A stretch of 64,000 nt of DNA from Spirochaetales bacterium (lineage in GTDB: Bacteria; Spirochaetota; Leptospiria; Leptospirales; Leptonemataceae): NCBI GenBank assembly GCA_015075425.1, contig JABTUL010000001.1:558001-622000 (forward strand). The letters are read 5' to 3'. The position numbers and the translations under genes were made by a program. Below the pieces are notes generated by a model. That model searched no databases, had not been told where the DNA came from, and saw nothing but the letters and a program-made list of their open reading frames with translations. Below, piece by piece: positions 1 through 64,000 of this stretch; the first letter of the stretch is position 1, and each line of letters opens with the position of its first letter.

Positions 1-415
1 GCGGCAGAAGCTTTACCCGGTGACAGGACACGACTTCCAGTTGCGCTTCTTTTCCCCCGTCTGCAACTCGCGCTTTGCGCGAGCGCTCGTCTTGCAGCAG
101 GTGGTCTTTGTAGAGCCCGGGCGGCAATGGATTTTCGCACAGAACCTGATAGATTTTGCGGACCTGTCTGGATCGAAACTGCTCCTGGAGACGGCGTGCC
201 GCCCGGGAAGTCCGCGAGAGTATCACAATCCCGCTGGCCGGTGTATCCAGACGGTGCGCAGCAGAGCAGAACACGTTTCCAGGCTTATGGTATTTCTCTT
301 TTATGTATTTTTTGCAAATTTCAATCAGATCGATTTTGTGTCCGTCTCCCTGCACGGTCAGCCCAGAGGGCTTACAGACAATGAGCAGGTGATTGTCTTC
401 AAGTAAGATTTTCAA
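1..415 (-). CDS. RluA-family pseudouridine synthase (partial, 3' end missing)
   Basis: The minus strand reads through to the left edge as the N-terminal part of an RluA-type RNA pseudouridine synthase, which isomerises uridines in 23S rRNA or tRNA. Visible motifs are EDNHLLIVCKPSGL near the start and HRLDTPASGIVIL about 50 residues on; the latter is the catalytic-Asp motif (HRLD) of the family. The start is inferred to be TTG at 415, whose last two bases lie in the TGA stop of the upstream gene (TTGA overlap); no ATG is available nearby. The C-terminal half is outside the window. Family assignment is firm; the target base is unknown. Confidence 0.85.
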   Translation of the reverse strand, partial: MKILLEDNHLLIVCKPSGLTVQGDGHKIDLIEICKKYIKEKYHKPGNVFCSAAHRLDTPASGIVILSRTSRAARRLQEQFRSRQVRKIYQVLCENPLPPGLYKDHLLQDERSRKARVADGGKEAQLEVVSCHRVKLLP

Positions 416-1128
416 AAGTGGAAGGTGTACCCTGCTTCTGCCACGCGATTGTGTGCGCGGGTCAGGTTGGTAACCTGCACAGCACTGATCAGGCGCATAA
501 CGGCAAGGCCGGCTATGATATTCCCCTGATGCTCTACCGGGTCCCATTTGCCCTGACGGAACCAGTCGGTTCCGCCAGCATAGATGAAGAAGAGGTCCGC
601 TGAGAGATAAAAAAGAAAGCGAAACCAGGTTTGTCCGCGGGTGAGCAGCGGTGAATGATAGGACTGATACCCGGTAGCCAGCCAGGGCGCCAGCAGGTTT
701 AAGGGATGGCTGATGATCTGGTATTTGGCAGACAGCGGGCGGTACTCTCCGCTGATCAGCCGTCCGTCCTTGAAAAGATTCTCCTGCTCCAGCACCCGGG
801 CAATGGTGCGTGCGGCTCCCCCTGGCCCCTCCACCCGGATGAGAGTGATGGGGATTTTTTCGGAAACGCGGCCGCCGTAGATACGGTAGTCAAAAGGGGA
901 GAAAAAGGAAGAGCGCAGCAAAAACTGATAGCCCAGAGTTTCTTCTTCGCTACGGTACTGGCTTTTGTCCACGCGGTCCAGGATGCTGCGGATGCGATTT
1001 TCTAACTGGTCCAGCGGGACTGCAGACTCATGGGCAATTTTTGTCTCCGCCCGCAGCAAGAAGGCAGGCAGCAGAAGCAGCAAAAGACCGTTACGGATGA
1101 AGCCTGGCGTATAAAAGGAGCAACGCAT
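412..1128 (-). CDS. Exported hypothetical protein
   Basis: I do not recognise a family. The protein (about 238 residues from ATG 1128) begins with a basic, then leucine-rich signal peptide ending near LLRAETK, so it is probably exported or outer-membrane associated. A hydrophobic stretch near residue 170 (FLFYLSADLFFIYAGG) and the final aromatic residue suggest membrane association. A longer reading frame reaches 1242, but the signal peptide directly after 1128 favours the shorter form. It overlaps the upstream CPBP protease gene by 38 bases and the downstream RluA gene by 3 to 4 bases, so the three are probably co-transcribed. Confidence 0.6.
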   Translation of the reverse strand: MRCSFYTPGFIRNGLLLLLLPAFLLRAETKIAHESAVPLDQLENRIRSILDRVDKSQYRSEEETLGYQFLLRSSFFSPFDYRIYGGRVSEKIPITLIRVEGPGGAARTIARVLEQENLFKDGRLISGEYRPLSAKYQIISHPLNLLAPWLATGYQSYHSPLLTRGQTWFRFLFYLSADLFFIYAGGTDWFRQGKWDPVEHQGNIIAGLAVMRLISAVQVTNLTRAHNRVAEAGYTFHF

Positions 1129-1747
1129 TGTAGGTCCAGTGAGCCACAAAAGGGGACATAAAGCCTGCGCGCCAGTACAAAATTCCGAGGGACAGGCCCA
1201 GAAGGGCAAACCAGACCTGATGCAGGGAGTGACCCAGAGCAAAAAGGGTGGCTGTGAGGGTAATGCCCGCGGCCGGTGGGACGTTTTGTTTCAAGAGCCA
1301 GCCCAGAAACAAAAAGCGGTAAACGAATTCTTCGAGAGCCGGCCGCAAAAGAAGAGCGGAGTAGAGTTCAAAAGCGGAAAGCGGCCGGGCCGCACCCTGG
1401 ATAAGGTCCATGTGGATCAACAGGAAAAGGAGCCCGGCCAGGCCCGAGCCGGCCAGAGAGCCGGAAATGGCAGCAAAGAGCATTCCGCGCGCTGTCCCGG
1501 GTAGAAAGGCATCCAGGGAAAAGTCGCTCCGGTTCTGTCGGGAAAGTAGCAGCAAAATCAGCCAGATCCATAAAGCCAGGGCCAGGTAAATCAAATCGTC
1601 CAGAAACCAGGGAAGAAGAGATCCGAGGGATTTCCAGCCCCACTGTAAGAAAAACCAGAAGAGACCGATGATTGCGCATTTGACCAAAAGACTCAAGAGC
1701 TCTGGCCTTTGTTCGATAGAAGAATTGTTGCGACCTGCTCTTTGCAT
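1091..1747 (-). CDS. CPBP-family intramembrane glutamic protease
   Basis: A multi-pass membrane protein of the CPBP (Abi/CAAX protease-like) family. The signature EEFVYR (EExxxR) is present, followed by FALGHSL (FxxxH) and a C-terminal HWTYNALLLL with the H/N motif, so the predicted catalytic residues are intact. ATG 1747 is chosen because GGAGAG lies 6 bases upstream; the frame stays open to 1816. Its 5' end overlaps the divergently read M23 gene, so both start regions share the same DNA. Bacterial members act as intramembrane proteases or bacteriocin-immunity-like proteins; the substrate here is unknown. Confidence 0.8.
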   Translation of the reverse strand: MQRAGRNNSSIEQRPELLSLLVKCAIIGLFWFFLQWGWKSLGSLLPWFLDDLIYLALALWIWLILLLLSRQNRSDFSLDAFLPGTARGMLFAAISGSLAGSGLAGLLFLLIHMDLIQGAARPLSAFELYSALLLRPALEEFVYRFLFLGWLLKQNVPPAAGITLTATLFALGHSLHQVWFALLGLSLGILYWRAGFMSPFVAHWTYNALLLLYARLHP

Positions 1748-2657
1748 TCTGCTTCTCTCCGGGCTACCGCTCATGGCTTCTGAGGCCATTCCTTTAAGCG
1801 ATCTTTCCCCGGCCAATCCCCAATTGATCCGCCTGCGCCAGGAGATTGCAGAAAACCTGCGTTCTACAGCTCGCGACGGTTCACTGAAATACCCGCTGCG
1901 CTTTGTACGTTACCGGGTCAAAGAAGGGGAACATTTTTTCAGCATCATGGCCCGCGTATCCCAGAATGCGGACACTCTGGCTTCGCTGAATCGATTGCCC
2001 GGGCCGGCCGCATTGGAGGAGGGCGATGAAATTCTTATCCCCAACGCACGCGGTGTTTTCACTTCCGGTAAAGCAGAAGGATTGTATTCCAATTTCCAGC
2101 CACGCAGCGCCTCGACAGCCATTGCGGCCGTCTATGCTCTCAATCCCGGTCGCCTTTCCCTTCTGGATGGAGCCACCCGGTTTCATCCAGGCAAACGCTT
2201 TGAACAAAAGCGACTGGACTATTTCCACGGTAAAGCGTTTGCCATGCCGCTTCTCACCGGAGCGATCAGCAGTGGTTACGGCATGCGCCGCAGCCCCTTC
2301 AGTCGTAAAGCGACGTTTCACGGTGGCATTGATATTGCCGCTCCCACAGGCACGCCGGTCCATGCCTCCCGTACGGGCAAAGTCACCTTTTCTGGAATAG
2401 CTCGCGGTTATGGTAATCTGGTCATCCTGGAACATGACTATGGTTATGAAACCTACTACGGACATCTATCGCGCCTGCTCGTGCGCACGGGCGATACGAT
2501 CGGTCAGGGAAGTAAACTGGGCCTTGTAGGCTCGACCGGTCTGTCTACCGGACCGCATCTGCATTTTGAAGTTCGTCACCACGGTGTCAAGCGGTCGCCG
2601 CGTTTTGAGCATGCGGCGCTGCCTGTATCCGTTGCTGATCGTTCGAAAGACGATTGA
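1668..2657 (+). CDS. LysM domain-containing M23 peptidoglycan endopeptidase
   Basis: A secreted cell-wall hydrolase or activator. After a signal peptide (hydrophobic run ending near LPLMASEA) comes a LysM domain (from YRVKEGEHFFSI to GDEILIP) and a C-terminal lysostaphin-type M23 domain. The zinc ligands are visible as HGGID (HxxxD) and HLHFE, so it should be active. Length (329 residues) is normal. The listed ATG lies 80 bases inside the divergent CPBP gene; TTG at 1725 or 1728 would still leave a complete signal peptide, so the true start is uncertain. A second M23 gene follows 18 bases downstream. Confidence 0.88.
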   Translation: MIAHLTKRLKSSGLCSIEELLRPALCILLLSGLPLMASEAIPLSDLSPANPQLIRLRQEIAENLRSTARDGSLKYPLRFVRYRVKEGEHFFSIMARVSQNADTLASLNRLPGPAALEEGDEILIPNARGVFTSGKAEGLYSNFQPRSASTAIAAVYALNPGRLSLLDGATRFHPGKRFEQKRLDYFHGKAFAMPLLTGAISSGYGMRRSPFSRKATFHGGIDIAAPTGTPVHASRTGKVTFSGIARGYGNLVILEHDYGYETYYGHLSRLLVRTGDTIGQGSKLGLVGSTGLSTGPHLHFEVRHHGVKRSPRFEHAALPVSVADRSKDD

Positions 2658-2675
2658 CAGAAAATCTCATCTACT

Positions 2676-3542
2676 GTGCAAAGAGCCATGCTTCTGACTC
2701 CTAACCGGACCCTTTTATGCCTTGCTCTTCTTTCGATCTTGATCGGACCGCTCTATGCGGAGTCGTCACAGAAATGTTTTTCTGAGGGCACGGTCTGCGT
2801 AAAGAGCCACACAAAGGACGGCCGCGTCACTCTTGATATTAGCAACGCCAATCCTTATCCGGTTTCCGTTCAGTTCCATCTAACTCTGGAAAATATGGAA
2901 AGCGATTCGGATCTGGAGATGTTTGAGGTCATCGATGAAGAGGACAGCGAACGCTTTGCACAGTTGCGCCAGATAGATCCGCTGCAGGGCTATCGCTGGA
3001 ACTATACCATTCAGATCTACTACGGTTCCTTTGAAGCCGAGCACGATGATGGCCATATTTACGACCTTCCCTATGCTCCGGGAAAATCCTATCGCGTGGG
3101 TCAGGGATACAACGGAACCTTCAGCCACAGCGATGATTTCAATCGCTATGGTCTCGATTTCTTCATGGAAGAGGGCGAAGCAGTCCATGCAGCCCGGGGG
3201 GGTATTGTCATTGGTGCGGAAGGGCGTTACACAACAGGGGGAATCACGGGCGGACACAAGCCCAATTATGTACGAGTGCTCCACGACGACGGAACGGTCG
3301 GGATCTATTTGCATCTAAAACCTGGCGGGGCTCTGGTCGAGGTCGGTCAGAAGGTCAAACAGGGCCAGCTTCTGGGCCTGTCCGGAAACACCGGTTACTC
3401 CTCGCGTCCGCATCTGCACTTTGCCGTTATGACAGTGAAGGAAGGAGTGGGCCACGTTTCCCTGCCTACAGTATTCCGGACGGCGGATAAGAAGCGTGTT
3501 ACCATTGCCTTCGATATGCGTCCGGTGGCCGCCGGGGATTAA
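2676..3542 (+). CDS. M23-family peptidase, LysM-less
   Basis: An exported protein: a signal peptide ends near GPLYAESSQ, then comes a beta-rich N-terminal domain of about 100 residues, then an M23 domain. The first zinc-ligand region reads FSHSDDFNRYGLDF, a variant with the His several residues further upstream than in classical HxxxD; the second is RPHLHFAV. This arrangement occurs in a recognised M23 subgroup, so activity is plausible but less certain than for the neighbour. ATG 2676 and ATG 2688 are both possible. It follows the LysM-M23 gene and converges with the aminotransferase gene, overlapping it by 4 bases. Confidence 0.8.
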   Translation: MQRAMLLTPNRTLLCLALLSILIGPLYAESSQKCFSEGTVCVKSHTKDGRVTLDISNANPYPVSVQFHLTLENMESDSDLEMFEVIDEEDSERFAQLRQIDPLQGYRWNYTIQIYYGSFEAEHDDGHIYDLPYAPGKSYRVGQGYNGTFSHSDDFNRYGLDFFMEEGEAVHAARGGIVIGAEGRYTTGGITGGHKPNYVRVLHDDGTVGIYLHLKPGGALVEVGQKVKQGQLLGLSGNTGYSSRPHLHFAVMTVKEGVGHVSLPTVFRTADKKRVTIAFDMRPVAAGD

Positions 3543-4669
3543 TCCGGCAGCAGCTCTTCAAGAAGCCGGGCTGTGTGGTCCATTTGCTCATCGCTATTAA
3601 AAATATGAGGTGAGATGCGCAGGAAATGGCTGCGCTCGCGAACAACGATTCCGGCCGCCTTGAGTCCTTGAGCCACGGGGGCGGGATCTTCCAGATACAG
3701 AGCCAGAATCCCGGATCGTGCTTCCGGGGGAAAAAGCAGGGCGTGCTTTCTGGCCCGCGGGCTTCCTTCCAGCAGGCGGTCCTGTAATCGTAATAATTCT
3801 TTATTTATGGCCGGAACCCCGTAGTGCAGAGTAACTTCAGAAAGGCTCGTCTGCAATGCTGCCGCCAGAGCAAAGTGCGGTGTACTGTATTCAAAGAACT
3901 TACCGGATTCATGGGGGTCCCAGCTATGGTTCAGGTAGTCGGCACCCTGGCGCATGGTTTCAGCTCCGGCAAAAACCAGTGAGAGCTTCTTTCGAAATTC
4001 CGGCGTGGTGTAGAGAAGGCCGCTCCCGGCTGGACCCAGAAGCCACTTCCAGCCGGAAGCCGCAATGGCAGCGGCACCGCTGCGCCCGGCATCAAGGGGG
4101 AGGGCACCCAGGCTCTGGGCTGCGTCGATAATGAGATCCAGTCCGTACTTGCGGGTAATTCTGGAAAGCTCCTCGAGGTTGATGGCAAAGCCGCTGGTGA
4201 ATTGGACCTGACTGAGGGCCACAACTCGACTTCGCGAGCTGATCAGGCTTTCCAGTTGCTCCAGGTCCCAGCTGTGACTCTGCGGGTCCGGTTTAATTTC
4301 TTTAAGGACGGCTCCTTTTTTTTCTGCCACACGCCAGGGATAGTGATTGGCCGGGTATTCCACACTGGTGCTGATGATTTCATCGCCCTCCTTCCAGGGG
4401 TAGCCGGCCGCTATGAGCGAAAGTCCCTCTGTGGTATTTTTCATAAAAGAAATATTTGAGCTTTCTGTACAAAGAAGGAGCGCTGCTTTTTCTTTGAGCT
4501 TTTCAACGGGATTTTGCTCAAAATAACTGAAGTCGCCCCGACTTTGCAGTTCCAGGATGCTCCGGGCTGCGTCCATGGCCGGTGCGTACAGGGGAGCCAC
4601 GGCGCAACTGGCCAGAAAAATACCCTCACGATTTACCGGATACAGTGCTGGATCGCGATTGAAGTTCAA
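3539..4669 (-). CDS. Class V aminotransferase (cysteine desulfurase-like)
   Basis: A PLP-dependent enzyme of the class V aminotransferase/NifS superfamily. Visible are the cofactor Asp in LIIDAAQSLG and the Schiff-base lysine in ASGWKWLLGPAG. The loop that carries the catalytic Cys in true SufS/IscS enzymes is not recognisable, so it may be a selenocysteine lyase or isopenicillin N epimerase-like member, not a housekeeping desulfurase. The start is TTG at 4669, which shares bases with the TGA of the upstream rhodanese gene. The rhodanese-aminotransferase coupling suggests a sulfur-transfer role, an inference only. Confidence 0.82.
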   Translation of the reverse strand: MNFNRDPALYPVNREGIFLASCAVAPLYAPAMDAARSILELQSRGDFSYFEQNPVEKLKEKAALLLCTESSNISFMKNTTEGLSLIAAGYPWKEGDEIISTSVEYPANHYPWRVAEKKGAVLKEIKPDPQSHSWDLEQLESLISSRSRVVALSQVQFTSGFAINLEELSRITRKYGLDLIIDAAQSLGALPLDAGRSGAAAIAASGWKWLLGPAGSGLLYTTPEFRKKLSLVFAGAETMRQGADYLNHSWDPHESGKFFEYSTPHFALAAALQTSLSEVTLHYGVPAINKELLRLQDRLLEGSPRARKHALLFPPEARSGILALYLEDPAPVAQGLKAAGIVVRERSHFLRISPHIFNSDEQMDHTARLLEELLPD

Positions 4670-5214
4670 AAAACGGCCTCAAGAGGTGGTTGCACAAAGC
4701 CTTTCCAGAAACTATCGTAAGCGTGGATCTTGCGTGTCGCCCTGCCCGTTGCGGGTTCGATCAGCCTGCCTCCGCCATTGGCATGGGCGATAATTCCCCC
4801 CTGTAAGTTGAAGACGGGAATCTTTTTTTTGATTTCTTCCGGCAGCGAAGCAATGGCCCGACTCGATCGGTAGCCCACCGTGCAATAAACAATCAGCCGA
4901 CTGTTCTCGGGAGGATTTTCCAGAAATTCCCGGAGCCCCGGTGCGTTTAGAAGATCACTTTGCGGGTCGTGGGCCACAGCGCCAGGCAGCATGGAAATGC
5001 TTTGCTCTGCTTTTTCGCGGACATCTACCAGGAAATCCGCTGCACCTGCTCTGTAGGGAGCAGTAATTCCGGTCACACCGAATCTTTCCTGAAACTGTGC
5101 AGTGAGCATGGGAAACGATGATTCAGGCATCTGACAGAACAAAAGCAAGGGGACCCATACCGTCAGAGTCCCGCGATGCACATCAATTCCCGGGTGGTCG
5201 ATGCCGGCTGACAT
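4666..5214 (-). CDS. Rhodanese-like protein with N-terminal hydrophobic segment
   Basis: A single-domain rhodanese. The active-site loop YCTVGYRSSR supplies the catalytic Cys and the Arg of the CxxGxRS type, and DVREKAEQ is the conserved upstream motif. An N-terminal hydrophobic stretch (WVPLLLFC) points to export or a lipoprotein anchor, so sulfur transfer would be periplasmic. The start is uncertain: ATG 5214 overlaps the preceding lipoprotein gene by 32 bases, while a GTG lies immediately after that gene's stop. It is translationally coupled to the aminotransferase gene through a TTGA overlap. Confidence 0.78.
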   Translation of the reverse strand: MSAGIDHPGIDVHRGTLTVWVPLLLFCQMPESSFPMLTAQFQERFGVTGITAPYRAGAADFLVDVREKAEQSISMLPGAVAHDPQSDLLNAPGLREFLENPPENSRLIVYCTVGYRSSRAIASLPEEIKKKIPVFNLQGGIIAHANGGGRLIEPATGRATRKIHAYDSFWKGFVQPPLEAVF

Positions 5215-6403
5215 GGCCACCGGCGCTGTTTTCGCCGTAGGTGTCTGACAGGTCAAGCGTCGGTCTGGTAAAGGATACTCCCTTTTTGCGCAGAGCCAGC
5301 ACAACGTGGGAAGGATTGACACTGTAACCGTAATGGAAGGGCAGCGCCCCGGACGGGTGACTTGCGTAGTAGCGGCGGAGGTCCGGTTCAACCCGTCCGC
5401 GAAAGAGAGGGATGGGTTCATGGTAGCGGCCATACAGATGGATATCCCAGTTCTCATTGTTCAGATAATGGAAGGGCAGTCCCGATGAGTCCGTGATGAT
5501 GGAACGGCTGCCGGCAAGGATTGTGCTGCGAATGTCGTCGAATTGCGGCTGATGCATCAAATACGAAGCGGCCTTGAGCATCGTGGTCACGTCACGCACG
5601 CCGGACAGAAATTCAGCAAGGCCGGGGGTGGCAGGAATGGCACCATCTGAAATGTTGGTAGAAATATAAGTAACGGTCCGCCGCTTATCACTGCCCGGTC
5701 TGCGGAAAACGTAGCGGATTCCATTCACCGTTCCGCCAGCTTCAGCGGGGACCAGATCTCCCTGGGGCGTGAAGCGGACATTGTAGCCATCCAGCACCTC
5801 AAGTTCGTTGAGGCCCAGGCCAAAAAGGATAATGGTGGAGATGCTGCGGTAGTCGCTGTGGCCAAAGTCTTTGCGCATCCAGATGGTCCGGTAAAAGTTA
5901 CGCCCCCAGACATCACTGACCAGGCGAAAGATGGCAGGCAGGCGCTGCATTTCCAGTGCGGGGTTGGAAAAAGTGGGCAGGGGAACGCTACCGGCCGGCT
6001 CCAGACCGATCATGACCATCGTTTCAAAATCTTCAAAAAAAACCAGCGGATGCAAGATGTCCGGACCTCCAAAGGGATAGAAGATCCGTGGACTGACCCG
6101 ATCTTTGAGTTCTGTATCACGCCATTTACGGATGGTTTCCAGGCGCGTGCTATTGTAGCGATTCCAGCCTTCCCGGGTGCGGGCCGCGTAAGCCTGGTAA
6201 GCCGGCGTTTGGGTAAGCGGCTGAAATTTTTCCGGTAGATTGGTTGGGCGGCCGGAGATGTAGCGGGCCAGATCATCAATCTTATAACCATCAAGCTGGA
6301 TGTGGACGCGATTTAAATCCCGTGCTTTGACTTCCAGGCCGTTGGACTGGCCACCTCCACAAAAAAAGAGTACGAGTATGAGTAGCAGGATGGATCGATT
6401 CAT
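5183..6403 (-). CDS. Hypothetical lipoprotein, 406 aa
   Basis: Not a family I can name with confidence. It starts with a short lipoprotein signal (LVLFFCGGGQ, lipobox Cys at about residue 15), so it is probably membrane anchored and periplasmic. The rest is soluble with no membrane segment. Aromatic-rich stretches such as HLYGRYHEPIPLF and PSGALPFHYGYS near the C-terminus look like a structured exported domain. It sits between the esterase-like lipoprotein gene and the rhodanese gene on the same strand with short gaps, suggesting one envelope operon. Confidence 0.7.
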   Translation of the reverse strand: MNRSILLLILVLFFCGGGQSNGLEVKARDLNRVHIQLDGYKIDDLARYISGRPTNLPEKFQPLTQTPAYQAYAARTREGWNRYNSTRLETIRKWRDTELKDRVSPRIFYPFGGPDILHPLVFFEDFETMVMIGLEPAGSVPLPTFSNPALEMQRLPAIFRLVSDVWGRNFYRTIWMRKDFGHSDYRSISTIILFGLGLNELEVLDGYNVRFTPQGDLVPAEAGGTVNGIRYVFRRPGSDKRRTVTYISTNISDGAIPATPGLAEFLSGVRDVTTMLKAASYLMHQPQFDDIRSTILAGSRSIITDSSGLPFHYLNNENWDIHLYGRYHEPIPLFRGRVEPDLRRYYASHPSGALPFHYGYSVNPSHVVLALRKKGVSFTRPTLDLSDTYGENSAGGHVSRHRPPGN

Positions 6404-6464
6404 GTTTTTCCTTGTGGGTCCGGGTACTCGAAGCTCAGGACGGGGGCAAGCAGAAAAGGTCGAC

Positions 6465-7283
6465 TCAGTTCATGTGCCCGGCAAAAAAATCCAGAGCACG
6501 AATGCCGTAGGGGCCCCAGAAGAAGTAGTCATGGCCGGCGGGCGGCATTTCCAGAACGATTTCCAGGTCGGGATGTTCTGCTTTGAGAGCGTCGTAAAAG
6601 ATTTGCGTATGGAAAGAAGGCACAATGGTATCTTTTTTGCCGTGGGCAAGAAAGGCGGGATGTTTCCACTGACTGGCGCGGGTTAAAGAATTGTCTGTAT
6701 TTTTCCAGCGCTCTTTGTGCGCGCTGTAGGATCCGTAGACTGCGGTGATCAGGCGATCGTGGCTCTCCCTTGTCTGGTCATAGTCTCCGGAGAGCATGCC
6801 GACGGCTCGAAAGGTTTGCGGGGATGCCAGCGCAATCAAAGCGGCTCCGCGAGCGCCCGTTGACAGACCCAGAAGAAAGAAGGGGCGGTCCGGCGATGTA
6901 ATCTTTTGTTTTTTTAATTCCGGCAAAAGGTGATCGGTAACAAAAACAAGACCCGGTACGCTTTTCCAGCGGGACCGGGTCTGTGGGAAATAGGCCGATT
7001 CATAGATGGTGGTGGACATTTCCGGACAGATCAACTGGAATCCCAGTTCCATGGCCCGCGCTTTGAGTTCCGTTTCCCGTACCCAGCGCTGGCGGTCATG
7101 CTTGTATCCAGGCAAAACAAGGACATCGGCTCTGATGCGCGGCGGAGTGTATACGGTCACGGCCACACTTTCCCCGGGTCCGATAGAAATGGAAAGCTCA
7201 CTTTGTGGCTTTGCCGGTAGCTCGGAGGCGGTGGAACATCCAATGAAAAGCAGAAGGAGAACGAACAGGGGGACGCGGATCAC
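6465..7283 (-). CDS. Alpha/beta-hydrolase lipoprotein (esterase-like)
   Basis: A 272-residue exported alpha/beta hydrolase. The signal peptide ends in a lipobox (LLLFIGCST). The nucleophile elbow is GLSTGARG (G-L-S-T-G, Ser at about residue 140). A catalytic Asp is likely in GKKDTIVPS and the His in PAGHDYFFW near the end, so the triad looks complete. This resembles esterase D/S-formylglutathione hydrolase-type serine esterases. The start is GTG. It is the first gene of a minus-strand run of four and is divergent from the radical SAM gene. The substrate is unknown. Confidence 0.8.
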   Translation of the reverse strand: MIRVPLFVLLLLFIGCSTASELPAKPQSELSISIGPGESVAVTVYTPPRIRADVLVLPGYKHDRQRWVRETELKARAMELGFQLICPEMSTTIYESAYFPQTRSRWKSVPGLVFVTDHLLPELKKQKITSPDRPFFLLGLSTGARGAALIALASPQTFRAVGMLSGDYDQTRESHDRLITAVYGSYSAHKERWKNTDNSLTRASQWKHPAFLAHGKKDTIVPSFHTQIFYDALKAEHPDLEIVLEMPPAGHDYFFWGPYGIRALDFFAGHMN

Positions 7284-7369
7284 AAAGCGATTCTTCTTTG
7301 AACTGGCTCAACGTCAATCGTAGATTTTCCTTGCCCGCTGAGCGCCCCTGTTTCAACTTCTTTCTTTCG

Positions 7370-8965
7370 ATGCAACGGACCATTCTTCTCTTACAGCCCT
7401 GGGTGGAAGATTTCTACAGCACGGATTGCCGCATTCAGCCCATTGGCCTGGCGTATCTGGCAGCCTCGATCAAGAGAGCCTTTCCCGACTACGCTGTTGT
7501 CATCTATGATGCCCTGGCCGGCGGCAAAAAAAGGACCATCCCCTGGCCGGAGGAATTTGACTACTTAAAACCATACTACCATTCCAGACAGGAAAAAGAC
7601 TTTGCTTTATTCTCAGCTTACAGGCGCACAGGAAAGAGCGAGGAGCAAATACGCCAGGACCTGTCCGCCTATCAACCCCTGCTGATCGGTATTTCCGCGC
7701 TATTCACACCGTACTACCGGCAGTCTCTGGCTCTTGCCTCCATCTGCCGTTCCCTGTTCGGGGAGGTCCCTATTGTCATGGGCGGCAGCCATGCAACCCT
7801 GCATCCGGAAACGTTGCTCGGTCCGCTGGTAGATTATGTGCTCGCTGGCGAAGCGGAAATGAGCATTGTTGCCCTGATCCAGGCATTGTGCCGGGAGCGG
7901 TCCTTAACCGCTGTTCCCGGTCTTGTTTACCGCAGCGGATCGGGCATCCAGAAGAATGCACAGGAAAGTCCCGATATTCATCAAATTGCTCTGCCGGATC
8001 TCTCCAGCCTTTCGCAGAAAGATTACCGCTTTCGCGGCGTGCCCATGACCTTTCTCATCACTTCGCGTTCCTGCCCGCATCGCTGTAGCTTCTGTTCCAT
8101 TCATGCTGTGTTCGGGCAGCGCTATTCTATGCGCAGAGTTGCGGATATCCTTGAGGAGATCCGCATTCGCTATGAGGAAGGTTTCCGCCATTTTGATATT
8201 GAAGATGATAATTTTACGGTAAATAAAAAAGAAGTGAAAGCACTCCTGCGGGCCATCATCGAGCAACACTGGCCGATTACGTTTTCTGCCATGAACGGGT
8301 TGTCTTACATTTCGCTGGATGAAGAATTGCTTTTGCTGATGCGCCAGGCCGGATTTTCGCATCTGAATCTGGCCCTGGTTTCCGCCGATGAAATTGTGCG
8401 CCGTATGACAGAACGTCCGCATACACTGGAACGCTTTTATGAGGTGATGGAGGTGGCCAGGAGTCTCGGTTTTCAAATTACCGTCTACTTTATCATCGGC
8501 CTGCCCGGTCAGACCCTGGAAAGCATGTGCAGCACCTTGAAAGTGCTGGCCGGCAGTCCCTGTCTCCTGGGTGTTTCTCCGTTCTACTACACTCCAGGAT
8601 CTCCCATTCATCGCCAGGGGCATGCCGATCTGCGTCTGGCTTCTGCGGGCCGGGACCCTTACTTTGCGGCTCGCCTCACCGCTCTGGATGTGGAAAGTGA
8701 TCTGTGGGATCGTCGGGATCTCTATACCCTGTTCAAGTGGACCCGGGTTGTCAATGCCGCCAAAGAGGGGCTGGACAAAGGACCGCAGGGCGCAGAGCTT
8801 TTGAATCGTGCTCTGGAAATCCTGCGCGGGGAGCGTCTTCTGGAAGAGCCGGCCATCTACAGCCAAAAAGTCGTTCAAGAAATGCAAAGGAAAGGCTGGG
8901 CCATCCAGGGCTATTTAACCGCCACCACCTGTGATGTGCCGATAACTGAAAGAAAGGCCGGCTGA
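7370..8965 (+). CDS. B12-binding-domain radical SAM protein
   Basis: A 531-residue enzyme with an N-terminal cobalamin-binding-like Rossmann domain (IGLAYLAASIKRAFP to VMGGSHATLHPE) and a central radical SAM core. The cluster-binding motif is SCPHRCSFCS (CxxxCxxC), and IGLPGQT is a typical later core motif. These proteins perform radical methylations or rearrangements; the substrate cannot be told. ATG 7370 is preferred because the alignable part begins there (MQRTILLLQP); the frame is open from 7298. No clear ribosome-binding site precedes either start. No biosynthetic partners are adjacent. Confidence 0.82.
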   Translation: MQRTILLLQPWVEDFYSTDCRIQPIGLAYLAASIKRAFPDYAVVIYDALAGGKKRTIPWPEEFDYLKPYYHSRQEKDFALFSAYRRTGKSEEQIRQDLSAYQPLLIGISALFTPYYRQSLALASICRSLFGEVPIVMGGSHATLHPETLLGPLVDYVLAGEAEMSIVALIQALCRERSLTAVPGLVYRSGSGIQKNAQESPDIHQIALPDLSSLSQKDYRFRGVPMTFLITSRSCPHRCSFCSIHAVFGQRYSMRRVADILEEIRIRYEEGFRHFDIEDDNFTVNKKEVKALLRAIIEQHWPITFSAMNGLSYISLDEELLLLMRQAGFSHLNLALVSADEIVRRMTERPHTLERFYEVMEVARSLGFQITVYFIIGLPGQTLESMCSTLKVLAGSPCLLGVSPFYYTPGSPIHRQGHADLRLASAGRDPYFAARLTALDVESDLWDRRDLYTLFKWTRVVNAAKEGLDKGPQGAELLNRALEILRGERLLEEPAIYSQKVVQEMQRKGWAIQGYLTATTCDVPITERKAG

Positions 8966-9078
8966 AGTCCCTGTTTTTGACTTGCCAGAGCAGGAATGCT
9001 ACGGAATCTGGAACGGTCTGCTGTTGCAATGCCAGAGCTCGCCAAAAAATGGGCAGCCCGGGCAAGGAGCTTGTGATA

Positions 9079-9879
9079 ATGAGTAAGAAATACTCCTTTA
9101 TACTGACTTTATTGACTTTTGCCCTGTCTGCCGGCCCGCTTCTGGCGGATTCGCTGGATGAAATCTTAAATCGGCACGTGGTCCGGGTGGCCATCGACAA
9201 CAAATACATTCAGACTTACAAGGGCAAACTGGGTCGCTGGATCAATACCGGGGAAGGCTCGGTTTCAGGCTACGCCGCAAACTTTGGCGTGCGCATGAGT
9301 GAAGTCCGTGAGCTCAATGGAAATCTCAATAAGAGCTATGTTTTTGTGCCCATGTCTAACAAGTACTACAAGGCACTTTTGAAAGAGGGCAGGGGCCGCA
9401 CCATCGCTGAACTTGACGAACGCCGCTTCCTCTTGCCTGTTGATGATCCCAATCTTTCTTCGCGCTTTGGCGGCCGCTGGGGTAAGCTGCATACGGGACT
9501 GGATATGGCTTGTGGTCAGAATACCATTGTTGTCGCTGCGATGGACGGTGTTGTGACGCGGTCAGACTGGCAGGGCGGCTTTGGTTATGCCATCAACATA
9601 GAACATGAGAACGGTTTGACTACGGCCTACGCACACAACAATACGCTGCTCGTGAATGCTGGAGAGAAGGTCAAGCGCGGTCAGATCATTGCCCTTTCCG
9701 GACGTACCGGTCGCACTACCGGCCACCACCTGCATTTTGAAGTGCGTTTCAATGAAGTGCCCATGAATCCTGAGGATTTTTTACAAATTAACAATACACG
9801 TCCTGGCGTTGCCCTGCGCGAAGGCGTGAACGAGCCCGTGGCTTTCTCCGGTAGCCAGGAAGAAACCAGCGCACACTGA
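9079..9879 (+). CDS. M23-family metallopeptidase
   Basis: An exported peptidase-like protein. The signal peptide ends near GPLLADSLD, then a LysM-like or linker region (to about residue 130) leads into an M23 domain with zinc motifs HTGLDM and HHLHFEV, both intact. ATG 9079 is supported by AAGGAGC 10 bases upstream; the frame is open from 8977 but lacks a signal peptide there. It is the third M23 gene within 9 kb. The following HAD phosphatase gene may be coupled to its stop codon through a CTGA overlap. Confidence 0.87.
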   Translation: MSKKYSFILTLLTFALSAGPLLADSLDEILNRHVVRVAIDNKYIQTYKGKLGRWINTGEGSVSGYAANFGVRMSEVRELNGNLNKSYVFVPMSNKYYKALLKEGRGRTIAELDERRFLLPVDDPNLSSRFGGRWGKLHTGLDMACGQNTIVVAAMDGVVTRSDWQGGFGYAINIEHENGLTTAYAHNNTLLVNAGEKVKRGQIIALSGRTGRTTGHHLHFEVRFNEVPMNPEDFLQINNTRPGVALREGVNEPVAFSGSQEETSAH

Positions 9880-9950
9880 GCCAGCTCGACTGTCAGTTTG
9901 ATGAGTCCATCCAGGCAGAACTGGATGGACTGCTTGCCGGTCCGCCCGGT

Positions 9951-10748
9951 GTGGCTGCCTTTGATTTCGATAACACTCTGATCTACAATGACCTGGGCGA
10001 GGCCTTCATGTTTGCCCGGGCCTTCTGTAAACACGGTGTGCCGGCCCTTTCCGTGCAAGAGCCATCCTATCAGGCCGTACTCGGCCATCCGGCCATACCC
10101 CCGGAGAGTCTGCAGCGTCTGGAACGGCTGCAGGGATCCTATCCACAAAATCCGGACTACGCCTGTGAACTGGTGACCGTTTATGAAGCTTTTTGTGAGG
10201 CAGATATGCTGGCCGCTTATCGCTGGACGCGATTGTTCTTTGGTGGCCTCACGGTAAGCGATTTTTCCCGGCTGGGCTCGGGGGTATTTGAGGCCGAATG
10301 CGCTCTGCCTCTCTCCGTGCAAGAAATCGGACCACTGGTTTTGCCGCAGGGGATTCGTATTTTCCGTGCCGTGCATGACCTCATTACCCGACTGTCCGGA
10401 CACGGCTGGGAAGTTCTGATTGTCACGGCTTCACCGGAAATTCTGATCCGGAGCGTCATCCACTACTGGCAGTTGCCTGTTGAGCGGGTTCTGGGAATGC
10501 AACTGGCCGTGGACGGAGATATCATCCTCCCGCACATTATCGAGCCCATGACTTCGCGGCAGGGCAAGGTGGAGCGCCTGCAAAGAGCTGGCTATGCAAA
10601 GATTGATCTGGCCATGGGTGACTCTCAGAACGACTTTGAAATGCTCTCCCGGGCAGGCTTAAAAATTTTCCTGGATCGTGGCAAGAAGGCGCTCACTCTG
10701 CAGGCCCGGCAAATGGGTGCGCTGATTCAGCCCTTCTTTAAGCCCTGA
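9951..10748 (+). CDS. HAD-superfamily (SerB-like, IB) phosphatase
   Basis: A haloacid dehalogenase hydrolase of the phosphoserine phosphatase-like branch. Motif I is AFDFDNTL, motif II is LIVTASPEI, the motif III lysine lies in RQGKVERL and motif IV is AMGDSQNDFEML, so all catalytic motifs are present. GTG 9951 starts two residues before motif I. The frame continues upstream to a CTG at 9876 that overlaps the stop of the M23 gene (CTGA) and would add 25 residues; homologues often carry such a short extension, so the CTG start deserves attention. The substrate is unknown. Confidence 0.84.
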   Translation: MAAFDFDNTLIYNDLGEAFMFARAFCKHGVPALSVQEPSYQAVLGHPAIPPESLQRLERLQGSYPQNPDYACELVTVYEAFCEADMLAAYRWTRLFFGGLTVSDFSRLGSGVFEAECALPLSVQEIGPLVLPQGIRIFRAVHDLITRLSGHGWEVLIVTASPEILIRSVIHYWQLPVERVLGMQLAVDGDIILPHIIEPMTSRQGKVERLQRAGYAKIDLAMGDSQNDFEMLSRAGLKIFLDRGKKALTLQARQMGALIQPFFKP

Positions 10749-11428
10749 AAAAGAAGCTGACCATCGTCGGTATGCCGCTTTCCGGTTATACGGAACTCAC
10801 ACCCGGTGCGCTGCGTGTTCTGGGTTCAGCCGGTCTGCTTGTGGCAGAATCTCTGCGCGCGGCTTCCACTCTGTACAAAAAAAATGGGCTGACTCTTCCG
10901 GAGACGATTCTCCTTTCCGAGCATACCCGGCCCGCAGAGATCGAACCCCTGTACCAAAAGGTCATCCAGAATCAAACCGCGCTCATTTCCGACGCCGGAC
11001 TTCCCGTCCTTGCCGATCCAGGAAGCCTTCTCATCCGGCTCTGTCACAAAAGAAACTGGCCTGTGGCCATTGAGGCCACGGGCACGGCTGCCACGGTGGC
11101 TCTGGCTCTGGCCGGGCTCGGCAATGGGGGCTACCGCTTTGCCGGTTTTCTTCCCCGTAACAGCGCTGAGCGCCGTCAGGCTTTAAGGCAGCTTTCCCGT
11201 GAGAGCGTTCCAGTCGTTTTTTACGAGACACCCTACAGGCTGGGCCGCATTCTCGAGGACATTGCCCTGACTTTGCAGGAAAAGGAGATGCGGCTTTTTA
11301 TTGTGACAGAGCTGGGAGCACAGATGCATTACGTGGATCTGAGTGTGATGGACCTTTCCGGGAAGCCCCCTCTTAGCGGTCGCCCTGTTATTATCATTTA
11401 CAGGAGCGGCCGGGCCGAAAGAGTATAG
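10745..11428 (+). CDS. RsmI-like tetrapyrrole-methylase-fold methyltransferase
   Basis: An SAM-dependent methyltransferase of the RsmI/YraL type, which 2'-O-methylates C1402 of 16S rRNA in the characterised enzyme. The hallmark LISDAGLPVLADPG is present, as are the N-terminal TELTPGALRVL and a C-terminal region matching the fold. It is about 227 residues, shorter than the usual 280 or so, and lacks the C-terminal helical domain. The family's N-terminal strand (LTIVGMPLSG) begins upstream of the first ATG at 10772, so I place the start at CTG 10745, inside the TGA of the HAD gene (CTGA). Confidence 0.78.
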   Translation: MKKKLTIVGMPLSGYTELTPGALRVLGSAGLLVAESLRAASTLYKKNGLTLPETILLSEHTRPAEIEPLYQKVIQNQTALISDAGLPVLADPGSLLIRLCHKRNWPVAIEATGTAATVALALAGLGNGGYRFAGFLPRNSAERRQALRQLSRESVPVVFYETPYRLGRILEDIALTLQEKEMRLFIVTELGAQMHYVDLSVMDLSGKPPLSGRPVIIIYRSGRAERV

Positions 11429-11437
11429 CGGATAGCC

Positions 11438-12472
11438 ATGGGAAAGCAAAAAGGCACACTGGAACGATTCCTGGCCATTCTGCCGGATGAAACGGACCTG
11501 GGCGGACTTCTCGAATGTATGTTCCAGAGTATTCAGGCGCGCAAGCAGGGTATGCAGACGGCGATCCTTGTTCCCGAGGCACTGCAAGAACTGGCCCGGG
11601 AAAGCGGAAGTTTTGATCGCATTCATTTGCAGAGCAGAGGGCGTATTGACATGCGCCTGAAGCGGTTCAAAGCAGACGTGATCTACCTGGCCGATGAAAC
11701 GCTCAAGAACCAGGTCAAGCTCCTTTTCTCCGGAGCCAAAATCAAGCTTTCCCGCAAGGATAATCCCCTTTCGCGTTTCTTTCCTTCGTACGACATAAGC
11801 CGGGCCCGCGATCGCAAGAAGATGGCAGAGATCTTTCAAGTTTCCAGGGGAAGGATCAAGCTGGACTTCCGCGTTGCCGATCCTGTTCGCCGCGAAACCA
11901 ACCCCTATGTGTATTTAAGCCTTCTGGACCGGCACGATTCCACAAACTACTGGCCACCTGGCTATGCTTCACGTCTGGCCCGGTTGCTCACCGCCAAAGG
12001 GGCCAGGCTCATGGTGCACATACCGGCGACGGCCAGACGGGAAGATGTCATCTATTTGCGACGCAATGCGTTGAATATGGTATTTCTGGACAATCTTTCG
12101 CCCGTGGAACGTGCGCGGCACATCCAGCATGCCATGCTCTTCATCGGTTCACCGGGTCCGGAAACGGCCCTCGCCTGCGCTCTGGGCAGACCGGTGATCT
12201 TCCTATCTGATATGCGAGCAGCCCGAATGCAGAACGAAGACGGGCAGCAAAGCATTGCCCGGCGTCTGGAATCGGTGTTCACCCAGATTGTGCCTGGCGT
12301 GGATGAATGTATCAATGACTGCCGGGCCTGCGCATACTCCAGTTGTCTGGAGTACATCTCCCCGGAACTGGTTTTCTCCATAGCGGGAGAAATGATTCCT
12401 CAACTGAACGGCCATGCAAGCGAGTTCTCTCTAAAAGAATCCCGATCCTTGCCCCGGGCAAGCGTATCCTGA
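11438..12472 (+). CDS. GT9-like (heptosyltransferase-type) glycosyltransferase
   Basis: A 344-residue GT-B-fold protein resembling ADP-heptose:LPS heptosyltransferases of family GT9. The best support is the C-terminal nucleotide-sugar region FIGSPGPETALACALGRPV, which fits the family's conserved donor-binding segment, and FLDNLSP before it. A Cys cluster (CINDCRACAYSSCLEY) near residue 295 resembles the Cys-containing tails of some GT9 enzymes. It would act in LPS or other envelope glycan assembly. It starts at ATG 11438, 10 bases after the methyltransferase gene, in the same plus-strand run. Confidence 0.68.
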   Translation: MGKQKGTLERFLAILPDETDLGGLLECMFQSIQARKQGMQTAILVPEALQELARESGSFDRIHLQSRGRIDMRLKRFKADVIYLADETLKNQVKLLFSGAKIKLSRKDNPLSRFFPSYDISRARDRKKMAEIFQVSRGRIKLDFRVADPVRRETNPYVYLSLLDRHDSTNYWPPGYASRLARLLTAKGARLMVHIPATARREDVIYLRRNALNMVFLDNLSPVERARHIQHAMLFIGSPGPETALACALGRPVIFLSDMRAARMQNEDGQQSIARRLESVFTQIVPGVDECINDCRACAYSSCLEYISPELVFSIAGEMIPQLNGHASEFSLKESRSLPRASVS

Positions 12473-12476
12473 ACTC

Positions 12477-12839
12477 ATGCGCCCCGGGCTGCTCCTGGCC
12501 TGCCTTTGTTTTTCGTATTGCTATACGGTAGTGGATCTCAAGCCGCCCCACTATGGCAGCCCGCTCCGTCCCGTTTCTGTTCCCGGACCCACCGGCGTCT
12601 CCGCTTTTCTTAAGCAACAGGGGTTGTCCGGCCGGCATTTGCAAACCGTGCGCGGCCTGACCGGCCTCCTGGACCGCTACTGCGTTAAGAACCCCGCTTT
12701 TTCTTTTTCCTTTGAGCGCTGGCGCGATGCTTTGCGGGAAGATCCGGATTTGCCGGCCTGTTACGGCGTTTACTTTGATCTGTACGGGAAGCAGGTGCCC
12801 CGCCTTCATCTCCCTGTAACTGCAGCAAAGCCTCTGTAA
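12477..12839 (+). CDS. Small putative lipoprotein
   Basis: A 120-residue protein, not recognised. The N-terminus (MRPGLLLACLCFSYCY) is hydrophobic and Cys-rich like a lipoprotein signal. It begins 5 bases after the glycosyltransferase stop. Its last 155 bases overlap, in the opposite orientation, the C-terminal tail of the SseB-domain gene. Either could be over-called there; the good placement after the upstream gene supports it being real. Confidence 0.5.
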   Translation: MRPGLLLACLCFSYCYTVVDLKPPHYGSPLRPVSVPGPTGVSAFLKQQGLSGRHLQTVRGLTGLLDRYCVKNPAFSFSFERWRDALREDPDLPACYGVYFDLYGKQVPRLHLPVTAAKPL

Positions 12840-13260
12840 TCTGTTTCTTGTCGAGCGTACACCAGACAGGCCCGGCAGGGTTGATGGCCAGAAGGTCCGT
12901 CTTCTGGCGTAAAAAAAGTTCCATCAGGCTCTGGCCCATCAGGCCAACATAGGGGCTTCCTTCAGGATACCATTTGAGAAAATGGTTGGTTCCCGTAAAG
13001 GCGGGCAGGATCATGGCACCGGACTCGTCTTTTAGAATTTTTAAAGAAAGCGAATGTTCTAATTTTTCTTTATTTTTCCTGTCCTTTGTTTCATCGATCG
13101 GAGCAGTTGTGGCAATGTAGAGCATGGAGCGGCCCAGCGCGTTGTAGAAAGCGGCCCGGTTGAGAGGATCTTCCCTGCGGGCCAGGAGAATCAGCGCTGC
13201 AAGCACAGGATCAGATGGTGGCCAGAGCCTTATGCGAAGGCGCTGCCAGAGGGATTTCAT
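12685..13260 (-). CDS. SseB-domain protein
   Basis: A 191-residue protein whose first 140 residues match the SseB N-terminal domain pattern: an AFYNALGRSMLYIATT stretch, AMILPAFTG, and DLLAINPAGPVWCTLDKKQI. This domain is found in enhanced serine sensitivity and type III secretion-associated proteins but is widespread and of unclear function. The last 50 residues are basic and low-complexity and run antisense to the small lipoprotein gene. It starts with an ATGA overlap on the stop of the S41-like lipoprotein gene, so the two are translationally coupled. Confidence 0.7.
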   Translation of the reverse strand: MKSLWQRLRIRLWPPSDPVLAALILLARREDPLNRAAFYNALGRSMLYIATTAPIDETKDRKNKEKLEHSLSLKILKDESGAMILPAFTGTNHFLKWYPEGSPYVGLMGQSLMELFLRQKTDLLAINPAGPVWCTLDKKQITEALLQLQGDEGGAPASRTDQSKRRNRPANPDLPAKHRASAQRKKKKRGS

Positions 13261-14474
13261 GGCTCGAGGAGGGCCCGGATAGCTTTCTGGGCTGGATCTT
13301 CAAGGTCTGCTTCTGGCAGAGGAGGGCGTACGGGCAATATGTCCGGGACTGCGACGGTTACCGGTATGGTCAATTGATGTAGCGGCTTACCTTCGGGACT
13401 GAGCGCGTAACCGCCCGTTAAGCGAAGTTTGAGTCCGCCCGGCAGTTTTGTTTCCTGACCTACAAAAGCGGCCGCTCCGATTCCCGCCGGACCCACCACA
13501 TTAGCTTTGCAGGCATTCAGGGCAAAGGTCAGGGTGTGAGCCATAGGGGCCGCAGCCGCACCAATGATAACGTAAATGGGGCCGGTAAAAAGGGACTCTG
13601 CTGTTGCTTTGAATTCTTTATCGCCCTGACGCGTATGCAGACTGCCCAGGCGTCCCTCCTGGCAAAAGAGATCAGCAATGGAATAGCTCTCCTCAAGTTC
13701 ACCCAGGTGAACTTTGCGCAGATCGAGAATTACAGCGGAAAGACGGGGAATGCTTTCGAGTATTTGTTTTATTTGCTTGTGGGTTCCCGGAAGCGTGGAG
13801 CGCAGCGAAAGAAATGCCGTATGGCTGCCATCACTGTGAGACCAGCTGGCATTCAGGATGTTGCGAAAAAGATATTCTCCCCGGATCAGACTGTGCTTGC
13901 CCGTATCAAACTCCAGATTTACCGTTGAGCCATTGGGTCCGCGAATTCGGCCGGCCACCTCTTCCAGATCCATGTTGCTTACGTCCGCATCATCGACCCG
14001 GCGCAGGTAGGAGCCGGATCGCACACCAGCGCGCAGTGCCGCCGAGCCTTCCAGTAAATCCAGGGCCAGGAAACCCTGCGCATTGCGGCGCAAGACCAGG
14101 CCCACGCCAAATTTTCTTTCCGGGTCTTCTGCCCAGCGCAGGCTTTCCGGCCGCAGCAGTTCATTTTCACCCAGGGGCAGGGTTTTCAGGATACCCTCAA
14201 TGGCTTTGTAGGTTCTGGTGCGTTGCTCGTCCGGAGGAGACTTTTCCAGGGCATCTACGAGTTCCGCAGCGGTTGCCTCCGGGGCGCTGAAATCCGGGCG
14301 TATAGCTCTAAGACCGGCAGCATAAAGAGCACCGGACTTCAGGTTTTCTGCGGCGATGTATTCTCTTTCCAGTACGGGCACGATTTCTCCCACCACACGC
14401 TCGGGAATCAGGGGAAGCAGGGGGGCTTTCTGACAGCCCAGAGCCAGGCAAAGGAACAGGATAAAGCGAATCAT
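13257..14474 (-). CDS. S41 (C-terminal processing) peptidase-like lipoprotein, probably inactive
   Basis: A 405-residue lipoprotein (lipobox LALGCQK) with the layout of CtpA-type S41 peptidases: an N-terminal helical region, a PDZ domain (about residues 120-200, from FGVGLVLRR to GPNGSTVNLEF) and a tail-protease core. Where active enzymes have a Ser in a G-S-A-S-A-x-E context, this protein has GAAAAPMAHTL, and where the catalytic Lys should follow (T-x-G-K-G) it has GPAGIGAAAF. Both catalytic residues therefore appear replaced, suggesting a pseudoprotease or scaffold. It lies 4 bases downstream of a small Cys-rich lipoprotein gene. Confidence 0.75.
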   Translation of the reverse strand: MIRFILFLCLALGCQKAPLLPLIPERVVGEIVPVLEREYIAAENLKSGALYAAGLRAIRPDFSAPEATAAELVDALEKSPPDEQRTRTYKAIEGILKTLPLGENELLRPESLRWAEDPERKFGVGLVLRRNAQGFLALDLLEGSAALRAGVRSGSYLRRVDDADVSNMDLEEVAGRIRGPNGSTVNLEFDTGKHSLIRGEYLFRNILNASWSHSDGSHTAFLSLRSTLPGTHKQIKQILESIPRLSAVILDLRKVHLGELEESYSIADLFCQEGRLGSLHTRQGDKEFKATAESLFTGPIYVIIGAAAAPMAHTLTFALNACKANVVGPAGIGAAAFVGQETKLPGGLKLRLTGGYALSPEGKPLHQLTIPVTVAVPDILPVRPPLPEADLEDPAQKAIRALLEP

Positions 14475-14478
14475 GGGT

Positions 14479-14736
14479 TTACTCCATAGTAGAACAATCT
14501 TGCTGGCAGGTTTGCCGTTCCATCAGGCAGGTGAAGCCCAGAAGCGCCTGGTTTTCAGCACGCGGAAAATTCGTCTGACTGCGGTCGGGTGCGGACTCGT
14601 ACAGATAGAGCGCCTGAACGCAGACCTGAAAATTCTCACTACAGCTGGCCTTGCAGGCTGCTGCTGATTGACCAAAGTCCGTGGCACTGCAGGCGGTAAG
14701 GAAAAGCGCGGCGAAGAGATTACGCAATAGCAGCAC
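14479..14736 (-). CDS. Small Cys-rich lipoprotein
   Basis: An 85-residue protein with a lipoprotein signal (LFAALFLTACSA) and six further cysteines, several in CxxxC spacing (ACKASCSENFQVC and CLMERQTCQQDC), as expected of a small disulfide-bonded helical hairpin in the periplasm. It is not a named family I recognise. The listed start is GTG; a TTG three codons later (14727) sits better behind GAAGGG. It is the first gene of the run ending in the S41-like and SseB genes. Confidence 0.62.
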   Translation of the reverse strand: MLLLRNLFAALFLTACSATDFGQSAAACKASCSENFQVCVQALYLYESAPDRSQTNFPRAENQALLGFTCLMERQTCQQDCSTME

Positions 14737-14769
14737 CCTTCAAAGATCACGTTCTATCTTCTGGAGTCA

Positions 14770-14788
14770 ATCGGTTTTACGGAAGCGC
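14770..14788. repeat. 19-bp direct repeat, copy 1 (duplicate of aroC 3' end)
   Basis: The 19 bases atcggttttacggaagcgc match perfectly and in direct orientation the bases at 16495-16513, which encode the last residues of AroC (RFRKTD on the minus strand). In this copy the frame would end in a TGA right after the Asp codon, so it looks like an alternative aroC 3' end. It lies inside an 8-bp inverted repeat, ggagtcaa (14763-14770) with ttgactcc (14800-14807). Confidence 0.75.
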
Positions 14789-14839
14789 TTGAGTGGCGTT
14801 GACTCCCCAACCAAAATCCGCGGACACATGGGCCCCACG

Positions 14840-16402
14840 CTACATGGTCCCGTCCGCCTTAAGCTTGACCAGGAAAAAGTCGAACCCGGCGGAATAGGCA
14901 TTCAGAGGTGTTTTTCCGCCAAGCACCGGGATATCCCCGTTCGACTGGCCTGCCACGACAAAGCCCCCGTCTGCGGCCTTTGTCAATGCATAAACTTCAT
15001 CATTGCTGGCGCCGCCGAGAATTGTGTACCAGTCGACGGTTCCGCCCGCTGTAATCTTGACCACGAGAAAGTCGTTCGAAGCGGAATAGGCATTCAAAGG
15101 TGTTTTTCCGCCAAGCGCCGGGATGTCCGCGTCCGTATACCCGGAGACAACAAAGCCCCCGTCCGCGGCCTGCGTCAGGACATAACCGGTTTCATCACCG
15201 GCCCCGCCGAGAAAAGTGTACCAGTCGACGGAGCCTGCCGGCGTGAGCCTTACTACAAGAAAGTCGCTCAGAGCGGAATAGGCATTCAGGGGTGTTTTTC
15301 CGCCGAGTGTCGGAATGTCGGAGATCGAATATCCGGCGACGACAAAGCCTCCGTCCGCGGCCTGCGTCAGGGCAGAACCGGTCTCATCGCCTGCGCCACC
15401 GAGAAATGTGTACCAGTCGACGGAGCCTGCCGGAGTGAGCTTGACGATGAGAAAGTCGTTCGAAGCGGAATAAGCATTCAGAGGCGTTTTTCCGCTGAGC
15501 GAAGGGATGTTTGCATTCGCTGCCCCGGCCACGCCAAAGCCCCCATCGCCGGTCTGTATCAGAGCATTGCCGAAATCACTGCCGGCGCTACCAAGAAATG
15601 TGTACCAGTCGACGAGGCCTGCTGGCGTGAGCTTGACGACGAGGAAATCGTTCAGGGCGGAGTAGGCATTCAAAGGTGTTTTTCCGCCGAGTGCCGCGAT
15701 GTTCACGTTCGTATACCCGGCGACGACAAAGCCTCCGTCCGCGGCCTGCGTCAGGGCAGAACCGCTCTCATTGCCCGCACCGCCGAGAAATGTGTACCAG
15801 TCTACGGATCCGTCCGCCTTAAGCTTGACAACGAGAAAGTCGTTCGAAGCGGAATAGGCATTCAAAGGCGTTTTTCCGCCAAGCGCCGTGATGTTTGAGC
15901 TTGAATATCCGGCGACGACAAAGCCTCCGTCCGCGGCCTGGGTCAGGGCAGAACCGCTGTCATTGCCCGCACCGCCGAGAAATGTGTACCAGTCTACGGA
16001 TCCGTCCTCCTTAAGCTTGACCACGAAAAAATCGTTTGGAGCGGAATAGGCATTCAAAGGCGTTTTTCCGCCGAGCGAAGGGATGTTCGCGTTCGTATAC
16101 CCGGCTGTGACAAGGCCCCCGTCCGTTGTGGCACAGACAGACCGGGCTGATTCGTTCCCACTTCCTCCGAGGAATGTGTAGAAGGAAGAGGGCAGGCCCT
16201 GGCCCCCCTGGCAGGTTGCGGATTGCGCGGACGCAGAATTGGCGCGGACCCAGAAGAGCATCGCCAGCGGATTGCAGCCGGGATCAACATTTGTGCAATA
16301 GTCCGGATCGAGAGCGATACACGACACCCCGGAAAAAAGGGGGCATAGAAACAACAGGACCGATAGTAGCCGTATCTTAGTATGAGTCTCGCTATGTTTC
16401 AT
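14840..16402 (-). CDS. Repeat lipoprotein with seven 64-residue units (beta-propeller-like)
   Basis: A 520-residue surface or periplasmic lipoprotein candidate. After a signal peptide with a relaxed lipobox (FSGVSCIALD) and a short Cys-containing linker, residues 74 to 520 are seven tandem units of 64 residues. Each follows the pattern WYTFLGGAGxxxG, ADGGFVVAGY, LGGKTPLNAYS, NDFLVVKL, DGSVD. Seven four-stranded units suggest a seven-bladed propeller. The units are very similar, including at DNA level (192-bp period). The gene is flanked by a 19-bp duplication of the aroC 3' end, which suggests it was inserted there. Function unknown; adhesion is one possibility. Confidence 0.8.
   Translation of the reverse strand: MKHSETHTKIRLLSVLLFLCPLFSGVSCIALDPDYCTNVDPGCNPLAMLFWVRANSASAQSATCQGGQGLPSSFYTFLGGSGNESARSVCATTDGGLVTAGYTNANIPSLGGKTPLNAYSAPNDFFVVKLKEDGSVDWYTFLGGAGNDSGSALTQAADGGFVVAGYSSSNITALGGKTPLNAYSASNDFLVVKLKADGSVDWYTFLGGAGNESGSALTQAADGGFVVAGYTNVNIAALGGKTPLNAYSALNDFLVVKLTPAGLVDWYTFLGSAGSDFGNALIQTGDGGFGVAGAANANIPSLSGKTPLNAYSASNDFLIVKLTPAGSVDWYTFLGGAGDETGSALTQAADGGFVVAGYSISDIPTLGGKTPLNAYSALSDFLVVRLTPAGSVDWYTFLGGAGDETGYVLTQAADGGFVVSGYTDADIPALGGKTPLNAYSASNDFLVVKITAGGTVDWYTILGGASNDEVYALTKAADGGFVVAGQSNGDIPVLGGKTPLNAYSAGFDFFLVKLKADGTM
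14843..16183 (-). repeat. Seven tandem 192-bp coding repeats
   Basis: In-frame DNA repeats within the lipoprotein gene. The block reading wyTFLGG in each unit recurs every 192 bases, and long stretches such as gcattcaaaggtgtttttcc and gtgtaccagtcgacgg recur with few changes. The first (N-terminal) and last units are the most divergent. Such arrays can expand or contract by recombination. Confidence 0.85.
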
Positions 16403-16434
16403 TTTTCATGCTCTGAAATGCTAAATTTATTTCC

Positions 16435-16452
16435 GAGTGCTATCCGGCACTC
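16435..16452 (-). terminator. Possible hairpin downstream of aroC
   Basis: A 6-bp inverted repeat gagtgc/gcactc with a 6-base loop lies about 35 bases beyond the aroC stop, followed on the minus strand by an A/T-rich run without a strong T tract. It could be a weak terminator or only part of the insertion boundary. Confidence 0.3.
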
Positions 16453-16485
16453 CGGCCGCCGCCGGGGCAACAAAAAAGATAGGAT

Positions 16486-17613
16486 TTATCGACCATCGGT
16501 TTTACGGAAGCGCCTGTACCAGTCCGGATGGACGGCCCTCTGGCGGAAAAAGGCATCGATGAGCGTCAAATGGACGGCAGCTTCTACGATGGGCACGGCA
16601 CGGGGAAGGACGCAGGGATCGTGTCGTCCGCCGGCCAGAAAACGGACCGCTTCACCGCGGGTATTCACAGACATTTGCTCCTGATGGATCGTTGCCGTTG
16701 GTTTGAAAGCCAGCCGCAGGGTGATGGGCATGCCGTTGGAGATGCCGCCCTGGATACCTCCAGAACGATTGGAAGTTGTCGAAAGCAGCGGTGGCTTCCC
16801 CTCTTCCCGGGGGACAAAGGGATCGTTGTGCTCGCTGCCGCGCAGGAGAGTACCGGCAAAGCCACTGCCGGATTCAAATCCTTTGCAGGCCGGTATGCTC
16901 AGACAGGCCCGGGCCAGGTCCGCTTCCAGCTTGGAGAAAACCGGGTCGCCCAGGCCCGGAGGGACACCGCGGACAATGACTTTGATCGTGCCCCCGGTGG
17001 AGTCCCCTTCTTTCTTGATTTTTTCTATATGTTTGATCATCTCGGCTGAAGTGGACGCATCGGGACAGCGAACCAGGCTTTCATCTACCTGCATTCTGGA
17101 TTCGGGCAGAATATCTTCGGGAAGTAGCACCGGACCAATGGAAGCAACATAAGCAATTGCCTGAACGCCAAGCTCCGCTTCCAGAATCTGTGCGGCAATA
17201 GCCCCGGCAGCCACACGTCCGATCGTTTCGCGTACCGACGCTCTACCGCCGCCGTGCGGTGTTCGATAGCCATATTTGATTTCATAGGTGTAATCGGCAT
17301 GCGATGGACGATAAATCGTTTCCAGATCCGCATAGTCTGTGCTGCGCTGATTGGTGTTGGTAACAAAAATGGTGAGCGGCGTTCCCAGAGTGCGGCCCTC
17401 ATAAAGGCCACTGAGGATTTCCAGACGATCCTCTTCTTTACGGGGCGTGGTGAGGTAGTTCTGACCGGGCCGGCGGCGGGTGAGTTCCTGCTGGATTCGT
17501 TCTACATCCAGAACGAGCCCGCCCGGTATGCCTTCAACGACCACGCCCACGCCGGGACCATGGGATTCCCCGAAAGTCGTGATCTTAAAAATTTCTCCGC
17601 TGGTGGATGACAT
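16486..17613 (-). CDS. aroC: Chorismate synthase
   Basis: Converts 5-enolpyruvylshikimate-3-phosphate to chorismate, the last step of the shikimate pathway, using reduced FMN. Clear motifs: FGESHGPGVGVVVEGIPGG at the N-terminus, RRRPGQ, YGYRTPHGGGRASVRET and the C-terminal RHDPCVLPRAVPIVEA. The 375-residue length is normal. It lies 7 bases after flbB, so it appears to be the last gene of the fliI-fliJ-flbB transcript, an odd partnership. Its final six residues are encoded by a 19-bp segment duplicated at 14770, across the repeat lipoprotein gene. Confidence 0.97.
   Translation of the reverse strand: MSSTSGEIFKITTFGESHGPGVGVVVEGIPGGLVLDVERIQQELTRRRPGQNYLTTPRKEEDRLEILSGLYEGRTLGTPLTIFVTNTNQRSTDYADLETIYRPSHADYTYEIKYGYRTPHGGGRASVRETIGRVAAGAIAAQILEAELGVQAIAYVASIGPVLLPEDILPESRMQVDESLVRCPDASTSAEMIKHIEKIKKEGDSTGGTIKVIVRGVPPGLGDPVFSKLEADLARACLSIPACKGFESGSGFAGTLLRGSEHNDPFVPREEGKPPLLSTTSNRSGGIQGGISNGMPITLRLAFKPTATIHQEQMSVNTRGEAVRFLAGGRHDPCVLPRAVPIVEAAVHLTLIDAFFRQRAVHPDWYRRFRKTDGR
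16495..16513. repeat. 19-bp direct repeat, copy 2 (inside the aroC 3' end)
   Basis: This is the functional copy within aroC. Together with 14770-14788 it brackets about 1.7 kb holding only the repeat lipoprotein gene, as expected of a site-specific or homology-mediated insertion at the 3' end of a housekeeping gene. Confidence 0.75.
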
Positions 17614-17620
17614 GCAAAGG

Positions 17621-18256
17621 TCAGGGTTCTGTTTCTACGGTGGCAGGTGGTAGCTGGCCGCGATTTGCGTCCAGCATCATTGTGGTGATGATTCCTTTGC
17701 GATCTTCGGGCAGTTTGGTGATGAGGAAGGGCACGATCGATTGCCGGCCAGCGCGCACAGCGGCCCGTTCCATTTCCAAAAATACATCAACCAGGTCTGT
17801 GTTGCTCCAGCCGGCCACAACTTTGATAGCATCATCCGGTGCCATGGAACCCAGTCGGTCCGCCATCTCGCGTACTTTCAGCTGTCGGGTGGCGGTCTTC
17901 TGTGCTTCTTCTTCCATTCTTTTTTTTTCATCAGCCAGACTCTTGCGCAGCGATTCGATTTCTTCAGCTTTTTTCTCAAGCTCTCCCTTTTCTCCTTCCA
18001 GTTTGGCCGCCAGTTCTTTGAGTTCGATTTCCTTTTCCCTGATCTGGTCTTCTCGTTTGCGCAGAGCCTCGCGATCGAGTTCACCGGGTGAGTCAAGGCC
18101 AGCGTCCACAACTGCCGGCTCCTTTCTTAAATAGGGTATATGATTTTCCAGAGCGATCACACCCCAGCTATCGAGCAGATATACAAAAACGCCCAGCCCG
18201 AAAAGGATTACGAGAGTTAAGTAGAAAATCTTTATTTTTTCTGAGAACCGATCCAT
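17621..18256 (-). CDS. flbB: Spirochaetal flagellar collar protein FlbB
   Basis: A 211-residue protein with one N-terminal membrane segment (about residues 10-32), a long charged coiled coil (residues 65-125) and a C-terminal MotE/MgtE_N-like domain containing GSMAPDDAIKVVAGW and MLDANRGQLPP. This layout and its position directly after fliI and fliJ match FlbB of spirochaetes, which organises the periplasmic flagellar collar and stator assembly. The gene order fliI-fliJ-flbB is as in Borrelia. Start ATG 18256. Confidence 0.85.
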   Translation of the reverse strand: MDRFSEKIKIFYLTLVILFGLGVFVYLLDSWGVIALENHIPYLRKEPAVVDAGLDSPGELDREALRKREDQIREKEIELKELAAKLEGEKGELEKKAEEIESLRKSLADEKKRMEEEAQKTATRQLKVREMADRLGSMAPDDAIKVVAGWSNTDLVDVFLEMERAAVRAGRQSIVPFLITKLPEDRKGIITTMMLDANRGQLPPATVETEP

Positions 18257-18257
18257 G

Positions 18258-18384
18258 CTACCGCTCTTTCCATTTTTCCGTCAAACGCTGCAGACGCGCA
18301 ATCTTTTTGTTGATATCAGAAATCGTGTCTTGAATTGTTCCCAGGGAGAGATCTCTCTGACTTGCCTGAACCGGCCCCTGTACT
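18258..18384 (-). other. Gap between fliJ and flbB with an open, start-less frame
   Basis: Between the fliJ stop and flbB there are 128 bases. One minus-strand frame stays open through it and would encode about 40 residues, including TISDINKKIARLQRLTEKWKE, a plausible short amphipathic coil, ending 2 bases before flbB. The frame has no ATG, GTG or TTG within the gap; a CTG after a purine run is the only candidate. It could be a small gene with an unusual start, or nothing. Confidence 0.25.
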
Positions 18385-18963
18385 TTATTTGCGGCGGGGG
18401 TCTTCCATGCCCATGGACCGGTAGTACTGCGCAAGGGCATCGTCTGCTCCCGGTTTGACGTACTCGTCCTCTCCTTCCCGTTCTTCCATCTCTTGAGTAG
18501 CTGAAGCATTGTCATTCTCCTGTGCAAACAGGGCGTCGCGTCTCTGGTTGAGAAAGGCCAGTTCGCGCGCCTGCAATTTTCTTTGTGTGGTCTGGAATTC
18601 TTTGTATTTTCTTTCGCGGATGATTTCAACGGCCCTTTTGCGCCGCCGCGCTTCGAGTACTTTCTCCATGGCACTTTTTAACTCTGGCTGCATGCCATCA
18701 AGTATACGTTGCGCTTCTTCCGATTCCGTATCCAGTCTCTCCAGATAGCGGTCGTACATCTGAAACAATTCAATGGTGAACTCTTCGCGATGCTTCTTTT
18801 CAAAAAGGGCCTTCTCTTCCTGAGCCATGCGCGCGCTATCTGTCTTGATCGCTTCCTGGGCATTGACCTTCTGCATGACCACGGCCAGCTCCGCCAGGGC
18901 ATGGTTTTCCTCTCTTTTACGCAGGCGAAGCAGAGGATCCAGTTTGAAGGTGAAACGCTTAAT
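18385..18963 (-). CDS. fliJ: Flagellar export chaperone FliJ
   Basis: A 192-residue coiled-coil protein of the flagellar type III export apparatus that contacts the FliI ATPase ring and FlhA. The N-terminus KRFTFKLDPLLRLRKREEN is characteristic of FliJ, and the rest is one long charged helix region. No ATG, GTG or TTG precedes this N-terminus closely; the codon at the expected position is ATT at 18963, overlapping the fliI stop (ATTAA), with a perfect GGAGGAGG Shine-Dalgarno 6 bases upstream. The frame is open to 19071, inside fliI. I therefore propose an ATT start. Confidence 0.85.
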   Translation of the reverse strand: MKRFTFKLDPLLRLRKREENHALAELAVVMQKVNAQEAIKTDSARMAQEEKALFEKKHREEFTIELFQMYDRYLERLDTESEEAQRILDGMQPELKSAMEKVLEARRRKRAVEIIRERKYKEFQTTQRKLQARELAFLNQRRDALFAQENDNASATQEMEEREGEDEYVKPGADDALAQYYRSMGMEDPRRK

Positions 18964-20323
18964 AGTAATCCTCCTCCGTGCCAGGCTTGATGATGTTGCG
19001 CAAGGCAGCGACACTCTCATCAAAAGGAACACCGGTTTCCACTGCCTGACGCAGGTATTTCTGTATGACATTCTGATTGGCTATGGCAAAGTCAACATCG
19101 GCATTGCTGCCGCGGGCATAAGCGCCCAGATTGATGAGTTCTTCACTTTCTCTGTAGGCGGAAAGAATGCGTTTGAGTTCACCGGCCAGTTGCAGGTGTT
19201 CAGCTTCTGTGACCCGGTCCATGACCCGGGAAATCGATTCGGTGACTTCAATGGCCGGGTAGTGCCCTTTTTGCGCCAGACGCCGGCTCAGCACAATGTG
19301 TCCATCAAGGATCCCGCGGGCGTTGTCGGCAACAGGATCCAGCATATCGTCGCCTTCGACGAGCACACTGTAAAAACCGGTGATGCTGCCATCTTTCACC
19401 TGCCCCGAGCGTTCCACCAGGCGGCTCATCCGGTACCAAACTCCCGGCGGATAACCGCCCGGACCCAGCTGATCTCCGGAAGCAATGCCGATTTCGCGCA
19501 GCGCCATACTGTAGCGGGTCAGAGAATCCATCAGCAGATTCACGTTCTTTCCCTGGTCACGAAAAAATTCGGCGATGCTTGTGGCGAAGCTTGCAGCGTT
19601 GACCTTTTCCATGGCCGGCCTGTCGCTGGTTGCGGTGATCACCACAGATTTTTTCAGACCGTACTTGCCCAGATCGTTCTCTATGAATTCACGGACCTCA
19701 CGTCCGCGTTCGCCTACAAGACAGATGACATTCACATCAGCGTCCGTATACCGGGCGATCATACCGAGTAGAGTGGACTTGCCCACCCCTGTCCCGGCAA
19801 AGATTCCGATCCGCTGGCCGCGCCCTATGGTCAGAAGTCCGTCGATGGCCCGCACCCCCGTAGAGAGAACCGTGCGGATGGGAATGCGTTTGATGGGATC
19901 GGGCGGATCATAATCGGCCAGACGTTGCTCCCGTGACAGGATGGGCGGCATGGAGTCCAGGGGGCGGCCGCTACCATCGATGACCCTGCCCAGAAGTTCT
20001 GTGGTAACGGGAATTTCCAGTCGTTTGCCCGTGGCCAACACATCGCATTCGGGGTAAATGCCGCTGATGGGACCGAGGGGCATGAGAACCAGGCGATGGT
20101 TCTGAAAGCCGACAACTTCACAGGGCAGGAAGGCTTTCTGTCCCGAGCGCTCTACCCGACAAATTTCACCGATGGAAACGCCGGGTGGCCCCTCCGTAAT
20201 AATCGACATACCTGTAACCTGCACCACCCGACCCATGGGACGCAGGGGATTTAGATCTTCTATGGTGCTCTGGTATTTTTCGAGCAACCGTTCCGGATCG
20301 ATGCGCTTTTTGAGCATGAGCAT
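18959..20323 (-). CDS. fliI: Flagellum-specific ATPase FliI
   Basis: The cytoplasmic ATPase of the flagellar export apparatus, homologous to F1-beta. Walker A is AGTGVGKST (about residue 170), Walker B lies in VNLLMDSLTRYSMA, and GERGREVREF and GPGGYPPGVW are family motifs. Length 454 is typical. It is the first gene of the minus-strand run followed by fliJ, flbB and aroC. Upstream, 135 bases separate it from a divergent histidine kinase gene. Confidence 0.97.
   Translation of the reverse strand: MLMLKKRIDPERLLEKYQSTIEDLNPLRPMGRVVQVTGMSIITEGPPGVSIGEICRVERSGQKAFLPCEVVGFQNHRLVLMPLGPISGIYPECDVLATGKRLEIPVTTELLGRVIDGSGRPLDSMPPILSREQRLADYDPPDPIKRIPIRTVLSTGVRAIDGLLTIGRGQRIGIFAGTGVGKSTLLGMIARYTDADVNVICLVGERGREVREFIENDLGKYGLKKSVVITATSDRPAMEKVNAASFATSIAEFFRDQGKNVNLLMDSLTRYSMALREIGIASGDQLGPGGYPPGVWYRMSRLVERSGQVKDGSITGFYSVLVEGDDMLDPVADNARGILDGHIVLSRRLAQKGHYPAIEVTESISRVMDRVTEAEHLQLAGELKRILSAYRESEELINLGAYARGSNADVDFAIANQNVIQKYLRQAVETGVPFDESVAALRNIIKPGTEEDYY
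18970..18977 (-). promoter_or_regulatory. Strong Shine-Dalgarno for the proposed ATT start of fliJ
   Basis: On the minus strand the sequence is GGAGGAGG, 6 bases before ATT 18963. These bases also encode the penultimate Glu-Glu residues of FliI. An SD this strong at this distance decides the fliJ start. Confidence 0.75.
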
Positions 20324-20364
20324 GCTAATTAGCGGCTACCAGGATGCGGGTACAAGTTTTTTTC

Positions 20365-20380
20365 TTTTTCTATAGAAAAA
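20365..20380. promoter_or_regulatory. Perfect 16-bp palindrome between fliI and the histidine kinase gene
   Basis: The sequence TTTTTCTATAGAAAAA is fully self-complementary and lies midway between the divergent genes. It could be a dimeric regulator site. A TATACT hexamer at 20405-20410 could be a -10 element for the kinase gene; I see no convincing -35. Confidence 0.4.
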
Positions 20381-20458
20381 AACAATTCCTGATCCGCCGG
20401 CCGCTATACTTTCCGGAAATTTGGTTGAGAGACCTGGCAGTGGCAGCGCATCTGACTC

Positions 20459-21064
20459 ATGGACCGGACGGAATGGAGCGATCGCCTGCTTGAGGTCCGG
20501 GAAGAGGAGCGGCTGGAACTGGCAGAGGAGTTGCACCATGATCTGGGGCAGCGCATTGTAGTTTTAAAATGGGAATTGCAGCACCTGTTGTCTTCTCTGC
20601 CGCAAAAACAGGAAGCAAAACGGATCTTTGAGCAGCTTGATGGCATGGCCGATCTTGTGCGCCACATCGCTCATCGGCTTTGCCCTCTGGATCTAAAAGC
20701 ATCCGGGATCCGTGCTGCGGTCGAACAGCTCATCAGGGATCTGGAACATTCGGGCCTTGCCGTGGAGGCAGATTTGCAGAATCTGGAACCGGGTCCCGGT
20801 GGGCAGGCCGAGCTTTTGCTGTACCGTGTCTTTCAGGAAGCTTTTACCAATATCATCCGGCACAGTGGGGCAGAGCAGGTGCTGGTAAAGGCCGTCCGGG
20901 AAGGTTCCTTTTTGCGTGTGAGCATTAAGGATGATGGCTCCGGCCTAAAGGGAACGCCCGGGCTTGGTATGGCACTTATGAAACGGAAGCTGGAACTTCT
21001 GGGCGGGAAAATCGAATTTGTATCCGGACCGGGCACGGAGGTAGCGTTTGCCATCCCCTGGTAA
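20459..21064 (+). CDS. NarX/DegS-type histidine kinase, soluble and short
   Basis: A 201-residue kinase of the HisKA_3 class. The phosphoacceptor is in ELHHDLGQRIVVLKWEL, the ATPase domain has FQEAFTNIIRHSGA (N box) and DDGSGLKGTPGLGMALMKRK (G boxes). No sensor domain or membrane segment is present, so the signal must come from a partner or the cytoplasm. It overlaps the response regulator gene by 17 bases. Confidence 0.9.
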   Translation: MDRTEWSDRLLEVREEERLELAEELHHDLGQRIVVLKWELQHLLSSLPQKQEAKRIFEQLDGMADLVRHIAHRLCPLDLKASGIRAAVEQLIRDLEHSGLAVEADLQNLEPGPGGQAELLLYRVFQEAFTNIIRHSGAEQVLVKAVREGSFLRVSIKDDGSGLKGTPGLGMALMKRKLELLGGKIEFVSGPGTEVAFAIPW

Positions 21065-21713
21065 TCCCGGCCCTGGTGATCCCTGTCGCATTGTGCTGGC
21101 TGATGACCACAAACTGGTCCGCGAAGGCTTGCGCCGATTGCTGGCCGACAAACCACAGTGGCGGGTAGTGGGTGAAGCGTGTAGCGGTAATGATCTCCTT
21201 AAAATTTTGCGCGAAACGGAATGCGATGTCATTGTATGTGATCTATCCATGCCGGATCTGAGTGGCCTTGAGGCTCTGGAAGTGATTGAACAGCAATGGC
21301 CGGCAGCGCGCGTTGTAGTCCTGACCATGCACAAAGGACCGCTTTTCTTTCGCAAGGCAACGGCACACAAAATCGTTAAAGGCTATGTTCTCAAAGACGA
21401 CGCTTTTGTTGAGCTCGAACAGGTGCTCTGCAAAGTTTGTGCCCATGAACCGGCGATATCCCGTCATTCGCAGGGCATTCTGCTCGAAGACTACCGTGTA
21501 TTGCAAGAGAGCAGTCAAAGTCTCTTGATCCTGAGTCGCCGTGAACAGGAGGTTCTGCGTCTCATCGCTCTGGGCCTGACCGCCCGTGAAATTGCCGGTC
21601 GACTTTTTCTCAGTGTGCGCACGGTCGAGTCTCATCGGGCCCGGATTATGGAGAAATTACGCATTAAGGGTACTGCCGAACTCATGCGCGTTGCACTCGA
21701 ATATGGCATGTAG
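21048..21713 (+). CDS. NarL/LuxR-family response regulator
   Basis: Receiver domain (DDH near residue 20, phosphoacceptor Asp in CDLSMPDLSG, Lys in YVLKDD) followed by a LuxR-type helix-turn-helix (LSRREQEVLRLIALGLTARE, SVRTVESHRARIMEKL). It is the partner of the overlapping kinase. NarL-type pairs often sense redox or nitrogen oxides, but this one lies 7 kb from the denitrification island and its regulon is unknown. Confidence 0.92.
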   Translation: MPSPGNPGPGDPCRIVLADDHKLVREGLRRLLADKPQWRVVGEACSGNDLLKILRETECDVIVCDLSMPDLSGLEALEVIEQQWPAARVVVLTMHKGPLFFRKATAHKIVKGYVLKDDAFVELEQVLCKVCAHEPAISRHSQGILLEDYRVLQESSQSLLILSRREQEVLRLIALGLTAREIAGRLFLSVRTVESHRARIMEKLRIKGTAELMRVALEYGM

Positions 21714-22569
21714 GGTTGCCTCTCTTCTGTTGCTCTGTGCCTGTGTTCAGACCGGACCCACGCTGGAAAAAAAGACCATCCAGGTAGAGCAGTTGCGGCG
21801 CATTTTCTATGTGTACAGACCTGCCGTGCCCCTAAAGAAGCAGCCGCTGGTGCTGCTCCTTCACGGGGCCGGGAGTGACGGCTTTTCCTTTGCCCGTCAG
21901 ACGATGTTTCATGCCCTGGCGGATCGCTATGGCTTTCTGGTCATCTACCCGGATGCGTTCCGCCAGGGAGATACGCGCATTGCCACCTGGAATGCCGGAA
22001 AGTGCTGCGGTACGTCGCAGCAGAAAAACATCAATGATATTGCTTTCATCAAAACCGTGATCGCGTATGCGATAGAAGAATTATCCGCAGACCCGCAGCG
22101 GATTTTCATGGCCGGTTACTCCAATGGCGGTATGCTGACCTATCGCATGGCCTGCAGCGCCCGCTATCCCCTGGGTGGAATCGCGATTGTGGCCGGGAGC
22201 AGGATGGTGGAGTGTACGCCGCAGCAAAAACTGCCCCTGCTTGTCATTCATGGCACCCATGATAAAAATGTTCCCTACGGTGGAGGTGCGGGCCCGGCAT
22301 CGTATTTTAAGGATAGTAAACTTTCTGTAGAACAGTCCATTGCTCCTTTCCGGAGCTTTGATGATTGCCGCGTGCAGGTTTTCGAGCAAGACTTTGTCGT
22401 GCAGCATGAACTGTGCCGGTTGCGTCCGTCCAGAAGCCGGGTCGAACTCTACACCATCCTTCAGGGCGGTCACGAATGGCCGGCCCATGGTCAGCCTGGC
22501 AGGCCGGGTGTGCTTTCACCAGCTTCTGAATTGATCGGCACTTTTTTTTACGAGCTCAGCGTCGAATGA
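21703..22569 (+). CDS. PHB depolymerase/feruloyl esterase-like lipoprotein
   Basis: A secreted alpha/beta hydrolase of the LpqC/poly(3-hydroxybutyrate) depolymerase family. The signal ends in a lipobox (LLLLCACVQ). Visible are LLLHGAGSDG (oxyanion region), MAGYSNGGML (nucleophile Ser), HGTHDKNVPYGGG (Asp region) and GGHEWP (His). The family's Cys-containing WNAGKCCG motif is present. ATG 21703 overlaps the response regulator stop by 11 bases, so it is probably co-expressed. Confidence 0.85.
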   Translation: MACRVASLLLLCACVQTGPTLEKKTIQVEQLRRIFYVYRPAVPLKKQPLVLLLHGAGSDGFSFARQTMFHALADRYGFLVIYPDAFRQGDTRIATWNAGKCCGTSQQKNINDIAFIKTVIAYAIEELSADPQRIFMAGYSNGGMLTYRMACSARYPLGGIAIVAGSRMVECTPQQKLPLLVIHGTHDKNVPYGGGAGPASYFKDSKLSVEQSIAPFRSFDDCRVQVFEQDFVVQHELCRLRPSRSRVELYTILQGGHEWPAHGQPGRPGVLSPASELIGTFFYELSVE

Positions 22570-22973
22570 TCGATACGTAGTTTTAAGTAATCGGCTAAAA
22601 TGCGCGCATGATCAAATACCAGCCTTGCAGGATCGATTTCATGCGCCTGCAAACAAAAGGCCCGGCGGGCATCGTCTCCAGCCTGCGGGCTGCCTTTTGC
22701 GTGCGCTGTATAAACAATAGAAACAGTGTGGCCCCTCGGGTCACGCGCGGGATCGGAGTAGACGCCCAGAAGTCCGCCCAGGGTGATCTCAAGGCCTGTT
22801 TCTTCCAGGGCTTCGCGCCGGGCGGCGGTTTCACACGATTCGCCGTAGTCGACAAAGCCACCGGGAAAGGCGAGACCAACGGGTTCGTTTCTGCGTTCAA
22901 TGATTACAATGGAATCTTCTATCTCAATGATGATATCTACGGTGAGGGGCGGGGTGCGTGGTATTCCACTCAT
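22548..22973 (-). CDS. Nudix hydrolase
   Basis: A 141-residue Nudix enzyme with an intact box GGFVDYGESCETAARREALEETGL split as usual (G-x5-E-x7-REUXEEXGU). The surrounding FPGG and VYSDPARDPRGHTVS are typical of ADP-ribose pyrophosphatase-like members, which hydrolyse nucleoside diphosphate derivatives. It overlaps the esterase gene tail to tail by 22 bases. Confidence 0.9.
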   Translation of the reverse strand: MSGIPRTPPLTVDIIIEIEDSIVIIERRNEPVGLAFPGGFVDYGESCETAARREALEETGLEITLGGLLGVYSDPARDPRGHTVSIVYTAHAKGSPQAGDDARRAFCLQAHEIDPARLVFDHARILADYLKLRIDHSTLSS

Positions 22974-23058
22974 GGTCCGGCCTTATCCGGGTGAGCGGGC
23001 CGGCAAGGCCTTTTTGATTTCTTCTGGCCAGGCGCGTTTCTTCTGAAATTCTGGCGGG

Positions 23059-24660
23059 ATGATCAGCGTTCAGGGCCTCACGCTTCGCTACGGCAAGCGC
23101 ATCCTTTTTGAAGATGTAAACTTAAAGTTCACGCCTGGCAATTGCTACGGTATCATCGGGGCTAACGGCGCGGGCAAATCGACCTTCCTGCGGATCCTGT
23201 CCGGCGATGAGGACTCCCATCAGGGGGAAATTGCCATTGGAGAGGGTTGCCGCCTGGCCGTGCTCAAGCAGGATCACAATGCCTTCAACGATCAAACGGT
23301 CTTAAATACCGTCATTATGGGCCATGCCGATCTGCACCGCGTCATGCAGGAACGCGATGCCATCTACGCCAAAGAGGATTTCACGGATGAGGATGGCGTG
23401 CGTTCGTCGGAGCTTGAAGCGGAATTTGCGGATCTTGGTGGCTGGGAAGCTGAGGCTGAGGCCGGGCAGCTTTTGTCCGGCCTGGGGGTCGATGCCACAA
23501 TGCTCCAGCGGCCCATGAAGGATCTTGAGGACAATCACAAGGTCCGGGTACTTCTGGCGCAGGCGCTCTTTGGCAATCCAGATGTCCTGCTGCTCGATGA
23601 ACCCACCAACGGCCTGGATGCCTATTCTGTGGTCTGGCTGGAAGAATTTTTGATGGATTTCAAGAATACGGTGATTGTCATTTCGCATGACCGGCACTTC
23701 CTCAATCGGGTCTGCACCCACATTGTTGATATTGATTTCAGTAAGATGTCCATGTATACCGGTAATTACGACTTCTGGTATCAGTCCAGTCAACTGGTCC
23801 TCAAGCAACTCAAAGATGAAAACAAGCGCAAGGAAGATAAAGTTAAAGAACTAAAAGAGTTTATTCAAAGATTTTCTTCCAATGCCAGTAAGGCAAAGCA
23901 GGCAACATCACGCAAGAAGCTGCTGGATAAAATCGCTCCGGAAGAAATCAAACCATCCACGCGGCGCTATCCTTACATCCATTTCAAGATGGATAGAGAA
24001 GCGGGCAATGACATACTGAATGTGGAAAAACTTTCCCATCAGGTGGAAGAAGGCCTGGGTTTTCAGGGCGTCAGTTTTAATGTAGCAAAAGGGGACAAAA
24101 TCGCTCTATCCGGACATCCCGTGCTTTCCTCCGCCCTGCTGCAGATCCTTTCCGGGGAGCTTCCTCAGAGCGTCGGGCAGATCAAGTGGGGTGTGACCAT
24201 TCAGGTGGCCAATTTCCCGGCCAATTATGACGGCGAATTCGACTGTGATTACAACTTGATCGACTGGTTGCGTCAGTTCTCACGGGAGAAGGAAGAGGGT
24301 TACATCCGTGGCTTTTTGGGGCGCATGCTTTTTTCTGGCGAAGAAGGCTTAAAAAAGGTTCGGGTTCTTTCCGGTGGCGAGAAGGTGCGTTTGATTCTTT
24401 CCCGCATGATGCTTTCGGGAGCCAATTTTTTGCTTTTTGATGAACCCACCAATCACCTGGATCTGGAGTCGATTACTTCCTTGAACGAAGGACTCAAGGA
24501 ATACAAAGGAAATATTATTATAAAATCACGAGATCATGAATTGATCCAGACTGTCTGCAACCGCATCATCGAAATCAAACCGGAGGGGAATGCGGACTAT
24601 ATGGGCACTTACGATGAGTTCCTGGAAAAAGTCAAAGCAGAGGCCGTGCAGGCCAGATGA
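23059..24660 (+). CDS. ABC-F family ATPase, YbiT-like
   Basis: A soluble tandem ABC protein of the ABC-F class, whose members act on ribosomes. NBD1 has a normal Walker A (GANGAGKST) and Walker B (VLLLDEPTNGLD) but a degenerate signature (LEDNHKVRVLLAQAL), as in YbiT relatives. NBD2 has a good signature (LSGGEKVRL) and Walker B (LLFDEPTNHLD), but where Walker A is expected it reads ALSGHPVLSSALLQIL, with no GKS/T. ATP binding at the NBD2 P-loop site is therefore doubtful. The linker at residues 250-300 is charged and helical. ATG 24657 of the ROK gene overlaps its stop. Confidence 0.9.
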   Translation: MISVQGLTLRYGKRILFEDVNLKFTPGNCYGIIGANGAGKSTFLRILSGDEDSHQGEIAIGEGCRLAVLKQDHNAFNDQTVLNTVIMGHADLHRVMQERDAIYAKEDFTDEDGVRSSELEAEFADLGGWEAEAEAGQLLSGLGVDATMLQRPMKDLEDNHKVRVLLAQALFGNPDVLLLDEPTNGLDAYSVVWLEEFLMDFKNTVIVISHDRHFLNRVCTHIVDIDFSKMSMYTGNYDFWYQSSQLVLKQLKDENKRKEDKVKELKEFIQRFSSNASKAKQATSRKKLLDKIAPEEIKPSTRRYPYIHFKMDREAGNDILNVEKLSHQVEEGLGFQGVSFNVAKGDKIALSGHPVLSSALLQILSGELPQSVGQIKWGVTIQVANFPANYDGEFDCDYNLIDWLRQFSREKEEGYIRGFLGRMLFSGEEGLKKVRVLSGGEKVRLILSRMMLSGANFLLFDEPTNHLDLESITSLNEGLKEYKGNIIIKSRDHELIQTVCNRIIEIKPEGNADYMGTYDEFLEKVKAEAVQAR

Positions 24661-25622
24661 GCGCCACGGTCGGCATTGATCTGGGTGGTAGCAATTCCTT
24701 TGCCGTACTCTATGACGAATCCCTTGAGCGGCGTGCAGAACTCAAAATCGACACGAAGGCCCGGGAAGGCGCAGCATCGGTTGTGCAGCGGGTTGCGGCT
24801 CAGGTTAAAGAGCTTGAGCGCATGGTTCCCGAACTGGAAGTCGGAGCCATTGGACTTGGTGTCCCGGGAGTTGTAACCGGCGAACTGGTGCGCATGGCCC
24901 CTAATCTGGGCTGGCGGAATTTCAGACCGCTGGATATTTTACGCGAGATGACGGCCGCTCCCTGCGTGCTGGTCAATGATGTCAATGCCGGCCTCATGGG
25001 TGAACTGAGCCGATTCAAGCCCGCTCCCCACAGCGTTGTTGCTTTCTTCTGCGGTACGGGCGTTGGCGGTGCTATCTATGCGGGTGGCCAGTTACTCGAA
25101 GGATGGCAGGGCGGGGCCGGAGAAGTGGGGCATTTAACAATTGTACCGCGGGGCAAACGCTGTGCATGCGGCCGGCGCGGCTGCCTGGAAGCGTACATCG
25201 GTAAATGGGCGCTCAATCGTCGGATCCGCAAGCGGTTGCGTTCGGGAAAGAAGACTGTGCTGCGGAAAGTCATCGATTACAATCTGGTCAAGAATCCCGT
25301 GAAATCCGCATCCCTTCACCGGGGGCTTGCTGCTCGCGATCGTTTTACGCGAGCTTTGATGTTGAACTATTGTGATCATCTGGCGCATGCCATCGGACTC
25401 TCTGTAAGTTTGCTCAATCCTGAGGTCGTCCTTCTGGGGGGCGGAATTATGGAGGCCATGGGAACGGGACTCCTGCCATCCGTGGAAAAGAAGTTGCGTA
25501 AATATACCGTAAATACCCGACCGTTGCTTGAGCTGTCGCGGCTGGGCGACTACGCCGGCCCGCTGGGTGCGGCGCTGTATGCCCGTCAGAAGCTTCAGCC
25601 TTCTTCTATTCGTAATTCGTAA
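24657..25622 (+). CDS. ROK-family sugar kinase (glucokinase-like)
   Basis: A 321-residue ROK protein. The phosphate motif is GIDLGGSNS, the catalytic Asp is in LVNDVNAGL, GTGVGGAI is present, and the zinc motif reads GHLTIV then CACGRRGCLEAY. There is no DNA-binding N-terminus, so it is an enzyme, probably an ATP-glucokinase, and not a repressor. Overlaps the ABC-F gene by 4 bases (ATGA). Confidence 0.9.
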   Translation: MSATVGIDLGGSNSFAVLYDESLERRAELKIDTKAREGAASVVQRVAAQVKELERMVPELEVGAIGLGVPGVVTGELVRMAPNLGWRNFRPLDILREMTAAPCVLVNDVNAGLMGELSRFKPAPHSVVAFFCGTGVGGAIYAGGQLLEGWQGGAGEVGHLTIVPRGKRCACGRRGCLEAYIGKWALNRRIRKRLRSGKKTVLRKVIDYNLVKNPVKSASLHRGLAARDRFTRALMLNYCDHLAHAIGLSVSLLNPEVVLLGGGIMEAMGTGLLPSVEKKLRKYTVNTRPLLELSRLGDYAGPLGAALYARQKLQPSSIRNS

Positions 25623-25702
25623 AACTGCTGCAGATCTGCATCGATAGATGCAGGTAATAGTTCACCGGGCGGCGCACCGTCTGCGCCGGGCAGGCCGTCA
25701 AA

Positions 25703-26590
25703 TTATTGTGCCGTGGTAGCCCGGCGAAATTCACGGGGAGCTGCTCCGAAGATCTTCTTGAAACTGCGGCTGAAAGAAAAGGGGCTCTCATAGCCCACCT
25801 CCAGAGAAATCTGCTCCACCGTATGATCTGTTTTCTTTAGCAATTGTGCCGCCCTTTGCATTCGAATCTGCGTTAAATACTCCATGGGTCCCATACGGGT
25901 GACCTCCTTGAAGCGTCGCGCCAGTGTGGCCCTGGACAAACCCTGCGCTCTGGCCAGAGAGCTCACGGTCCAGTCTGCATTCAGTTGGTCCTCCATGGCC
26001 TCAATGGCTCGAAGCACGGCTATATCTGAATAGATCATGGCCCAGTGACTGGCCGCATCATTGCTCAGCATCCAGTGACGCAGTATGCAATGAAAAAGTG
26101 TGTCCGTAATGCGACTCAGTATGAGCTCGGAAGAGTCCGGGCGAGAAAATTCCACGGAGAGGATCTGAACCAGGCTGCGTATCGGGTCGTGTAGCGGAAG
26201 CTCCGAACCGGAAATGTGAAAGTATTCCGGAAGCGCGCGAAACAATGGATGCAAGGGGCCACTGGGAAACTGGTAACGGCCGCTCAAAAAGCAGGTTTCC
26301 TCCCCAGCTGCCGGCAACTCTGTGCGAAAATCGCTTACATCAACGCAGTCCACCCCGACATCGGATTTGAGTTCATGGTTGTAGCCCCGAGCAAAGAATA
26401 CAATGTCCCCCGGTTGCATTGTGAGGATTCGCTCTGTGGTACTGCACTCAACCAGGCATTGCCCCCGGAGGAGGACGTGAAAACCCGCTGCAAAGTCAGA
26501 GGCAAAACGTACTCCCCAGCGTCCCGAAGTGCGGGCCCTGGCCGCCACGGAGCCCTGAATGGAATCGGAAATCCGGCTGAGCAGGTCCAC
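25703..26590 (-). CDS. AraC-family transcriptional regulator with cupin_6-type N-domain
   Basis: The N-terminal half is a cupin-like sensor (FHVLLRGQCLVE, MQPGDIVFFARG), and the C-terminal 100 residues hold two helix-turn-helix motifs (WTVSSLARAQGLSRATLARRF; VEQISLEVGYESPFSFSRSFK). I place the start at GTG 26590 (MDLLSRISDSIQG) because homologues of this type begin there; the frame is open to ATG 26716. It is divergent from the NmrA-like gene, its most likely target. Confidence 0.88.
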   Translation of the reverse strand: MDLLSRISDSIQGSVAARARTSGRWGVRFASDFAAGFHVLLRGQCLVECSTTERILTMQPGDIVFFARGYNHELKSDVGVDCVDVSDFRTELPAAGEETCFLSGRYQFPSGPLHPLFRALPEYFHISGSELPLHDPIRSLVQILSVEFSRPDSSELILSRITDTLFHCILRHWMLSNDAASHWAMIYSDIAVLRAIEAMEDQLNADWTVSSLARAQGLSRATLARRFKEVTRMGPMEYLTQIRMQRAAQLLKKTDHTVEQISLEVGYESPFSFSRSFKKIFGAAPREFRRATTAQ

Positions 26591-26767
26591 GCTTTCAGAA
26601 TATGCAGATCGTTCTCGATGGCCACCTTTTTGGTAGAAAATAAGGCAAAAACGCGCAAGAAAAAGGAAACTATGAGACGATCTGCTATATAAAATCCTCT
26701 CCTGACTATTCTCCATCTGCTGCTTTATGTCCTTTCTGTCTGGAAATGCTCAATAAAGGAGAATAGA

Positions 26768-27595
26768 ATGAAAGTATATGTATTTGGAGCCACGGGAACT
26801 GTGGGAAGGCCGCTGGTTGAGTCCCTTCTGGACGAGGGCCATGAGGTTCTGGCCGCCACCAGAAAGCCAGGGGAAATCAAAAAGGGAGTGAAATATGTCG
26901 ATGCTGCGGACCCGACAGCGATGGAAGGATCGGATAGTGTTTTCTTGCTAAGTCCGGGAGGACTGCCGGATCAGTACTCTGTGCTGAAACCTTATCTGGA
27001 TCAGGTGAAAAAACAGAAGCCCCGGAAAACCGTGCTCATGACGGCTTTTGGTGTGGAGCATGCTCCCAAAGAAGCCCCCATGCGAAAACTGGAACTGGAG
27101 CTCCTGGACAGTGGCGTGAATGCGACGATCCTGCGCCCCAACTGGTTCATGCAGAACTTCAACACTTACTGGATTCACGGCATTCTCAATGATGGTAAGA
27201 TCTATTTCCCGGGTGGAGATGCGAAGGCCAGTTTCATAGATGCGCGAGACATTGGAGCCACTGCAGCACGCTTGCTTGCCGGAACCGAATTTGCCGGCGA
27301 AGCTCTGGGCCTTACGGGACCTGCGGCCCTGGATCATTCTGAGGTGGCCCGGAAGATTGCAAGGGCGACGGGAAAATCCGTGGAGTATGTAAACGTAGAT
27401 CCAGAGGACTGGAAGACATCCCTGAAGCAGGCCGGACTGAACGTTGACTACGTTGAGCTGCTTTCCGGTATTGCAGCCGCTCTGCGGGATGGATTCGCTG
27501 CACCCATCACCGATGGGGTTAAGCAAGTGCTGAAGCGGGATCCCATTTCCTTTGATCAGTACGCTAAGGACTATGCATCCGCCTGGAAGGTTTGA
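26768..27595 (+). CDS. NmrA-like NAD(P)-binding reductase
   Basis: A 275-residue atypical short-chain dehydrogenase. The Rossmann motif VFGATGTVGRPLVE starts at residue 5 and LRPNWFMQNF is a characteristic of the NmrA/QorB quinone-reductase-like group. A strong Shine-Dalgarno (AAAGGAG) precedes ATG 26768. It is divergent from the AraC regulator, a common arrangement for redox-responsive reductases. The substrate is unknown. Confidence 0.88.
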   Translation: MKVYVFGATGTVGRPLVESLLDEGHEVLAATRKPGEIKKGVKYVDAADPTAMEGSDSVFLLSPGGLPDQYSVLKPYLDQVKKQKPRKTVLMTAFGVEHAPKEAPMRKLELELLDSGVNATILRPNWFMQNFNTYWIHGILNDGKIYFPGGDAKASFIDARDIGATAARLLAGTEFAGEALGLTGPAALDHSEVARKIARATGKSVEYVNVDPEDWKTSLKQAGLNVDYVELLSGIAAALRDGFAAPITDGVKQVLKRDPISFDQYAKDYASAWKV

Positions 27596-27602
27596 AAGCT
27601 GC

Positions 27603-27624
27603 CCCGGCATGCCAGCATGCCGGG
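27603..27624 (+). terminator. Hairpin after the NmrA-like gene
   Basis: A perfect 9-bp inverted repeat CCCGGCATG/CATGCCGGG with a 4-base loop starts 8 bases after the stop codon. There is no T run, so it is a stem without the classic tail. Confidence 0.5.
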
Positions 27625-27739
27625 CTCCGATCGGAAACCTGGCGCGAAAAGGGCCCCGGCCCAAACAGGTTTTGGATTGACGCAGCGAAGGCAGTGCCGG
27701 CCCGCAGTTTCTGCCACGCGGCAGAAAAAGGAGGCAGAA

Positions 27740-27805
27740 ATGAGTAGTAGTCCGGTCAATACGTTAAGCGGTTTTTTGCTTGCTAAAGGGCGACTGCGCC
27801 CGTAA
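27740..27805 (+). other. 21-codon frame with strong SD, in frame with the DUF1569 gene but closed by TAA
   Basis: AAAGGAGG (27727-27734) stands 5 bases before ATG 27740. The frame gives MSSSPVNTLSGFLLAKGRLR plus Pro, then TAA. Four codons later the same frame reaches ATG 27815 of the DUF1569 gene, which has no Shine-Dalgarno of its own. It is either a coupled leader peptide or an N-terminus cut off by a nonsense change. Confidence 0.45.
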
Positions 27806-27814
27806 GTCTCGTTT

Positions 27815-28255
27815 ATGGCGCAACTGAAGTTTTCCTCCCTATCGGAGGCCCTACCTTTGATCGGGAAGCTGGAAGAGGGGAGTCGGCCTGCGGGCGGCTG
27901 GAACCTGTCCCAGGTTTTTCGCCATCTGGGGCAGAGTATTGCCTTCTCCATGGATGGATTTCCCCGGCTCAAGCCGGCCTTATTTCGCGCTACCATAGGA
28001 AGACTGGCCAAAGCTAAGTTTCTCAGGGCAGGTGCGATGAGCCACAATCTTGAAGCACCGATTCCGGGAGCTCCGGAACTTCGGGCGGATGAGCCGCTTG
28101 CGGAGGCCAGGGGCTACCTCATCGAACAAATCAAACGACTGGAGGGGCATACAGGGCCACTCCACCCCCACTTTGCCTACGGGCCGTTAAGCCGTGAGGA
28201 GCTGGAGCAACTCCAGGCCATGCATCTGGCCAATCATTTACAGGCCTTCTTGTAG
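27815..28255 (+). CDS. DUF1569 (DinB-superfamily) protein
   Basis: A 146-residue helical protein. NLSQVFRHLGQSIAFSMDGFP, AGAMSHN, APIPGAPEL, HFAYGPLSREELEQLQAMH and NHLQAF match the DUF1569 pattern, with His residues placed like the metal ligands of DinB/YfiT four-helix bundles. Function is unknown; related proteins are metal-dependent transferases. The start lacks a ribosome-binding site (see the upstream 21-codon frame). Confidence 0.78.
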   Translation: MAQLKFSSLSEALPLIGKLEEGSRPAGGWNLSQVFRHLGQSIAFSMDGFPRLKPALFRATIGRLAKAKFLRAGAMSHNLEAPIPGAPELRADEPLAEARGYLIEQIKRLEGHTGPLHPHFAYGPLSREELEQLQAMHLANHLQAFL

Positions 28256-28338
28256 GCAGAAACTCAAAAAAAAACCGGAAATCGGCATAAAAAGGCTGGA
28301 AATGGTTTGTAAAAAAAGAGAGGGTGGTTTTAGAGGGT

Positions 28339-28350
28339 AATTTAAGACTT
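28339..28350. promoter_or_regulatory. Candidate regulator site upstream of the NOR operon
   Basis: The 130-base gap before the first NOR gene contains AATTTAAGACTT, including the small palindrome TTAAG-A-CTTAA. A similar TATTTAAGATAC occurs on the minus strand at 48808-48819, upstream of the nir operon. It weakly resembles an NsrR-type half-site and the nir operon encodes an Rrf2 protein. Suggestive only. Confidence 0.25.
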
Positions 28351-28384
28351 AATCATCCGTAATAACGGGATCCGGAGGAACAAT

Positions 28385-28564
28385 ATGGCGCAGGATGAGG
28401 AAAATAAGGCCTTTTTACAGAAGGTGCTGGACAACAACTGGTTGCTGCTGGCGCTCGGGCTGGCCTTTCCCGGGATCTTCTTCTTTGCCTGGGGGCTGGT
28501 GGAGATATTTGTGATCAATGCCGTTCCCCTGGCTGAATACCTAAAGAGCGCAGGAGGACAGTAG
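28385..28564 (+). CDS. Small single-span membrane subunit of the NOR complex
   Basis: A 59-residue protein with an acidic N-terminus (MAQDEENKAF) and one membrane span (LLLALGLAFPGIFFFAWGLV). GGAGGA sits 5 bases before ATG 28385. It ends one base before the CuA subunit gene. Small one-helix subunits accompany many heme-copper enzymes (for example subunit IIa of ba3 oxidase), so it is probably a structural subunit of the following enzyme. Confidence 0.75.
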   Translation: MAQDEENKAFLQKVLDNNWLLLALGLAFPGIFFFAWGLVEIFVINAVPLAEYLKSAGGQ

Positions 28565-28565
28565 T

Positions 28566-29123
28566 ATGCCTTTAGAATCACCTCGCAACTGGTGGCAGCC
28601 CTTCAACAAAGAAGAGCGTCTCTGGTTCTACATCATCACCGCCTGGGCCTTTGTGATGTTCCTGATGATGCCTCTCGGGCATCTGTGGAACCACAATGTA
28701 CCCCAGGAAACCTACAAAACCACACCTGCTGAATTCAAACAGGTAACAGACGACTTTATCGCAAAGCACCAGCGCAAAGATGCAGAGGGCAAACCTGTTA
28801 TGATGAGCGGACTGGAAGTCGTTGACGCTCCGATTGGCAAGGATGCCTTCTTGATTGCACAGGCCTGGAAGTTCAGACCGGTGCTGGTGCTCAAGAAGGG
28901 GCAGACCTATCGCATTCACATGTCCTCTCTGGACTTTCAGCACGGGTTTTCTTTGCAGCCACAGAATTTGAATCTGCAGATCCTGCCGGATTACAGCTAT
29001 GTAGTCACCCTGCAACCCAATGAAACGGGAACGTTTCACATTGTCTGCAACGAATACTGTTTTTATGCAGGGCCACAGATGGGACATGATACCATGGTGG
29101 GTCGCATTATTGTTGAGGAATAA
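28566..29123 (+). CDS. CuA-binding subunit II of a heme-copper enzyme (NOR-type)
   Basis: A 185-residue electron-entry subunit with one N-terminal membrane span (about residues 20-40) and a periplasmic cupredoxin domain. CuA ligands are visible as H126 (DFQHGFSL), C161 and C165 (CNEYC), H174 and M177 (GHDTM). The second Cys and the His are 9 residues apart where normal CuA sites have 4, an insertion of five residues. About 70 residues lie between the membrane span and the cupredoxin core. It is followed 2 bases later by the catalytic subunit. Confidence 0.85.
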   Translation: MPLESPRNWWQPFNKEERLWFYIITAWAFVMFLMMPLGHLWNHNVPQETYKTTPAEFKQVTDDFIAKHQRKDAEGKPVMMSGLEVVDAPIGKDAFLIAQAWKFRPVLVLKKGQTYRIHMSSLDFQHGFSLQPQNLNLQILPDYSYVVTLQPNETGTFHIVCNEYCFYAGPQMGHDTMVGRIIVEE

Positions 29124-29125
29124 CT

Positions 29126-30718
29126 ATGAATATAACAGAAATCAGTAAACAGTTTCGTACCTGCGAAACAACCGGACTCAAAGTCCATCTACCGGCGCAG
29201 CGGCTCATCTGGATCAATGCTGTACTGGCGGTGGTATTCCTGCTTGTTGGTGGAATCATGGCACTGCTCATCGCGCTAACGCGCTGGCCCGCCGTGCATC
29301 TGCTTCCGCAAGACCTTTTTTACCGCTATATCACAGCGCACGGAACCAATATGCTCTATTTCTGGATCGTCTTTTTTGAGATGGCCGGACTTGTCTTTGG
29401 AGCATCCATTGTCCTTGGAGCGCGCTGGCCTGCCGTAAAATTTGCCTGGTTCAATACCATCATGATGGCCGTCGGGGCTATTATGACCAATGTGATGATC
29501 TTTGCCGGCAAAGCCGACGTGATGTTTACAGCTTACCCGCCGCTTAAAGCAGATCCCTTATTCTATCTGGGGATTATCCTTTTTGCTGTGGGTGCTCTGC
29601 TTTACAGCTTCCATTTTCTAATTGCCCTGGCTATCGCTAAAAAGGAAGGCTGGCAACAGGGATCGCTTCCACTCTTTACGTTTGGTCTGGTGACTGCGGC
29701 GATCATCGCTATCTTCACCCTGCTCATGGGAGCAACGGCCTACGTGCCCGTGTTCTTCTGGTCGATGGGCTGGATAGACTATGTGGATCCGGAATTTTAC
29801 CGCATTGCTTTCTGGGGTTTTGGTCATTCGGCACAACAGATCAACCTGGCTGCCATGGTGGCCATCTGGTATCTGCTGGCGCACCTGACGACCGGAGCGG
29901 TTCCCGTGAATCAGAAGATGTGTCGTCTGGCTTTCCTTTTCTATCTGCTGGGTATCAACATGGGAGCTATCCATCACATTCTGGTGGACCCGGGTCTGTC
30001 ATCTACCTACAGGATTTTTAACACAGCTTACCTGTTCTATCTGGCCGTCATCGGCTCACTCATTCATGCCTTTTCCATCCCTGCGGCCATTGAAACGGCG
30101 CAGCGCAAAAAAGGTCTGACCAACGGCCTGTTTGAATGGTTGATCAAAGCTCCCTGGGGCAATCCGGGATTTTCCGGCATGTTCCTGAGCCTTGTGATCT
30201 TTGGATTCGGGGGCGGCGTTACCGGTATCATCCTGTCTGTCGAGCAACTCAACATGCTTTCTCACAACAACCTGCGTGTACCAGGACACTTTCACATGAC
30301 TGTAGTGGGCGGAACGACTCTGGCTTTCATGTCGCTCACCTACTACGTGATACCTCTGGTGTTTCAGCGCAAACTGATCGGTGAGGCCTTTGCTAAATAC
30401 CAGCCCTGGATCTTTGCCATCGGCGTTTCCACCTTTGCCACCGGCATGCATTTTGCCGGAGTCATGGGCGCTCCGCGACGCCATTGGGATGTTTCTTTGA
30501 AGAATGCGATCTTTCAGGTTCCCTTTGATGCGGCCATGAACACTATGCTTGCTCTGGTGGGTATCGGTGCTATCATAGCCTTCACCGGGTTACTCATTTT
30601 CATTCTAATTGCAGTTCTCTCTGTCTTTTTTGGCAAGAAAACTGCCCCCAAAATGCAGGAGCATTTTCCGCCCTTTGAGCCGACCGGTGCCGCTGTGCCC
30701 CGTCCGGCCAGGGCTTGA
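29126..30718 (+). CDS. Heme-copper catalytic subunit, probable alternative nitric oxide reductase
   Basis: A 530-residue, roughly 12-span subunit I. Low-spin heme ligands H72 and H390, proximal high-spin heme ligand H388 (PGHFH), and CuB ligands H234, H283 and H284 (MGAIHH) are all present. In oxidases the helix VI motif is H-P-E-V-Y, whose Tyr is cross-linked to the CuB His; here it is H234-S-A-Q-Q238, so the Tyr is absent. It also lacks the glutamates typical of cNorB helix VI. With its CuA partner and the nir genes nearby it is best read as one of the non-canonical NO reductases of the superfamily (eNOR/sNOR/gNOR-like); which one needs phylogeny. It would reduce 2 NO to N2O. Confidence 0.85.
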   Translation: MNITEISKQFRTCETTGLKVHLPAQRLIWINAVLAVVFLLVGGIMALLIALTRWPAVHLLPQDLFYRYITAHGTNMLYFWIVFFEMAGLVFGASIVLGARWPAVKFAWFNTIMMAVGAIMTNVMIFAGKADVMFTAYPPLKADPLFYLGIILFAVGALLYSFHFLIALAIAKKEGWQQGSLPLFTFGLVTAAIIAIFTLLMGATAYVPVFFWSMGWIDYVDPEFYRIAFWGFGHSAQQINLAAMVAIWYLLAHLTTGAVPVNQKMCRLAFLFYLLGINMGAIHHILVDPGLSSTYRIFNTAYLFYLAVIGSLIHAFSIPAAIETAQRKKGLTNGLFEWLIKAPWGNPGFSGMFLSLVIFGFGGGVTGIILSVEQLNMLSHNNLRVPGHFHMTVVGGTTLAFMSLTYYVIPLVFQRKLIGEAFAKYQPWIFAIGVSTFATGMHFAGVMGAPRRHWDVSLKNAIFQVPFDAAMNTMLALVGIGAIIAFTGLLIFILIAVLSVFFGKKTAPKMQEHFPPFEPTGAAVPRPARA

Positions 30719-30727
30719 GGAGGTTTT

Positions 30728-30856
30728 ATGAGCAAAGAAAAAGAAAAAATGCACGCGCCAGGTAGTTTTGTGCTGGCGCTCATTTTCCTTGGCTGGTTTG
30801 TGCTGGTGTACTTTGTACAATGGGCCGCTCTGGCCCAGAACTGGGTAATTTATTGA
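30728..30856 (+). CDS. Small single-span membrane subunit
   Basis: A 42-residue protein with a basic start (MSKEKEKMHAPGSF) and one span (VLALIFLGWFVLVYFVQWAA). Its ATG lies 9 bases after the catalytic subunit, behind GAGG. It resembles the tiny accessory subunits of heme-copper enzymes. Its TGA stop is shared with a TTG that is a likely start of the next gene. Confidence 0.7.
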   Translation: MSKEKEKMHAPGSFVLALIFLGWFVLVYFVQWAALAQNWVIY

Positions 30857-32928
30857 GTGTGACCGGCCCCCTGCTACGATTTTTGCGCCTGCTTGAGTCA
30901 GCATGGGGCCGGGTCTTTCCGGCGCCCTACCAGTTTTTCTATTTTCTCGGGGCCATGCCGATTCTCCTTCTTGTCATTCTCTTTTTAACCGGTCTTTACC
31001 TTTTTATCTATTATAGTATGGCGGTGGAGTCCACTTACGCCTCTTTGCAATACATGACGGAAAGGGCCTGGGGTGGGCGTTTCATGCGCGGGCTTCATCG
31101 TTACGCTGCTGACGCCATGGTTTTTTTCACGCTACTCCATATGCTGCGTGTCTGGCTGGAGGGCCGTTACCAGAACCACCGTCGCCTGGCCTGGTGGACC
31201 GGGATCGGGATATTGGTGCTTCTACTGATTCAGGGGGTCACCGGGTACGTGATGCCTCTGGATTCTCAGGCGCACTTTGTGCTGGAGAAGACCGCCGAGC
31301 TTTTGAGTTCTTTGCGTATCTTCGGGGATACGCTGCCTCGCTCCTTTTCATCGCCGGCTCTGATGGGCAAATGGATCATGTGGGTGATTCTGATCATTCA
31401 CTTTGCCATACCTCTCTTTTTTATATTTCTCATTTTTCTTCATGTAAAACGCATTGCCCGGGCTCGTATTCTACCACCCACCCGGCTGGGCGTGGCTTTT
31501 GGTGCAGTTCTTGTCCTGGTTACTCTGTTCTTTCCGGTCCGCATGCTATCTGAGGCCGATGCATCGCAGTTGCCCTTCCTTGAACATTCCAACTGGTTCT
31601 TTTTATTTTTTGCGCCGTTTTTACGCGAAGGTCACAATTTACAGGTTTTCGCTTTTTTTGCTGCGGTGACTCTGCTCTTAACGGCAATCCCCTGGCTCAC
31701 GCGCGCTCCGGTAATCGAGCCGGCAAAAGTGGACCTGGATAAATGCACAGGATGTACCCTTTGTGCACTGGACTGCCCCTATGAGGCGATTCGCATGCGG
31801 CCCCGCCCGGATGGCAAACATAAGCTGGAAGCGGTTGTCGATGCTGATCTTTGTTCCGGATGTGGTGTGTGTCTGGGATCCTGTGATTTTGATGCCATGG
31901 CTTTTGCGAACACGCCCAATGCGGACTGGGAAACGAGGATGCGTGAGCTGGTGGAAAAGCGCCCCGGAGATTTCATTGAGATTGTTTGCGATAAGAACCG
32001 GGCAGCCCCGGCCCTGAAGGGGGAGTCTGTGCTGGCTGTGCGCTGCACGGGAATCCTCGGACCCGCTCTGACAGACACTGCCCGGAAATTGGGAGCCCGG
32101 GGGATTTTGCTGGGTGCCTGTCGCATGGGTGATTGTGCCTATCGCGAGGGGAACAGCCATACCCTGGCGCGCATGGAGAATCGGCGCAAGCCCTATCTCA
32201 AACGAGTGAAAGATTTTCCCGTACAGATGATTTCTTTCAATCCCGTAGAAGGTCAGGACTATGTGGATCTGCAAAAGCTTGCCCGCGAGTCGCAGGGCAG
32301 AGGACTTTTTTCCCGCCAGACCGTCCGGCCAGTTCACCTCTTCCTGGTTGCGCTGACCGTTGCCATGCTGGGCTTCGCTTTTTATGCCGGGGCGCTCGCC
32401 AACTACGGTACCGTAGAACCGATCCGGGATAGAGCGCTTCTGCGACTCGATTTTTTTCGCCTGACCGGTTCTACATCCTGCAATCTGGATACGATCCCGG
32501 CAGATAAGCTCAGTGCCCTGCGCAAAGAAAAAATGGATCGCATCGGTTTTGGGAATCTGGATCCTGAAGCTCAGGTGCGGATTCGCAACAACATTGAGGA
32601 AGGTATTAAGGAACAATTTTGTTCCCGCAGCAGGCGACCTTTGAGGGTAATTGTAACTCAGGATGGTCAGCGCGAGGAGAAGATCTACCAGCCCTCCGGC
32701 CTGCAAAACGATGGCATGGTCTATGTCCTGCGAAAACTGTATTTACCTCCAGGCAAACATCATATTACCGTGCGCACCTCTGAAATCGACGGGGAAAAAG
32801 AAGAGGCCATTGTGGAAGCGGATCTGGAGCTGGAATTCAAGCCGGGACAGGTACATTTCCTCGATTTTGATCGGGCCAGTCAAAGTTTCTTTTTGCGCAA
32901 CCCGAAGAGAGGACAGGATGGTCGCTAA
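30853..32928 (+). CDS. Cytochrome b - 2[4Fe-4S] ferredoxin - MvhD fusion protein
   Basis: About 691 residues. The N-terminal 230 residues are a bis-heme cytochrome b (helix B ligands in LHRY and LLHML, helix D ligands in IIHFAIP and FLHVKR, each pair 14 apart). Two further spans lead to a ferredoxin domain with CTGCTLCALDCP and CSGCGVCLGSC. Then comes an MvhD/FrhD-like iron-sulfur domain (VRCTGILGP, LGACRMGDCAYREGN), another membrane span and a soluble C-terminal domain of about 170 residues. It probably passes electrons between quinol and a cytoplasmic partner in connection with the NOR. The start is TTG 30853 (TTGA overlap) or GTG 30859; the frame is open from ATG 30820. Confidence 0.85.
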   Translation: MSVTGPLLRFLRLLESAWGRVFPAPYQFFYFLGAMPILLLVILFLTGLYLFIYYSMAVESTYASLQYMTERAWGGRFMRGLHRYAADAMVFFTLLHMLRVWLEGRYQNHRRLAWWTGIGILVLLLIQGVTGYVMPLDSQAHFVLEKTAELLSSLRIFGDTLPRSFSSPALMGKWIMWVILIIHFAIPLFFIFLIFLHVKRIARARILPPTRLGVAFGAVLVLVTLFFPVRMLSEADASQLPFLEHSNWFFLFFAPFLREGHNLQVFAFFAAVTLLLTAIPWLTRAPVIEPAKVDLDKCTGCTLCALDCPYEAIRMRPRPDGKHKLEAVVDADLCSGCGVCLGSCDFDAMAFANTPNADWETRMRELVEKRPGDFIEIVCDKNRAAPALKGESVLAVRCTGILGPALTDTARKLGARGILLGACRMGDCAYREGNSHTLARMENRRKPYLKRVKDFPVQMISFNPVEGQDYVDLQKLARESQGRGLFSRQTVRPVHLFLVALTVAMLGFAFYAGALANYGTVEPIRDRALLRLDFFRLTGSTSCNLDTIPADKLSALRKEKMDRIGFGNLDPEAQVRIRNNIEEGIKEQFCSRSRRPLRVIVTQDGQREEKIYQPSGLQNDGMVYVLRKLYLPPGKHHITVRTSEIDGEKEEAIVEADLELEFKPGQVHFLDFDRASQSFFLRNPKRGQDGR

Positions 32929-33541
32929 ATCCCTGCCTGTATTTCTGGCATTCTTCGCTTTCTTTTGTGAAGATCGTTTTGTTTCTACGGCATCGCATCC
33001 GCTTCTGGCCGCAGCAGAAACAATTGATCGGGCCGGTGACTTAAAGCAGGCAAAGGACCTGTTACTCAGGGCAAGCAAAGATGAGGCCCTGGCCGTGGAA
33101 GCAGGCAAGTACCTGGAGCAGATCGATCAGCGCAGAGCAAAAGCAGACGATTGCATCAGGGACCTGAATGTAGCCATAAAAAGTAATATCTGGCCCAACC
33201 GGGCCAACAAGCTCCATTTTCAGCTGGCTGTTTGTCAGGAACTAAAAGGCGATGAGGAAGCAGCCATGAGATCGTACGACCGCTCCATTGAGCTGCGTTC
33301 CACCCTGCCGGTGGCCTTTGTAAGGCGCGGGCTTCTAAAAGAGGCACAGGGTGATCGGGAGGGTGCGCTGCAGGATTTGAAAGCAGGTTCAGCAGATTAT
33401 TTACCCGGCCGGCTCATTCTGGGTCTTTTTTACTGGCGACACGGAACCATTGAGCTGGCCCGCGCCGAGGCCCGCTATTTGCTGGAACGGAGGCCGGAGT
33501 ATGCCAGACTGCTCACGGGCATCATTGAGGAAAAGCTATGA
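32918..33541 (+). CDS. TPR-containing lipoprotein
   Basis: A 207-residue protein with a lipoprotein-like signal (FLAFFAFFCEDRF) and TPR-like helical repeats (AAETIDRAGDLKQAKDLLLR; ELKGDEEAAMRSYDRSIELR; AQGDREGALQDLKAG). It would be a periplasmic scaffold or assembly factor. ATG 32918 overlaps the cytochrome b fusion gene by 11 bases and its end overlaps the SCO gene (ATGA), so it belongs to the NOR operon. Confidence 0.75.
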   Translation: MVAKSLPVFLAFFAFFCEDRFVSTASHPLLAAAETIDRAGDLKQAKDLLLRASKDEALAVEAGKYLEQIDQRRAKADDCIRDLNVAIKSNIWPNRANKLHFQLAVCQELKGDEEAAMRSYDRSIELRSTLPVAFVRRGLLKEAQGDREGALQDLKAGSADYLPGRLILGLFYWRHGTIELARAEARYLLERRPEYARLLTGIIEEKL

Positions 33542-34143
33542 AAGGCAGACTGTTTGTACTGCGGATTATTGGAATTCTGGCCTTCATGAGTGTCGGTTAT
33601 ATTATTTATTATACGATTGGATCCGGGAAGCCGCGCTCTTTCTGGCAGGATAAACTGGAATCGATCAACCTTTACGGCCAGAAGGGCAAATTTGTAGACG
33701 CATCGGGAACGCCGGTGGATCTACTATCTCTTTCCGGACGTCCCGCGCTCTTTTCCTTTGTTTTTCTTAAGTGCCGCCTGAGCTGTCCGGTTATCATTCA
33801 TGAGCTGAAGAAAGTACGGCCGCTCCTTCCCGGAGAACTGCGTTTTGTTTTGTTTTTATTCGATGAGGAGCGGCAATCCAGAGAGGACCTGGAGGAATTT
33901 TTCCGCACCTATGAGATCAATGCAAAGGACTGGCTGGTTTTACAGGGAGAGAAGGATGATATTTCTTCTCTGGCACGCGTCTTTCGTCTGCAGTATTCGG
34001 AAGCAGAAGAAGATCGGTACAACTACATGCATACCAATTTTTTTGCCCTGGCCGACTCTTCCGGGCAGATTAAGCTGCAAATACGGGGCTTTGAAAAGGA
34101 CAGTGAGGATTTCTATCGTAAGATTGCGGAGGCACTGCAATGA
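33538..34143 (+). CDS. SCO1/SenC-family copper chaperone
   Basis: A membrane-anchored thioredoxin-fold protein that delivers copper to CuA sites. It has an N-terminal span, the copper-binding CRLSCP (CxxxCP) and a downstream His in MHTNFF. Length 201 is normal. Its place in this operon fits maturation of the CuA subunit encoded at 28566. Confidence 0.88.
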   Translation: MKGRLFVLRIIGILAFMSVGYIIYYTIGSGKPRSFWQDKLESINLYGQKGKFVDASGTPVDLLSLSGRPALFSFVFLKCRLSCPVIIHELKKVRPLLPGELRFVLFLFDEERQSREDLEEFFRTYEINAKDWLVLQGEKDDISSLARVFRLQYSEAEEDRYNYMHTNFFALADSSGQIKLQIRGFEKDSEDFYRKIAEALQ

Positions 34144-34466
34144 AGGAACAAAGGGGCAGGATCATTTCTATACTGCTTTTTATTCTGGGTATTTCTGCTT
34201 TGATTGGTGCGGATACCTATAAAGATTTTTTCTTTGAAATGCAGGCCAAGATTTCCGGCAGCGGAATCAACTATCAGGCGCTGGCGGAATTTTGTGGCTG
34301 GACCGGCGCTAAAAAACCCGGCGAAACGGATACCGAGCGGGGAATTCGTGCCGCCTGGAATATGGGTAGCGCCATGATGGGAATGTCTGCTCTGGCCGTT
34401 CTCCTTTTCCTTCTGGTCGCCGGCATTATCTTTGGTCTGTTTTATATAACGGGCAATTTTCGATGA
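34140..34466 (+). CDS. Two-span membrane protein of the NOR operon
   Basis: A 108-residue protein, not recognised. Spans at about residues 7-24 and 84-103 enclose a 55-residue, probably periplasmic loop (including ALAEFCGWTGAKKPGET). Both ends overlap neighbouring genes by 4 bases (ATGA), so it is firmly part of the operon. Confidence 0.65.
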   Translation: MKEQRGRIISILLFILGISALIGADTYKDFFFEMQAKISGSGINYQALAEFCGWTGAKKPGETDTERGIRAAWNMGSAMMGMSALAVLLFLLVAGIIFGLFYITGNFR

Positions 34467-35203
34467 AAATTCGGTTGCTGGCTCTTGCCGGAAGTCTGCT
34501 CACCGTTGCTGCTCTGGTAATTAAGTTCTATTTTATACCTGCCACCGGGCAGTTTGTGGAATTGACCATCAGGGATCAGATGATGCGGGACCTGGCAGCG
34601 TTTGAGCGGACGGTGCTCGTCGTCGTATCCGCAGCCGGCACAGATCGTGATTTTGTCCGCCGCGCCCTGTACTCCATTTCTGAAGATCCAGAAATTCCTA
34701 TCGAGCTGCGTCGCTCTCAATTCTTAATGGAACAATTTGGACCGCGACCGGATCGCGAGCCACAAAACGATGTGGAGCGGGCTGTTTTTGCCAGCGCCGT
34801 GCCGGCCTTTATAAAAAATGAAGATTCCTATCAGGCCATCTACCCTTTACGGGCCACCGGCGTCTGCATGCGCTGTCATTTCGATCGCGCCGGCAAACCA
34901 ATACAGCCCGGAACGGTGATCGGGCTGGCGGTAAAATCGGTTCCGCTGGCCTCCATCCAGCAGTCGAGTGTCATGTATTTCATCATGGACCTTTTCTGGG
35001 AAAATCTGCTCATGGTGGCCGTGGGCGTGGGCACCATGCTCTTTTTTGTTTTCTTCTGGATCTTTAAACCTCTGAGTCTGATTCAAGAGCGTCTGGATGC
35101 CATCTACAGGGAGAGGGCTGAAGAATGGCAGCTGGATGAGTATGTGCAGCTGGGCGAATGGGAGCGGCTGGTGCGAGCCATCGAGTTTCTCATTAAAGAG
35201 TGA
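34463..35203 (+). CDS. Membrane c-type heme protein (DUF3365/Tll0287-like)
   Basis: A 246-residue protein with an N-terminal span, a periplasmic domain carrying one heme c motif CMRCH and the AIYPLRATGVC context of Tll0287-like domains, a second span (LLMVAVGVGTMLFFVFFWIF) and a cytoplasmic HAMP-like helical tail. Such domains form sensor modules for redox or gas ligands; here no kinase output follows, so it could be a heme-based electron carrier or a truncated NO sensor. Confidence 0.72.
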   Translation: MKIRLLALAGSLLTVAALVIKFYFIPATGQFVELTIRDQMMRDLAAFERTVLVVVSAAGTDRDFVRRALYSISEDPEIPIELRRSQFLMEQFGPRPDREPQNDVERAVFASAVPAFIKNEDSYQAIYPLRATGVCMRCHFDRAGKPIQPGTVIGLAVKSVPLASIQQSSVMYFIMDLFWENLLMVAVGVGTMLFFVFFWIFKPLSLIQERLDAIYRERAEEWQLDEYVQLGEWERLVRAIEFLIKE

Positions 35204-35344
35204 TCGGAAAGAGTCGTCGGCAACAGGCTCAGTCCGGCGCCGTGCCCTCCCATTTTGTACTTCTATATCTGCAATTGCCTTGACCGGATCCCGGCGGAAA
35301 ATTCCATGGATACTGAGACTAAATCTCAAAAAGTGGAGCGAGCC

Positions 35345-36334
35345 ATGCCGTTTTCTCAAAAAGTTTCTTCCCTTATCTTTTTTGCCCTGGCGCTCTGTAC
35401 AGCTCTCCGTGCAGAAAAAAGGCTGCTTCTCGTGCTTTCCGGCCCGCCCGCTGCGGTAAGTTTTCCCCTGGCCTATATGGTGGCCAGAGGTTCCCTGGCG
35501 GATCTGGCGCAAAGAGTCGAATTCAGAACCTGGATGACTCCCGACCAATTGCGCAGCATGGCACTGGGAAAGGAGGCCGACTTTATGGCGATGCCTTCCA
35601 ATGTTGCGGCGAACCTGTACAACCGCGGCGCGCCGGTGCGTCTGGTCAATATTTCCACATGGGGCATTCTCTATCTGGTTTCGCGCGGGAAGCCGCGGAC
35701 AACGCTTGCTGATTTCAAGGGTGAAGAGATAGCCATGCCCTTCCGCGGCGATATGCCGGACATAGTCTTCCAATTGCTGGCAGAAAAACAGAACCTCAAG
35801 AGCCAGGATTTTACTTTGCGCTATGTGGCTTCTCCCCTGGACGCAATGCAGCTTTTGCTCATGCGCCGGGTAGATCATGCACTTCTGGCCGAGCCCGCCA
35901 TCTCCATGGCCCTCAGGCGCAGCGGTTCCTTCCCTCTGAAGCTTGTGGCCCCTGAACTTTCGCGCAGCCTCTCTTTGCAGAAGGAATGGGGCCGGCTCTA
36001 TGCGCGTGCCCAGGAGATGCCTCAGGCGGGGATTGTGGCTGTAGGCGAGGCCGGAACAAACCGCCAGCTGATTGCGGAAATGCACCGGCGCTACAGCGTT
36101 GCTCTGAAAGAATGCCAGAAAGATCCGGATGCTTGCAGCCGCACTGTGCAGCCTTTTCTCAGCCGTCTTATGCCGGAAGCCATTGCCGATTCGATCCGGA
36201 TCAGCCCCCTGCGTTCTGTAGCGGCCGCAGACGCTGCCACAGAGCTAAAATTTTTTCTGGGGCAACTGCATGCCAGAGAGGCGGCTCTCCTTGGTGGTAA
36301 AATGCCGGCCGAATCTTTTTACCGCTGGCCCTGA
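35345..36334 (+). CDS. NitT/TauT-type ABC transporter substrate-binding protein
   Basis: A 329-residue periplasmic protein with a signal peptide (LIFFALALCTALRAEK) and an NMT1/SsuA-like fold (PLAYMVARGSLADL, GKEADFMAMPSNVAANL, TWGILYLVSRG, RRVDHALLAEPAISMAL). ATG 35345 follows GGAG. It is followed by its permease and ATPase genes. The substrate is unknown; homologues near denitrification genes suggest an anion or a cofactor precursor. Confidence 0.82.
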   Translation: MPFSQKVSSLIFFALALCTALRAEKRLLLVLSGPPAAVSFPLAYMVARGSLADLAQRVEFRTWMTPDQLRSMALGKEADFMAMPSNVAANLYNRGAPVRLVNISTWGILYLVSRGKPRTTLADFKGEEIAMPFRGDMPDIVFQLLAEKQNLKSQDFTLRYVASPLDAMQLLLMRRVDHALLAEPAISMALRRSGSFPLKLVAPELSRSLSLQKEWGRLYARAQEMPQAGIVAVGEAGTNRQLIAEMHRRYSVALKECQKDPDACSRTVQPFLSRLMPEAIADSIRISPLRSVAAADAATELKFFLGQLHAREAALLGGKMPAESFYRWP

Positions 36335-36345
36335 AGCTGCAGTAG

Positions 36346-37128
36346 ATGAGAAAATGCATTGATATTTTTGGAAGTGCAATGGGCTACCTCTGGGGAGGCT
36401 GGTCTTCTCTGGCCACTCTCTTTTTGTGCCTGGCCGTATGGCAACTTCTGAGTGAATCCTACAGTGATTTGATTTTACCGGCACCTCTGGCTGTTTTTTC
36501 GAGTCTCTTTGAAATAATGACCGCTGGCCCAGGCCTTGAGGAGCTCGCCATAACAGCCCGGCGTGCTCTTGTGGGATTTATTCTGGCCGTCATTCCAGGC
36601 GTATTCTTTGGCCTGGTGGCCGGTTACAGCATGACCGGTTCTATTCTTTCACGACCCATCGTTTCCTTGCTTCTGGGAACGCCGCCCATCGCCTGGCTGG
36701 TGCTGGCGCTTATCTGGTTTGGTACCGGCGACGGCACTCCAGTATTCACGGTGCTTCTGGCAGCGCTCCCGGTCATTTTTCTGCAATCCATGCAGGGCAT
36801 GAGGACTCTGGATGGACACCACAAAGAGCTGGCCCGGGCCTTTCGCATTCCACTGTGGATGCGCTGGAAGGATATTTTTCTACCGCACATTCTGTCTTAC
36901 GTGCTGCCAGCGCTTATTACGGCACTCGGTATTTCCTGGAAGGTTGTTGTGATGGCCGAGCTTCTGGCCACGGACCGTGGTGTGGGCGCGGCTCTTTCTG
37001 TGGCGAGAACCTGGCTTGATACCAGAGCCGCGCTGGCCTACATTGCAGCGGCTGTGGGTCTCCTTCTTTTTATCGAATATGCTTTCCTTGAGCCACTGAA
37101 ACGTCAGATGGAACGCTGGAGAGATTGA
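36346..37128 (+). CDS. NitT/TauT-type ABC transporter permease
   Basis: A 260-residue integral membrane protein with the binding-protein-dependent transport fold. The EAA loop reads ELARAFRIPLWMRWKDIFLP, which contacts the ATPase. GTPPIAWLVLALIWFGTG is typical of the SsuC/TauC group. It lies between the binding protein and ATPase genes. Confidence 0.9.
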   Translation: MRKCIDIFGSAMGYLWGGWSSLATLFLCLAVWQLLSESYSDLILPAPLAVFSSLFEIMTAGPGLEELAITARRALVGFILAVIPGVFFGLVAGYSMTGSILSRPIVSLLLGTPPIAWLVLALIWFGTGDGTPVFTVLLAALPVIFLQSMQGMRTLDGHHKELARAFRIPLWMRWKDIFLPHILSYVLPALITALGISWKVVVMAELLATDRGVGAALSVARTWLDTRAALAYIAAAVGLLLFIEYAFLEPLKRQMERWRD

Positions 37129-37130
37129 AG

Positions 37131-37970
37131 ATGGAAGCACATACCTTTCTTCACGCCAGAAATCTCAGCTACAGCCGCGGCATGGACCTGATCTTTTCCG
37201 GTTTTGATCTTGAGCTGCGGGCCGGGGATCGGGTGGCCCTGGCCGGCCCATCGGGCTCGGGCAAGACGACTTTCATGAACCTGTGCGCGGGACTTCTGGA
37301 CGTGGAAGAAGGAGAGCTGGAGCGAAATTTCAATCGCATGGGCTATGTGTTCCAGACGCCGCGTTTGCTGCCCTGGAAGAACGCCGCAGAAAATATGGCG
37401 CTCGGTCTGAAGGCTGCGGGAATACCGGCCGGCCTGCGCAAACAAAAGTGCCAGGAACTTGCCGCAGCCATGGGCCTTAAAGCCGATGACTTGAACAAGT
37501 ATCCCCATCAGCTTTCCGGTGGTATGCAAAATCGAATTGCTCTGGGGCGGGCCATGGTTCTGGAACCCGACTTGATTTTGCTCGATGAACCCTTTGCGGC
37601 GCTGGATATTGGCCTCAAGCAGGAGATGATGCAACTGCTACAAAAATTGTGTCGCCCGGACGCGGCAATGCTTTGTATTACACATGATTTAATGGAAGCC
37701 GTCCAGCTCTGTGATCGTATTTTGCTTATCTCCGGGCGTCCGGGTGAGCTGGTTGCGGAAATTCAACTGGAGAAGGCGTCGGGACTGACCGGCGAAGCCT
37801 CCGTATTTTCCCGAACCGCAGAACTCATGGAGAACGCCATTGTGCGCGCTGTATTTGATCTGCCGCCGCTCACCTTTGCCGAGCGACTCGGTCCAAACAA
37901 AGTGCGTACGGAGGGCCACAGAATTCAGGTTTTTCCGTCCAGAAAATACAGTCGGTCCGAGGCCTGCTGA
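37131..37970 (+). CDS. NitT/TauT-type ABC transporter ATPase
   Basis: ATP-binding subunit with Walker A (GPSGSGKTT), Q loop (YVFQTPRLLPW), signature (LSGGMQNRIALGRAM) and Walker B (LILLDEPFAALD). ATG 37131 follows GGAGAG at good spacing; TTG 37125 would overlap the permease stop (TTGA). The 60-residue C-terminal extension is slightly longer than usual. Confidence 0.9.
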   Translation: MEAHTFLHARNLSYSRGMDLIFSGFDLELRAGDRVALAGPSGSGKTTFMNLCAGLLDVEEGELERNFNRMGYVFQTPRLLPWKNAAENMALGLKAAGIPAGLRKQKCQELAAAMGLKADDLNKYPHQLSGGMQNRIALGRAMVLEPDLILLDEPFAALDIGLKQEMMQLLQKLCRPDAAMLCITHDLMEAVQLCDRILLISGRPGELVAEIQLEKASGLTGEASVFSRTAELMENAIVRAVFDLPPLTFAERLGPNKVRTEGHRIQVFPSRKYSRSEAC

Positions 37971-37973
37971 TCT

Positions 37974-39164
37974 GTGGCTTTTACAAATCATCCCCTCTGG
38001 TACGCCGCTTTCCGGCCCTTCTTTCTGCTGACCGCAGTCCTGGCCGTCCTTTATGCCATACTCTGGGGCCTTGTTTTTTTGGGGGGAATTTCCTTTCCGG
38101 GAGCCCTGAAAGAAGTGGGACCGATTCTCTGGCACGCTCATACGATGCTTTCGGGAGTGGTGCTGGCCTCAGCCGTCGGATTTTTGCTCACAGCTCTGCC
38201 GGAGTTCACGGGCCAGCCCTTTCCTTCACGGAAGGCAGGGATGCTTCTCTGTCTGCTTTTTGCTACCGGGCAGCTGGCGCTCTTTGTTCCCGGAGGTCTT
38301 TTTCTTTCTTTTTTTGCACAGATGGTGCTGCTTGTCTGGCTCCTGTCCTTTGCGCTTATGCTTTTGCGCGGACCAACCGGTCGCAAACATCGGAGCTTTG
38401 CCTGGGCGCTCTTTGCTCTGACAATAACCGTTGCAGGTTTTTACTACGATCTCTGGTCAGAGCGGAATTCTTTGCGCTTTTTGCGGGCGGGCGTTGGTGT
38501 ATGGATGGTATTGATCATTCTGGCGCTCAGCCGCATTTCCATGCGCATTCTGAATTTCTACTTACAGGAGATGAAAGATTCGGAAGTGTACCTGGCCCGT
38601 CCTCCGCGGCGCAACATTGCGATTCTTTGTCTGTCCTTGCATACCGCCGCCGAACTTGGTGCATTAAGTGCGCCTGTTCAGGGTTTTCTCTCCCTGGCTG
38701 TGAGCGCTTCTTTGTTTCATTTACTGAGCGACTGGCATCTGGGTCGGGTAGTACTCCGGCGTTATGTCTGGCCACTGTACAGCATTTATCATTTCATGGC
38801 CCTGGGTTACGGGCTGATGGGCTACTCTCTTCTTTCGGGAAGCCCCTACCAGAGCGCCGGCCGGCATCTTTTGATGATGGGTGGCATGGGAGTTTCTATT
38901 TATATGGTGCTCTGCATTGCCGGCCGGGCCCACAGCGGCCTTTCTCTGGAAAGGCGGGCGTACGTGCCGCTGGCCGTGATTTTTCTTTTCTCTGCGGTGG
39001 TATTTCGCCTGCTCTATGCTTTCTTTCCGGACCGGTCGTTTTTCCTCGTGGCCCTCGTCTGCTGGTCGATTCCGTTTTTCCTGTATATGGTTTATATGGG
39101 TCCGGTGCTCTGGGGCCGGCGAGCGGATGGACTCGAGGATGCCACCTCAGCCCCTCTTGAGTGA
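37974..39164 (+). CDS. nnrS: NnrS family protein
   Basis: A 396-residue, about 12-span heme- and copper-containing membrane protein that protects against nitrosative stress and is a marker of denitrification loci. Family motifs: HPLWYAAFRPFFLLTA at the N-terminus, WHAHTMLSG and LLTALPEFTG. The start is GTG 37974, 3 bases after the ATPase stop. It ends the plus-strand unit. Confidence 0.88.
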   Translation: MAFTNHPLWYAAFRPFFLLTAVLAVLYAILWGLVFLGGISFPGALKEVGPILWHAHTMLSGVVLASAVGFLLTALPEFTGQPFPSRKAGMLLCLLFATGQLALFVPGGLFLSFFAQMVLLVWLLSFALMLLRGPTGRKHRSFAWALFALTITVAGFYYDLWSERNSLRFLRAGVGVWMVLIILALSRISMRILNFYLQEMKDSEVYLARPPRRNIAILCLSLHTAAELGALSAPVQGFLSLAVSASLFHLLSDWHLGRVVLRRYVWPLYSIYHFMALGYGLMGYSLLSGSPYQSAGRHLLMMGGMGVSIYMVLCIAGRAHSGLSLERRAYVPLAVIFLFSAVVFRLLYAFFPDRSFFLVALVCWSIPFFLYMVYMGPVLWGRRADGLEDATSAPLE

Positions 39165-39167
39165 CCT

Positions 39168-39236
39168 CATCCGGGTTATTTCATGAAGACATTAGCCCGG
39201 ATTATTCGTGAAAACAGTGGGGCGCCGCACGCGACC
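39168..39236. other. Junction between the convergent denitrification units
   Basis: Two imperfect direct repeats, ccgggttatttcatgaa (39176-39192 region, preceded by tcat) and cccggattattcgtgaa about 25 bases on, lie here. Such motifs recall the ends of some insertion sequences. No gene is visible. Confidence 0.3.
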
Positions 39237-39455
39237 TTACCCTTGCGCCGGACTCAATCGCCGGCGGATCTCAGCAACATCCGGTGCCTCTTCGCGCGCT
39301 TCCCGCGTGGAAGCTGAATTTGGGTCAGCCGGCCCCTCAGATGTAGCCAGGGGAAATTTTCGCAGGAGGATGCAGCCGCGCGAACGGGGCTCGCACAGAT
39401 CGCGCCCTGTCCGGCTGCAGCCGGATGGGGTATCATAGGGGCAGGCCCAGCTCAT
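39237..39455 (-). CDS. Small Cys-rich protein, end of nir operon
   Basis: A 72-residue soluble protein with four cysteines, C5, C13, C21 and C28 (CPYDTPSGCSRTGRDLCEP then RSRGCILL), a spacing suited to a zinc or iron-sulfur site. Its ATG overlaps the hemerythrin stop (ATGA), which strongly supports translation. I do not know the family; similar short Cys-motif proteins occur in anaerobic-respiration loci. Confidence 0.65.
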   Translation of the reverse strand: MSWACPYDTPSGCSRTGRDLCEPRSRGCILLRKFPLATSEGPADPNSASTREAREEAPDVAEIRRRLSPAQG

Positions 39456-39853
39456 AAAAAGCCGGCCTTCTGTAAATAGGGAACATAGTCCCGGTCCCGT
39501 CCACCAATATGATCTAAGAGCCAGTGCGTTAGAAAATCAGCTATTTCTGAAGCCGGCAAAACCGAACTATTTTGCAGACGAAACCCCATCACTGCCAGAT
39601 GGCGCACAAAGGCGGCGTGTTCCTTTTTATGCGCGACCAGATCCGGATATCCAGATTTTTTCATGCATTCTTCTTCATGGGTGAAATGATCGCGCGCATA
39701 ATCCTTTAATTCTTGCAGCAAATTGCGCAACTCCGGTAACTCCAGGTTACCTTCTTTGTTTTGAAGTTTTTGCAGAAGATCGATCAGAACCGAATGCTGA
39801 TCATCTATACTCAGGATGCCCAGAGCGTAGGTAGCTTTTTCAAAAATGCCCAT
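39452..39853 (-). CDS. Bacteriohemerythrin
   Basis: A single-domain non-heme di-iron protein that binds O2 or NO. Ligand motifs are DDQHSVLIDLL, HFTHEEECMKKSGYP, HKKEHAAF and WLLDHIGGRDRDY. ATG 39853 overlaps the methyltransferase stop by 14 bases; an ATG at 39910 would add 19 atypical residues. In the nir operon it probably buffers or detoxifies NO. Confidence 0.9.
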   Translation of the reverse strand: MGIFEKATYALGILSIDDQHSVLIDLLQKLQNKEGNLELPELRNLLQELKDYARDHFTHEEECMKKSGYPDLVAHKKEHAAFVRHLAVMGFRLQNSSVLPASEIADFLTHWLLDHIGGRDRDYVPYLQKAGFL

Positions 39854-40595
39854 ATCCTGTCGAAAGAGATAACTCCGGTACAGCAAAAGATCTGGCACAA
39901 ACTTTTCCAATTACAATAATCGCCGGTGCAGAAATTTTTCCCTGCAAAGTATGAGCGTCTGAAAGACAGGAGTGGTGGATTTTTTCTTCCGGCGTGGAAG
40001 CGTTTTCCACTACGATAAGGGGAATTCTCCCATTCTCTTCATGTGGACCGGCCAGTGCCCGGGCAAGAGATCCTATATGGGCCACACCCATATACACCAC
40101 TATAGTATCGCGAGCCGGATCGATGCCGGTGAGATCGGGCAATGCGTCTTTGCGTGTGTGTCCCGATAAAAAAACCACCCGGTCCGTTGATTCGCGATGG
40201 GTAAGCGGAATTCCGGCACTGGCAGCCGCCGCCGTGGCCGCGGTGATACCGGGGACGACTTCACAGTCAATTCCTCTCTCTCTTAAATAGGCAAGTTCCT
40301 CGCCCCCCCGACCAAAGATAAAAGGGTCCCCCCCCTTAAGGCGCACAACCACGGAATACTTTGTCGAGTATTGGGCAAGGAGTTCATTGATTTCCTCCTG
40401 AGGCAGTGCATGTCGGGAAGCACGTTTGCCCACGTAGATCATTTCTGCATTTTCAGGGCAGAGTTCCAGTATCTCAGAAGCAACAAGGGCATCATAGAGA
40501 ACGGCGCCCGCCTCACGCAGGAGGCGGGCCGCTTTCAAGGTTAAAAGCTCAGGGTCGCCGGGTCCGGCTCCCAGAAGATAGACGCGGTTGCCCAT
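39840..40595 (-). CDS. nirE: Uroporphyrinogen-III C-methyltransferase (NirE/CobA type)
   Basis: Makes precorrin-2 from uroporphyrinogen III, the entry to siroheme and heme d1. Motifs: GAGPGDPELLTLKAARLL, YVGKR, VVRLKGGDPFIFGRGGEE, VPGITAATAAAASAGIPLTHR. Length 251 is that of a monofunctional enzyme. It lies 14 bases downstream of nirS, which supports a dedicated role in heme d1 synthesis; cobA would be the general name. Confidence 0.92.
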   Translation of the reverse strand: MGNRVYLLGAGPGDPELLTLKAARLLREAGAVLYDALVASEILELCPENAEMIYVGKRASRHALPQEEINELLAQYSTKYSVVVRLKGGDPFIFGRGGEELAYLRERGIDCEVVPGITAATAAAASAGIPLTHRESTDRVVFLSGHTRKDALPDLTGIDPARDTIVVYMGVAHIGSLARALAGPHEENGRIPLIVVENASTPEEKIHHSCLSDAHTLQGKISAPAIIVIGKVCARSFAVPELSLSTGYGHF

Positions 40596-40609
40596 AAGCT
40601 CCTCCCTAT

Positions 40610-42583
40610 TTAGTAAATGTCATGCCGGGAATTGTACACATTGAACTTCCCGGTTGGCGTGTGAACCCATTTGCCCGTGATCTTCTTTTTGAGCTGCAGG
40701 GTTTTGTCATCATAAACATAGACGGCGCCTTCCATCCATCCAGAGATCCAGACCTCATCTCCGGCCCGATTGTACTCCATGTGGACCACTCGATCCGGGC
40801 TGACTTTGATGTACTGGATGGTTCCTTTAGCAATGTTGTACACCCCTACCTGTCCGTTCATGCCTTCAATGGCAGAAAGAGGCATATCAAACCAAACGTT
40901 TTGGGACGCCGGGTGGGTCTTTACAAAAAGAGAACCCGCTGATTTGATCTCATGCGATTCCACAACCTTCCAGGCATGGGCCCGATTTTTTTCCGGATCC
41001 ACCCCGATAAACTGCAGTTTGGTGTCACTGATGAAGGTGGTGGCATACACAGGCCCGAATTTTGGATGCACAAAGTTGGCTCCGCGTCCCGGATGGGGCA
41101 CTTGAGCGGTATCGATGCACGGTCCAGGACCGGCCGGTGGCACCAGTTTGCCAAGCTTGGTGTCGATCACGCACATCTGGCTTTTGGCGTTAGCCGCTAC
41201 CAGAAAATAGCGCTTTTCTTTTTGGCCAGGAATGTTCACCCAGCCGCCATCATGCAGGGCATTGTTGGCCTTGATGCGCGTTTCTTTGGGTTTTTTGGGA
41301 TCTGTGTAGTCGATCATGTACACCCAGCCCGACTCTTTGAGGTTGGCCACCCAGAAGGGTTTTTCATCGGAAGCCACAATGGAGGCCACGCGGACTTCTG
41401 GCAGCTTGTTACCCGTCTTCCAGTCGCGTGAATCAGCCACAGAGGTAATCGAAAGCGGTTCCAGTGTTTCACCATCCATGATGGCATACTGCGAAGGAGT
41501 GTAGCAACCCACAATGGCATACTTATCCACAAATCCTGGCGCTTTGCTGCCATCGATGGAACGGGCGTCCCAGCAGGTCCGGCCCCGGGCAACGACTTGT
41601 GGTGTTTTAGAAAACAGGTCAATCAGGGTGATTTTTCCATCACGGCCAATGGCAAAGAAGTAGCGACCGGAATGCGATGAGCGCAAAATGTGTACGGCAA
41701 AGCCCGTATCCACAATGGTTTTCATTTCTTTGGTGTTACCGTCGATGATGGCCACTTTGCCGGCATCGCGCATCACAACTCCAAAGTAATTCTCAAAAGC
41801 GCCACCGGTTTCATCCTGGACCGGACGATCCTTTACGGGGACCTCAAGCTTCCAGTAACCGCGGGCTTCTTCCATCGAGAGGACGGGAATTTCCGGGGGT
41901 TCCATCTGGATGTAGCGGGCCATGATGTTGATTTCTCGCTCGCTCAGCATTTTCTCCCGGCCCCAGGCAGGCATTCCTTTGGGCGAACCGTTGACCAGAA
42001 TGGCTGTTAAAGCTTCCGTGCCTTTGCTTTTCGTGCCGCCACCTTTTACAAAAGCTGCCTGTACCACATGCCCTTCAGGCAAGAGCGACGGACCGGTAGC
42101 CCCCCAGCGCTGAGCTCCGTGGCAACCGGAACAGCGGTTGAAGAAAATGTTCTTGCCTTCTTCAAATTCTTTATCGTTAAGCGGTTCAAAGGCCGCAAGC
42201 GCCTCACCGCCCTTATCCTGGAACTCAAAATAGGCGATGATCTCATCGATTTCTTGATCGGTGAGAGGCAGGTTGGGCATCGGCGCCGGCCATTTTTTTG
42301 CCAGTTCCTTTGCCACCGGATCAGTTTTGAGCATGCCTGCCGGATCTTTGAGCCATTTTTTGAGCCAGTCTTTTTCGCGTCTTTCTGTAACGCCCTTCAG
42401 ATCCGGCCCGGTTGCACCGTCTCCACCGCCAAAGTTGTGGCAGGCAACGCAACCTTTCTGTTGAAAGTGTGTCTTGCCCGGTCCGTCAAACGTGGCGGCC
42501 GATTTCTCCTGTCTTTTCTTGCAGTCGATCGCAAGAACGGCGACCGCAAGGGCACAGGAGAAGATTTTCCATCTTACTCCCAT
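40610..42583 (-). CDS. nirS: Cytochrome cd1 nitrite reductase with an additional cytochrome c domain
   Basis: Periplasmic enzyme reducing nitrite to NO. The C-terminal eight-bladed heme d1 domain carries the proximal His in VHILRSSHSGRY, the two distal active-site His in ALHDGGW and PHPGRGANF, and the typical end TPTGKFNVYNSRHDIY. Before it stand two cytochrome c domains with CVACH (C45-H49) and CSGCH (C151-H155); classical NirS has one. Length 657 exceeds the usual 560 or so. The N-terminus is a signal peptide with possible lipid Cys (LAIDCKK). AAAGGAG precedes ATG 42583. Confidence 0.95.
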   Translation of the reverse strand: MGVRWKIFSCALAVAVLAIDCKKRQEKSAATFDGPGKTHFQQKGCVACHNFGGGDGATGPDLKGVTERREKDWLKKWLKDPAGMLKTDPVAKELAKKWPAPMPNLPLTDQEIDEIIAYFEFQDKGGEALAAFEPLNDKEFEEGKNIFFNRCSGCHGAQRWGATGPSLLPEGHVVQAAFVKGGGTKSKGTEALTAILVNGSPKGMPAWGREKMLSEREINIMARYIQMEPPEIPVLSMEEARGYWKLEVPVKDRPVQDETGGAFENYFGVVMRDAGKVAIIDGNTKEMKTIVDTGFAVHILRSSHSGRYFFAIGRDGKITLIDLFSKTPQVVARGRTCWDARSIDGSKAPGFVDKYAIVGCYTPSQYAIMDGETLEPLSITSVADSRDWKTGNKLPEVRVASIVASDEKPFWVANLKESGWVYMIDYTDPKKPKETRIKANNALHDGGWVNIPGQKEKRYFLVAANAKSQMCVIDTKLGKLVPPAGPGPCIDTAQVPHPGRGANFVHPKFGPVYATTFISDTKLQFIGVDPEKNRAHAWKVVESHEIKSAGSLFVKTHPASQNVWFDMPLSAIEGMNGQVGVYNIAKGTIQYIKVSPDRVVHMEYNRAGDEVWISGWMEGAVYVYDDKTLQLKKKITGKWVHTPTGKFNVYNSRHDIY

Positions 42584-42707
42584 AAGTTACTCCTTTTGTT
42601 ATTATGAATAAAGGACACTGAAATCTGAATTAAAGGCTGAAAATGAAATTGCAATATCATCTGAGGAGGAATCGGAAAAGGGTCCCTGGGTTTCGGGGAG
42701 CATGGTC
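42584..42707 (-). other. nirS upstream region
   Basis: These 124 bases between the Rrf2 gene and nirS are A/T-rich near nirS and the only sizeable gap in the nir unit, so a nirS promoter may lie here. I see no convincing FNR (TTGAT-N4-ATCAA) box. Confidence 0.3.
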
Positions 42708-43136
42708 TCATGATCGGGTCCAGTCTGTTCCGGGCCACGGAGAACGGCTGGCCTGTTCGATGGAGGTTGTTTCAAAAGCTTTGAGCATTTTATCTTTGCA
42801 CTGTTTCCAGGTGTCATGGACCGGGCAGGGATTGAGTTCATCGCAGACGGATACACCAAGCACACACATTTCAAAGCTCTTCATGCCATCAATGGCAAGC
42901 ATGAGGTCATGGATGGTGATTTTATCCGTGGGCTGAGCCAGAGCAAATCCGCCGGTTGGTCCGGTGATGGATTTTAAGTAATTTTTGTGAACAAGCTTCT
43001 GCAGTATTTTTCCCAGATAGCTCTGGGAAACGTTCAGGGCATCGGCAATTTCTTTGACACTGTGGAATTCTTTTTCCGAACGGGAAGCCATGTACAGGCA
43101 ACTGCGCAGAGCATAGTCCAGGGCTCTTGAAATCAT
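42708..43136 (-). CDS. Rrf2-family regulator, NsrR-like
   Basis: A 142-residue winged-helix regulator. The N-terminus RALDYALRSCLYMA, HTH VKEIADALNVSQSYLGKILQKL and wing GPTGGFALAQP are typical of Rrf2. Three cysteines in MCVLGVSVCDELNPCP match the [Fe-S] cluster region of NsrR, an NO-sensing repressor. It sits inside the operon it probably controls and overlaps the cytochrome c gene by 4 bases (ATGA). Confidence 0.88.
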   Translation of the reverse strand: MISRALDYALRSCLYMASRSEKEFHSVKEIADALNVSQSYLGKILQKLVHKNYLKSITGPTGGFALAQPTDKITIHDLMLAIDGMKSFEMCVLGVSVCDELNPCPVHDTWKQCKDKMLKAFETTSIEQASRSPWPGTDWTRS

Positions 43137-43474
43137 TGTTTTACCTCATTGGCTACAAAATAGACCACAGCATCGAGTTCCTTTTCATTGAGATGACCGA
43201 ACGAATCGGGCATAGCCGGGTAGCCAGCCACGACGCGCCGTCCCGGTTCCACGATAGATTCGCGGATGAAGGTAGCGTCGCGACTTTTCCGGGCATTCTC
43301 CAGTGAAGGCCCGCTCAGAGCGGGCTCTGAATCAAAACTGTGACAGGAGGAGCAATTTTCCTGAAATATGCGTTCGCCCAGAAGAGCAACTTCCAGGGTT
43401 GTTGTCCTGGCCGGCGCTGGCTCGCGACACGCTCCGGCGATGAGTGCGATGATAAAGGTTTTTTTAAGAAACAC
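43133..43474 (-). CDS. Monoheme cytochrome c lipoprotein (NirC-like)
   Basis: A 113-residue cytochrome c with lipobox (LIAGACREP), heme motif CSSCH and axial Met in YPAMPDSFG. Its location among heme d1 genes fits NirC or a c55x-type electron donor to NirS. Overlaps the nirDL-type gene by 11 bases. Confidence 0.85.
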   Translation of the reverse strand: MFLKKTFIIALIAGACREPAPARTTTLEVALLGERIFQENCSSCHSFDSEPALSGPSLENARKSRDATFIRESIVEPGRRVVAGYPAMPDSFGHLNEKELDAVVYFVANEVKQ

Positions 43475-44483
43475 GGCTCACCTTCTGGATCCAGTAGTCG
43501 TCCAACTCCGGCAGGAAGTAGCGCAGCCGTGTTTTCTTAAATTCTGTGGGGGACTCAAGCACCCGGTAATCGTCCAGCCCGGTCGCTTCTGAAAGTCGCG
43601 CGGCCAGCAGCATCAGATTCTGATGATCCTCTGCATGGAGCATCGCATACAGATTGTAGGGAAAATCCGGACAGGTCGTGCGGCCGTAGCAATGGCTCAC
43701 CTCCGGAAAGGCAGCCAGTGTCCGTCCCTTAACACTCAGTTCGCCAGGTTCCACGCGGAAAACGGTCATACCATTGGCCCGCACACCCATTTTCCGATGC
43801 CGGAATGTACCGATGTAACGGCGAACGATTCTACCTGATTCAGCTTTCAGAAAATCCAGCAGCCGATTTCCAGCAGCTTCGCTGCCCGATAGCTGATGAA
43901 AAGGGCGTTCACAGACGGGAAGATCACGCTGGGCCAGGCGGACCAGGTCAGCCGGCGGGAGCACAATGTCCGCCGGATCGAAGCTCATGAGTTCTTTTTG
44001 TTCGGTTTGATTCTGTCGACTGCGAAAATCAAAGGCTACACCAACTTTAAAGGTCTCCGTGCGCCGCAAAGGATAGAAGGCATCCACACCGGTCAGCTGA
44101 CTCAAGGCCGTCAGATGGTTTTCCAGACCCTGCTCATGGGGAACAGCAATGGTGAACCAGATGTTGTAGCTGTGGTTGCGTTCGTAGTTATGCGTCACCG
44201 TGGGGTGCTCACTGATGATATCCGCGACCTGTTCCAGGCGGCCTGCGTTTACTTTACCGCAAACGAGAGCGGAGTCGTAACCCAGAAGAGAACCTTCCAT
44301 GACGGCGGAGATTTCACGCAGCTTTCCCGTTGTTTTCCAGTCCTGCACCACAGCCAGCACCTCAGATTCCTTGAGGTCCATGCGCCGGGCCAGCTCGGCA
44401 TAGGGTCTTTCCTCCAGAGGAAAACCCTTCTGGATTTGCAGCGCCAGCAGGGCCTCCGTATCAGAATGAATGGTCGTTTGCAT
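43464..44483 (-). CDS. nirDL: Siroheme decarboxylase, fused NirD-NirL type
   Basis: Converts siroheme to didecarboxysiroheme in heme d1 synthesis. The 339 residues are two AsnC/Lrp-like units. The first has VTHNYERNHSYNIWFTI and the second EVSHCYGRTTCPDFPYNLYA, matching the catalytic motifs of NirD/L and AhbA/B proteins. No separate nirG or nirH is present, so this fusion may be the only decarboxylase. GGAGG precedes its ATG, which overlaps the nirF stop by one base. Confidence 0.88.
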   Translation of the reverse strand: MQTTIHSDTEALLALQIQKGFPLEERPYAELARRMDLKESEVLAVVQDWKTTGKLREISAVMEGSLLGYDSALVCGKVNAGRLEQVADIISEHPTVTHNYERNHSYNIWFTIAVPHEQGLENHLTALSQLTGVDAFYPLRRTETFKVGVAFDFRSRQNQTEQKELMSFDPADIVLPPADLVRLAQRDLPVCERPFHQLSGSEAAGNRLLDFLKAESGRIVRRYIGTFRHRKMGVRANGMTVFRVEPGELSVKGRTLAAFPEVSHCYGRTTCPDFPYNLYAMLHAEDHQNLMLLAARLSEATGLDDYRVLESPTEFKKTRLRYFLPELDDYWIQKVSRVS

Positions 44484-45643
44484 TACAGTCCTCCTTCAAA
44501 TGCGCGCCAGATGCCAAACATGCCGGCCGGTGAGGCGACGGGCGTGCGGTTGACAATGGAGCGGCTTGTGGTATCTACATGGATCACTTCGTTGGTTTCA
44601 TTGCTGGCAATAAGGGCACGCTGGCCGCGGGGCAGGAAAGCCAGATGGTAGATTTTCTTTCCGGCCTCCAGGCGATGGAGTTCCTCTCCGCTGAATTGAT
44701 CGAGAACCAGTACCGTCCCATCATAATCTTTTCCCGTCAGGGTTACGTAGGTTTCCGTAGAGAAAGGCCGGTTCATTACATAGATGGCATGGGCGGGAAG
44801 AGAAATGGTTTTCAAAACGGCGAAGCTCTGACTGTCCAGAAGCCACAATTTTTTCTGGCCAGGCACCGGAAGAAAAAGGGTTGTACCGTTGTCCGCCCAG
44901 CTTTCCAGATGCATCATTTTGGAAGGAGTCGTCTGATCATCGGTTGGCGGATCGATCTTCTGCACTTTCAGAGTTTTCAGGTCTAAAATGCTGATCGTTC
45001 CATCCTGGTGGCCGGCCAGGTAGTGGCTCCCCCGGCGGTTGATCAGGGCATCAAATGGACCGGAGCCGGCCAGCGCTACGCTACTTGCTCTGTAGCTCTC
45101 GCCCTGCTTTTGTAAAATCATGGCTTCATCGCCATCCATTAAGCTGGCCACAAACCTGCCTCCCGGTGCATCCACCAGACCCGTTACCCGGGACGGCTTT
45201 CCTTCACGAGTGCGGGCAGCAAACGTAGCTGTTATCTGAAAGGTTCCCGGATCCACAAGGGCGATCTGGCCTGGTTCATAGCCACTGACAGCGACAACAC
45301 TGCCATCGGCGGCAATGGCCTGACCGATGGCATTGCTACCAACAGAAAGACGATGGTCCAGAACTCGCCGGGAAAGATTGATGCGTAACAGTTCTCCCGT
45401 GCGTGTGGTCACAAAGGCCCAGCGTAAGGCTGGATCAAAGGACATGCTGGCATGACGAAGATTCGCTCCCGTGTCGATTCTATCTTTCACATGCCCATCA
45501 AACGGATTGAGAAAAACAATGTTCCCGGATTCTCTTTCAATCACCAGGACCTGCGCACCATCGGGATCGGCTTGACAGGCCGCGCCCAGGACGGCAGTTA
45601 GGGCGACACAGTAACCGCCGACCGAGCGCTGCAATGCTAACAT
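44483..45643 (-). CDS. nirF: Heme d1 biosynthesis protein NirF
   Basis: A 386-residue periplasmic lipoprotein (VLGAACQAD) with the eight-bladed propeller of the NirS/NirN/NirF family but no heme c domain. Typical stretches are LVIERESGNIVFLNPFDG and YVMNRPFSTETYVTLTG. NirF acts late in heme d1 synthesis as a dehydrogenase or chaperone. It overlaps nirJ by 7 bases. Confidence 0.85.
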   Translation of the reverse strand: MLALQRSVGGYCVALTAVLGAACQADPDGAQVLVIERESGNIVFLNPFDGHVKDRIDTGANLRHASMSFDPALRWAFVTTRTGELLRINLSRRVLDHRLSVGSNAIGQAIAADGSVVAVSGYEPGQIALVDPGTFQITATFAARTREGKPSRVTGLVDAPGGRFVASLMDGDEAMILQKQGESYRASSVALAGSGPFDALINRRGSHYLAGHQDGTISILDLKTLKVQKIDPPTDDQTTPSKMMHLESWADNGTTLFLPVPGQKKLWLLDSQSFAVLKTISLPAHAIYVMNRPFSTETYVTLTGKDYDGTVLVLDQFSGEELHRLEAGKKIYHLAFLPRGQRALIASNETNEVIHVDTTSRSIVNRTPVASPAGMFGIWRAFEGGL

Positions 45644-46794
45644 GCGATGGACTCCTGGTTACCGATTTCCTGATCGTTGAGGTAACAGGCCGGGTCCGAT
45701 GCGAACATATCTCCCGTGCGTGCCAGAGCTCGTTCGCGATGCGATCCGCGGCAAAGGGAAAGGTACAGACAGCTGCGGCAGCGGCCCTGCAGGTATTCTT
45801 CGCGCTTTTTGAGCCACAGGTAAGGATGCTGAACCAGGATATCGTTTAATTCCTGTTCATAAACATTGCCCATCACGGCAGACTGCCAGAATTGATCGGG
45901 ATGCACCTGACCCTGGGAGTCGATGTTGATCATCTTCTCGCCAGCCGAATTGCCCCCGCGCAGACCCAGTAGGTGCAGGCCGCGTCGTGCCGCTTCTTCG
46001 CCCAGATTCTGTCGCAGAAAAGGAATCAGAAAGACACCGTCGGCATCGTTTCCGCCGCTTACCAGGCGGGTTTTCTCCCCGCGCTTAAAACCCAGCAGGG
46101 CCCTTTCAAAAAGGTGGAGCATGAGGGCCCGCGTGTCCTGGCCTGACAGATCATAACGGGCAAATGCTTTGCCGCGACCGCCGTCTACCAGATGTGATAC
46201 ATAAAAACGATCAATTCCCTGCTCCACGGCGAGTTCATAAAGGTCCAGAGCTTCGTGAGCGTTGCGTGACGAGAGAGTGAAACGCAGCCCTGTGCGAATC
46301 CCGCATTCCTTTAAGTGGCCAAAGGCAGCGAGGGCCCGGTCATAGCCGCCGTCCAGCCCCCGGTAGCGATCGTTGAAGACGGCACTGCCGTCCAGGCTGA
46401 TGCCCGCGTAGGTAACTCCCGTATCTTTGAGTTTTTCTGCTATCGCAGCACTTAACAGAGTGCCGTTTGTCGAAAGATGGCATTGCACTCCCCGTCCGCG
46501 GGCACTCTGCATGAGTTCAAGCAGGTCCGGTCGCAGCAGGGGTTCACCGCCGGAAAATATCAAAACCTTGATCTGTGCTCTGGCCAGATTTTCGATCACA
46601 GCCTTTGCCATTTCTGTAGAAGGCCCATCCTGCGCAGGATTTTTGCGTGCCGAAGCATAGCAGTGCGGGCAGGTCATGTTGCAGGCGCGGTTGACATTCC
46701 AGACCACAACCGGCGCCGCTTGACTGTAGCGCGGTTCCTGGCCGGGAAGCTGGCCGCTCTGAACTCTCTCGATGATGTCGCTGACCGGAAGCAT
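45637..46794 (-). CDS. nirJ: Radical SAM heme d1 biosynthesis enzyme NirJ
   Basis: Removes the propionates of didecarboxysiroheme during heme d1 synthesis. The radical SAM motif is CNMTCPHCYA, followed by FSGGEPLLRPDL, and a SPASM-type auxiliary cluster region near the end (GRCRSCLYLSLCRGSHRERA). Length 385 is as expected. The ATG overlaps the porin stop (TAATG). Confidence 0.92.
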   Translation of the reverse strand: MLPVSDIIERVQSGQLPGQEPRYSQAAPVVVWNVNRACNMTCPHCYASARKNPAQDGPSTEMAKAVIENLARAQIKVLIFSGGEPLLRPDLLELMQSARGRGVQCHLSTNGTLLSAAIAEKLKDTGVTYAGISLDGSAVFNDRYRGLDGGYDRALAAFGHLKECGIRTGLRFTLSSRNAHEALDLYELAVEQGIDRFYVSHLVDGGRGKAFARYDLSGQDTRALMLHLFERALLGFKRGEKTRLVSGGNDADGVFLIPFLRQNLGEEAARRGLHLLGLRGGNSAGEKMINIDSQGQVHPDQFWQSAVMGNVYEQELNDILVQHPYLWLKKREEYLQGRCRSCLYLSLCRGSHRERALARTGDMFASDPACYLNDQEIGNQESIAC

Positions 46795-48794
46795 TAGAAT
46801 TTCACAGTCATCATAAGATAGGCAAATTGCATTACGGAGCGGAAGGTTGGCGGTCGGGCCACAAAGTCGCCGCTGGCGATTTTAGAAGAAACTGTGCTCA
46901 GATCTTCATCGTAGAGGAACTGATCCAGATAGCGGGAAGCCAGGGCGTATCCAGGATCGTCTTTTACGCGACGGATGGAGGAGCCACCCTGAATGTAGCT
47001 GTAGCCCAGTTCCCATTCGATGGCTTTGTGGACCTTTTTGTAAGTCAGGTCGATTTCGTCAAAGAGGGCTTTCTCCTGAAATCTTTCCCAGAGTTTTCTT
47101 TTTAATATGCGTTTGGCGATACGCTTTTCTCGGGATTGCTGCACGCTTCCCGTCGGTTCGGCGTATTCTGTTGCTGCGGCCGTCGTGGAGACACTGTGGC
47201 GGCCACCGGTTGCATTGTACCAAGCATCGGCTGACTGGTCTTTCTCTGCCTTCCAGTAGGCGAGTCGAAGCTGTCCCCCGCCCAGGGGCAGGCTAACATT
47301 GATCGAGGCAGCCTGCATGTTTTGCCAGCTCAAAAGATCGGCGTAGCCATAGTGGAGGTGGTTGGTGGGAAAGAGATTGTTGAAAGTGCGAGAGCGAAAA
47401 TCATTGGGATTTTCATCACCCGATCCGTTCTGCGCTTCCACACCGATGCGTATTTTTTGCACGGTAAAGCCTGTATCAACGGACAGCGCGTATCCGGCGT
47501 ATTCTTCCTTTTTAGTCAGAAACTGGTGCGCCTTGAGGGCGCTGCGATAGTAGCCACCTTCAGGATCTGATTTCAGGGCATAGATGGTGTTACCCGCAGG
47601 GTCACGAACCGTATATTCATCGTCTTCAAAAAGAATATCATAAAAATCTGGAGACTTCTCCACGCCCGATCTGCCGAATTGTCTCGCGCCTTCAATGGTC
47701 CAGTCCAGGGCTCCGGCAGCCTTACCATCGCTGGTTTTGTTGGTAAGACGCAGCCCCACCGTGTGCAGCTGATCGCGCTGGCTCTGGCGATCCCGCGAAG
47801 CAATAGCCAGCCCATACTGATCGGTGACGAGCTTTGGGCTGTCCGCATTGACGGTTCCCGCTGCTGCACTGGCTGGATTGGGATAGGTAACCAGTGGTTC
47901 TGATTTTTGTACGTACTGCTTAAATACTCCCAGATAGTAAAGATCGACAAGGGCAAGATTTCCCAACTGGATGGTATTGTACCAACCGGCAAAGTAGCCA
48001 TCCTTCAAGGTAGCGCTCGATTCATTGCCATCGGTTATTGCAGAATAGTGATTCTTGTCCTCTGCTATGACCGATCCCCAGAGGTGACTTTTCACGGCTT
48101 TGTTTTCAAAGGTCAGTCGGAAGCCATCAAAACTGCGACCAACACCCGTCCATTCCAGACCCCCCACCAGTCGTTGATCCCCGTAGGAAAGAATTTGACG
48201 GCCGGCGATGAGTCCAACGGGACCGATCAAATTCTTGCTGGCCAGGTATGCTTCGCGCAGATCAGTGTTCTCTTCCGTGCGGGAGTTGGCCGTGCCCAGT
48301 CCATTGGCCGATCCTGCAGTTCCACCCCAGACCCTGGCATCCTGAAGGAGCACGACGAGCCGGGTGTCCTCGCTCAGAGATTTTTCCACTCCCAGCTGAA
48401 TCTTCTGACCCACCATTTCCGACCGTCCCGGCTGCGGGGCTTTCGCCGGAAGCGTGGAACTTTGCTTTCCACCCGATTCCGTGCAGGTTTTTCCCGCCGA
48501 TCGTTTCACGGTGCAGACGCTGCCTGTAAAAACTGTTGATTCATTGACCCGATCAAAAGCAGCGTTGGTCCGCGCTTCCGGCCGGAAGCGCACCAGCCCG
48601 TACCAGCGCATTCCTTCCAGCCAGCGAAGATCGGGCAGGGGACGTTCTGGCGCTAAAGCCGGAGCCGGTGGGACGGGCTTTGCTTCCACTTCAGCCGGAG
48701 CCGGCTCCTTTTCCGGCGAAGGCGCATCGGCTGGACTCTGGGCTAAAAGGAGAGCGGGAAAACACAGAAGAAGGAGGCAGTTTCGGAATTCCAT
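46794..48794 (-). CDS. Alginate-export-type outer membrane beta-barrel (porin)
   Basis: A 666-residue outer-membrane protein with a signal peptide (LLLLCFPALLLAQSP), a Pro/Glu/Ala-rich linker and a beta-barrel of the Alginate_exp type (SYGDQRLVGGLEWTGVGRSF). It ends in an aromatic residue (MMTVKF), as outer-membrane barrels do. It is the first gene of the nir unit, with AGGAG upstream. It could admit nitrite or export an operon product; the substrate is unknown. Confidence 0.82.
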   Translation of the reverse strand: MEFRNCLLLLCFPALLLAQSPADAPSPEKEPAPAEVEAKPVPPAPALAPERPLPDLRWLEGMRWYGLVRFRPEARTNAAFDRVNESTVFTGSVCTVKRSAGKTCTESGGKQSSTLPAKAPQPGRSEMVGQKIQLGVEKSLSEDTRLVVLLQDARVWGGTAGSANGLGTANSRTEENTDLREAYLASKNLIGPVGLIAGRQILSYGDQRLVGGLEWTGVGRSFDGFRLTFENKAVKSHLWGSVIAEDKNHYSAITDGNESSATLKDGYFAGWYNTIQLGNLALVDLYYLGVFKQYVQKSEPLVTYPNPASAAAGTVNADSPKLVTDQYGLAIASRDRQSQRDQLHTVGLRLTNKTSDGKAAGALDWTIEGARQFGRSGVEKSPDFYDILFEDDEYTVRDPAGNTIYALKSDPEGGYYRSALKAHQFLTKKEEYAGYALSVDTGFTVQKIRIGVEAQNGSGDENPNDFRSRTFNNLFPTNHLHYGYADLLSWQNMQAASINVSLPLGGGQLRLAYWKAEKDQSADAWYNATGGRHSVSTTAAATEYAEPTGSVQQSREKRIAKRILKRKLWERFQEKALFDEIDLTYKKVHKAIEWELGYSYIQGGSSIRRVKDDPGYALASRYLDQFLYDEDLSTVSSKIASGDFVARPPTFRSVMQFAYLMMTVKF

Positions 48795-48819
48795 ATTTAA
48801 TACTCCTGTATCTTAAATA
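48794..48819. promoter_or_regulatory. Inverted repeat in the nir operon leader
   Basis: TATTTAA (48794-48800) and TTAAATA (48813-48819) form a 7-bp inverted repeat around the porin ribosome-binding site, so regulator binding or an RNA hairpin could block translation. The minus-strand TATTTAAGATAC resembles the element upstream of the NOR operon. Confidence 0.35.
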
Positions 48820-48913
48820 AGAAAGCAAGCAAAAAATGGCTCAAACCCTATTTTTTTAGCGGTAAATAGTGCTTGCCGGGCCGGTAAAAGCCGGTAACCG
48901 CTTGTCCACCTCC

Positions 48914-50056
48914 ATGGCTGAAACGTACTTCCTGTCAGGCGCATTCTATGGCTTTCTTGCGGTTCTCTGCCTGTATTCGGCGACGGTTTTTGCTGTCACC
49001 CGGGACGGCATCTATGGCTGGTTTGCCCTGCATACGGGCACGGCCCTTCTGGCTTTTGCGGTGTATGATTGGGGCGGAGGTCGCGGCCTGACCGGTCCGG
49101 CCACCTTTCTGGCAATCCTGGCTTTTTTTGGCTTCGGGCTGGCCTCCTGGCGGGAGAAAATGTTTCTGTGGCCGGGCGGTGGCCTTATTCTTTTGTACGC
49201 GGCCCTGGCACCCCTGGCCCACTGGCCCGCTTTTTTACCTCTTTCCCTCGGCCTTCTTATGGAAGCATTTCTTTCTGCCATACTTCTGGGGGGACATTTG
49301 AATCGGGTGTCTGTGGAGCGGATCACCCTGGAGGAGAAACTCGAGCAAATGCAGCTGGAAATGGAAAGAGCCGAATCGATCCATAAGACTCTCCTGCCTG
49401 CAGAATTGCCCCGCCGTCCGGATTTTTCTGTCCATGTGCTCTATCATCCCATGTCCAGACTGGGCGGTGACCTCTATGCCACAGAGCAGATCGCCGCGGA
49501 TCGTTTTCTCATTCTTCTGGCAGATGTCTCCGGCCATGGCTTGCCGGCCGCGCTTGATTCGGCTCTGGTTCGGGCTGCCTTTGCCCGGGCCCGGCGCCAC
49601 ACGGACCGGCCGGCTGAAGTTCTCCGTGAGATGAGCCTTTTTTTGGCCCCGCACCTCTCGTATCGGTTTGTTTCTGCCGTCTGCGTTCTGGTAGATCTGG
49701 AAAACAGGAGAGTTTCCCTTTCGCGGGCTGGACATCCCTATCCGATTTTTATGAATAGCCAGGAAACGACCCTCATCCGTCCAGGCGGGCCGCTACTGGG
49801 AATGCGCGACATGATTGATTTTGAAGAAAGCGAGCTTGGCTGGCAGGACGGCGCACGTCTTTTGCTCTACACAGATGGACTGAGCGAACGCAGGCCCGGA
49901 CAAAAAATTCCGTTGCTGGAAGTCTGTCGTCAGAGTCGTTCCTTAACGGCAAAGGAGTTGGGCAAGGAGCTTTTGGCCGATCCTGGAGATTTACAGGGGC
50001 TTGAAGATGATGTAACCGTGGTTTGCTTGAGTTTTGGAAGCTGGGCCCTGGAATGA
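48914..50056 (+). CDS. Membrane SpoIIE-type (PP2C) serine phosphatase
   Basis: About 380 residues. An N-terminal membrane sensor with roughly six or seven spans leads through a helix (EEKLEQMQLEMERAESIHKT) to a PP2C/SpoIIE catalytic domain. Metal-binding motifs are GGDLYATEQ, LADVSGHGLPAAL and LLYTDGLSERR, DDVTVV. Such RsbU-type enzymes dephosphorylate STAS anti-anti-sigma proteins. ATG 48914 is preferred over 48869. It overlaps the next phosphatase gene (ATGA). Confidence 0.88.
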   Translation: MAETYFLSGAFYGFLAVLCLYSATVFAVTRDGIYGWFALHTGTALLAFAVYDWGGGRGLTGPATFLAILAFFGFGLASWREKMFLWPGGGLILLYAALAPLAHWPAFLPLSLGLLMEAFLSAILLGGHLNRVSVERITLEEKLEQMQLEMERAESIHKTLLPAELPRRPDFSVHVLYHPMSRLGGDLYATEQIAADRFLILLADVSGHGLPAALDSALVRAAFARARRHTDRPAEVLREMSLFLAPHLSYRFVSAVCVLVDLENRRVSLSRAGHPYPIFMNSQETTLIRPGGPLLGMRDMIDFEESELGWQDGARLLLYTDGLSERRPGQKIPLLEVCRQSRSLTAKELGKELLADPGDLQGLEDDVTVVCLSFGSWALE

Positions 50057-51951
50057 TGATGTTCAAAGCGGTATCTAAGCGAATGCCTGTGACGGCGGGC
50101 CTTCTCCTCTGTTCTTCCTTCCTGTTCTGGTCGTGTGAAAAGCCAGCGCTTCCACAACTGGAGTATTCCAGCCATTCCAGAACAATCGCGGACATTCGCA
50201 ATGAGACCGATTGGCGGGAGGTGGGCGATATCCGTCGGCCTCGCTTTGGTTATCGTTTTAGCTCCGTCTGGCTGCGAAGTGAGATAGGCAATCCCGCCGA
50301 TGTACCGCTGGAGGGTGTGATGACGGCCGGTCCCGCACAGGCCGATGAGATTCAGGCGATTGTCTTTACCGGTCCGGATGTGGAAACATTTACTGGCGGT
50401 GATCGGATTTCCTTTACAGAGCGCCCGATAGCCTACCGGACCCTGGCGTTTCCCTACACGATCCCGCCCCGTTCTACGGCGACGTTCTATTTCCAGTACC
50501 ACTTTTCCGGATTCAATACCGTGAGCATTTCTTCTCATTCCCTGAATGACTTTGAAAATCTTGTCCGGAAAGAATATTTTTTCTATGGAGTTTATTTCAG
50601 TATTTTCGCCGCGCTTATTCTTCTGCAAACAGGGTTGTTGTTTTTCAATCGCAGTGTGTTTTCCGCTTACTATGCGCTTTACCTGTGCGGCGCGGGCCTG
50701 GTCTTACTCATCCAGAATGGACTGGCCCAGCAATTCTTTTACCCGGCCGGCGGTTTTCTGCTCAATGATGGACTCCGGATACTGGCCCTTTTTACCGTTA
50801 CCATGGCCACGCTCTTCAGCCGATCTTTTTTTACCATGAGTCGGGAGCACGGACTTTTTCACCGTCTTCAAGGTCTGATGCGCGGGCTTTCCCTGACCAT
50901 GATTCTGCTCATACCGCTTTTTGGTCTATTTGAGATCCCGGGGCGGTCTTTCCTGCTCAATTCCATAGTCATTCTGGCGAGCCTCTTCATCGTCTGGATA
51001 GCCGTTCTGGCCTTAAAAGAGCGTAAGTTTCAGGCGCATATTTTCGTGGCCAGCTGGTCCGTATTTGCCCTGTCCCTGGTGTGGCGCTTTCTCGATCAGC
51101 TGGGATTTTTGCCTCCTTCTGATCTGGCTTTGCATGCGCTGGAAATCGGCGTGATGGGTGAAGCTTTGATTTTCAGTTATGCTCTGGTGGTGCGCACGCG
51201 GCAGGCAACAAGGGGAAGGCTGCGGGCACGTTCCCGCCTTTCCCGGATTCAATCGGAAATTGCTGAGGCGTCAAACATTCACCGGCGTATCCTCCCCGCA
51301 GAAGTGCCCTCCATGCCGGGTGTCCGCATCTGTGTCCGCTATCGTCCGCTGCTTGAAATCGGCGGAGATTTATATGGGTTTCATCAAGTATCAAGAGACC
51401 GTAGCCTTGTGTTTCTGGCAGATGTAAGCGGTCACGGCCTGGGCGCCGCTCTCGATGCCTCTCTGGTCTGGGCGGCCTTTCGCAACGCCACCCAGGGATG
51501 CACGGATCCAGGAGAAATTCTTACCCGCATGAATGCCTTTCTATCTTCACAGTGGGAGGACCGCTACGCCACAGCGATCTGTGCTTTATTGGATTGCTCA
51601 AAGCAGACCGCGGTGCTGGCAACGGCAGGGCACCCGCTCCCGGTCGTGCTGCCACAGCAAAGTGAGATGCGACTTTCCGGGACGATGCTCGGGCTGGAAG
51701 CGGATTTCAAGTATCCCGTTTTAACACTGGACCTTACCCGATCAGAGCGTATCCTTTTCTTTACCGATGGCCTGACGGAAAGTCGCGCACGTTCCCGCGA
51801 ATCGGGGGAGATGGAACTGTATCGACTGGCTCTCCAGGCCGGGATGCAGGGTGAGTCGCTCGTCGATGAGCTACTTGTCAGAATGGAAGAATGGCGCGCG
51901 GACCCATCTCCCATGGACGACATCACTTTGCTTATGCTTGAGTTTCAGTGA
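50053..51951 (+). CDS. 7TMR-DISM receptor fused to SpoIIE phosphatase
   Basis: A 632-residue receptor phosphatase. A lipoprotein-like signal (FLFWSCEKP) is followed by an extracytoplasmic 7TMR-DISMED2 beta-domain (to about residue 170), seven membrane spans (7TMR-DISM_7TM), a coiled linker and a SpoIIE/PP2C domain (GGDLYGFHQ, LADVSGHGLGAAL, FFTDGLTESR, DDITLLM). It senses an unknown ligand and probably controls a STAS partner. ATG 50053 overlaps the upstream phosphatase. Confidence 0.88.
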   Translation: MMMFKAVSKRMPVTAGLLLCSSFLFWSCEKPALPQLEYSSHSRTIADIRNETDWREVGDIRRPRFGYRFSSVWLRSEIGNPADVPLEGVMTAGPAQADEIQAIVFTGPDVETFTGGDRISFTERPIAYRTLAFPYTIPPRSTATFYFQYHFSGFNTVSISSHSLNDFENLVRKEYFFYGVYFSIFAALILLQTGLLFFNRSVFSAYYALYLCGAGLVLLIQNGLAQQFFYPAGGFLLNDGLRILALFTVTMATLFSRSFFTMSREHGLFHRLQGLMRGLSLTMILLIPLFGLFEIPGRSFLLNSIVILASLFIVWIAVLALKERKFQAHIFVASWSVFALSLVWRFLDQLGFLPPSDLALHALEIGVMGEALIFSYALVVRTRQATRGRLRARSRLSRIQSEIAEASNIHRRILPAEVPSMPGVRICVRYRPLLEIGGDLYGFHQVSRDRSLVFLADVSGHGLGAALDASLVWAAFRNATQGCTDPGEILTRMNAFLSSQWEDRYATAICALLDCSKQTAVLATAGHPLPVVLPQQSEMRLSGTMLGLEADFKYPVLTLDLTRSERILFFTDGLTESRARSRESGEMELYRLALQAGMQGESLVDELLVRMEEWRADPSPMDDITLLMLEFQ

Positions 51952-54728
51952 GCATCGTCCCAGCTCTGCCCGAAGCGATAGTCAACTTTGACGGGTACGG
52001 AAAGAGGCATGGCACCCTCCATGTTGCGCAGAGCGATTTCGAGCAGCGCTTCACGTTCCGGGGGGGCGGCTTCAAAGAGAAGCTCATCGTGAACCTGAAG
52101 AATCATTCGTGACTTCAGTTTGCTTCGTTTCAATTCTTTATGGATCTGGATCATGGCAATTTTGATGATATCAGCGCTGGTTCCCTGGACCGGAGTATTG
52201 ATGGCCATGCGTTCCGCGCCCTCCCGGCGGAAACGATTCTTGCTTTTGATTTCCGGTATCTGTCGTCTGCGGCCGGACAGGGTTTCAACATACCCGTGCT
52301 TTTCAGCAAAGGCCACGGTTTCATCCATATAGCGGCGCACACGCGGGTAACGTTCAAAGAAGGCGTTAAGAAACATGCGGGCCTGTTCCCGGCTGATGCT
52401 CAGGTTCTGAGCCAGACCGAACTCCGTTACCCCGTAGATGGTCGAAAAATTCAAAACTTTGGCCTGCGCGCGCTGATCGGGGCTGACCTTATCCGGCGCT
52501 ATGCCAAAGAGGGCCGATCCGGTCAGTGCGTGAATGTCTATGTCATCGCGGTAAGCGCGCAGGAGGCCTTCATCTTGACTCAGGTGGGCCATGATGCGCA
52601 GTTCAATTTGTGAATAGTCCAGAGAGAGCAATTCAAAACCGCTCGCGGCAATAAAACCCTTCCGGATTGCCCGCCCATCGGCTTCCCGAATGGGAATGTT
52701 CTGCAGATTGGGGTTGACGGAAGAAAGCCGGCCTGTCGCGGCGATGGTCTGATTGAAGCTGGTGTGGATCCGGCCGGTGAGGGGATGCACCGTTTCTGGC
52801 AGTGCATCTATGTATGTTGATTTCAGTTTGCTATGCCGGCGATGTTCCAGCAACCAGTCCACGGCCTCATGTTCTCCGCGCAAATTTTCCAGGGCTTTCT
52901 GATCAGTCGAGAATCCGGTTTTGATTTTCTTACCCCGCGCAAGGCCCAGTCGATCATACAAAAATTTCTGCAATTCTCTGGTGGAATGCAGGTTGAATTC
53001 TTCGCCGGCTGCCTGATGAAGTTTTTCTTCCAGTTGTTTTATTTTTTTCTCATAACTGCGCGAAAGTTTCTGGAAGTAGGGCAGGTCAATAGCCACCCCC
53101 GTCATTTCCATGTTCGCGAGTACCGGAATCAGTTCCATTTCAATGCTGGCAAAGACGCCCTGTAGATGTTCTTTCTGCAGTGATTTTTCCAGCAAAGATT
53201 TGAATTGCAGAGCCAGATCCGCATCCTGACAGGCATAGTTGCAAATTTTTTCTGGAGCCACCTGATCTAAAGTGAGCTGCTTGCGTCCGCTGCCGGCAAT
53301 GTCTTCGTATTTGATGGTATCAAAACCCAGAAGATCCATGGCCATATCATCCAGATTGTGTCGGCGCACGTTGGGGTTCAGTAAATAACTGGCGATCATG
53401 GTATCAAAGGCAATGCCGGCCAGGTGGAATCCATGGCGTTCCAGAACAATTAAATCATATTTAATATTCTGACCGATTTTTGGGAGCCGCGGATTTTCCA
53501 GGAAAGGTCGCAAAATTTCCAGGCTGCTGGCCGGATTGCTGAAAAGTTCGGTGGGCAGACAATTGATGTAAAAGGCCTCACCTGGTGTGCAAGAAAGCGA
53601 CACACCGACAAGGGTGGCACGCATGGGATCGGCTGAGGTGGTTTCTGTGTCAACGGCAAGGACTGTGGCCTTTTGTAGTGCTTCCTTGAGCCGGGCCTCA
53701 GTTTCCGGATTGTTCACGTAAGTGTACTTAACCTTTTTACCGGCCGCCTTTTTTTTCTCCGGCATTTCTTTCTTCACCCAGCGGGATAGATCCTGGTAGA
53801 TGGCTTGAAAACCCGAGCGGGCAAAAAGGTTCATGGTGGACGGCGCTGTCAGATCCGGTGTGCGGAAGTCATCGAGAGGAATCGCTGTAACAGCTTCAAT
53901 TCCGGTGACAATTGTCGCCAGCTCCCGGGAAAGAAAGACATTCTCGCGCGAGCTGGCCAGCTTTTCGCGGAGGCCTTTTTGTTTCACCTGGTCCAGATTT
54001 TTATAAAGATTATCTATTGTGCCGAATTGTTCGATCAGAGCAGCCGCTGATTTGGGACCGACTCCCGCTGCCCCCGGAATATTGTCAGATGCGTCTCCCA
54101 CCAGAGCCATATAATCCACGATTTGATCGGGACGGACGCCCAGTTCCTGCTTTACCCAGTCGGGAGTGATGAGGACAAATTCGCTGACGCCTTTTGTTGA
54201 GCGCAACATGGAAACTGAATCGTTGAGCAACTGGAAGCAATCTTTGTCCGCTGTTAACAGGAGAATACGATGTTCCGGACCAAAGCGGCGGGCCAGCGTA
54301 CCCATCACGTCATCGGCTTCAAAATCCGGCACCTGGGCCGGAAAAAAGCCCGATTCTGACAGCAAAATCTTTATCCCTTCAATCTGGCTTTGCAAATCAT
54401 CGGGCATGGGTTTGCGTCCGGCCTTATAGCCGGGAAAATCACGGGAGCGGAAAGATTTGCCGGGTGGATCCCAGACAATTGCCGTCCACTCTGGTTTGTA
54501 ATCGCCCAGGATCTTCACCAGCATGCGGAAAAAACCAAAAACAGCAGCTGTAGACTGGCCGGTGGCCGGGTCCGTGAGATTTTGTCCTGCCAGCGCATAG
54601 TAGGCCCGGTAAGCCATGGCATGGGCATCCACAATCAAGAAGGACGATTGAGCAGGCACAGGATAGGGTTTCGACAGCGAGAATTCTGTCCACAAATCGT
54701 TTGACAGATGCCTTCGTGCAAGGTTCAT
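51945..54728 (-). CDS. polA: DNA polymerase I
   Basis: About 927 residues with three domains: 5'-3' exonuclease (VDAHAMAYRAYYAL, AGRKPMPDD), an intact 3'-5' exonuclease (DTETTSADP, NIKYDLIV, YACQDADLALQF) and the polymerase domain (motif A SLDYSQIELRIMAH, motif B AKVLNFSTIYG, motif C QVHDELLFE). All catalytic acidic residues are present. ATG 54728 leaves an N-terminal extension of about 30 residues; a later GTG or TTG is possible, and the frame is open to 54776. It is convergent with the phosphatase gene and divergent from the STAS gene. Confidence 0.95.
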   Translation of the reverse strand: MNLARRHLSNDLWTEFSLSKPYPVPAQSSFLIVDAHAMAYRAYYALAGQNLTDPATGQSTAAVFGFFRMLVKILGDYKPEWTAIVWDPPGKSFRSRDFPGYKAGRKPMPDDLQSQIEGIKILLSESGFFPAQVPDFEADDVMGTLARRFGPEHRILLLTADKDCFQLLNDSVSMLRSTKGVSEFVLITPDWVKQELGVRPDQIVDYMALVGDASDNIPGAAGVGPKSAAALIEQFGTIDNLYKNLDQVKQKGLREKLASSRENVFLSRELATIVTGIEAVTAIPLDDFRTPDLTAPSTMNLFARSGFQAIYQDLSRWVKKEMPEKKKAAGKKVKYTYVNNPETEARLKEALQKATVLAVDTETTSADPMRATLVGVSLSCTPGEAFYINCLPTELFSNPASSLEILRPFLENPRLPKIGQNIKYDLIVLERHGFHLAGIAFDTMIASYLLNPNVRRHNLDDMAMDLLGFDTIKYEDIAGSGRKQLTLDQVAPEKICNYACQDADLALQFKSLLEKSLQKEHLQGVFASIEMELIPVLANMEMTGVAIDLPYFQKLSRSYEKKIKQLEEKLHQAAGEEFNLHSTRELQKFLYDRLGLARGKKIKTGFSTDQKALENLRGEHEAVDWLLEHRRHSKLKSTYIDALPETVHPLTGRIHTSFNQTIAATGRLSSVNPNLQNIPIREADGRAIRKGFIAASGFELLSLDYSQIELRIMAHLSQDEGLLRAYRDDIDIHALTGSALFGIAPDKVSPDQRAQAKVLNFSTIYGVTEFGLAQNLSISREQARMFLNAFFERYPRVRRYMDETVAFAEKHGYVETLSGRRRQIPEIKSKNRFRREGAERMAINTPVQGTSADIIKIAMIQIHKELKRSKLKSRMILQVHDELLFEAAPPEREALLEIALRNMEGAMPLSVPVKVDYRFGQSWDDAH

Positions 54729-54733
54729 GCACG
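54715..54733. promoter_or_regulatory. Palindrome in the polA/STAS divergent start region
   Basis: CGTGCA (54715-54720) and TGCACG (54728-54733) form a perfect dyad with a 7-base centre, extended imperfectly by ccttc/ggaag-like flanks. It covers the candidate polA start codon and lies 15 bases before the STAS start. It could be an operator or an RNA hairpin. Confidence 0.35.
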
Positions 54734-54747
54734 CAGGAAGGCAAACC

Positions 54748-55077
54748 ATGCTGAATTCAAAGAAAGTAAATGACAAACTGGTCGTCTATCTGGAAGGACG
54801 GCTGGATGTATCCGTGGCCAATGAAGTGGAAGAGGACTTAAGCAAGCTGATCGACGAAGGCGGGCACCGGCATATTATCATCAACATGGACAAGGTCGAG
54901 TACATGAGTTCTTCCGGCTTTCGCGCCTGCATTGCAACACTTCGGAAATTGAACTCAATGGAAGGGACTCTGAAACTCTGCAATATTCGTCCTTCTGTGA
55001 AACGGATCTTTGATGTCATTGAGCTGACTTCGCTGTTTGACATCTTTGATTCCGAAGCAGAGGCTCTTGGCAGCTGA
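54748..55077 (+). CDS. STAS-domain anti-anti-sigma factor
   Basis: A 109-residue single STAS domain of the RsbV/SpoIIAA type. VVYLEGRLDV, INMDKVEYMSSSGFRAC (phosphorylatable Ser in the SSSG loop) and IFDVIELTSLFDIFDS are typical. AGGAAGG precedes ATG 54748. It is a likely substrate for the SpoIIE phosphatases encoded 3 kb away; no RsbW-like kinase is in the window. Confidence 0.9.
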   Translation: MLNSKKVNDKLVVYLEGRLDVSVANEVEEDLSKLIDEGGHRHIIINMDKVEYMSSSGFRACIATLRKLNSMEGTLKLCNIRPSVKRIFDVIELTSLFDIFDSEAEALGS

Positions 55078-55080
55078 AAC

Positions 55081-55857
55081 ATGCCGGCAGACGCGGGTGT
55101 TCTCGCGCCGATTCTTGCTGCTAAACAGAAGGAAGTAGCGGAACTCGCCAGAAGGAGCAGCCCGGAGCTGACACTTGCAGCCCATCGCTTCAGACCGGCG
55201 GTCAAACGCCCGGCCGGTTCGCCTGTGCGGGTGATTGCCGAATGCAAAAAAGCCTCACCCTCGAAGGGCTTGTTACGCAATCACTATGAACCTGTTGCCC
55301 TGGCCCGGGAGTACAAACAGTTGGGAGCGGCAGCGCTTTCTATCCTCACGGATCAAAATTTCTTTCAGGGGTCACTCACGGATCTGACGGCCGTTCTGCC
55401 GGTGGGTCTTCCAGTTTTACGTAAAGATTTCATTATTGATGAACGTCAAATTTTTCAAGCTCGTGCTGCAGGGGCGGATGCGATTCTGCTCATTGTTCGC
55501 ATCCTCTCGACTCAGCAGCTTAGAGATTTTTTTGAAATTGTTACCGGCCTGGGCATGGACGCTTTAATCGAGGTTCATGATCAGCCAGAACTGGAGGCAG
55601 CGCTGGAAGTGGGAGCCGATATGATTGGAATCAATCACCGCAATCTGGATACTCTCATGATGGATCTCTCCCTTACTTCAAGGCTTGCACCGGTAGCCCG
55701 CGCGGCCCGGCCGGAACTGGTTCTGGTTGCGGAGTCGGGTGTGGAGGACCGCGCTGGAATAGACGCGGTGGATGCTCATGCGGATGCCGTACTCATTGGC
55801 ACGGCCTTTATGCAGGCCAGAAGTATTTCCGCCGTCTGGAAGGAGCTCTTTGTATGA
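55081..55857 (+). CDS. trpC: Indole-3-glycerol phosphate synthase
   Basis: Tryptophan biosynthesis enzyme with a TIM barrel. Motifs: VIAECKKASPSKG (catalytic Lys), LTDQNFFQGS, LRKDFIIDERQI, DALIEVHD, IGINHRNLDT and VAESGV. The usual GINNRNL reads GINHRNL. Length 258 is normal. No other trp genes are adjacent. Its stop overlaps the next ATG by 4 bases. Confidence 0.95.
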   Translation: MPADAGVLAPILAAKQKEVAELARRSSPELTLAAHRFRPAVKRPAGSPVRVIAECKKASPSKGLLRNHYEPVALAREYKQLGAAALSILTDQNFFQGSLTDLTAVLPVGLPVLRKDFIIDERQIFQARAAGADAILLIVRILSTQQLRDFFEIVTGLGMDALIEVHDQPELEAALEVGADMIGINHRNLDTLMMDLSLTSRLAPVARAARPELVLVAESGVEDRAGIDAVDAHADAVLIGTAFMQARSISAVWKELFV

Positions 55858-57248
55858 GCTGGCAGCGGGTCGCAGTGGTTATCATTGTGCTGCTTCTTTT
55901 GCTTCTGGGTGGTTTTATTTGCCACAAGCGCTATGGCAGCCTGGATTGGCAGAAGGCTCTGCCATTGTTCAAGGCCGGCCTATCAGGCGATGGTTCTGAC
56001 CGTGCAGGAAATGAGGGTTCTGGCACGGATGCTGATGCCCAAGCCGATGCAGCCCACGACGGCGTGGACGGAGCTCCTGCTGACTCATCCACGGAAGCCG
56101 GCGGACCGGCCGACGGAGGCCTTCTGACTCCTGAAGCTCTGGCGGATACCAATGCCCGGAGCGACGGACCCGCTTTCATTGCGCCCCCACCGGGGGGAGC
56201 AGAGACGATCGGGAAGCGCCTGGCGGCGCTTGCTACTTACGAGGATGAGCGTGCCCGGGCCGATTCAGAATTTGCAGAGTCTCTAAAAGAACTGGGTCCT
56301 TATCCATCATCGCGTCCGCTCAGCCAATTTCTAAAAGACAGTCGCCGCTACCAGGAGCGCTACGCGGCGCTGAAGGGACGTCACCAGAGTCGGCTGCAAC
56401 AGATTGCCACTGCGGAGGATGCACAGCTACAGGCCATTTACGATGAGGCCAATCGGCTCGACGCCATTACCGGTTCTTCTGCTCTACGAATGCAGGCGCG
56501 CGGTGCCATCGCCAGGAAACGGGCGGAAAGGCAGGCTGCCCATCGGCGCATGCAAAAGGACCTGGATGCGGCCGGATCGCGGCAGGGCCGGGCCTTCAAG
56601 GAGGGTTTTCAGCAGAGGCTGGCAGAGGAAACAGGCCGGCTCCCCGCCGCCGAGCGGCGCACTGCCCTCCAGAGAGTGCGCTCAGAAGTGGATAGCATTT
56701 ATGGTAGAAATCAGGATCCGGGAGTTCGCGCGGCCCGTAATTATTCTATACAATGGATTGATTTTTTTGCAAAAGAACCTGCTCGAGCACAGAAAGAACC
56801 GGAAAAAGAGCCGGAAAAGATTTCCCGTGTGGATCGGGAAGTGGCTGCCGCTGGAGTTCGGGCAGAAAAGAAACCGTTTGCCCGTGTCCGTGAATGCAAA
56901 GACCTGCCGGAGGCCAGTCTGGCCGACTATCGCGAATATTTGCGTTCACTTTCCCGGACCTGTCAGGGAGCCTTCCTGCCCGATGTGGTCATTGACGAAT
57001 GTCGCGAGGGTAATCCTTCCGTGGACATCAGCACGCGCTGTCAGCGTAATATTTTTAGTTTTTTACTTTTTGATAGCAATAACTATGTAGATAGAATGCG
57101 CGGCTGGCGCCACTTTGCGGAAAATTGCGTTCAGCACCGTCCGGCCCTTGATCTGGCCCGCTCCATGCTTGCCGAAGCCGGAAAACTGGATTCCTTTTCA
57201 CGGCAGCGCATCCAGGCCGGTCTTGTCCGCCTGGAGGAGTGCCGCTAA
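55854..57248 (+). CDS. Membrane-anchored coiled-coil hypothetical protein
   Basis: A 464-residue protein, not recognised. A single N-terminal span (VVIIVLLLLLLGGFICHK) is followed by an Asp/Ala/Gly-rich disordered linker (residues 45-115), a long charged helical or coiled-coil region (120-330, rich in Arg, Gln, Glu) and a C-terminal Cys-containing domain (ECKDLPEAS, TCQGAFLPDVVIDECREG). It is coupled to trpC by an ATGA overlap. Confidence 0.65.
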   Translation: MSWQRVAVVIIVLLLLLLGGFICHKRYGSLDWQKALPLFKAGLSGDGSDRAGNEGSGTDADAQADAAHDGVDGAPADSSTEAGGPADGGLLTPEALADTNARSDGPAFIAPPPGGAETIGKRLAALATYEDERARADSEFAESLKELGPYPSSRPLSQFLKDSRRYQERYAALKGRHQSRLQQIATAEDAQLQAIYDEANRLDAITGSSALRMQARGAIARKRAERQAAHRRMQKDLDAAGSRQGRAFKEGFQQRLAEETGRLPAAERRTALQRVRSEVDSIYGRNQDPGVRAARNYSIQWIDFFAKEPARAQKEPEKEPEKISRVDREVAAAGVRAEKKPFARVRECKDLPEASLADYREYLRSLSRTCQGAFLPDVVIDECREGNPSVDISTRCQRNIFSFLLFDSNNYVDRMRGWRHFAENCVQHRPALDLARSMLAEAGKLDSFSRQRIQAGLVRLEECR

Positions 57249-57251
57249 ATT

Positions 57252-58367
57252 TTGCTGGCCTCCTTTGTGCCTTTCCATCCCCATTTTTTGTTCCGGAGCG
57301 GTCATGCCCAGACTCTGGCCGGTCATATGCAGGGTCGTATTCCGGGAAAAGCACCGTACCGCCCGGGGCTCCGCACTGAGAAATTTATTCTGCCCTGTGA
57401 TGACGCATCTGGCGACCGGCTCCTTTTCTATGTTGAGCGTTGCCATCTGAAGGCGAATGTTCCGGCCGTTATTCTGGTACATGGTCTTGAAGGCGACGCC
57501 CACAGCAGCTACATTCTGATTCTGGCCAGGAAATTGCTCGCTGCAGGTTTTCATGTAATTCGGTTTAATATGCGAACTTGCGGTGACGGATTGCATATTG
57601 CTCGCAACGCTTACAACGCAGGACTGACTCTGGATCTACAGACCATTTTACGTTTTGCTATAAAGCACCTTTCTTCCCGGGTGGCCGTTGTGGGCTTCAG
57701 TCTGGGTGCGAACGTTGTTCTGAAATACTTTGGCGAAGATCAGAGTGAACGCAACCGGCAGCGGGAATTTTTGAGAACACCGCCTGTGAAAGGGCCGATC
57801 CTTGATCGACTGGCAGAAACTTTTGTGGCCGTCAGTCCGCCGCTGGATTTGCGCAGTTCCTGTCACAAAATCGATTCCTCAAATATGCGTATCTATCGGT
57901 TGAGTTTTATTAAGGAAATGAAGCGCAGCATTCTGGAAAAAAACTATACTTTGCCCTTTGATCCGGAAAAGGAGCTTCCGGAAATCCGCACCATTTTTGA
58001 CATCGATCATAGCTTTACCGCGCCCATGGCCGGATTTCGGACGGCTCTGGAATACTATGCCTGTGCCTCTGCTCAGCGCTACGTTACAAGTATCAAATTG
58101 CCAGGTCTGGTTCTGCACGCACAGGACGATCCCATGATTACCATGGACGGCTGGCAGAAAGTGGACTGGAAGGAAGTGCCGCATATTCAGGCGGTACTCA
58201 CCAGGGAAGGTGGCCATCTGGGCTGGTATGCCCGCAAGCATCCGCTTTTCCGGGACCGGCGCTGGATGGACTACCTGGTGTTGAACTATTTACTGGAATG
58301 GCGCGACCGGCAGAGGAATGGGCCAGCGTACCGTAACATGCGTTCCCTGGATTTTCGCATCGCTTAA
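57252..58367 (+). CDS. YheT-family alpha/beta hydrolase
   Basis: A 371-residue hydrolase of the YheT/ABHD1-3 type. Oxyanion region VILVHGLEGD, RFNMRTCGDGL, nucleophile VVGFSLGANVVLKYF, Asp in HAQDDPMI and His in EGGHLGWY make the triad. The start is TTG 57252, 3 bases after the preceding stop. The last 78 bases overlap the sensor kinase gene tail to tail. Confidence 0.85.
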   Translation: MLASFVPFHPHFLFRSGHAQTLAGHMQGRIPGKAPYRPGLRTEKFILPCDDASGDRLLFYVERCHLKANVPAVILVHGLEGDAHSSYILILARKLLAAGFHVIRFNMRTCGDGLHIARNAYNAGLTLDLQTILRFAIKHLSSRVAVVGFSLGANVVLKYFGEDQSERNRQREFLRTPPVKGPILDRLAETFVAVSPPLDLRSSCHKIDSSNMRIYRLSFIKEMKRSILEKNYTLPFDPEKELPEIRTIFDIDHSFTAPMAGFRTALEYYACASAQRYVTSIKLPGLVLHAQDDPMITMDGWQKVDWKEVPHIQAVLTREGGHLGWYARKHPLFRDRRWMDYLVLNYLLEWRDRQRNGPAYRNMRSLDFRIA

Positions 58368-59588
58368 CTGGATTTCTCCGCCATGAAGCAGGACGATGCG
58401 CCGGACAATGGACAGACCAAGGCCGGTGCCCCCCGCTTTGCGCGATCGATCCGGATCGACGCGAAAAAAACGCTCAAACACCCGGCCCTTAAGGGCGTCG
58501 GGCACTCCTTCTCCGCAGTCGATGACTTCCAGGCAAAACCGATTGTGTTCACGTTTCAAGCGCACATCGATGAAACTTTTTTCCGGCGAATAGCGACTGG
58601 CGTTGCTCAGCAAATTGAGCAGCAGATGTTCGAGAAGGGTTTCGTCAGCGAAGAGTTCTGTGAGATCATTTTCCATCCGCAGCGTTTGATTTCTGAGCGC
58701 TAAAAATCCAAAAGCCAGCGCCTGCATTCTTTCCAGAAAAGGGGCGACCAAAAACCAGGACGGAGAGAATGCCGCCTCGTGGCCTTCGAGTCGGGCAATG
58801 CTTGTCATATCTTCAATGAGGCCGGTCATGCGTTCCACATTGCGTTTGATAGAGGCGATGAATTGCAGCTCTGCCTGGCCGCTCACTCGATTCTCGAGAA
58901 GTTCGGTGTAGCCGCGTATACTGGTGATCGGAGTTTTAAGCTCATGGCTTGCATTCTGAACAAACTGTTGACGAATGATGCGTGCCTGCTCGCTTTCAGT
59001 TTCATCATAGATGATGCACAGAAATAGATCGCCTGGCTCGGGCAGGGCAGCCCAGGTGATCCGGTAGTGGTGATCACGTGTGCGGATACGTTCTTCCTTT
59101 TCTGTGCGCTGGCCACTCAGGCGACGATCGATGCTTTCCAGCAGAGCTGCATCTTTTACCGGAACATAGAAAAAATCGCCGCTGCGGGCTCGCTGGCAGA
59201 GGTCTGCGGGCAAACGGGAGCTGGCGTAAACGATACGTCCCTGGGCATCCAGACAGAGGATGGCAAATTCCAGGTTTTCCAGCAGACTGGCCAGTAGATT
59301 TTTTTCCACAATTTGCGCATCTTTTTCCCGACGCTGCTTCTCTACCATACTGCGAACGATTGCAGCCACGCGGGCAAACTCGGGCCAGGGGAAGAATCCG
59401 CGCAGATTTTCTGGAAGCGATTCGACACGGGTGAGTGAGCGGGCGATCCGTTCCAGATCAAAATAAAAAGAGAGAACCAGCACGCTGATGAAAAGGACAA
59501 CAAAGAGCCCGGCCATCACCAATTTTTGCACGATCAGCGCTCCCAGAGTTGCCAGAAGGACAAGCAGTAAGATGAATCGGGGTTTCAC
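58290..59588 (-). CDS. PhoR-type sensor histidine kinase
   Basis: A 432-residue kinase with two N-terminal spans, a HAMP-like linker, a PAS domain (about residues 100-190), and HisKA plus HATPase domains (ASHELKTPITSIRGYTELL; NLLSNASRYSP; GEGVPDAL; GGTGLGLSIVRRIV). The layout fits PhoR. The ATG overlaps the response regulator stop (ATGA). No phosphate transport genes are nearby, so the signal is not certain. Confidence 0.9.
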   Translation of the reverse strand: MKPRFILLLVLLATLGALIVQKLVMAGLFVVLFISVLVLSFYFDLERIARSLTRVESLPENLRGFFPWPEFARVAAIVRSMVEKQRREKDAQIVEKNLLASLLENLEFAILCLDAQGRIVYASSRLPADLCQRARSGDFFYVPVKDAALLESIDRRLSGQRTEKEERIRTRDHHYRITWAALPEPGDLFLCIIYDETESEQARIIRQQFVQNASHELKTPITSIRGYTELLENRVSGQAELQFIASIKRNVERMTGLIEDMTSIARLEGHEAAFSPSWFLVAPFLERMQALAFGFLALRNQTLRMENDLTELFADETLLEHLLLNLLSNASRYSPEKSFIDVRLKREHNRFCLEVIDCGEGVPDALKGRVFERFFRVDPDRSRKAGGTGLGLSIVRRIVLLHGGEIQLSDAKIQGTHVTVRWPIPLPVAPFQ

Positions 59589-60286
59589 TCGGGTTTGCCG
59601 TTGAAGCGATATCCCACCCCGCGTACTGTTTCGATGCGAAATTTTTCCGGGCCCAGTTTTTCTCGCAGCCGCTTCATGTTAACATCAATGGTGCGATCGG
59701 ATACGTAAACGGTTCTTCCCCAGACCCGGTCCAGCAAACGATCCCGGGAAAAGGCAACGTCGGGGTTCTCGAGGAAAAGGCGTAAAAGGTCATATTCCAG
59801 AGGGGTCAGATCAATAGGATTGCCATCGACTGTGGCCCGGTGTGCAGTGGTATCGATCTGGATGCGGCCTGTTGTGAGAATCTCCACGACCTCCTTTTGA
59901 TTCTTACGACGCATAACGGCTCTGAGGCGAGCCAGCAATTCCCGGGGCGAAAAAGGCTTGCGGATGTAGTCGTCAGCGCCCACTTCAAGGCCCACCACAG
60001 CGTCCGTCTCCTCCGAGCGGGCGCTGATCATGAGCACCGGAATATCATATTTTCCCTTTAGTTTTTTGCAAAAATCTATACCGCTGAGTCCGGGGAGCAT
60101 CACATCAAGGATGACAGCATCAGGGAGTTGACGTTCCAGCTTCTGCCAGCCCTCCAGGCCGTTGTGGGCTACCTGCACAATGAAACCGTGCTCTTCCAGC
60201 TGGAGTCGCACTATATCGCAGATGTCTTCTTCATCGTCCACGACCAGCACGCGCTGGCCTTTGTGGTCCTGATTGGGGGTGGCCAT
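59585..60286 (-). CDS. OmpR/PhoB-family response regulator
   Basis: Receiver domain (VLVVDDEED, phosphoacceptor in ILDVMLPGLSG, Lys in IRKPFSPREL) and winged-helix output domain (LTPLEYDLLRLFLENPD, RTIDVNMKRLREKLG, ETVRGVGYRF). ATG 60286 (MATPNQDHKG) is preferred over 60355. Partner of the overlapping PhoR-type kinase. Confidence 0.92.
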   Translation of the reverse strand: MATPNQDHKGQRVLVVDDEEDICDIVRLQLEEHGFIVQVAHNGLEGWQKLERQLPDAVILDVMLPGLSGIDFCKKLKGKYDIPVLMISARSEETDAVVGLEVGADDYIRKPFSPRELLARLRAVMRRKNQKEVVEILTTGRIQIDTTAHRATVDGNPIDLTPLEYDLLRLFLENPDVAFSRDRLLDRVWGRTVYVSDRTIDVNMKRLREKLGPEKFRIETVRGVGYRFNGKPE

Positions 60287-60361
60287 GGATACGAAAGTGG
60301 GGGGCGATGGCAGTACGGCAAGCTGGAATGCGATACCAGGGAACCGGTTTAACACAGACAG

Positions 60362-60398
60362 GGGGAAAAGAAGCCCCCCGGGGGGGAATCCGGGGGGC
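60362..60398 (-). terminator. Rho-independent terminator after the AAA+ ATPase gene
   Basis: Arms GCCCCCCGG (60373-60381) and CCGGGGGGC (60390-60398) form a 9-bp G/C stem with an 8-base loop; on the minus strand it is followed by TTCTTTTCC. It lies about 70 bases after the ATPase stop and separates that gene from the response regulator gene. Confidence 0.75.
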
Positions 60399-60468
60399 AG
60401 GAAGAGTGTTCATGCGAAGTGCACTAAATTGCTTTAGCGCACGCCACCAGACTGAGGGGCCGTTACTT

Positions 60469-61704
60469 TCAGGCAAGCATTTTTTTTGCTTTTGTGATTT
60501 CTCCATAGATCCGGGCAGGGGGCACAGAGGGGGGGGATTTTTGTTCCAGGAGAAGACGGGCCCAGCGCCGCTCGGTGAATTCGCAGATATCTTTGATATT
60601 GCGTCCGGCAAGGCCTTCTGAGAGTTCCGCCAGGCCCTGGCGTTCCAGCAGGCTCAGCTGGGGGGCATAAAGCCCGTAAATGTCGGCTCTTTGACTGGAA
60701 TCCGGCAGGGGGATGGTGATTGTCTGGTCAAAACGCGACATAAGGGCCCGATCCAGGTCCTGTTTGCGATTGGTGGCGCCGATGGTCAGCGTGCCCTTTC
60801 TGATATCCAGGCCATCGATTTTACGCAGCAACACGGAAAGGACACGCCGGCTGGCTTCCACAATGCCATCATCCCGCGAGCCGGTAAGAGAGTCGATTTC
60901 ATCAAGAAACAGGAGCACCTGGTCAAGCTGTCCGGCCAGGTCGAAAATACGGGCCATATTCTGGGCCGATTCACCGTAGTATTTGGAGACGATGTTTTCC
61001 ACGGGGACATGAACCAGAGGAAGGGCAGTCTGCCCGGCAATGATCCGGGCCAGGGAAGTTTTTCCCACGCCAGGAGGACCTTCCAGCAAGATGGCTCGCG
61101 GTAAATTGGTATGCTCTGGTCCGCGGGTGAGACGGGCTACAGCGGCAAAGTGATCGGCATGACGAAAGGGTAAAATAATGCTTTCCTCAACCTCTTCCTG
61201 GATGGACCGGTAGCCGGCCAGTTGTTCGAAAGTAAAGCGACTCGACTCCTCCGGAAGGAAAACCTGCACACCCATGGCCCTGAGTTGATCGAGAGGACTT
61301 TGCCGTCCCGCTCCCCCGCTAAAAAGAGCAAACAGTTGCAGCGCTGCCTGCAAATCCTCCTGGTGGAAATTGCCCCGCCGGATCACATCGATGCGGTAGC
61401 CGCCCAGAGATGAAAATTTGAATTTGGTCCCGGCGGCGAGACTCGCCGGGTCAAACAAATTCCCGGCATGTCCTTGAAAAACAAGGTAGCCGTTCTCAAA
61501 AGTATGGATGCGAACATGCTCAATATGATTCTTTATGATTTGTAGTGATTCCATGAGCATGGATGCCGGGAGGCCAGCGGGGCGGAAGGAAAAGCAGGTT
61601 TCTCCCTTTTCTACCTTGAAGAGGGGCAATTCACTTAGCTGCAGTCGATCCAGTTCACGCTCAATTTGCAACTGAGCTGCGTTGTAGTCCAGTTCCTGAG
61701 CCAT
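60469..61704 (-). CDS. AAA+ ATPase (FtsH/proteasome-activator-like core)
   Basis: About 411 residues. An N-terminal 150-residue domain of unknown type precedes a classical AAA module: Walker A EGPPGVGKTSLA, Walker B LLFLDEIDS, sensor 1 IGATNRKQDLD and the arginine-finger region ALMSRFDQTI. No protease domain is attached, so it is probably an unfoldase or remodeller. ATG 61704 is chosen; TTG 61719 is possible. Its 5' side abuts the insertion sequence. Confidence 0.85.
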   Translation of the reverse strand: MAQELDYNAAQLQIERELDRLQLSELPLFKVEKGETCFSFRPAGLPASMLMESLQIIKNHIEHVRIHTFENGYLVFQGHAGNLFDPASLAAGTKFKFSSLGGYRIDVIRRGNFHQEDLQAALQLFALFSGGAGRQSPLDQLRAMGVQVFLPEESSRFTFEQLAGYRSIQEEVEESIILPFRHADHFAAVARLTRGPEHTNLPRAILLEGPPGVGKTSLARIIAGQTALPLVHVPVENIVSKYYGESAQNMARIFDLAGQLDQVLLFLDEIDSLTGSRDDGIVEASRRVLSVLLRKIDGLDIRKGTLTIGATNRKQDLDRALMSRFDQTITIPLPDSSQRADIYGLYAPQLSLLERQGLAELSEGLAGRNIKDICEFTERRWARLLLEQKSPPSVPPARIYGEITKAKKMLA

Positions 61705-61755
61705 GGAACTGGACTGCAATCCCTGACAATCTTACAAGCACTTCTTCGATTGCCG

Positions 61756-61764
61756 GGATTCTGG
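61756..61764. repeat. 9-bp target site duplication, left copy
   Basis: GGATTCTGG lies immediately outside the left terminal inverted repeat and is identical to 63052-63060 just outside the right one. Confidence 0.85.
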
Positions 61765-63051
61765 GGGCGCACCCGCCAATCGTAGGAAAAAGTGCTGGTA
61801 CCGGCGGCCGTCTGGCCCAAGCTTCCCTGTAATTGAAGGGGGTGCTGATGTTTTTCACAGATGCGGAAATCGAGGAGTTGGGAGAGCGTTTCAAGGAAAG
61901 TCTCCGGAAGGGGGAGGAACACCCGGACCGGACGGCTCAAACCCGGCGGAAATTCAGGATTGGATGATCCGTCACCATGTAGACCACCCTGAAGTTCTGC
62001 TGAAGATTCTGGGAAAAATAGGACCGGGCCTGAAGGCCGGCGAAAAAAAAATGTCCTGAATGCGGAAGCCCGCAGAAATTCAGGAACTCGAGAGCGCAAA
62101 CTAAATCTGGGCCGAACTGGTGTTATTGGAATTCATCGTGCATATTATACGTGCACTAACAAATCCTGCCGCTGCACAGAATTCCCACTGAGAAAATCCT
62201 CGGACTGACACCTCATTCGGCGTCAGGAAAATTTGCTGAGCTATTGTGCTGGTTGGGCGCAGCCGTCCCTTTGATCAGGCGCGTCATTATCTCGGACGCT
62301 TTGAAAAGTCGATATCACAGAGACTATGCTGCGCGAAACGGCCGAGGCGTATGGAGCATCATTCTGTGCTGCAGATGAATACAGAAGCAAAGAGTTCAGT
62401 ACGGTGTGTCTGCTGAGAAGACAGAAATTCTCTATGTTCAGGCAGACGGTGGCATGGTGCCGATTCGGGAAAAACCCTGAAAATCGGCTCAAAACCGAGC
62501 ATAAGGAGGTAAAAGTTGGAGTTGTTTTTCGTACAGAGGATATCATCAGGAGAAAGTCTGCAAAAGGAAAAGAAATATGCCGTATTACAAAAAAACGCTT
62601 CGCAACATCAATCGGTAAGGGCGTAGAGCACTTCGCACAACTCCTGAAGCGAGTGGCTGCGGCAAGCCTCAGGGAATGGGTGGAGCCACATCGAGAAATG
62701 TTATGGAACGGAATGGCCGAAGCGGTCTGCGAACGTCTACTCTTCGAAGCCAAGCGCCGGCCCCGAGTCCAGACCCCAATCATTGAATTACACAACTATT
62801 ACAAAAGTCGCCTGGATAAGATGCGCTATCCGCATTTCCGCCGCATGGGATTCTTCATTGGGAGCGGTGCGGTCGAGAGCGCTCATAAGTACCTCGTCCA
62901 ATCCCGGCTCAAGCAGGCCGGAATGAAATGGACCATCGACGGCGCATCCGCTATTATCCGGCTCCGCCAGATGCTCTACGACGGATCTTGGGACCAGCAA
63001 TGGGGCCGGTCGGCCGCCTGAACCCCGGCGCTACGATTGGCGGGTACGCCC
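61765..63051 (+). mobile_element. ISKra4-family insertion sequence, internally decayed
   Basis: Terminal inverted repeats of 21 bp (61765-61785, beginning gggcgcacccgccaatcg, and 63031-63051) match at 20 of 21 positions and are flanked by a perfect 9-bp target duplication. At 1287 bp it is shorter than typical ISKra4 elements and its transposase is broken, so it can no longer move by itself, although the ends might be mobilised in trans. Confidence 0.88.
61848..63021 (+). pseudogene. ISKra4-family transposase, frameshifted and partly deleted
   Basis: Pieces of one transposase appear in changing frames: an N-terminal fragment from ATG 61848 (FFTDAEIEELGERFK), then IQDWMIRHHVDHPEVLLKIL, a zinc-finger-like CPECGSPQKFRNSR near 62055, ADGGMVPIRE near 62440, EVKVGVVFR near 62510 and an intact C-terminus (YPHFRRMGFFIGSGAVESAH, RLKQAGMKWTIDGASA) ending at 63021. 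At least three or four frameshifts and a deletion in the middle (around 62560-62680) are needed. The longest open piece is 62326-63021. Confidence 0.88.
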
Positions 63052-63060
63052 GGATTCTGG
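63052..63060. repeat. 9-bp target site duplication, right copy
   Basis: GGATTCTGG, directly adjoining the right inverted repeat of the ISKra4-family element. Confidence 0.85.
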
Positions 63061-63102
63061 GATTCTGTGAGATCACTGCATTTTCCTGCCGGGGCGGATC
63101 TC

Positions 63103-63987
63103 TTACTCGATTCCCTCTGCCTTTAACTCCTCCAGAGTGAGTCCAGTGTCTTCGGCAATAATCGTCAGGTCCAGACCACGTTTGTGCATGCGGCGCGCTG
63201 TTTCCAGCTTTGCTCTCCGTTCACCCTCAGCAACTCCCTCAAGCTTACCCTCAAGTTTGCCCCTGAGTTCGCTTTCCTCTCTGATTTTCTCCAGGTAGGG
63301 CATAACCAGGTCAGTGATGTCCGCTTCCATGGCTGTTGGCATGATACCCTCCCACAAATCCTCTGGCTCAAAACTCTTAATACGTATGTAGAGTGATTCC
63401 TTGAGTTTGTCGAGGATATTTTTTTCAAGTCCAGCTGGATCGGTGCGCTGGACTATTTTCGCCAGGTAAGGCAGGCGTTCCGGTGGTGCGTAGGCGGCGA
63501 GAAAGTAGGAGTCATAGCCAGAAAGGACAAGCTCTTTGAGATCAAGCACATGGATTTCCAGCAAATTCAATTCAAGGATCCAGTGTCCCGGACTCTGGTT
63601 TCTACAGAAGCGGGTGTAGGGCTCCATAGATTTGGGGGGCAGATTACCTGCGATCAGTGAGATCGTCGTATTGTCTGGACTGGCCCCGGTCGTCATGTTG
63701 ATGTAGCCTGCGTAGTAGCTCAGAAGTTCGATGATGTGATCCTGGCCAACCCTGTCCCCGAGTGACTTGAAACTAATAATATTGTGTTCTTTGAAGTAAT
63801 TGAGCACGCTGAAATAGCGCCGGATAGCCTCTGAATTGAGGTTTTCCGTAGAAATGACAATGACATCGGCCTTTTTGGGCAGTTTGAAGAGTTCGACTTC
63901 TGTTGTGACCCGAAACCCGAATAGCTCAAAAAAGGCCACAGCCATCCGCTTGAAGAATTCATCGAAGCGCAACTTGAAGCGGGGCAC
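63103..63987 (-). CDS. Rpn-like PD-(D/E)XK nuclease-family protein
   Basis: A 294-residue protein of the Rpn/PDDEXK group of putative transposases or recombination-promoting nucleases. The N-terminal core includes KKADVIVIS (candidate catalytic Asp) and IISFKSLGD (FKS motif), and the C-terminus has the charged repeat GKLEGKLEGVAEGERRAKLE plus IIAEDTGLTLEELKAEGIE typical of these proteins. ATG 63987 is 14 bases from the window edge, so a start further upstream cannot be excluded. Confidence 0.7.
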   Translation of the reverse strand: MPRFKLRFDEFFKRMAVAFFELFGFRVTTEVELFKLPKKADVIVISTENLNSEAIRRYFSVLNYFKEHNIISFKSLGDRVGQDHIIELLSYYAGYINMTTGASPDNTTISLIAGNLPPKSMEPYTRFCRNQSPGHWILELNLLEIHVLDLKELVLSGYDSYFLAAYAPPERLPYLAKIVQRTDPAGLEKNILDKLKESLYIRIKSFEPEDLWEGIMPTAMEADITDLVMPYLEKIREESELRGKLEGKLEGVAEGERRAKLETARRMHKRGLDLTIIAEDTGLTLEELKAEGIE

Positions 63988-64000
63988 GGGAAATGGGTCG

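Follow-up and report, generated by a model that had tools for sequence, protein, structure and literature searches.

An eNOR-type nitric oxide reductase predicted in a Leptospiria denitrifier, with a lengthened CuA loop and a linked cytochrome b/FeS/FlpD-like gene

The heme-copper NO reductase family known as eNOR reportedly goes back to Hemp and Gennis (2008), and Murali (2024) is said to be its founding paper. Members of the heme-copper superfamily differ in the residue at the position of the active-site Tyr, which is Tyr in the O2 reductases, Glu in cNOR and qNOR, Asn in sNOR and CuANOR (bNOR), Asp in gNOR, and Gln in eNOR (PMC8756737, Table A4). The partner of the catalytic subunit in eNOR is a cupredoxin subunit II encoded immediately upstream (PMC8756737), and the enzyme is stated to have been characterised biochemically as a NO reductase (PMC11388526). 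The window analysed here, a stretch of 64,000 nucleotides from a Spirochaetales bacterium of the Leptospiria, contains a gene pair that we interpret from its sequence features, with a probability of roughly 0.88, as a two-subunit eNOR of a Leptospiria denitrifier that would reduce NO to N2O. We file it as eNOR because of a Gln at the Tyr position, a cupredoxin subunit II encoded upstream, and its placement in the clade of Gln-type sequences (Q clade). As in the described eNORs, subunit I carries six His ligands and Gln at the Tyr position, the cupredoxin gene lies immediately upstream, kinship is to the B-family oxidases, and nir genes are linked in some genomes. It differs from them in its host lineage, Spirochaetota, in a CuA loop that is five residues longer in the Leptospiria clade of the window, and in a gene cluster that also encodes a cytochrome b/FeS/FlpD protein, a c protein bound to the membrane, and a TPR protein.

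The catalytic subunit I is encoded at 29126–30718 on the plus strand by an open reading frame of 530 residues plus stop codon, which matches Pfam COX1 with E=1.3e-63. When aligned with other heme-copper subunits I, His72, His234, His283, His284, His388, and His390 fall in the canonical ligand columns, where His72 and His390 correspond to the low-spin heme ligands, His388 to the high-spin heme ligand, and His234, His283, and His284 to the CuB ligands; the protein is thus predicted to hold both hemes and the copper ion. Gln238 aligns exactly with the column of the cross-linked Tyr (Tyr237 in the Thermus ba3 oxidase). Both observations agree with the preliminary description of this DNA, which had listed the six His residues and noted that the oxidase Tyr in helix VI is replaced, and the CuA partner that it named is likewise present as subunit II (see below). 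The nearest solved structures are those of Thermus ba3 B-family oxidase (E about 1e-43), and cNOR and qNOR (NorB) structures gave no PDB match to subunit I, even by profile search. Matches to NCBIfam are to oxidases only and all far below threshold, so this collection does not resolve eNOR. Annotation labels such proteins cytochrome c oxidase subunit I, and plasmid copies cbb3-type or b(o/a)3-type oxidase; with the subunit labelled as an oxidase, the step by which such denitrifiers produce N2O goes unnoticed. In one plasmid-borne eNOR, that of Thermus thermophilus (L037:8983-10665), HFK replaces HFH, which puts a Lys at the position of a low-spin heme ligand.

Among solved structures, Thermus thermophilus ba3 has the fold closest to both subunits. 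It shares every metal and heme ligand with the window enzyme, and its K-channel residues Tyr248 and Ser309 are kept as Tyr249 and Ser311, positions that may bear on the single, K-type proton channel expected of eNOR. The two enzymes differ in that Tyr237 is exchanged for Gln238 and Thr312 for His314, and Glu85, Gln237, and Asn240 are specific to the Q clade. Gln237, Gln238, and Asn240 are invariant in 35 of 35 Gln-type sequences, whereas Val, Tyr, and Trp occupy these positions in all 11 B-family oxidases, a pattern that does not arise by chance. The full set of clade-specific invariant residues comprises Arg11, Glu85, Gln237, Gln238, Asn240, Tyr273, Asn299, Tyr302, His314, Ser355, and Thr397.

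Two of these residues, Tyr273 and Tyr302, are missing from B-family oxidases and bear on an alternative reading, in which the protein is a B-family O2 reductase that has lost the classical Tyr, uses another one such as Tyr273 or Tyr302, and has O2 as its main substrate. That the closest structures are B-family oxidases is in line with this reading, and an O2 reductase role has been argued for the related, B-type sNOR (PMC6967387). We nevertheless find it very unlikely. The Tyr four residues after the helix VI His of B-family O2 reductases is replaced by Gln238, and Gln237, Gln238, Asn240, His314, and Glu85 are at once invariant and clade-specific; aa3 and cbb3 enzymes are already available in the genome, which has no other NO reductase beside its nirS cluster; and eNOR itself is reported to have been characterised for NO reduction (PMC11388526).

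The tree of 60 sequences, which included 35 of the Gln type together with A-family and B-family oxidases (B-family sequences from plasmid regions of Methylobacterium and Sinorhizobium among them), places all 35 on one side of a branch with SH-aLRT support of 91, short of 95, apart from the B-family (99) and the A-family (99); it was built without characterised eNOR sequences and left out the Rhodothermus marinus, Natronomonas, and Ardenticatena references. The preliminary description had taken a position among O2 reductases with an alternative active-site Tyr as an argument against NO reduction. The tree separates the protein from the B-family O2 reductases; as regards an alternative Tyr, all members of the clade have Tyr273 and Tyr302, either of which may lie near the active site as a substitute. 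Members of the Q clade come from Chloroflexota, Thermus, Alpha-, Gamma-, and Deltaproteobacteria, Nitrospirota, and Spirochaetota, and its share of Chloroflexota, Thermus, and Proteobacteria agrees with the published distribution of eNOR (PMC8756737). The neighbours of the window subunit I in the tree are sequences from Leptospiria, SAR324, and Nitrospinota, and the relatives of the genome assign it to Spirochaetota, class Leptospiria.

The remaining NO reductase types, sNOR, bNOR, gNOR, cNOR, and qNOR, were set apart by the published residue table and not by the tree. The sNOR and bNOR (CuANOR) enzymes of Nitrosomonas and Bacillus come close, being likewise B-type NO reductases with a CuA subunit and a SCO/SenC-type gene, but they have Asn at the Tyr position where the window has Gln. 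Neither this Asn nor the Asp of gNOR or the Glu of cNOR and qNOR is present, Gln in this position is found only in eNOR (PMC8756737), and the cNOR and qNOR structures are unmatched, so that assignment to one of these other types is exceedingly improbable. The preliminary description had called the protein a non-canonical NO reductase and possibly a new variant. The first part is supported, insofar as the residues, the tree, the gene content of the genome, and the neighbourhood all support an enzyme outside both cNOR/qNOR and the O2 reductases. The second is not, since the known eNOR family is defined by this very Gln in place of the Tyr, and relatives are encoded in hundreds of genomes (at least 584 stretches when each bacterial and archaeal species was scanned through one genome). 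Subunit I does not represent a new type of NO reductase; what is unusual about the locus lies in the CuA loop of subunit II and in the cytochrome b/FeS/FlpD-like partner, the latter unmentioned in the preliminary description.

Subunit II (28566–29123, plus strand; 185 residues) consists of one N-terminal membrane helix and a CuA cupredoxin domain, and matches T. thermophilus ba3 subunit II by profile with E=6e-22. All CuA ligands are kept (His126, Cys161, Glu163, Cys165, His174, and Met177). The spacer between Cys165 and His174 has eight residues instead of three, which gives C-x3-C-x8-H-x2-M in place of the canonical C-x3-C-x3-H-x2-M. The longer form is present in all relatives with at least 73% identity in subunit I and also in one Chloroflexota locus (L080), and the canonical loop is found in 91 of 102 loci, a number that includes some duplicates. 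A relative with about 70% identity (L011) has the canonical loop, which implies that the insertion arose within or near the Leptospiria clade. An AlphaFold model of the subunit (pLDDT 87.6) matches ba3 CuA structures, with values of only 66–71 in the loop. No insertions in the CuA loop were reported in the titles and abstracts searched. As judged from the alignments, the lengthened loop is an unusual part of the system, going beyond the preliminary description, and it offers a natural experiment on the binuclear copper site.

Immediately downstream of subunit I, a gene at 30820–32928 (plus strand) encodes a fusion protein of 702 residues with cytochrome b, 2[4Fe-4S], and FlpD-like parts, as identified from Pfam and NCBIfam, alignment, and a structural model (pLDDT 86.5). 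The bis-heme cytochrome b ligands are His93/His107 and His194/His208, and bc1/b6f cytochrome b is matched over about 290 columns. A ferredoxin domain with two [4Fe-4S] motifs (residues 302–360), an FlpD-like domain above the Pfam cut-off (about 404–457), a membrane helix (504–525), and a C-terminal β domain (about 540–697) follow. The protein thus shares with bc1/b6f cytochrome b the four-His bis-heme fold and an EWYFL-like DWFYL motif, which reads NWFFL in the window, is of the xDWFYL type, and lies at the position of the Qo motif; we take this to be the place of PEWYFL in bc1. Unlike bc1/b6f cytochrome b, it is fused to the 2[4Fe-4S], FlpD-like, and β domains, and no Rieske gene is seen beside it. 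Many loci of Proteobacteria have a separate open reading frame for the C-terminal domain, which supports the view that the partner and this domain form one functional unit.

The partner gene, the only copy in its genome, is closely tied to eNOR. A homologue is found in 52 of the 54 eNOR loci that could be tested, i.e., those with at least 5 kb of downstream sequence, with a median distance of 1.35 kb and a maximum of 4.5 kb, and the linkage spans many phyla. Defluviimonas carries the operon on a plasmid. Among 61 related genomes, the partner is present in 16 of 16 eNOR carriers versus 1 of 45 others (P=8e-14, a value in which kinship overstates independence). It is not obligatory, since no homologue lies near eNOR in T. 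roseum, Thermus, L080, and L116. In the literature searched, no paper connected eNOR with a cytochrome b/ferredoxin/FlpD protein; one open reading frame with FlpD and cytochrome b6 parts appears in PMC8756737, included only for its C1 cytochrome.

We infer that the partner probably delivers electrons to eNOR, and its linkage yields a hypothesis about the electron donor of this family that can be tested. More tentatively, and at somewhat less than even odds, eNOR may be fed by a dedicated membrane module from menaquinol and/or cytoplasmic low-potential carriers, without a bc1 complex, and the lengthened loop of the Leptospiria may retune the CuA site to this donor. In the reaction sequence that we propose, NO would be made by the NirS encoded next door, and the partner would probably draw electrons from menaquinol, or else from a ferredoxin-like donor in the cytoplasm, and hand them on towards CuA of subunit II, their presumed point of entry into the enzyme. 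From there they would move to the low-spin heme (His72/His390) and on to the high-spin heme (His388) and CuB (His234/His283/His284) of subunit I, where two NO would be converted to N2O. Because Gln238 stands where O2 reductases have the redox-active, cross-linked Tyr, this site would lack the extra electron donor that is used for four-electron reduction of O2. N2O would be the end product, as no nosZ was found.

The content of the genome is in accord with such a role. The only full heme-copper enzymes in it are aa3, cbb3 (ccoN above the cut-off), and the eNOR of the window, which means that it has neither cNOR nor qNOR, and NosZ was not found in the genome. Reduction of NO to N2O is the likely task of the enzyme, given the genes for NirS and heme d1, the lack of another NO reductase of the superfamily, and the lack of NosZ. 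Among the 61 related genomes, eNOR occurs in 9 of 12 NirS carriers versus 7 of 49 non-carriers (Fisher P=1e-4, again with independence overstated by kinship), and 7 of the 16 eNOR genomes are without a NirS match. NirK or NirS adjoins 12 of 38 long eNOR loci, and the eNOR cluster of a Turneriella-like relative encodes a NirK-type multicopper oxidase that includes a cytochrome c domain.

Downstream of the partner on the plus strand, a TPR-repeat protein (32663–33541), whose start is uncertain and whose gene overlaps the partner gene as listed, occupies the same place as a TPR gene in a relative (L155). It is followed by a SCO1/SenC copper chaperone (33538–34143; Pfam PF02630, E=1.1e-13), a probable CuA maturation factor of a kind present in many eNOR loci, by the small membrane protein orf108 (34140–34466), conserved in the subclade with homologues in L155–L158, L068, and L051, and by orf246 (34463–35203), a membrane-anchored monoheme c protein with a CMRCH motif that is weakly Tll0287-like (Pfam below cut-off). 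The last is conserved alongside eNOR in the subclade of the window, and is possibly an electron carrier or a sensor of NO or redox state. An ABC transporter (SsuA-like binding protein, permease, and ATPase; 35255–37970) and NnrS (37974–39164; Pfam PF05940, E=1.9e-66) complete the plus-strand series.

The nirS/heme d1 cluster lies 10 kb downstream of eNOR on the opposite strand. It includes a tetrapyrrole methyltransferase (39840–40595; Pfam TP_methylase), probably a uroporphyrinogen methyltransferase for heme d1 supply, the cytochrome cd1 nitrite reductase NirS with two N-terminal cytochrome c domains (40610–42583; Pfam Cytochrom_D1, E=2e-98, Cytochrom_C, and Cytochrome_CBB3), a Rrf2-family, NsrR-like regulator (42708–43136; family match), and genes for a NirDL-like siroheme decarboxylase, a NirF/NirN-like d1 protein, and a NirJ-like radical SAM protein (43464–46794). 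All components of the denitrification island named in the preliminary description, nirS, nnrS, and the NsrR-like gene, are thus in place. Rrf2-type regulators and NnrS are tied to nitrosative stress, and their presence nearby would fit the same enzyme serving NO detoxification rather than respiration. We regard this as unlikely, because the adjoining nir cluster implies respiratory production of NO, and both the CuA subunit and the conserved partner with its quinol-type cytochrome b point to a respiratory chain. The GC content of the island (53–54%, compared with 54% for the window) gives no signal of foreign origin, and no RNA family was found in the window with Rfam.

The C1-C2-NirS architecture is reported to occur in Chloroflexi only (PMC8756737). 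The NirS of the window, whose d1 domain is preceded by two cytochrome c domains, can be likened to it by domain layout, and several genomes of related spirochaetes encode full-length homologues. In 23 of 80 loci (e.g., L051:14984-16375, L152:6752-8182, L154:2717-4126, L071:9721-11199, and L089:9603-10925), though not in the window, eNOR is adjoined by a second protein of the heme-copper fold, about 470 residues long. It retains the three His ligands of the hemes but only one of those of CuB, and groups with eNOR in the tree on long branches, with no NCBIfam match; as the His pair of helix VII is gone, it is probably devoid of CuB. The eNOR clusters of relatives also contain genes for CtaA (heme A synthase) or heme O synthase (L155:6836-7843, L157:725-1753, and L158:2995-4017; L151:2712-3620), and a heme O synthase-like gene is found near eNOR in 35 loci, neighbours that hint at the heme type of eNOR.
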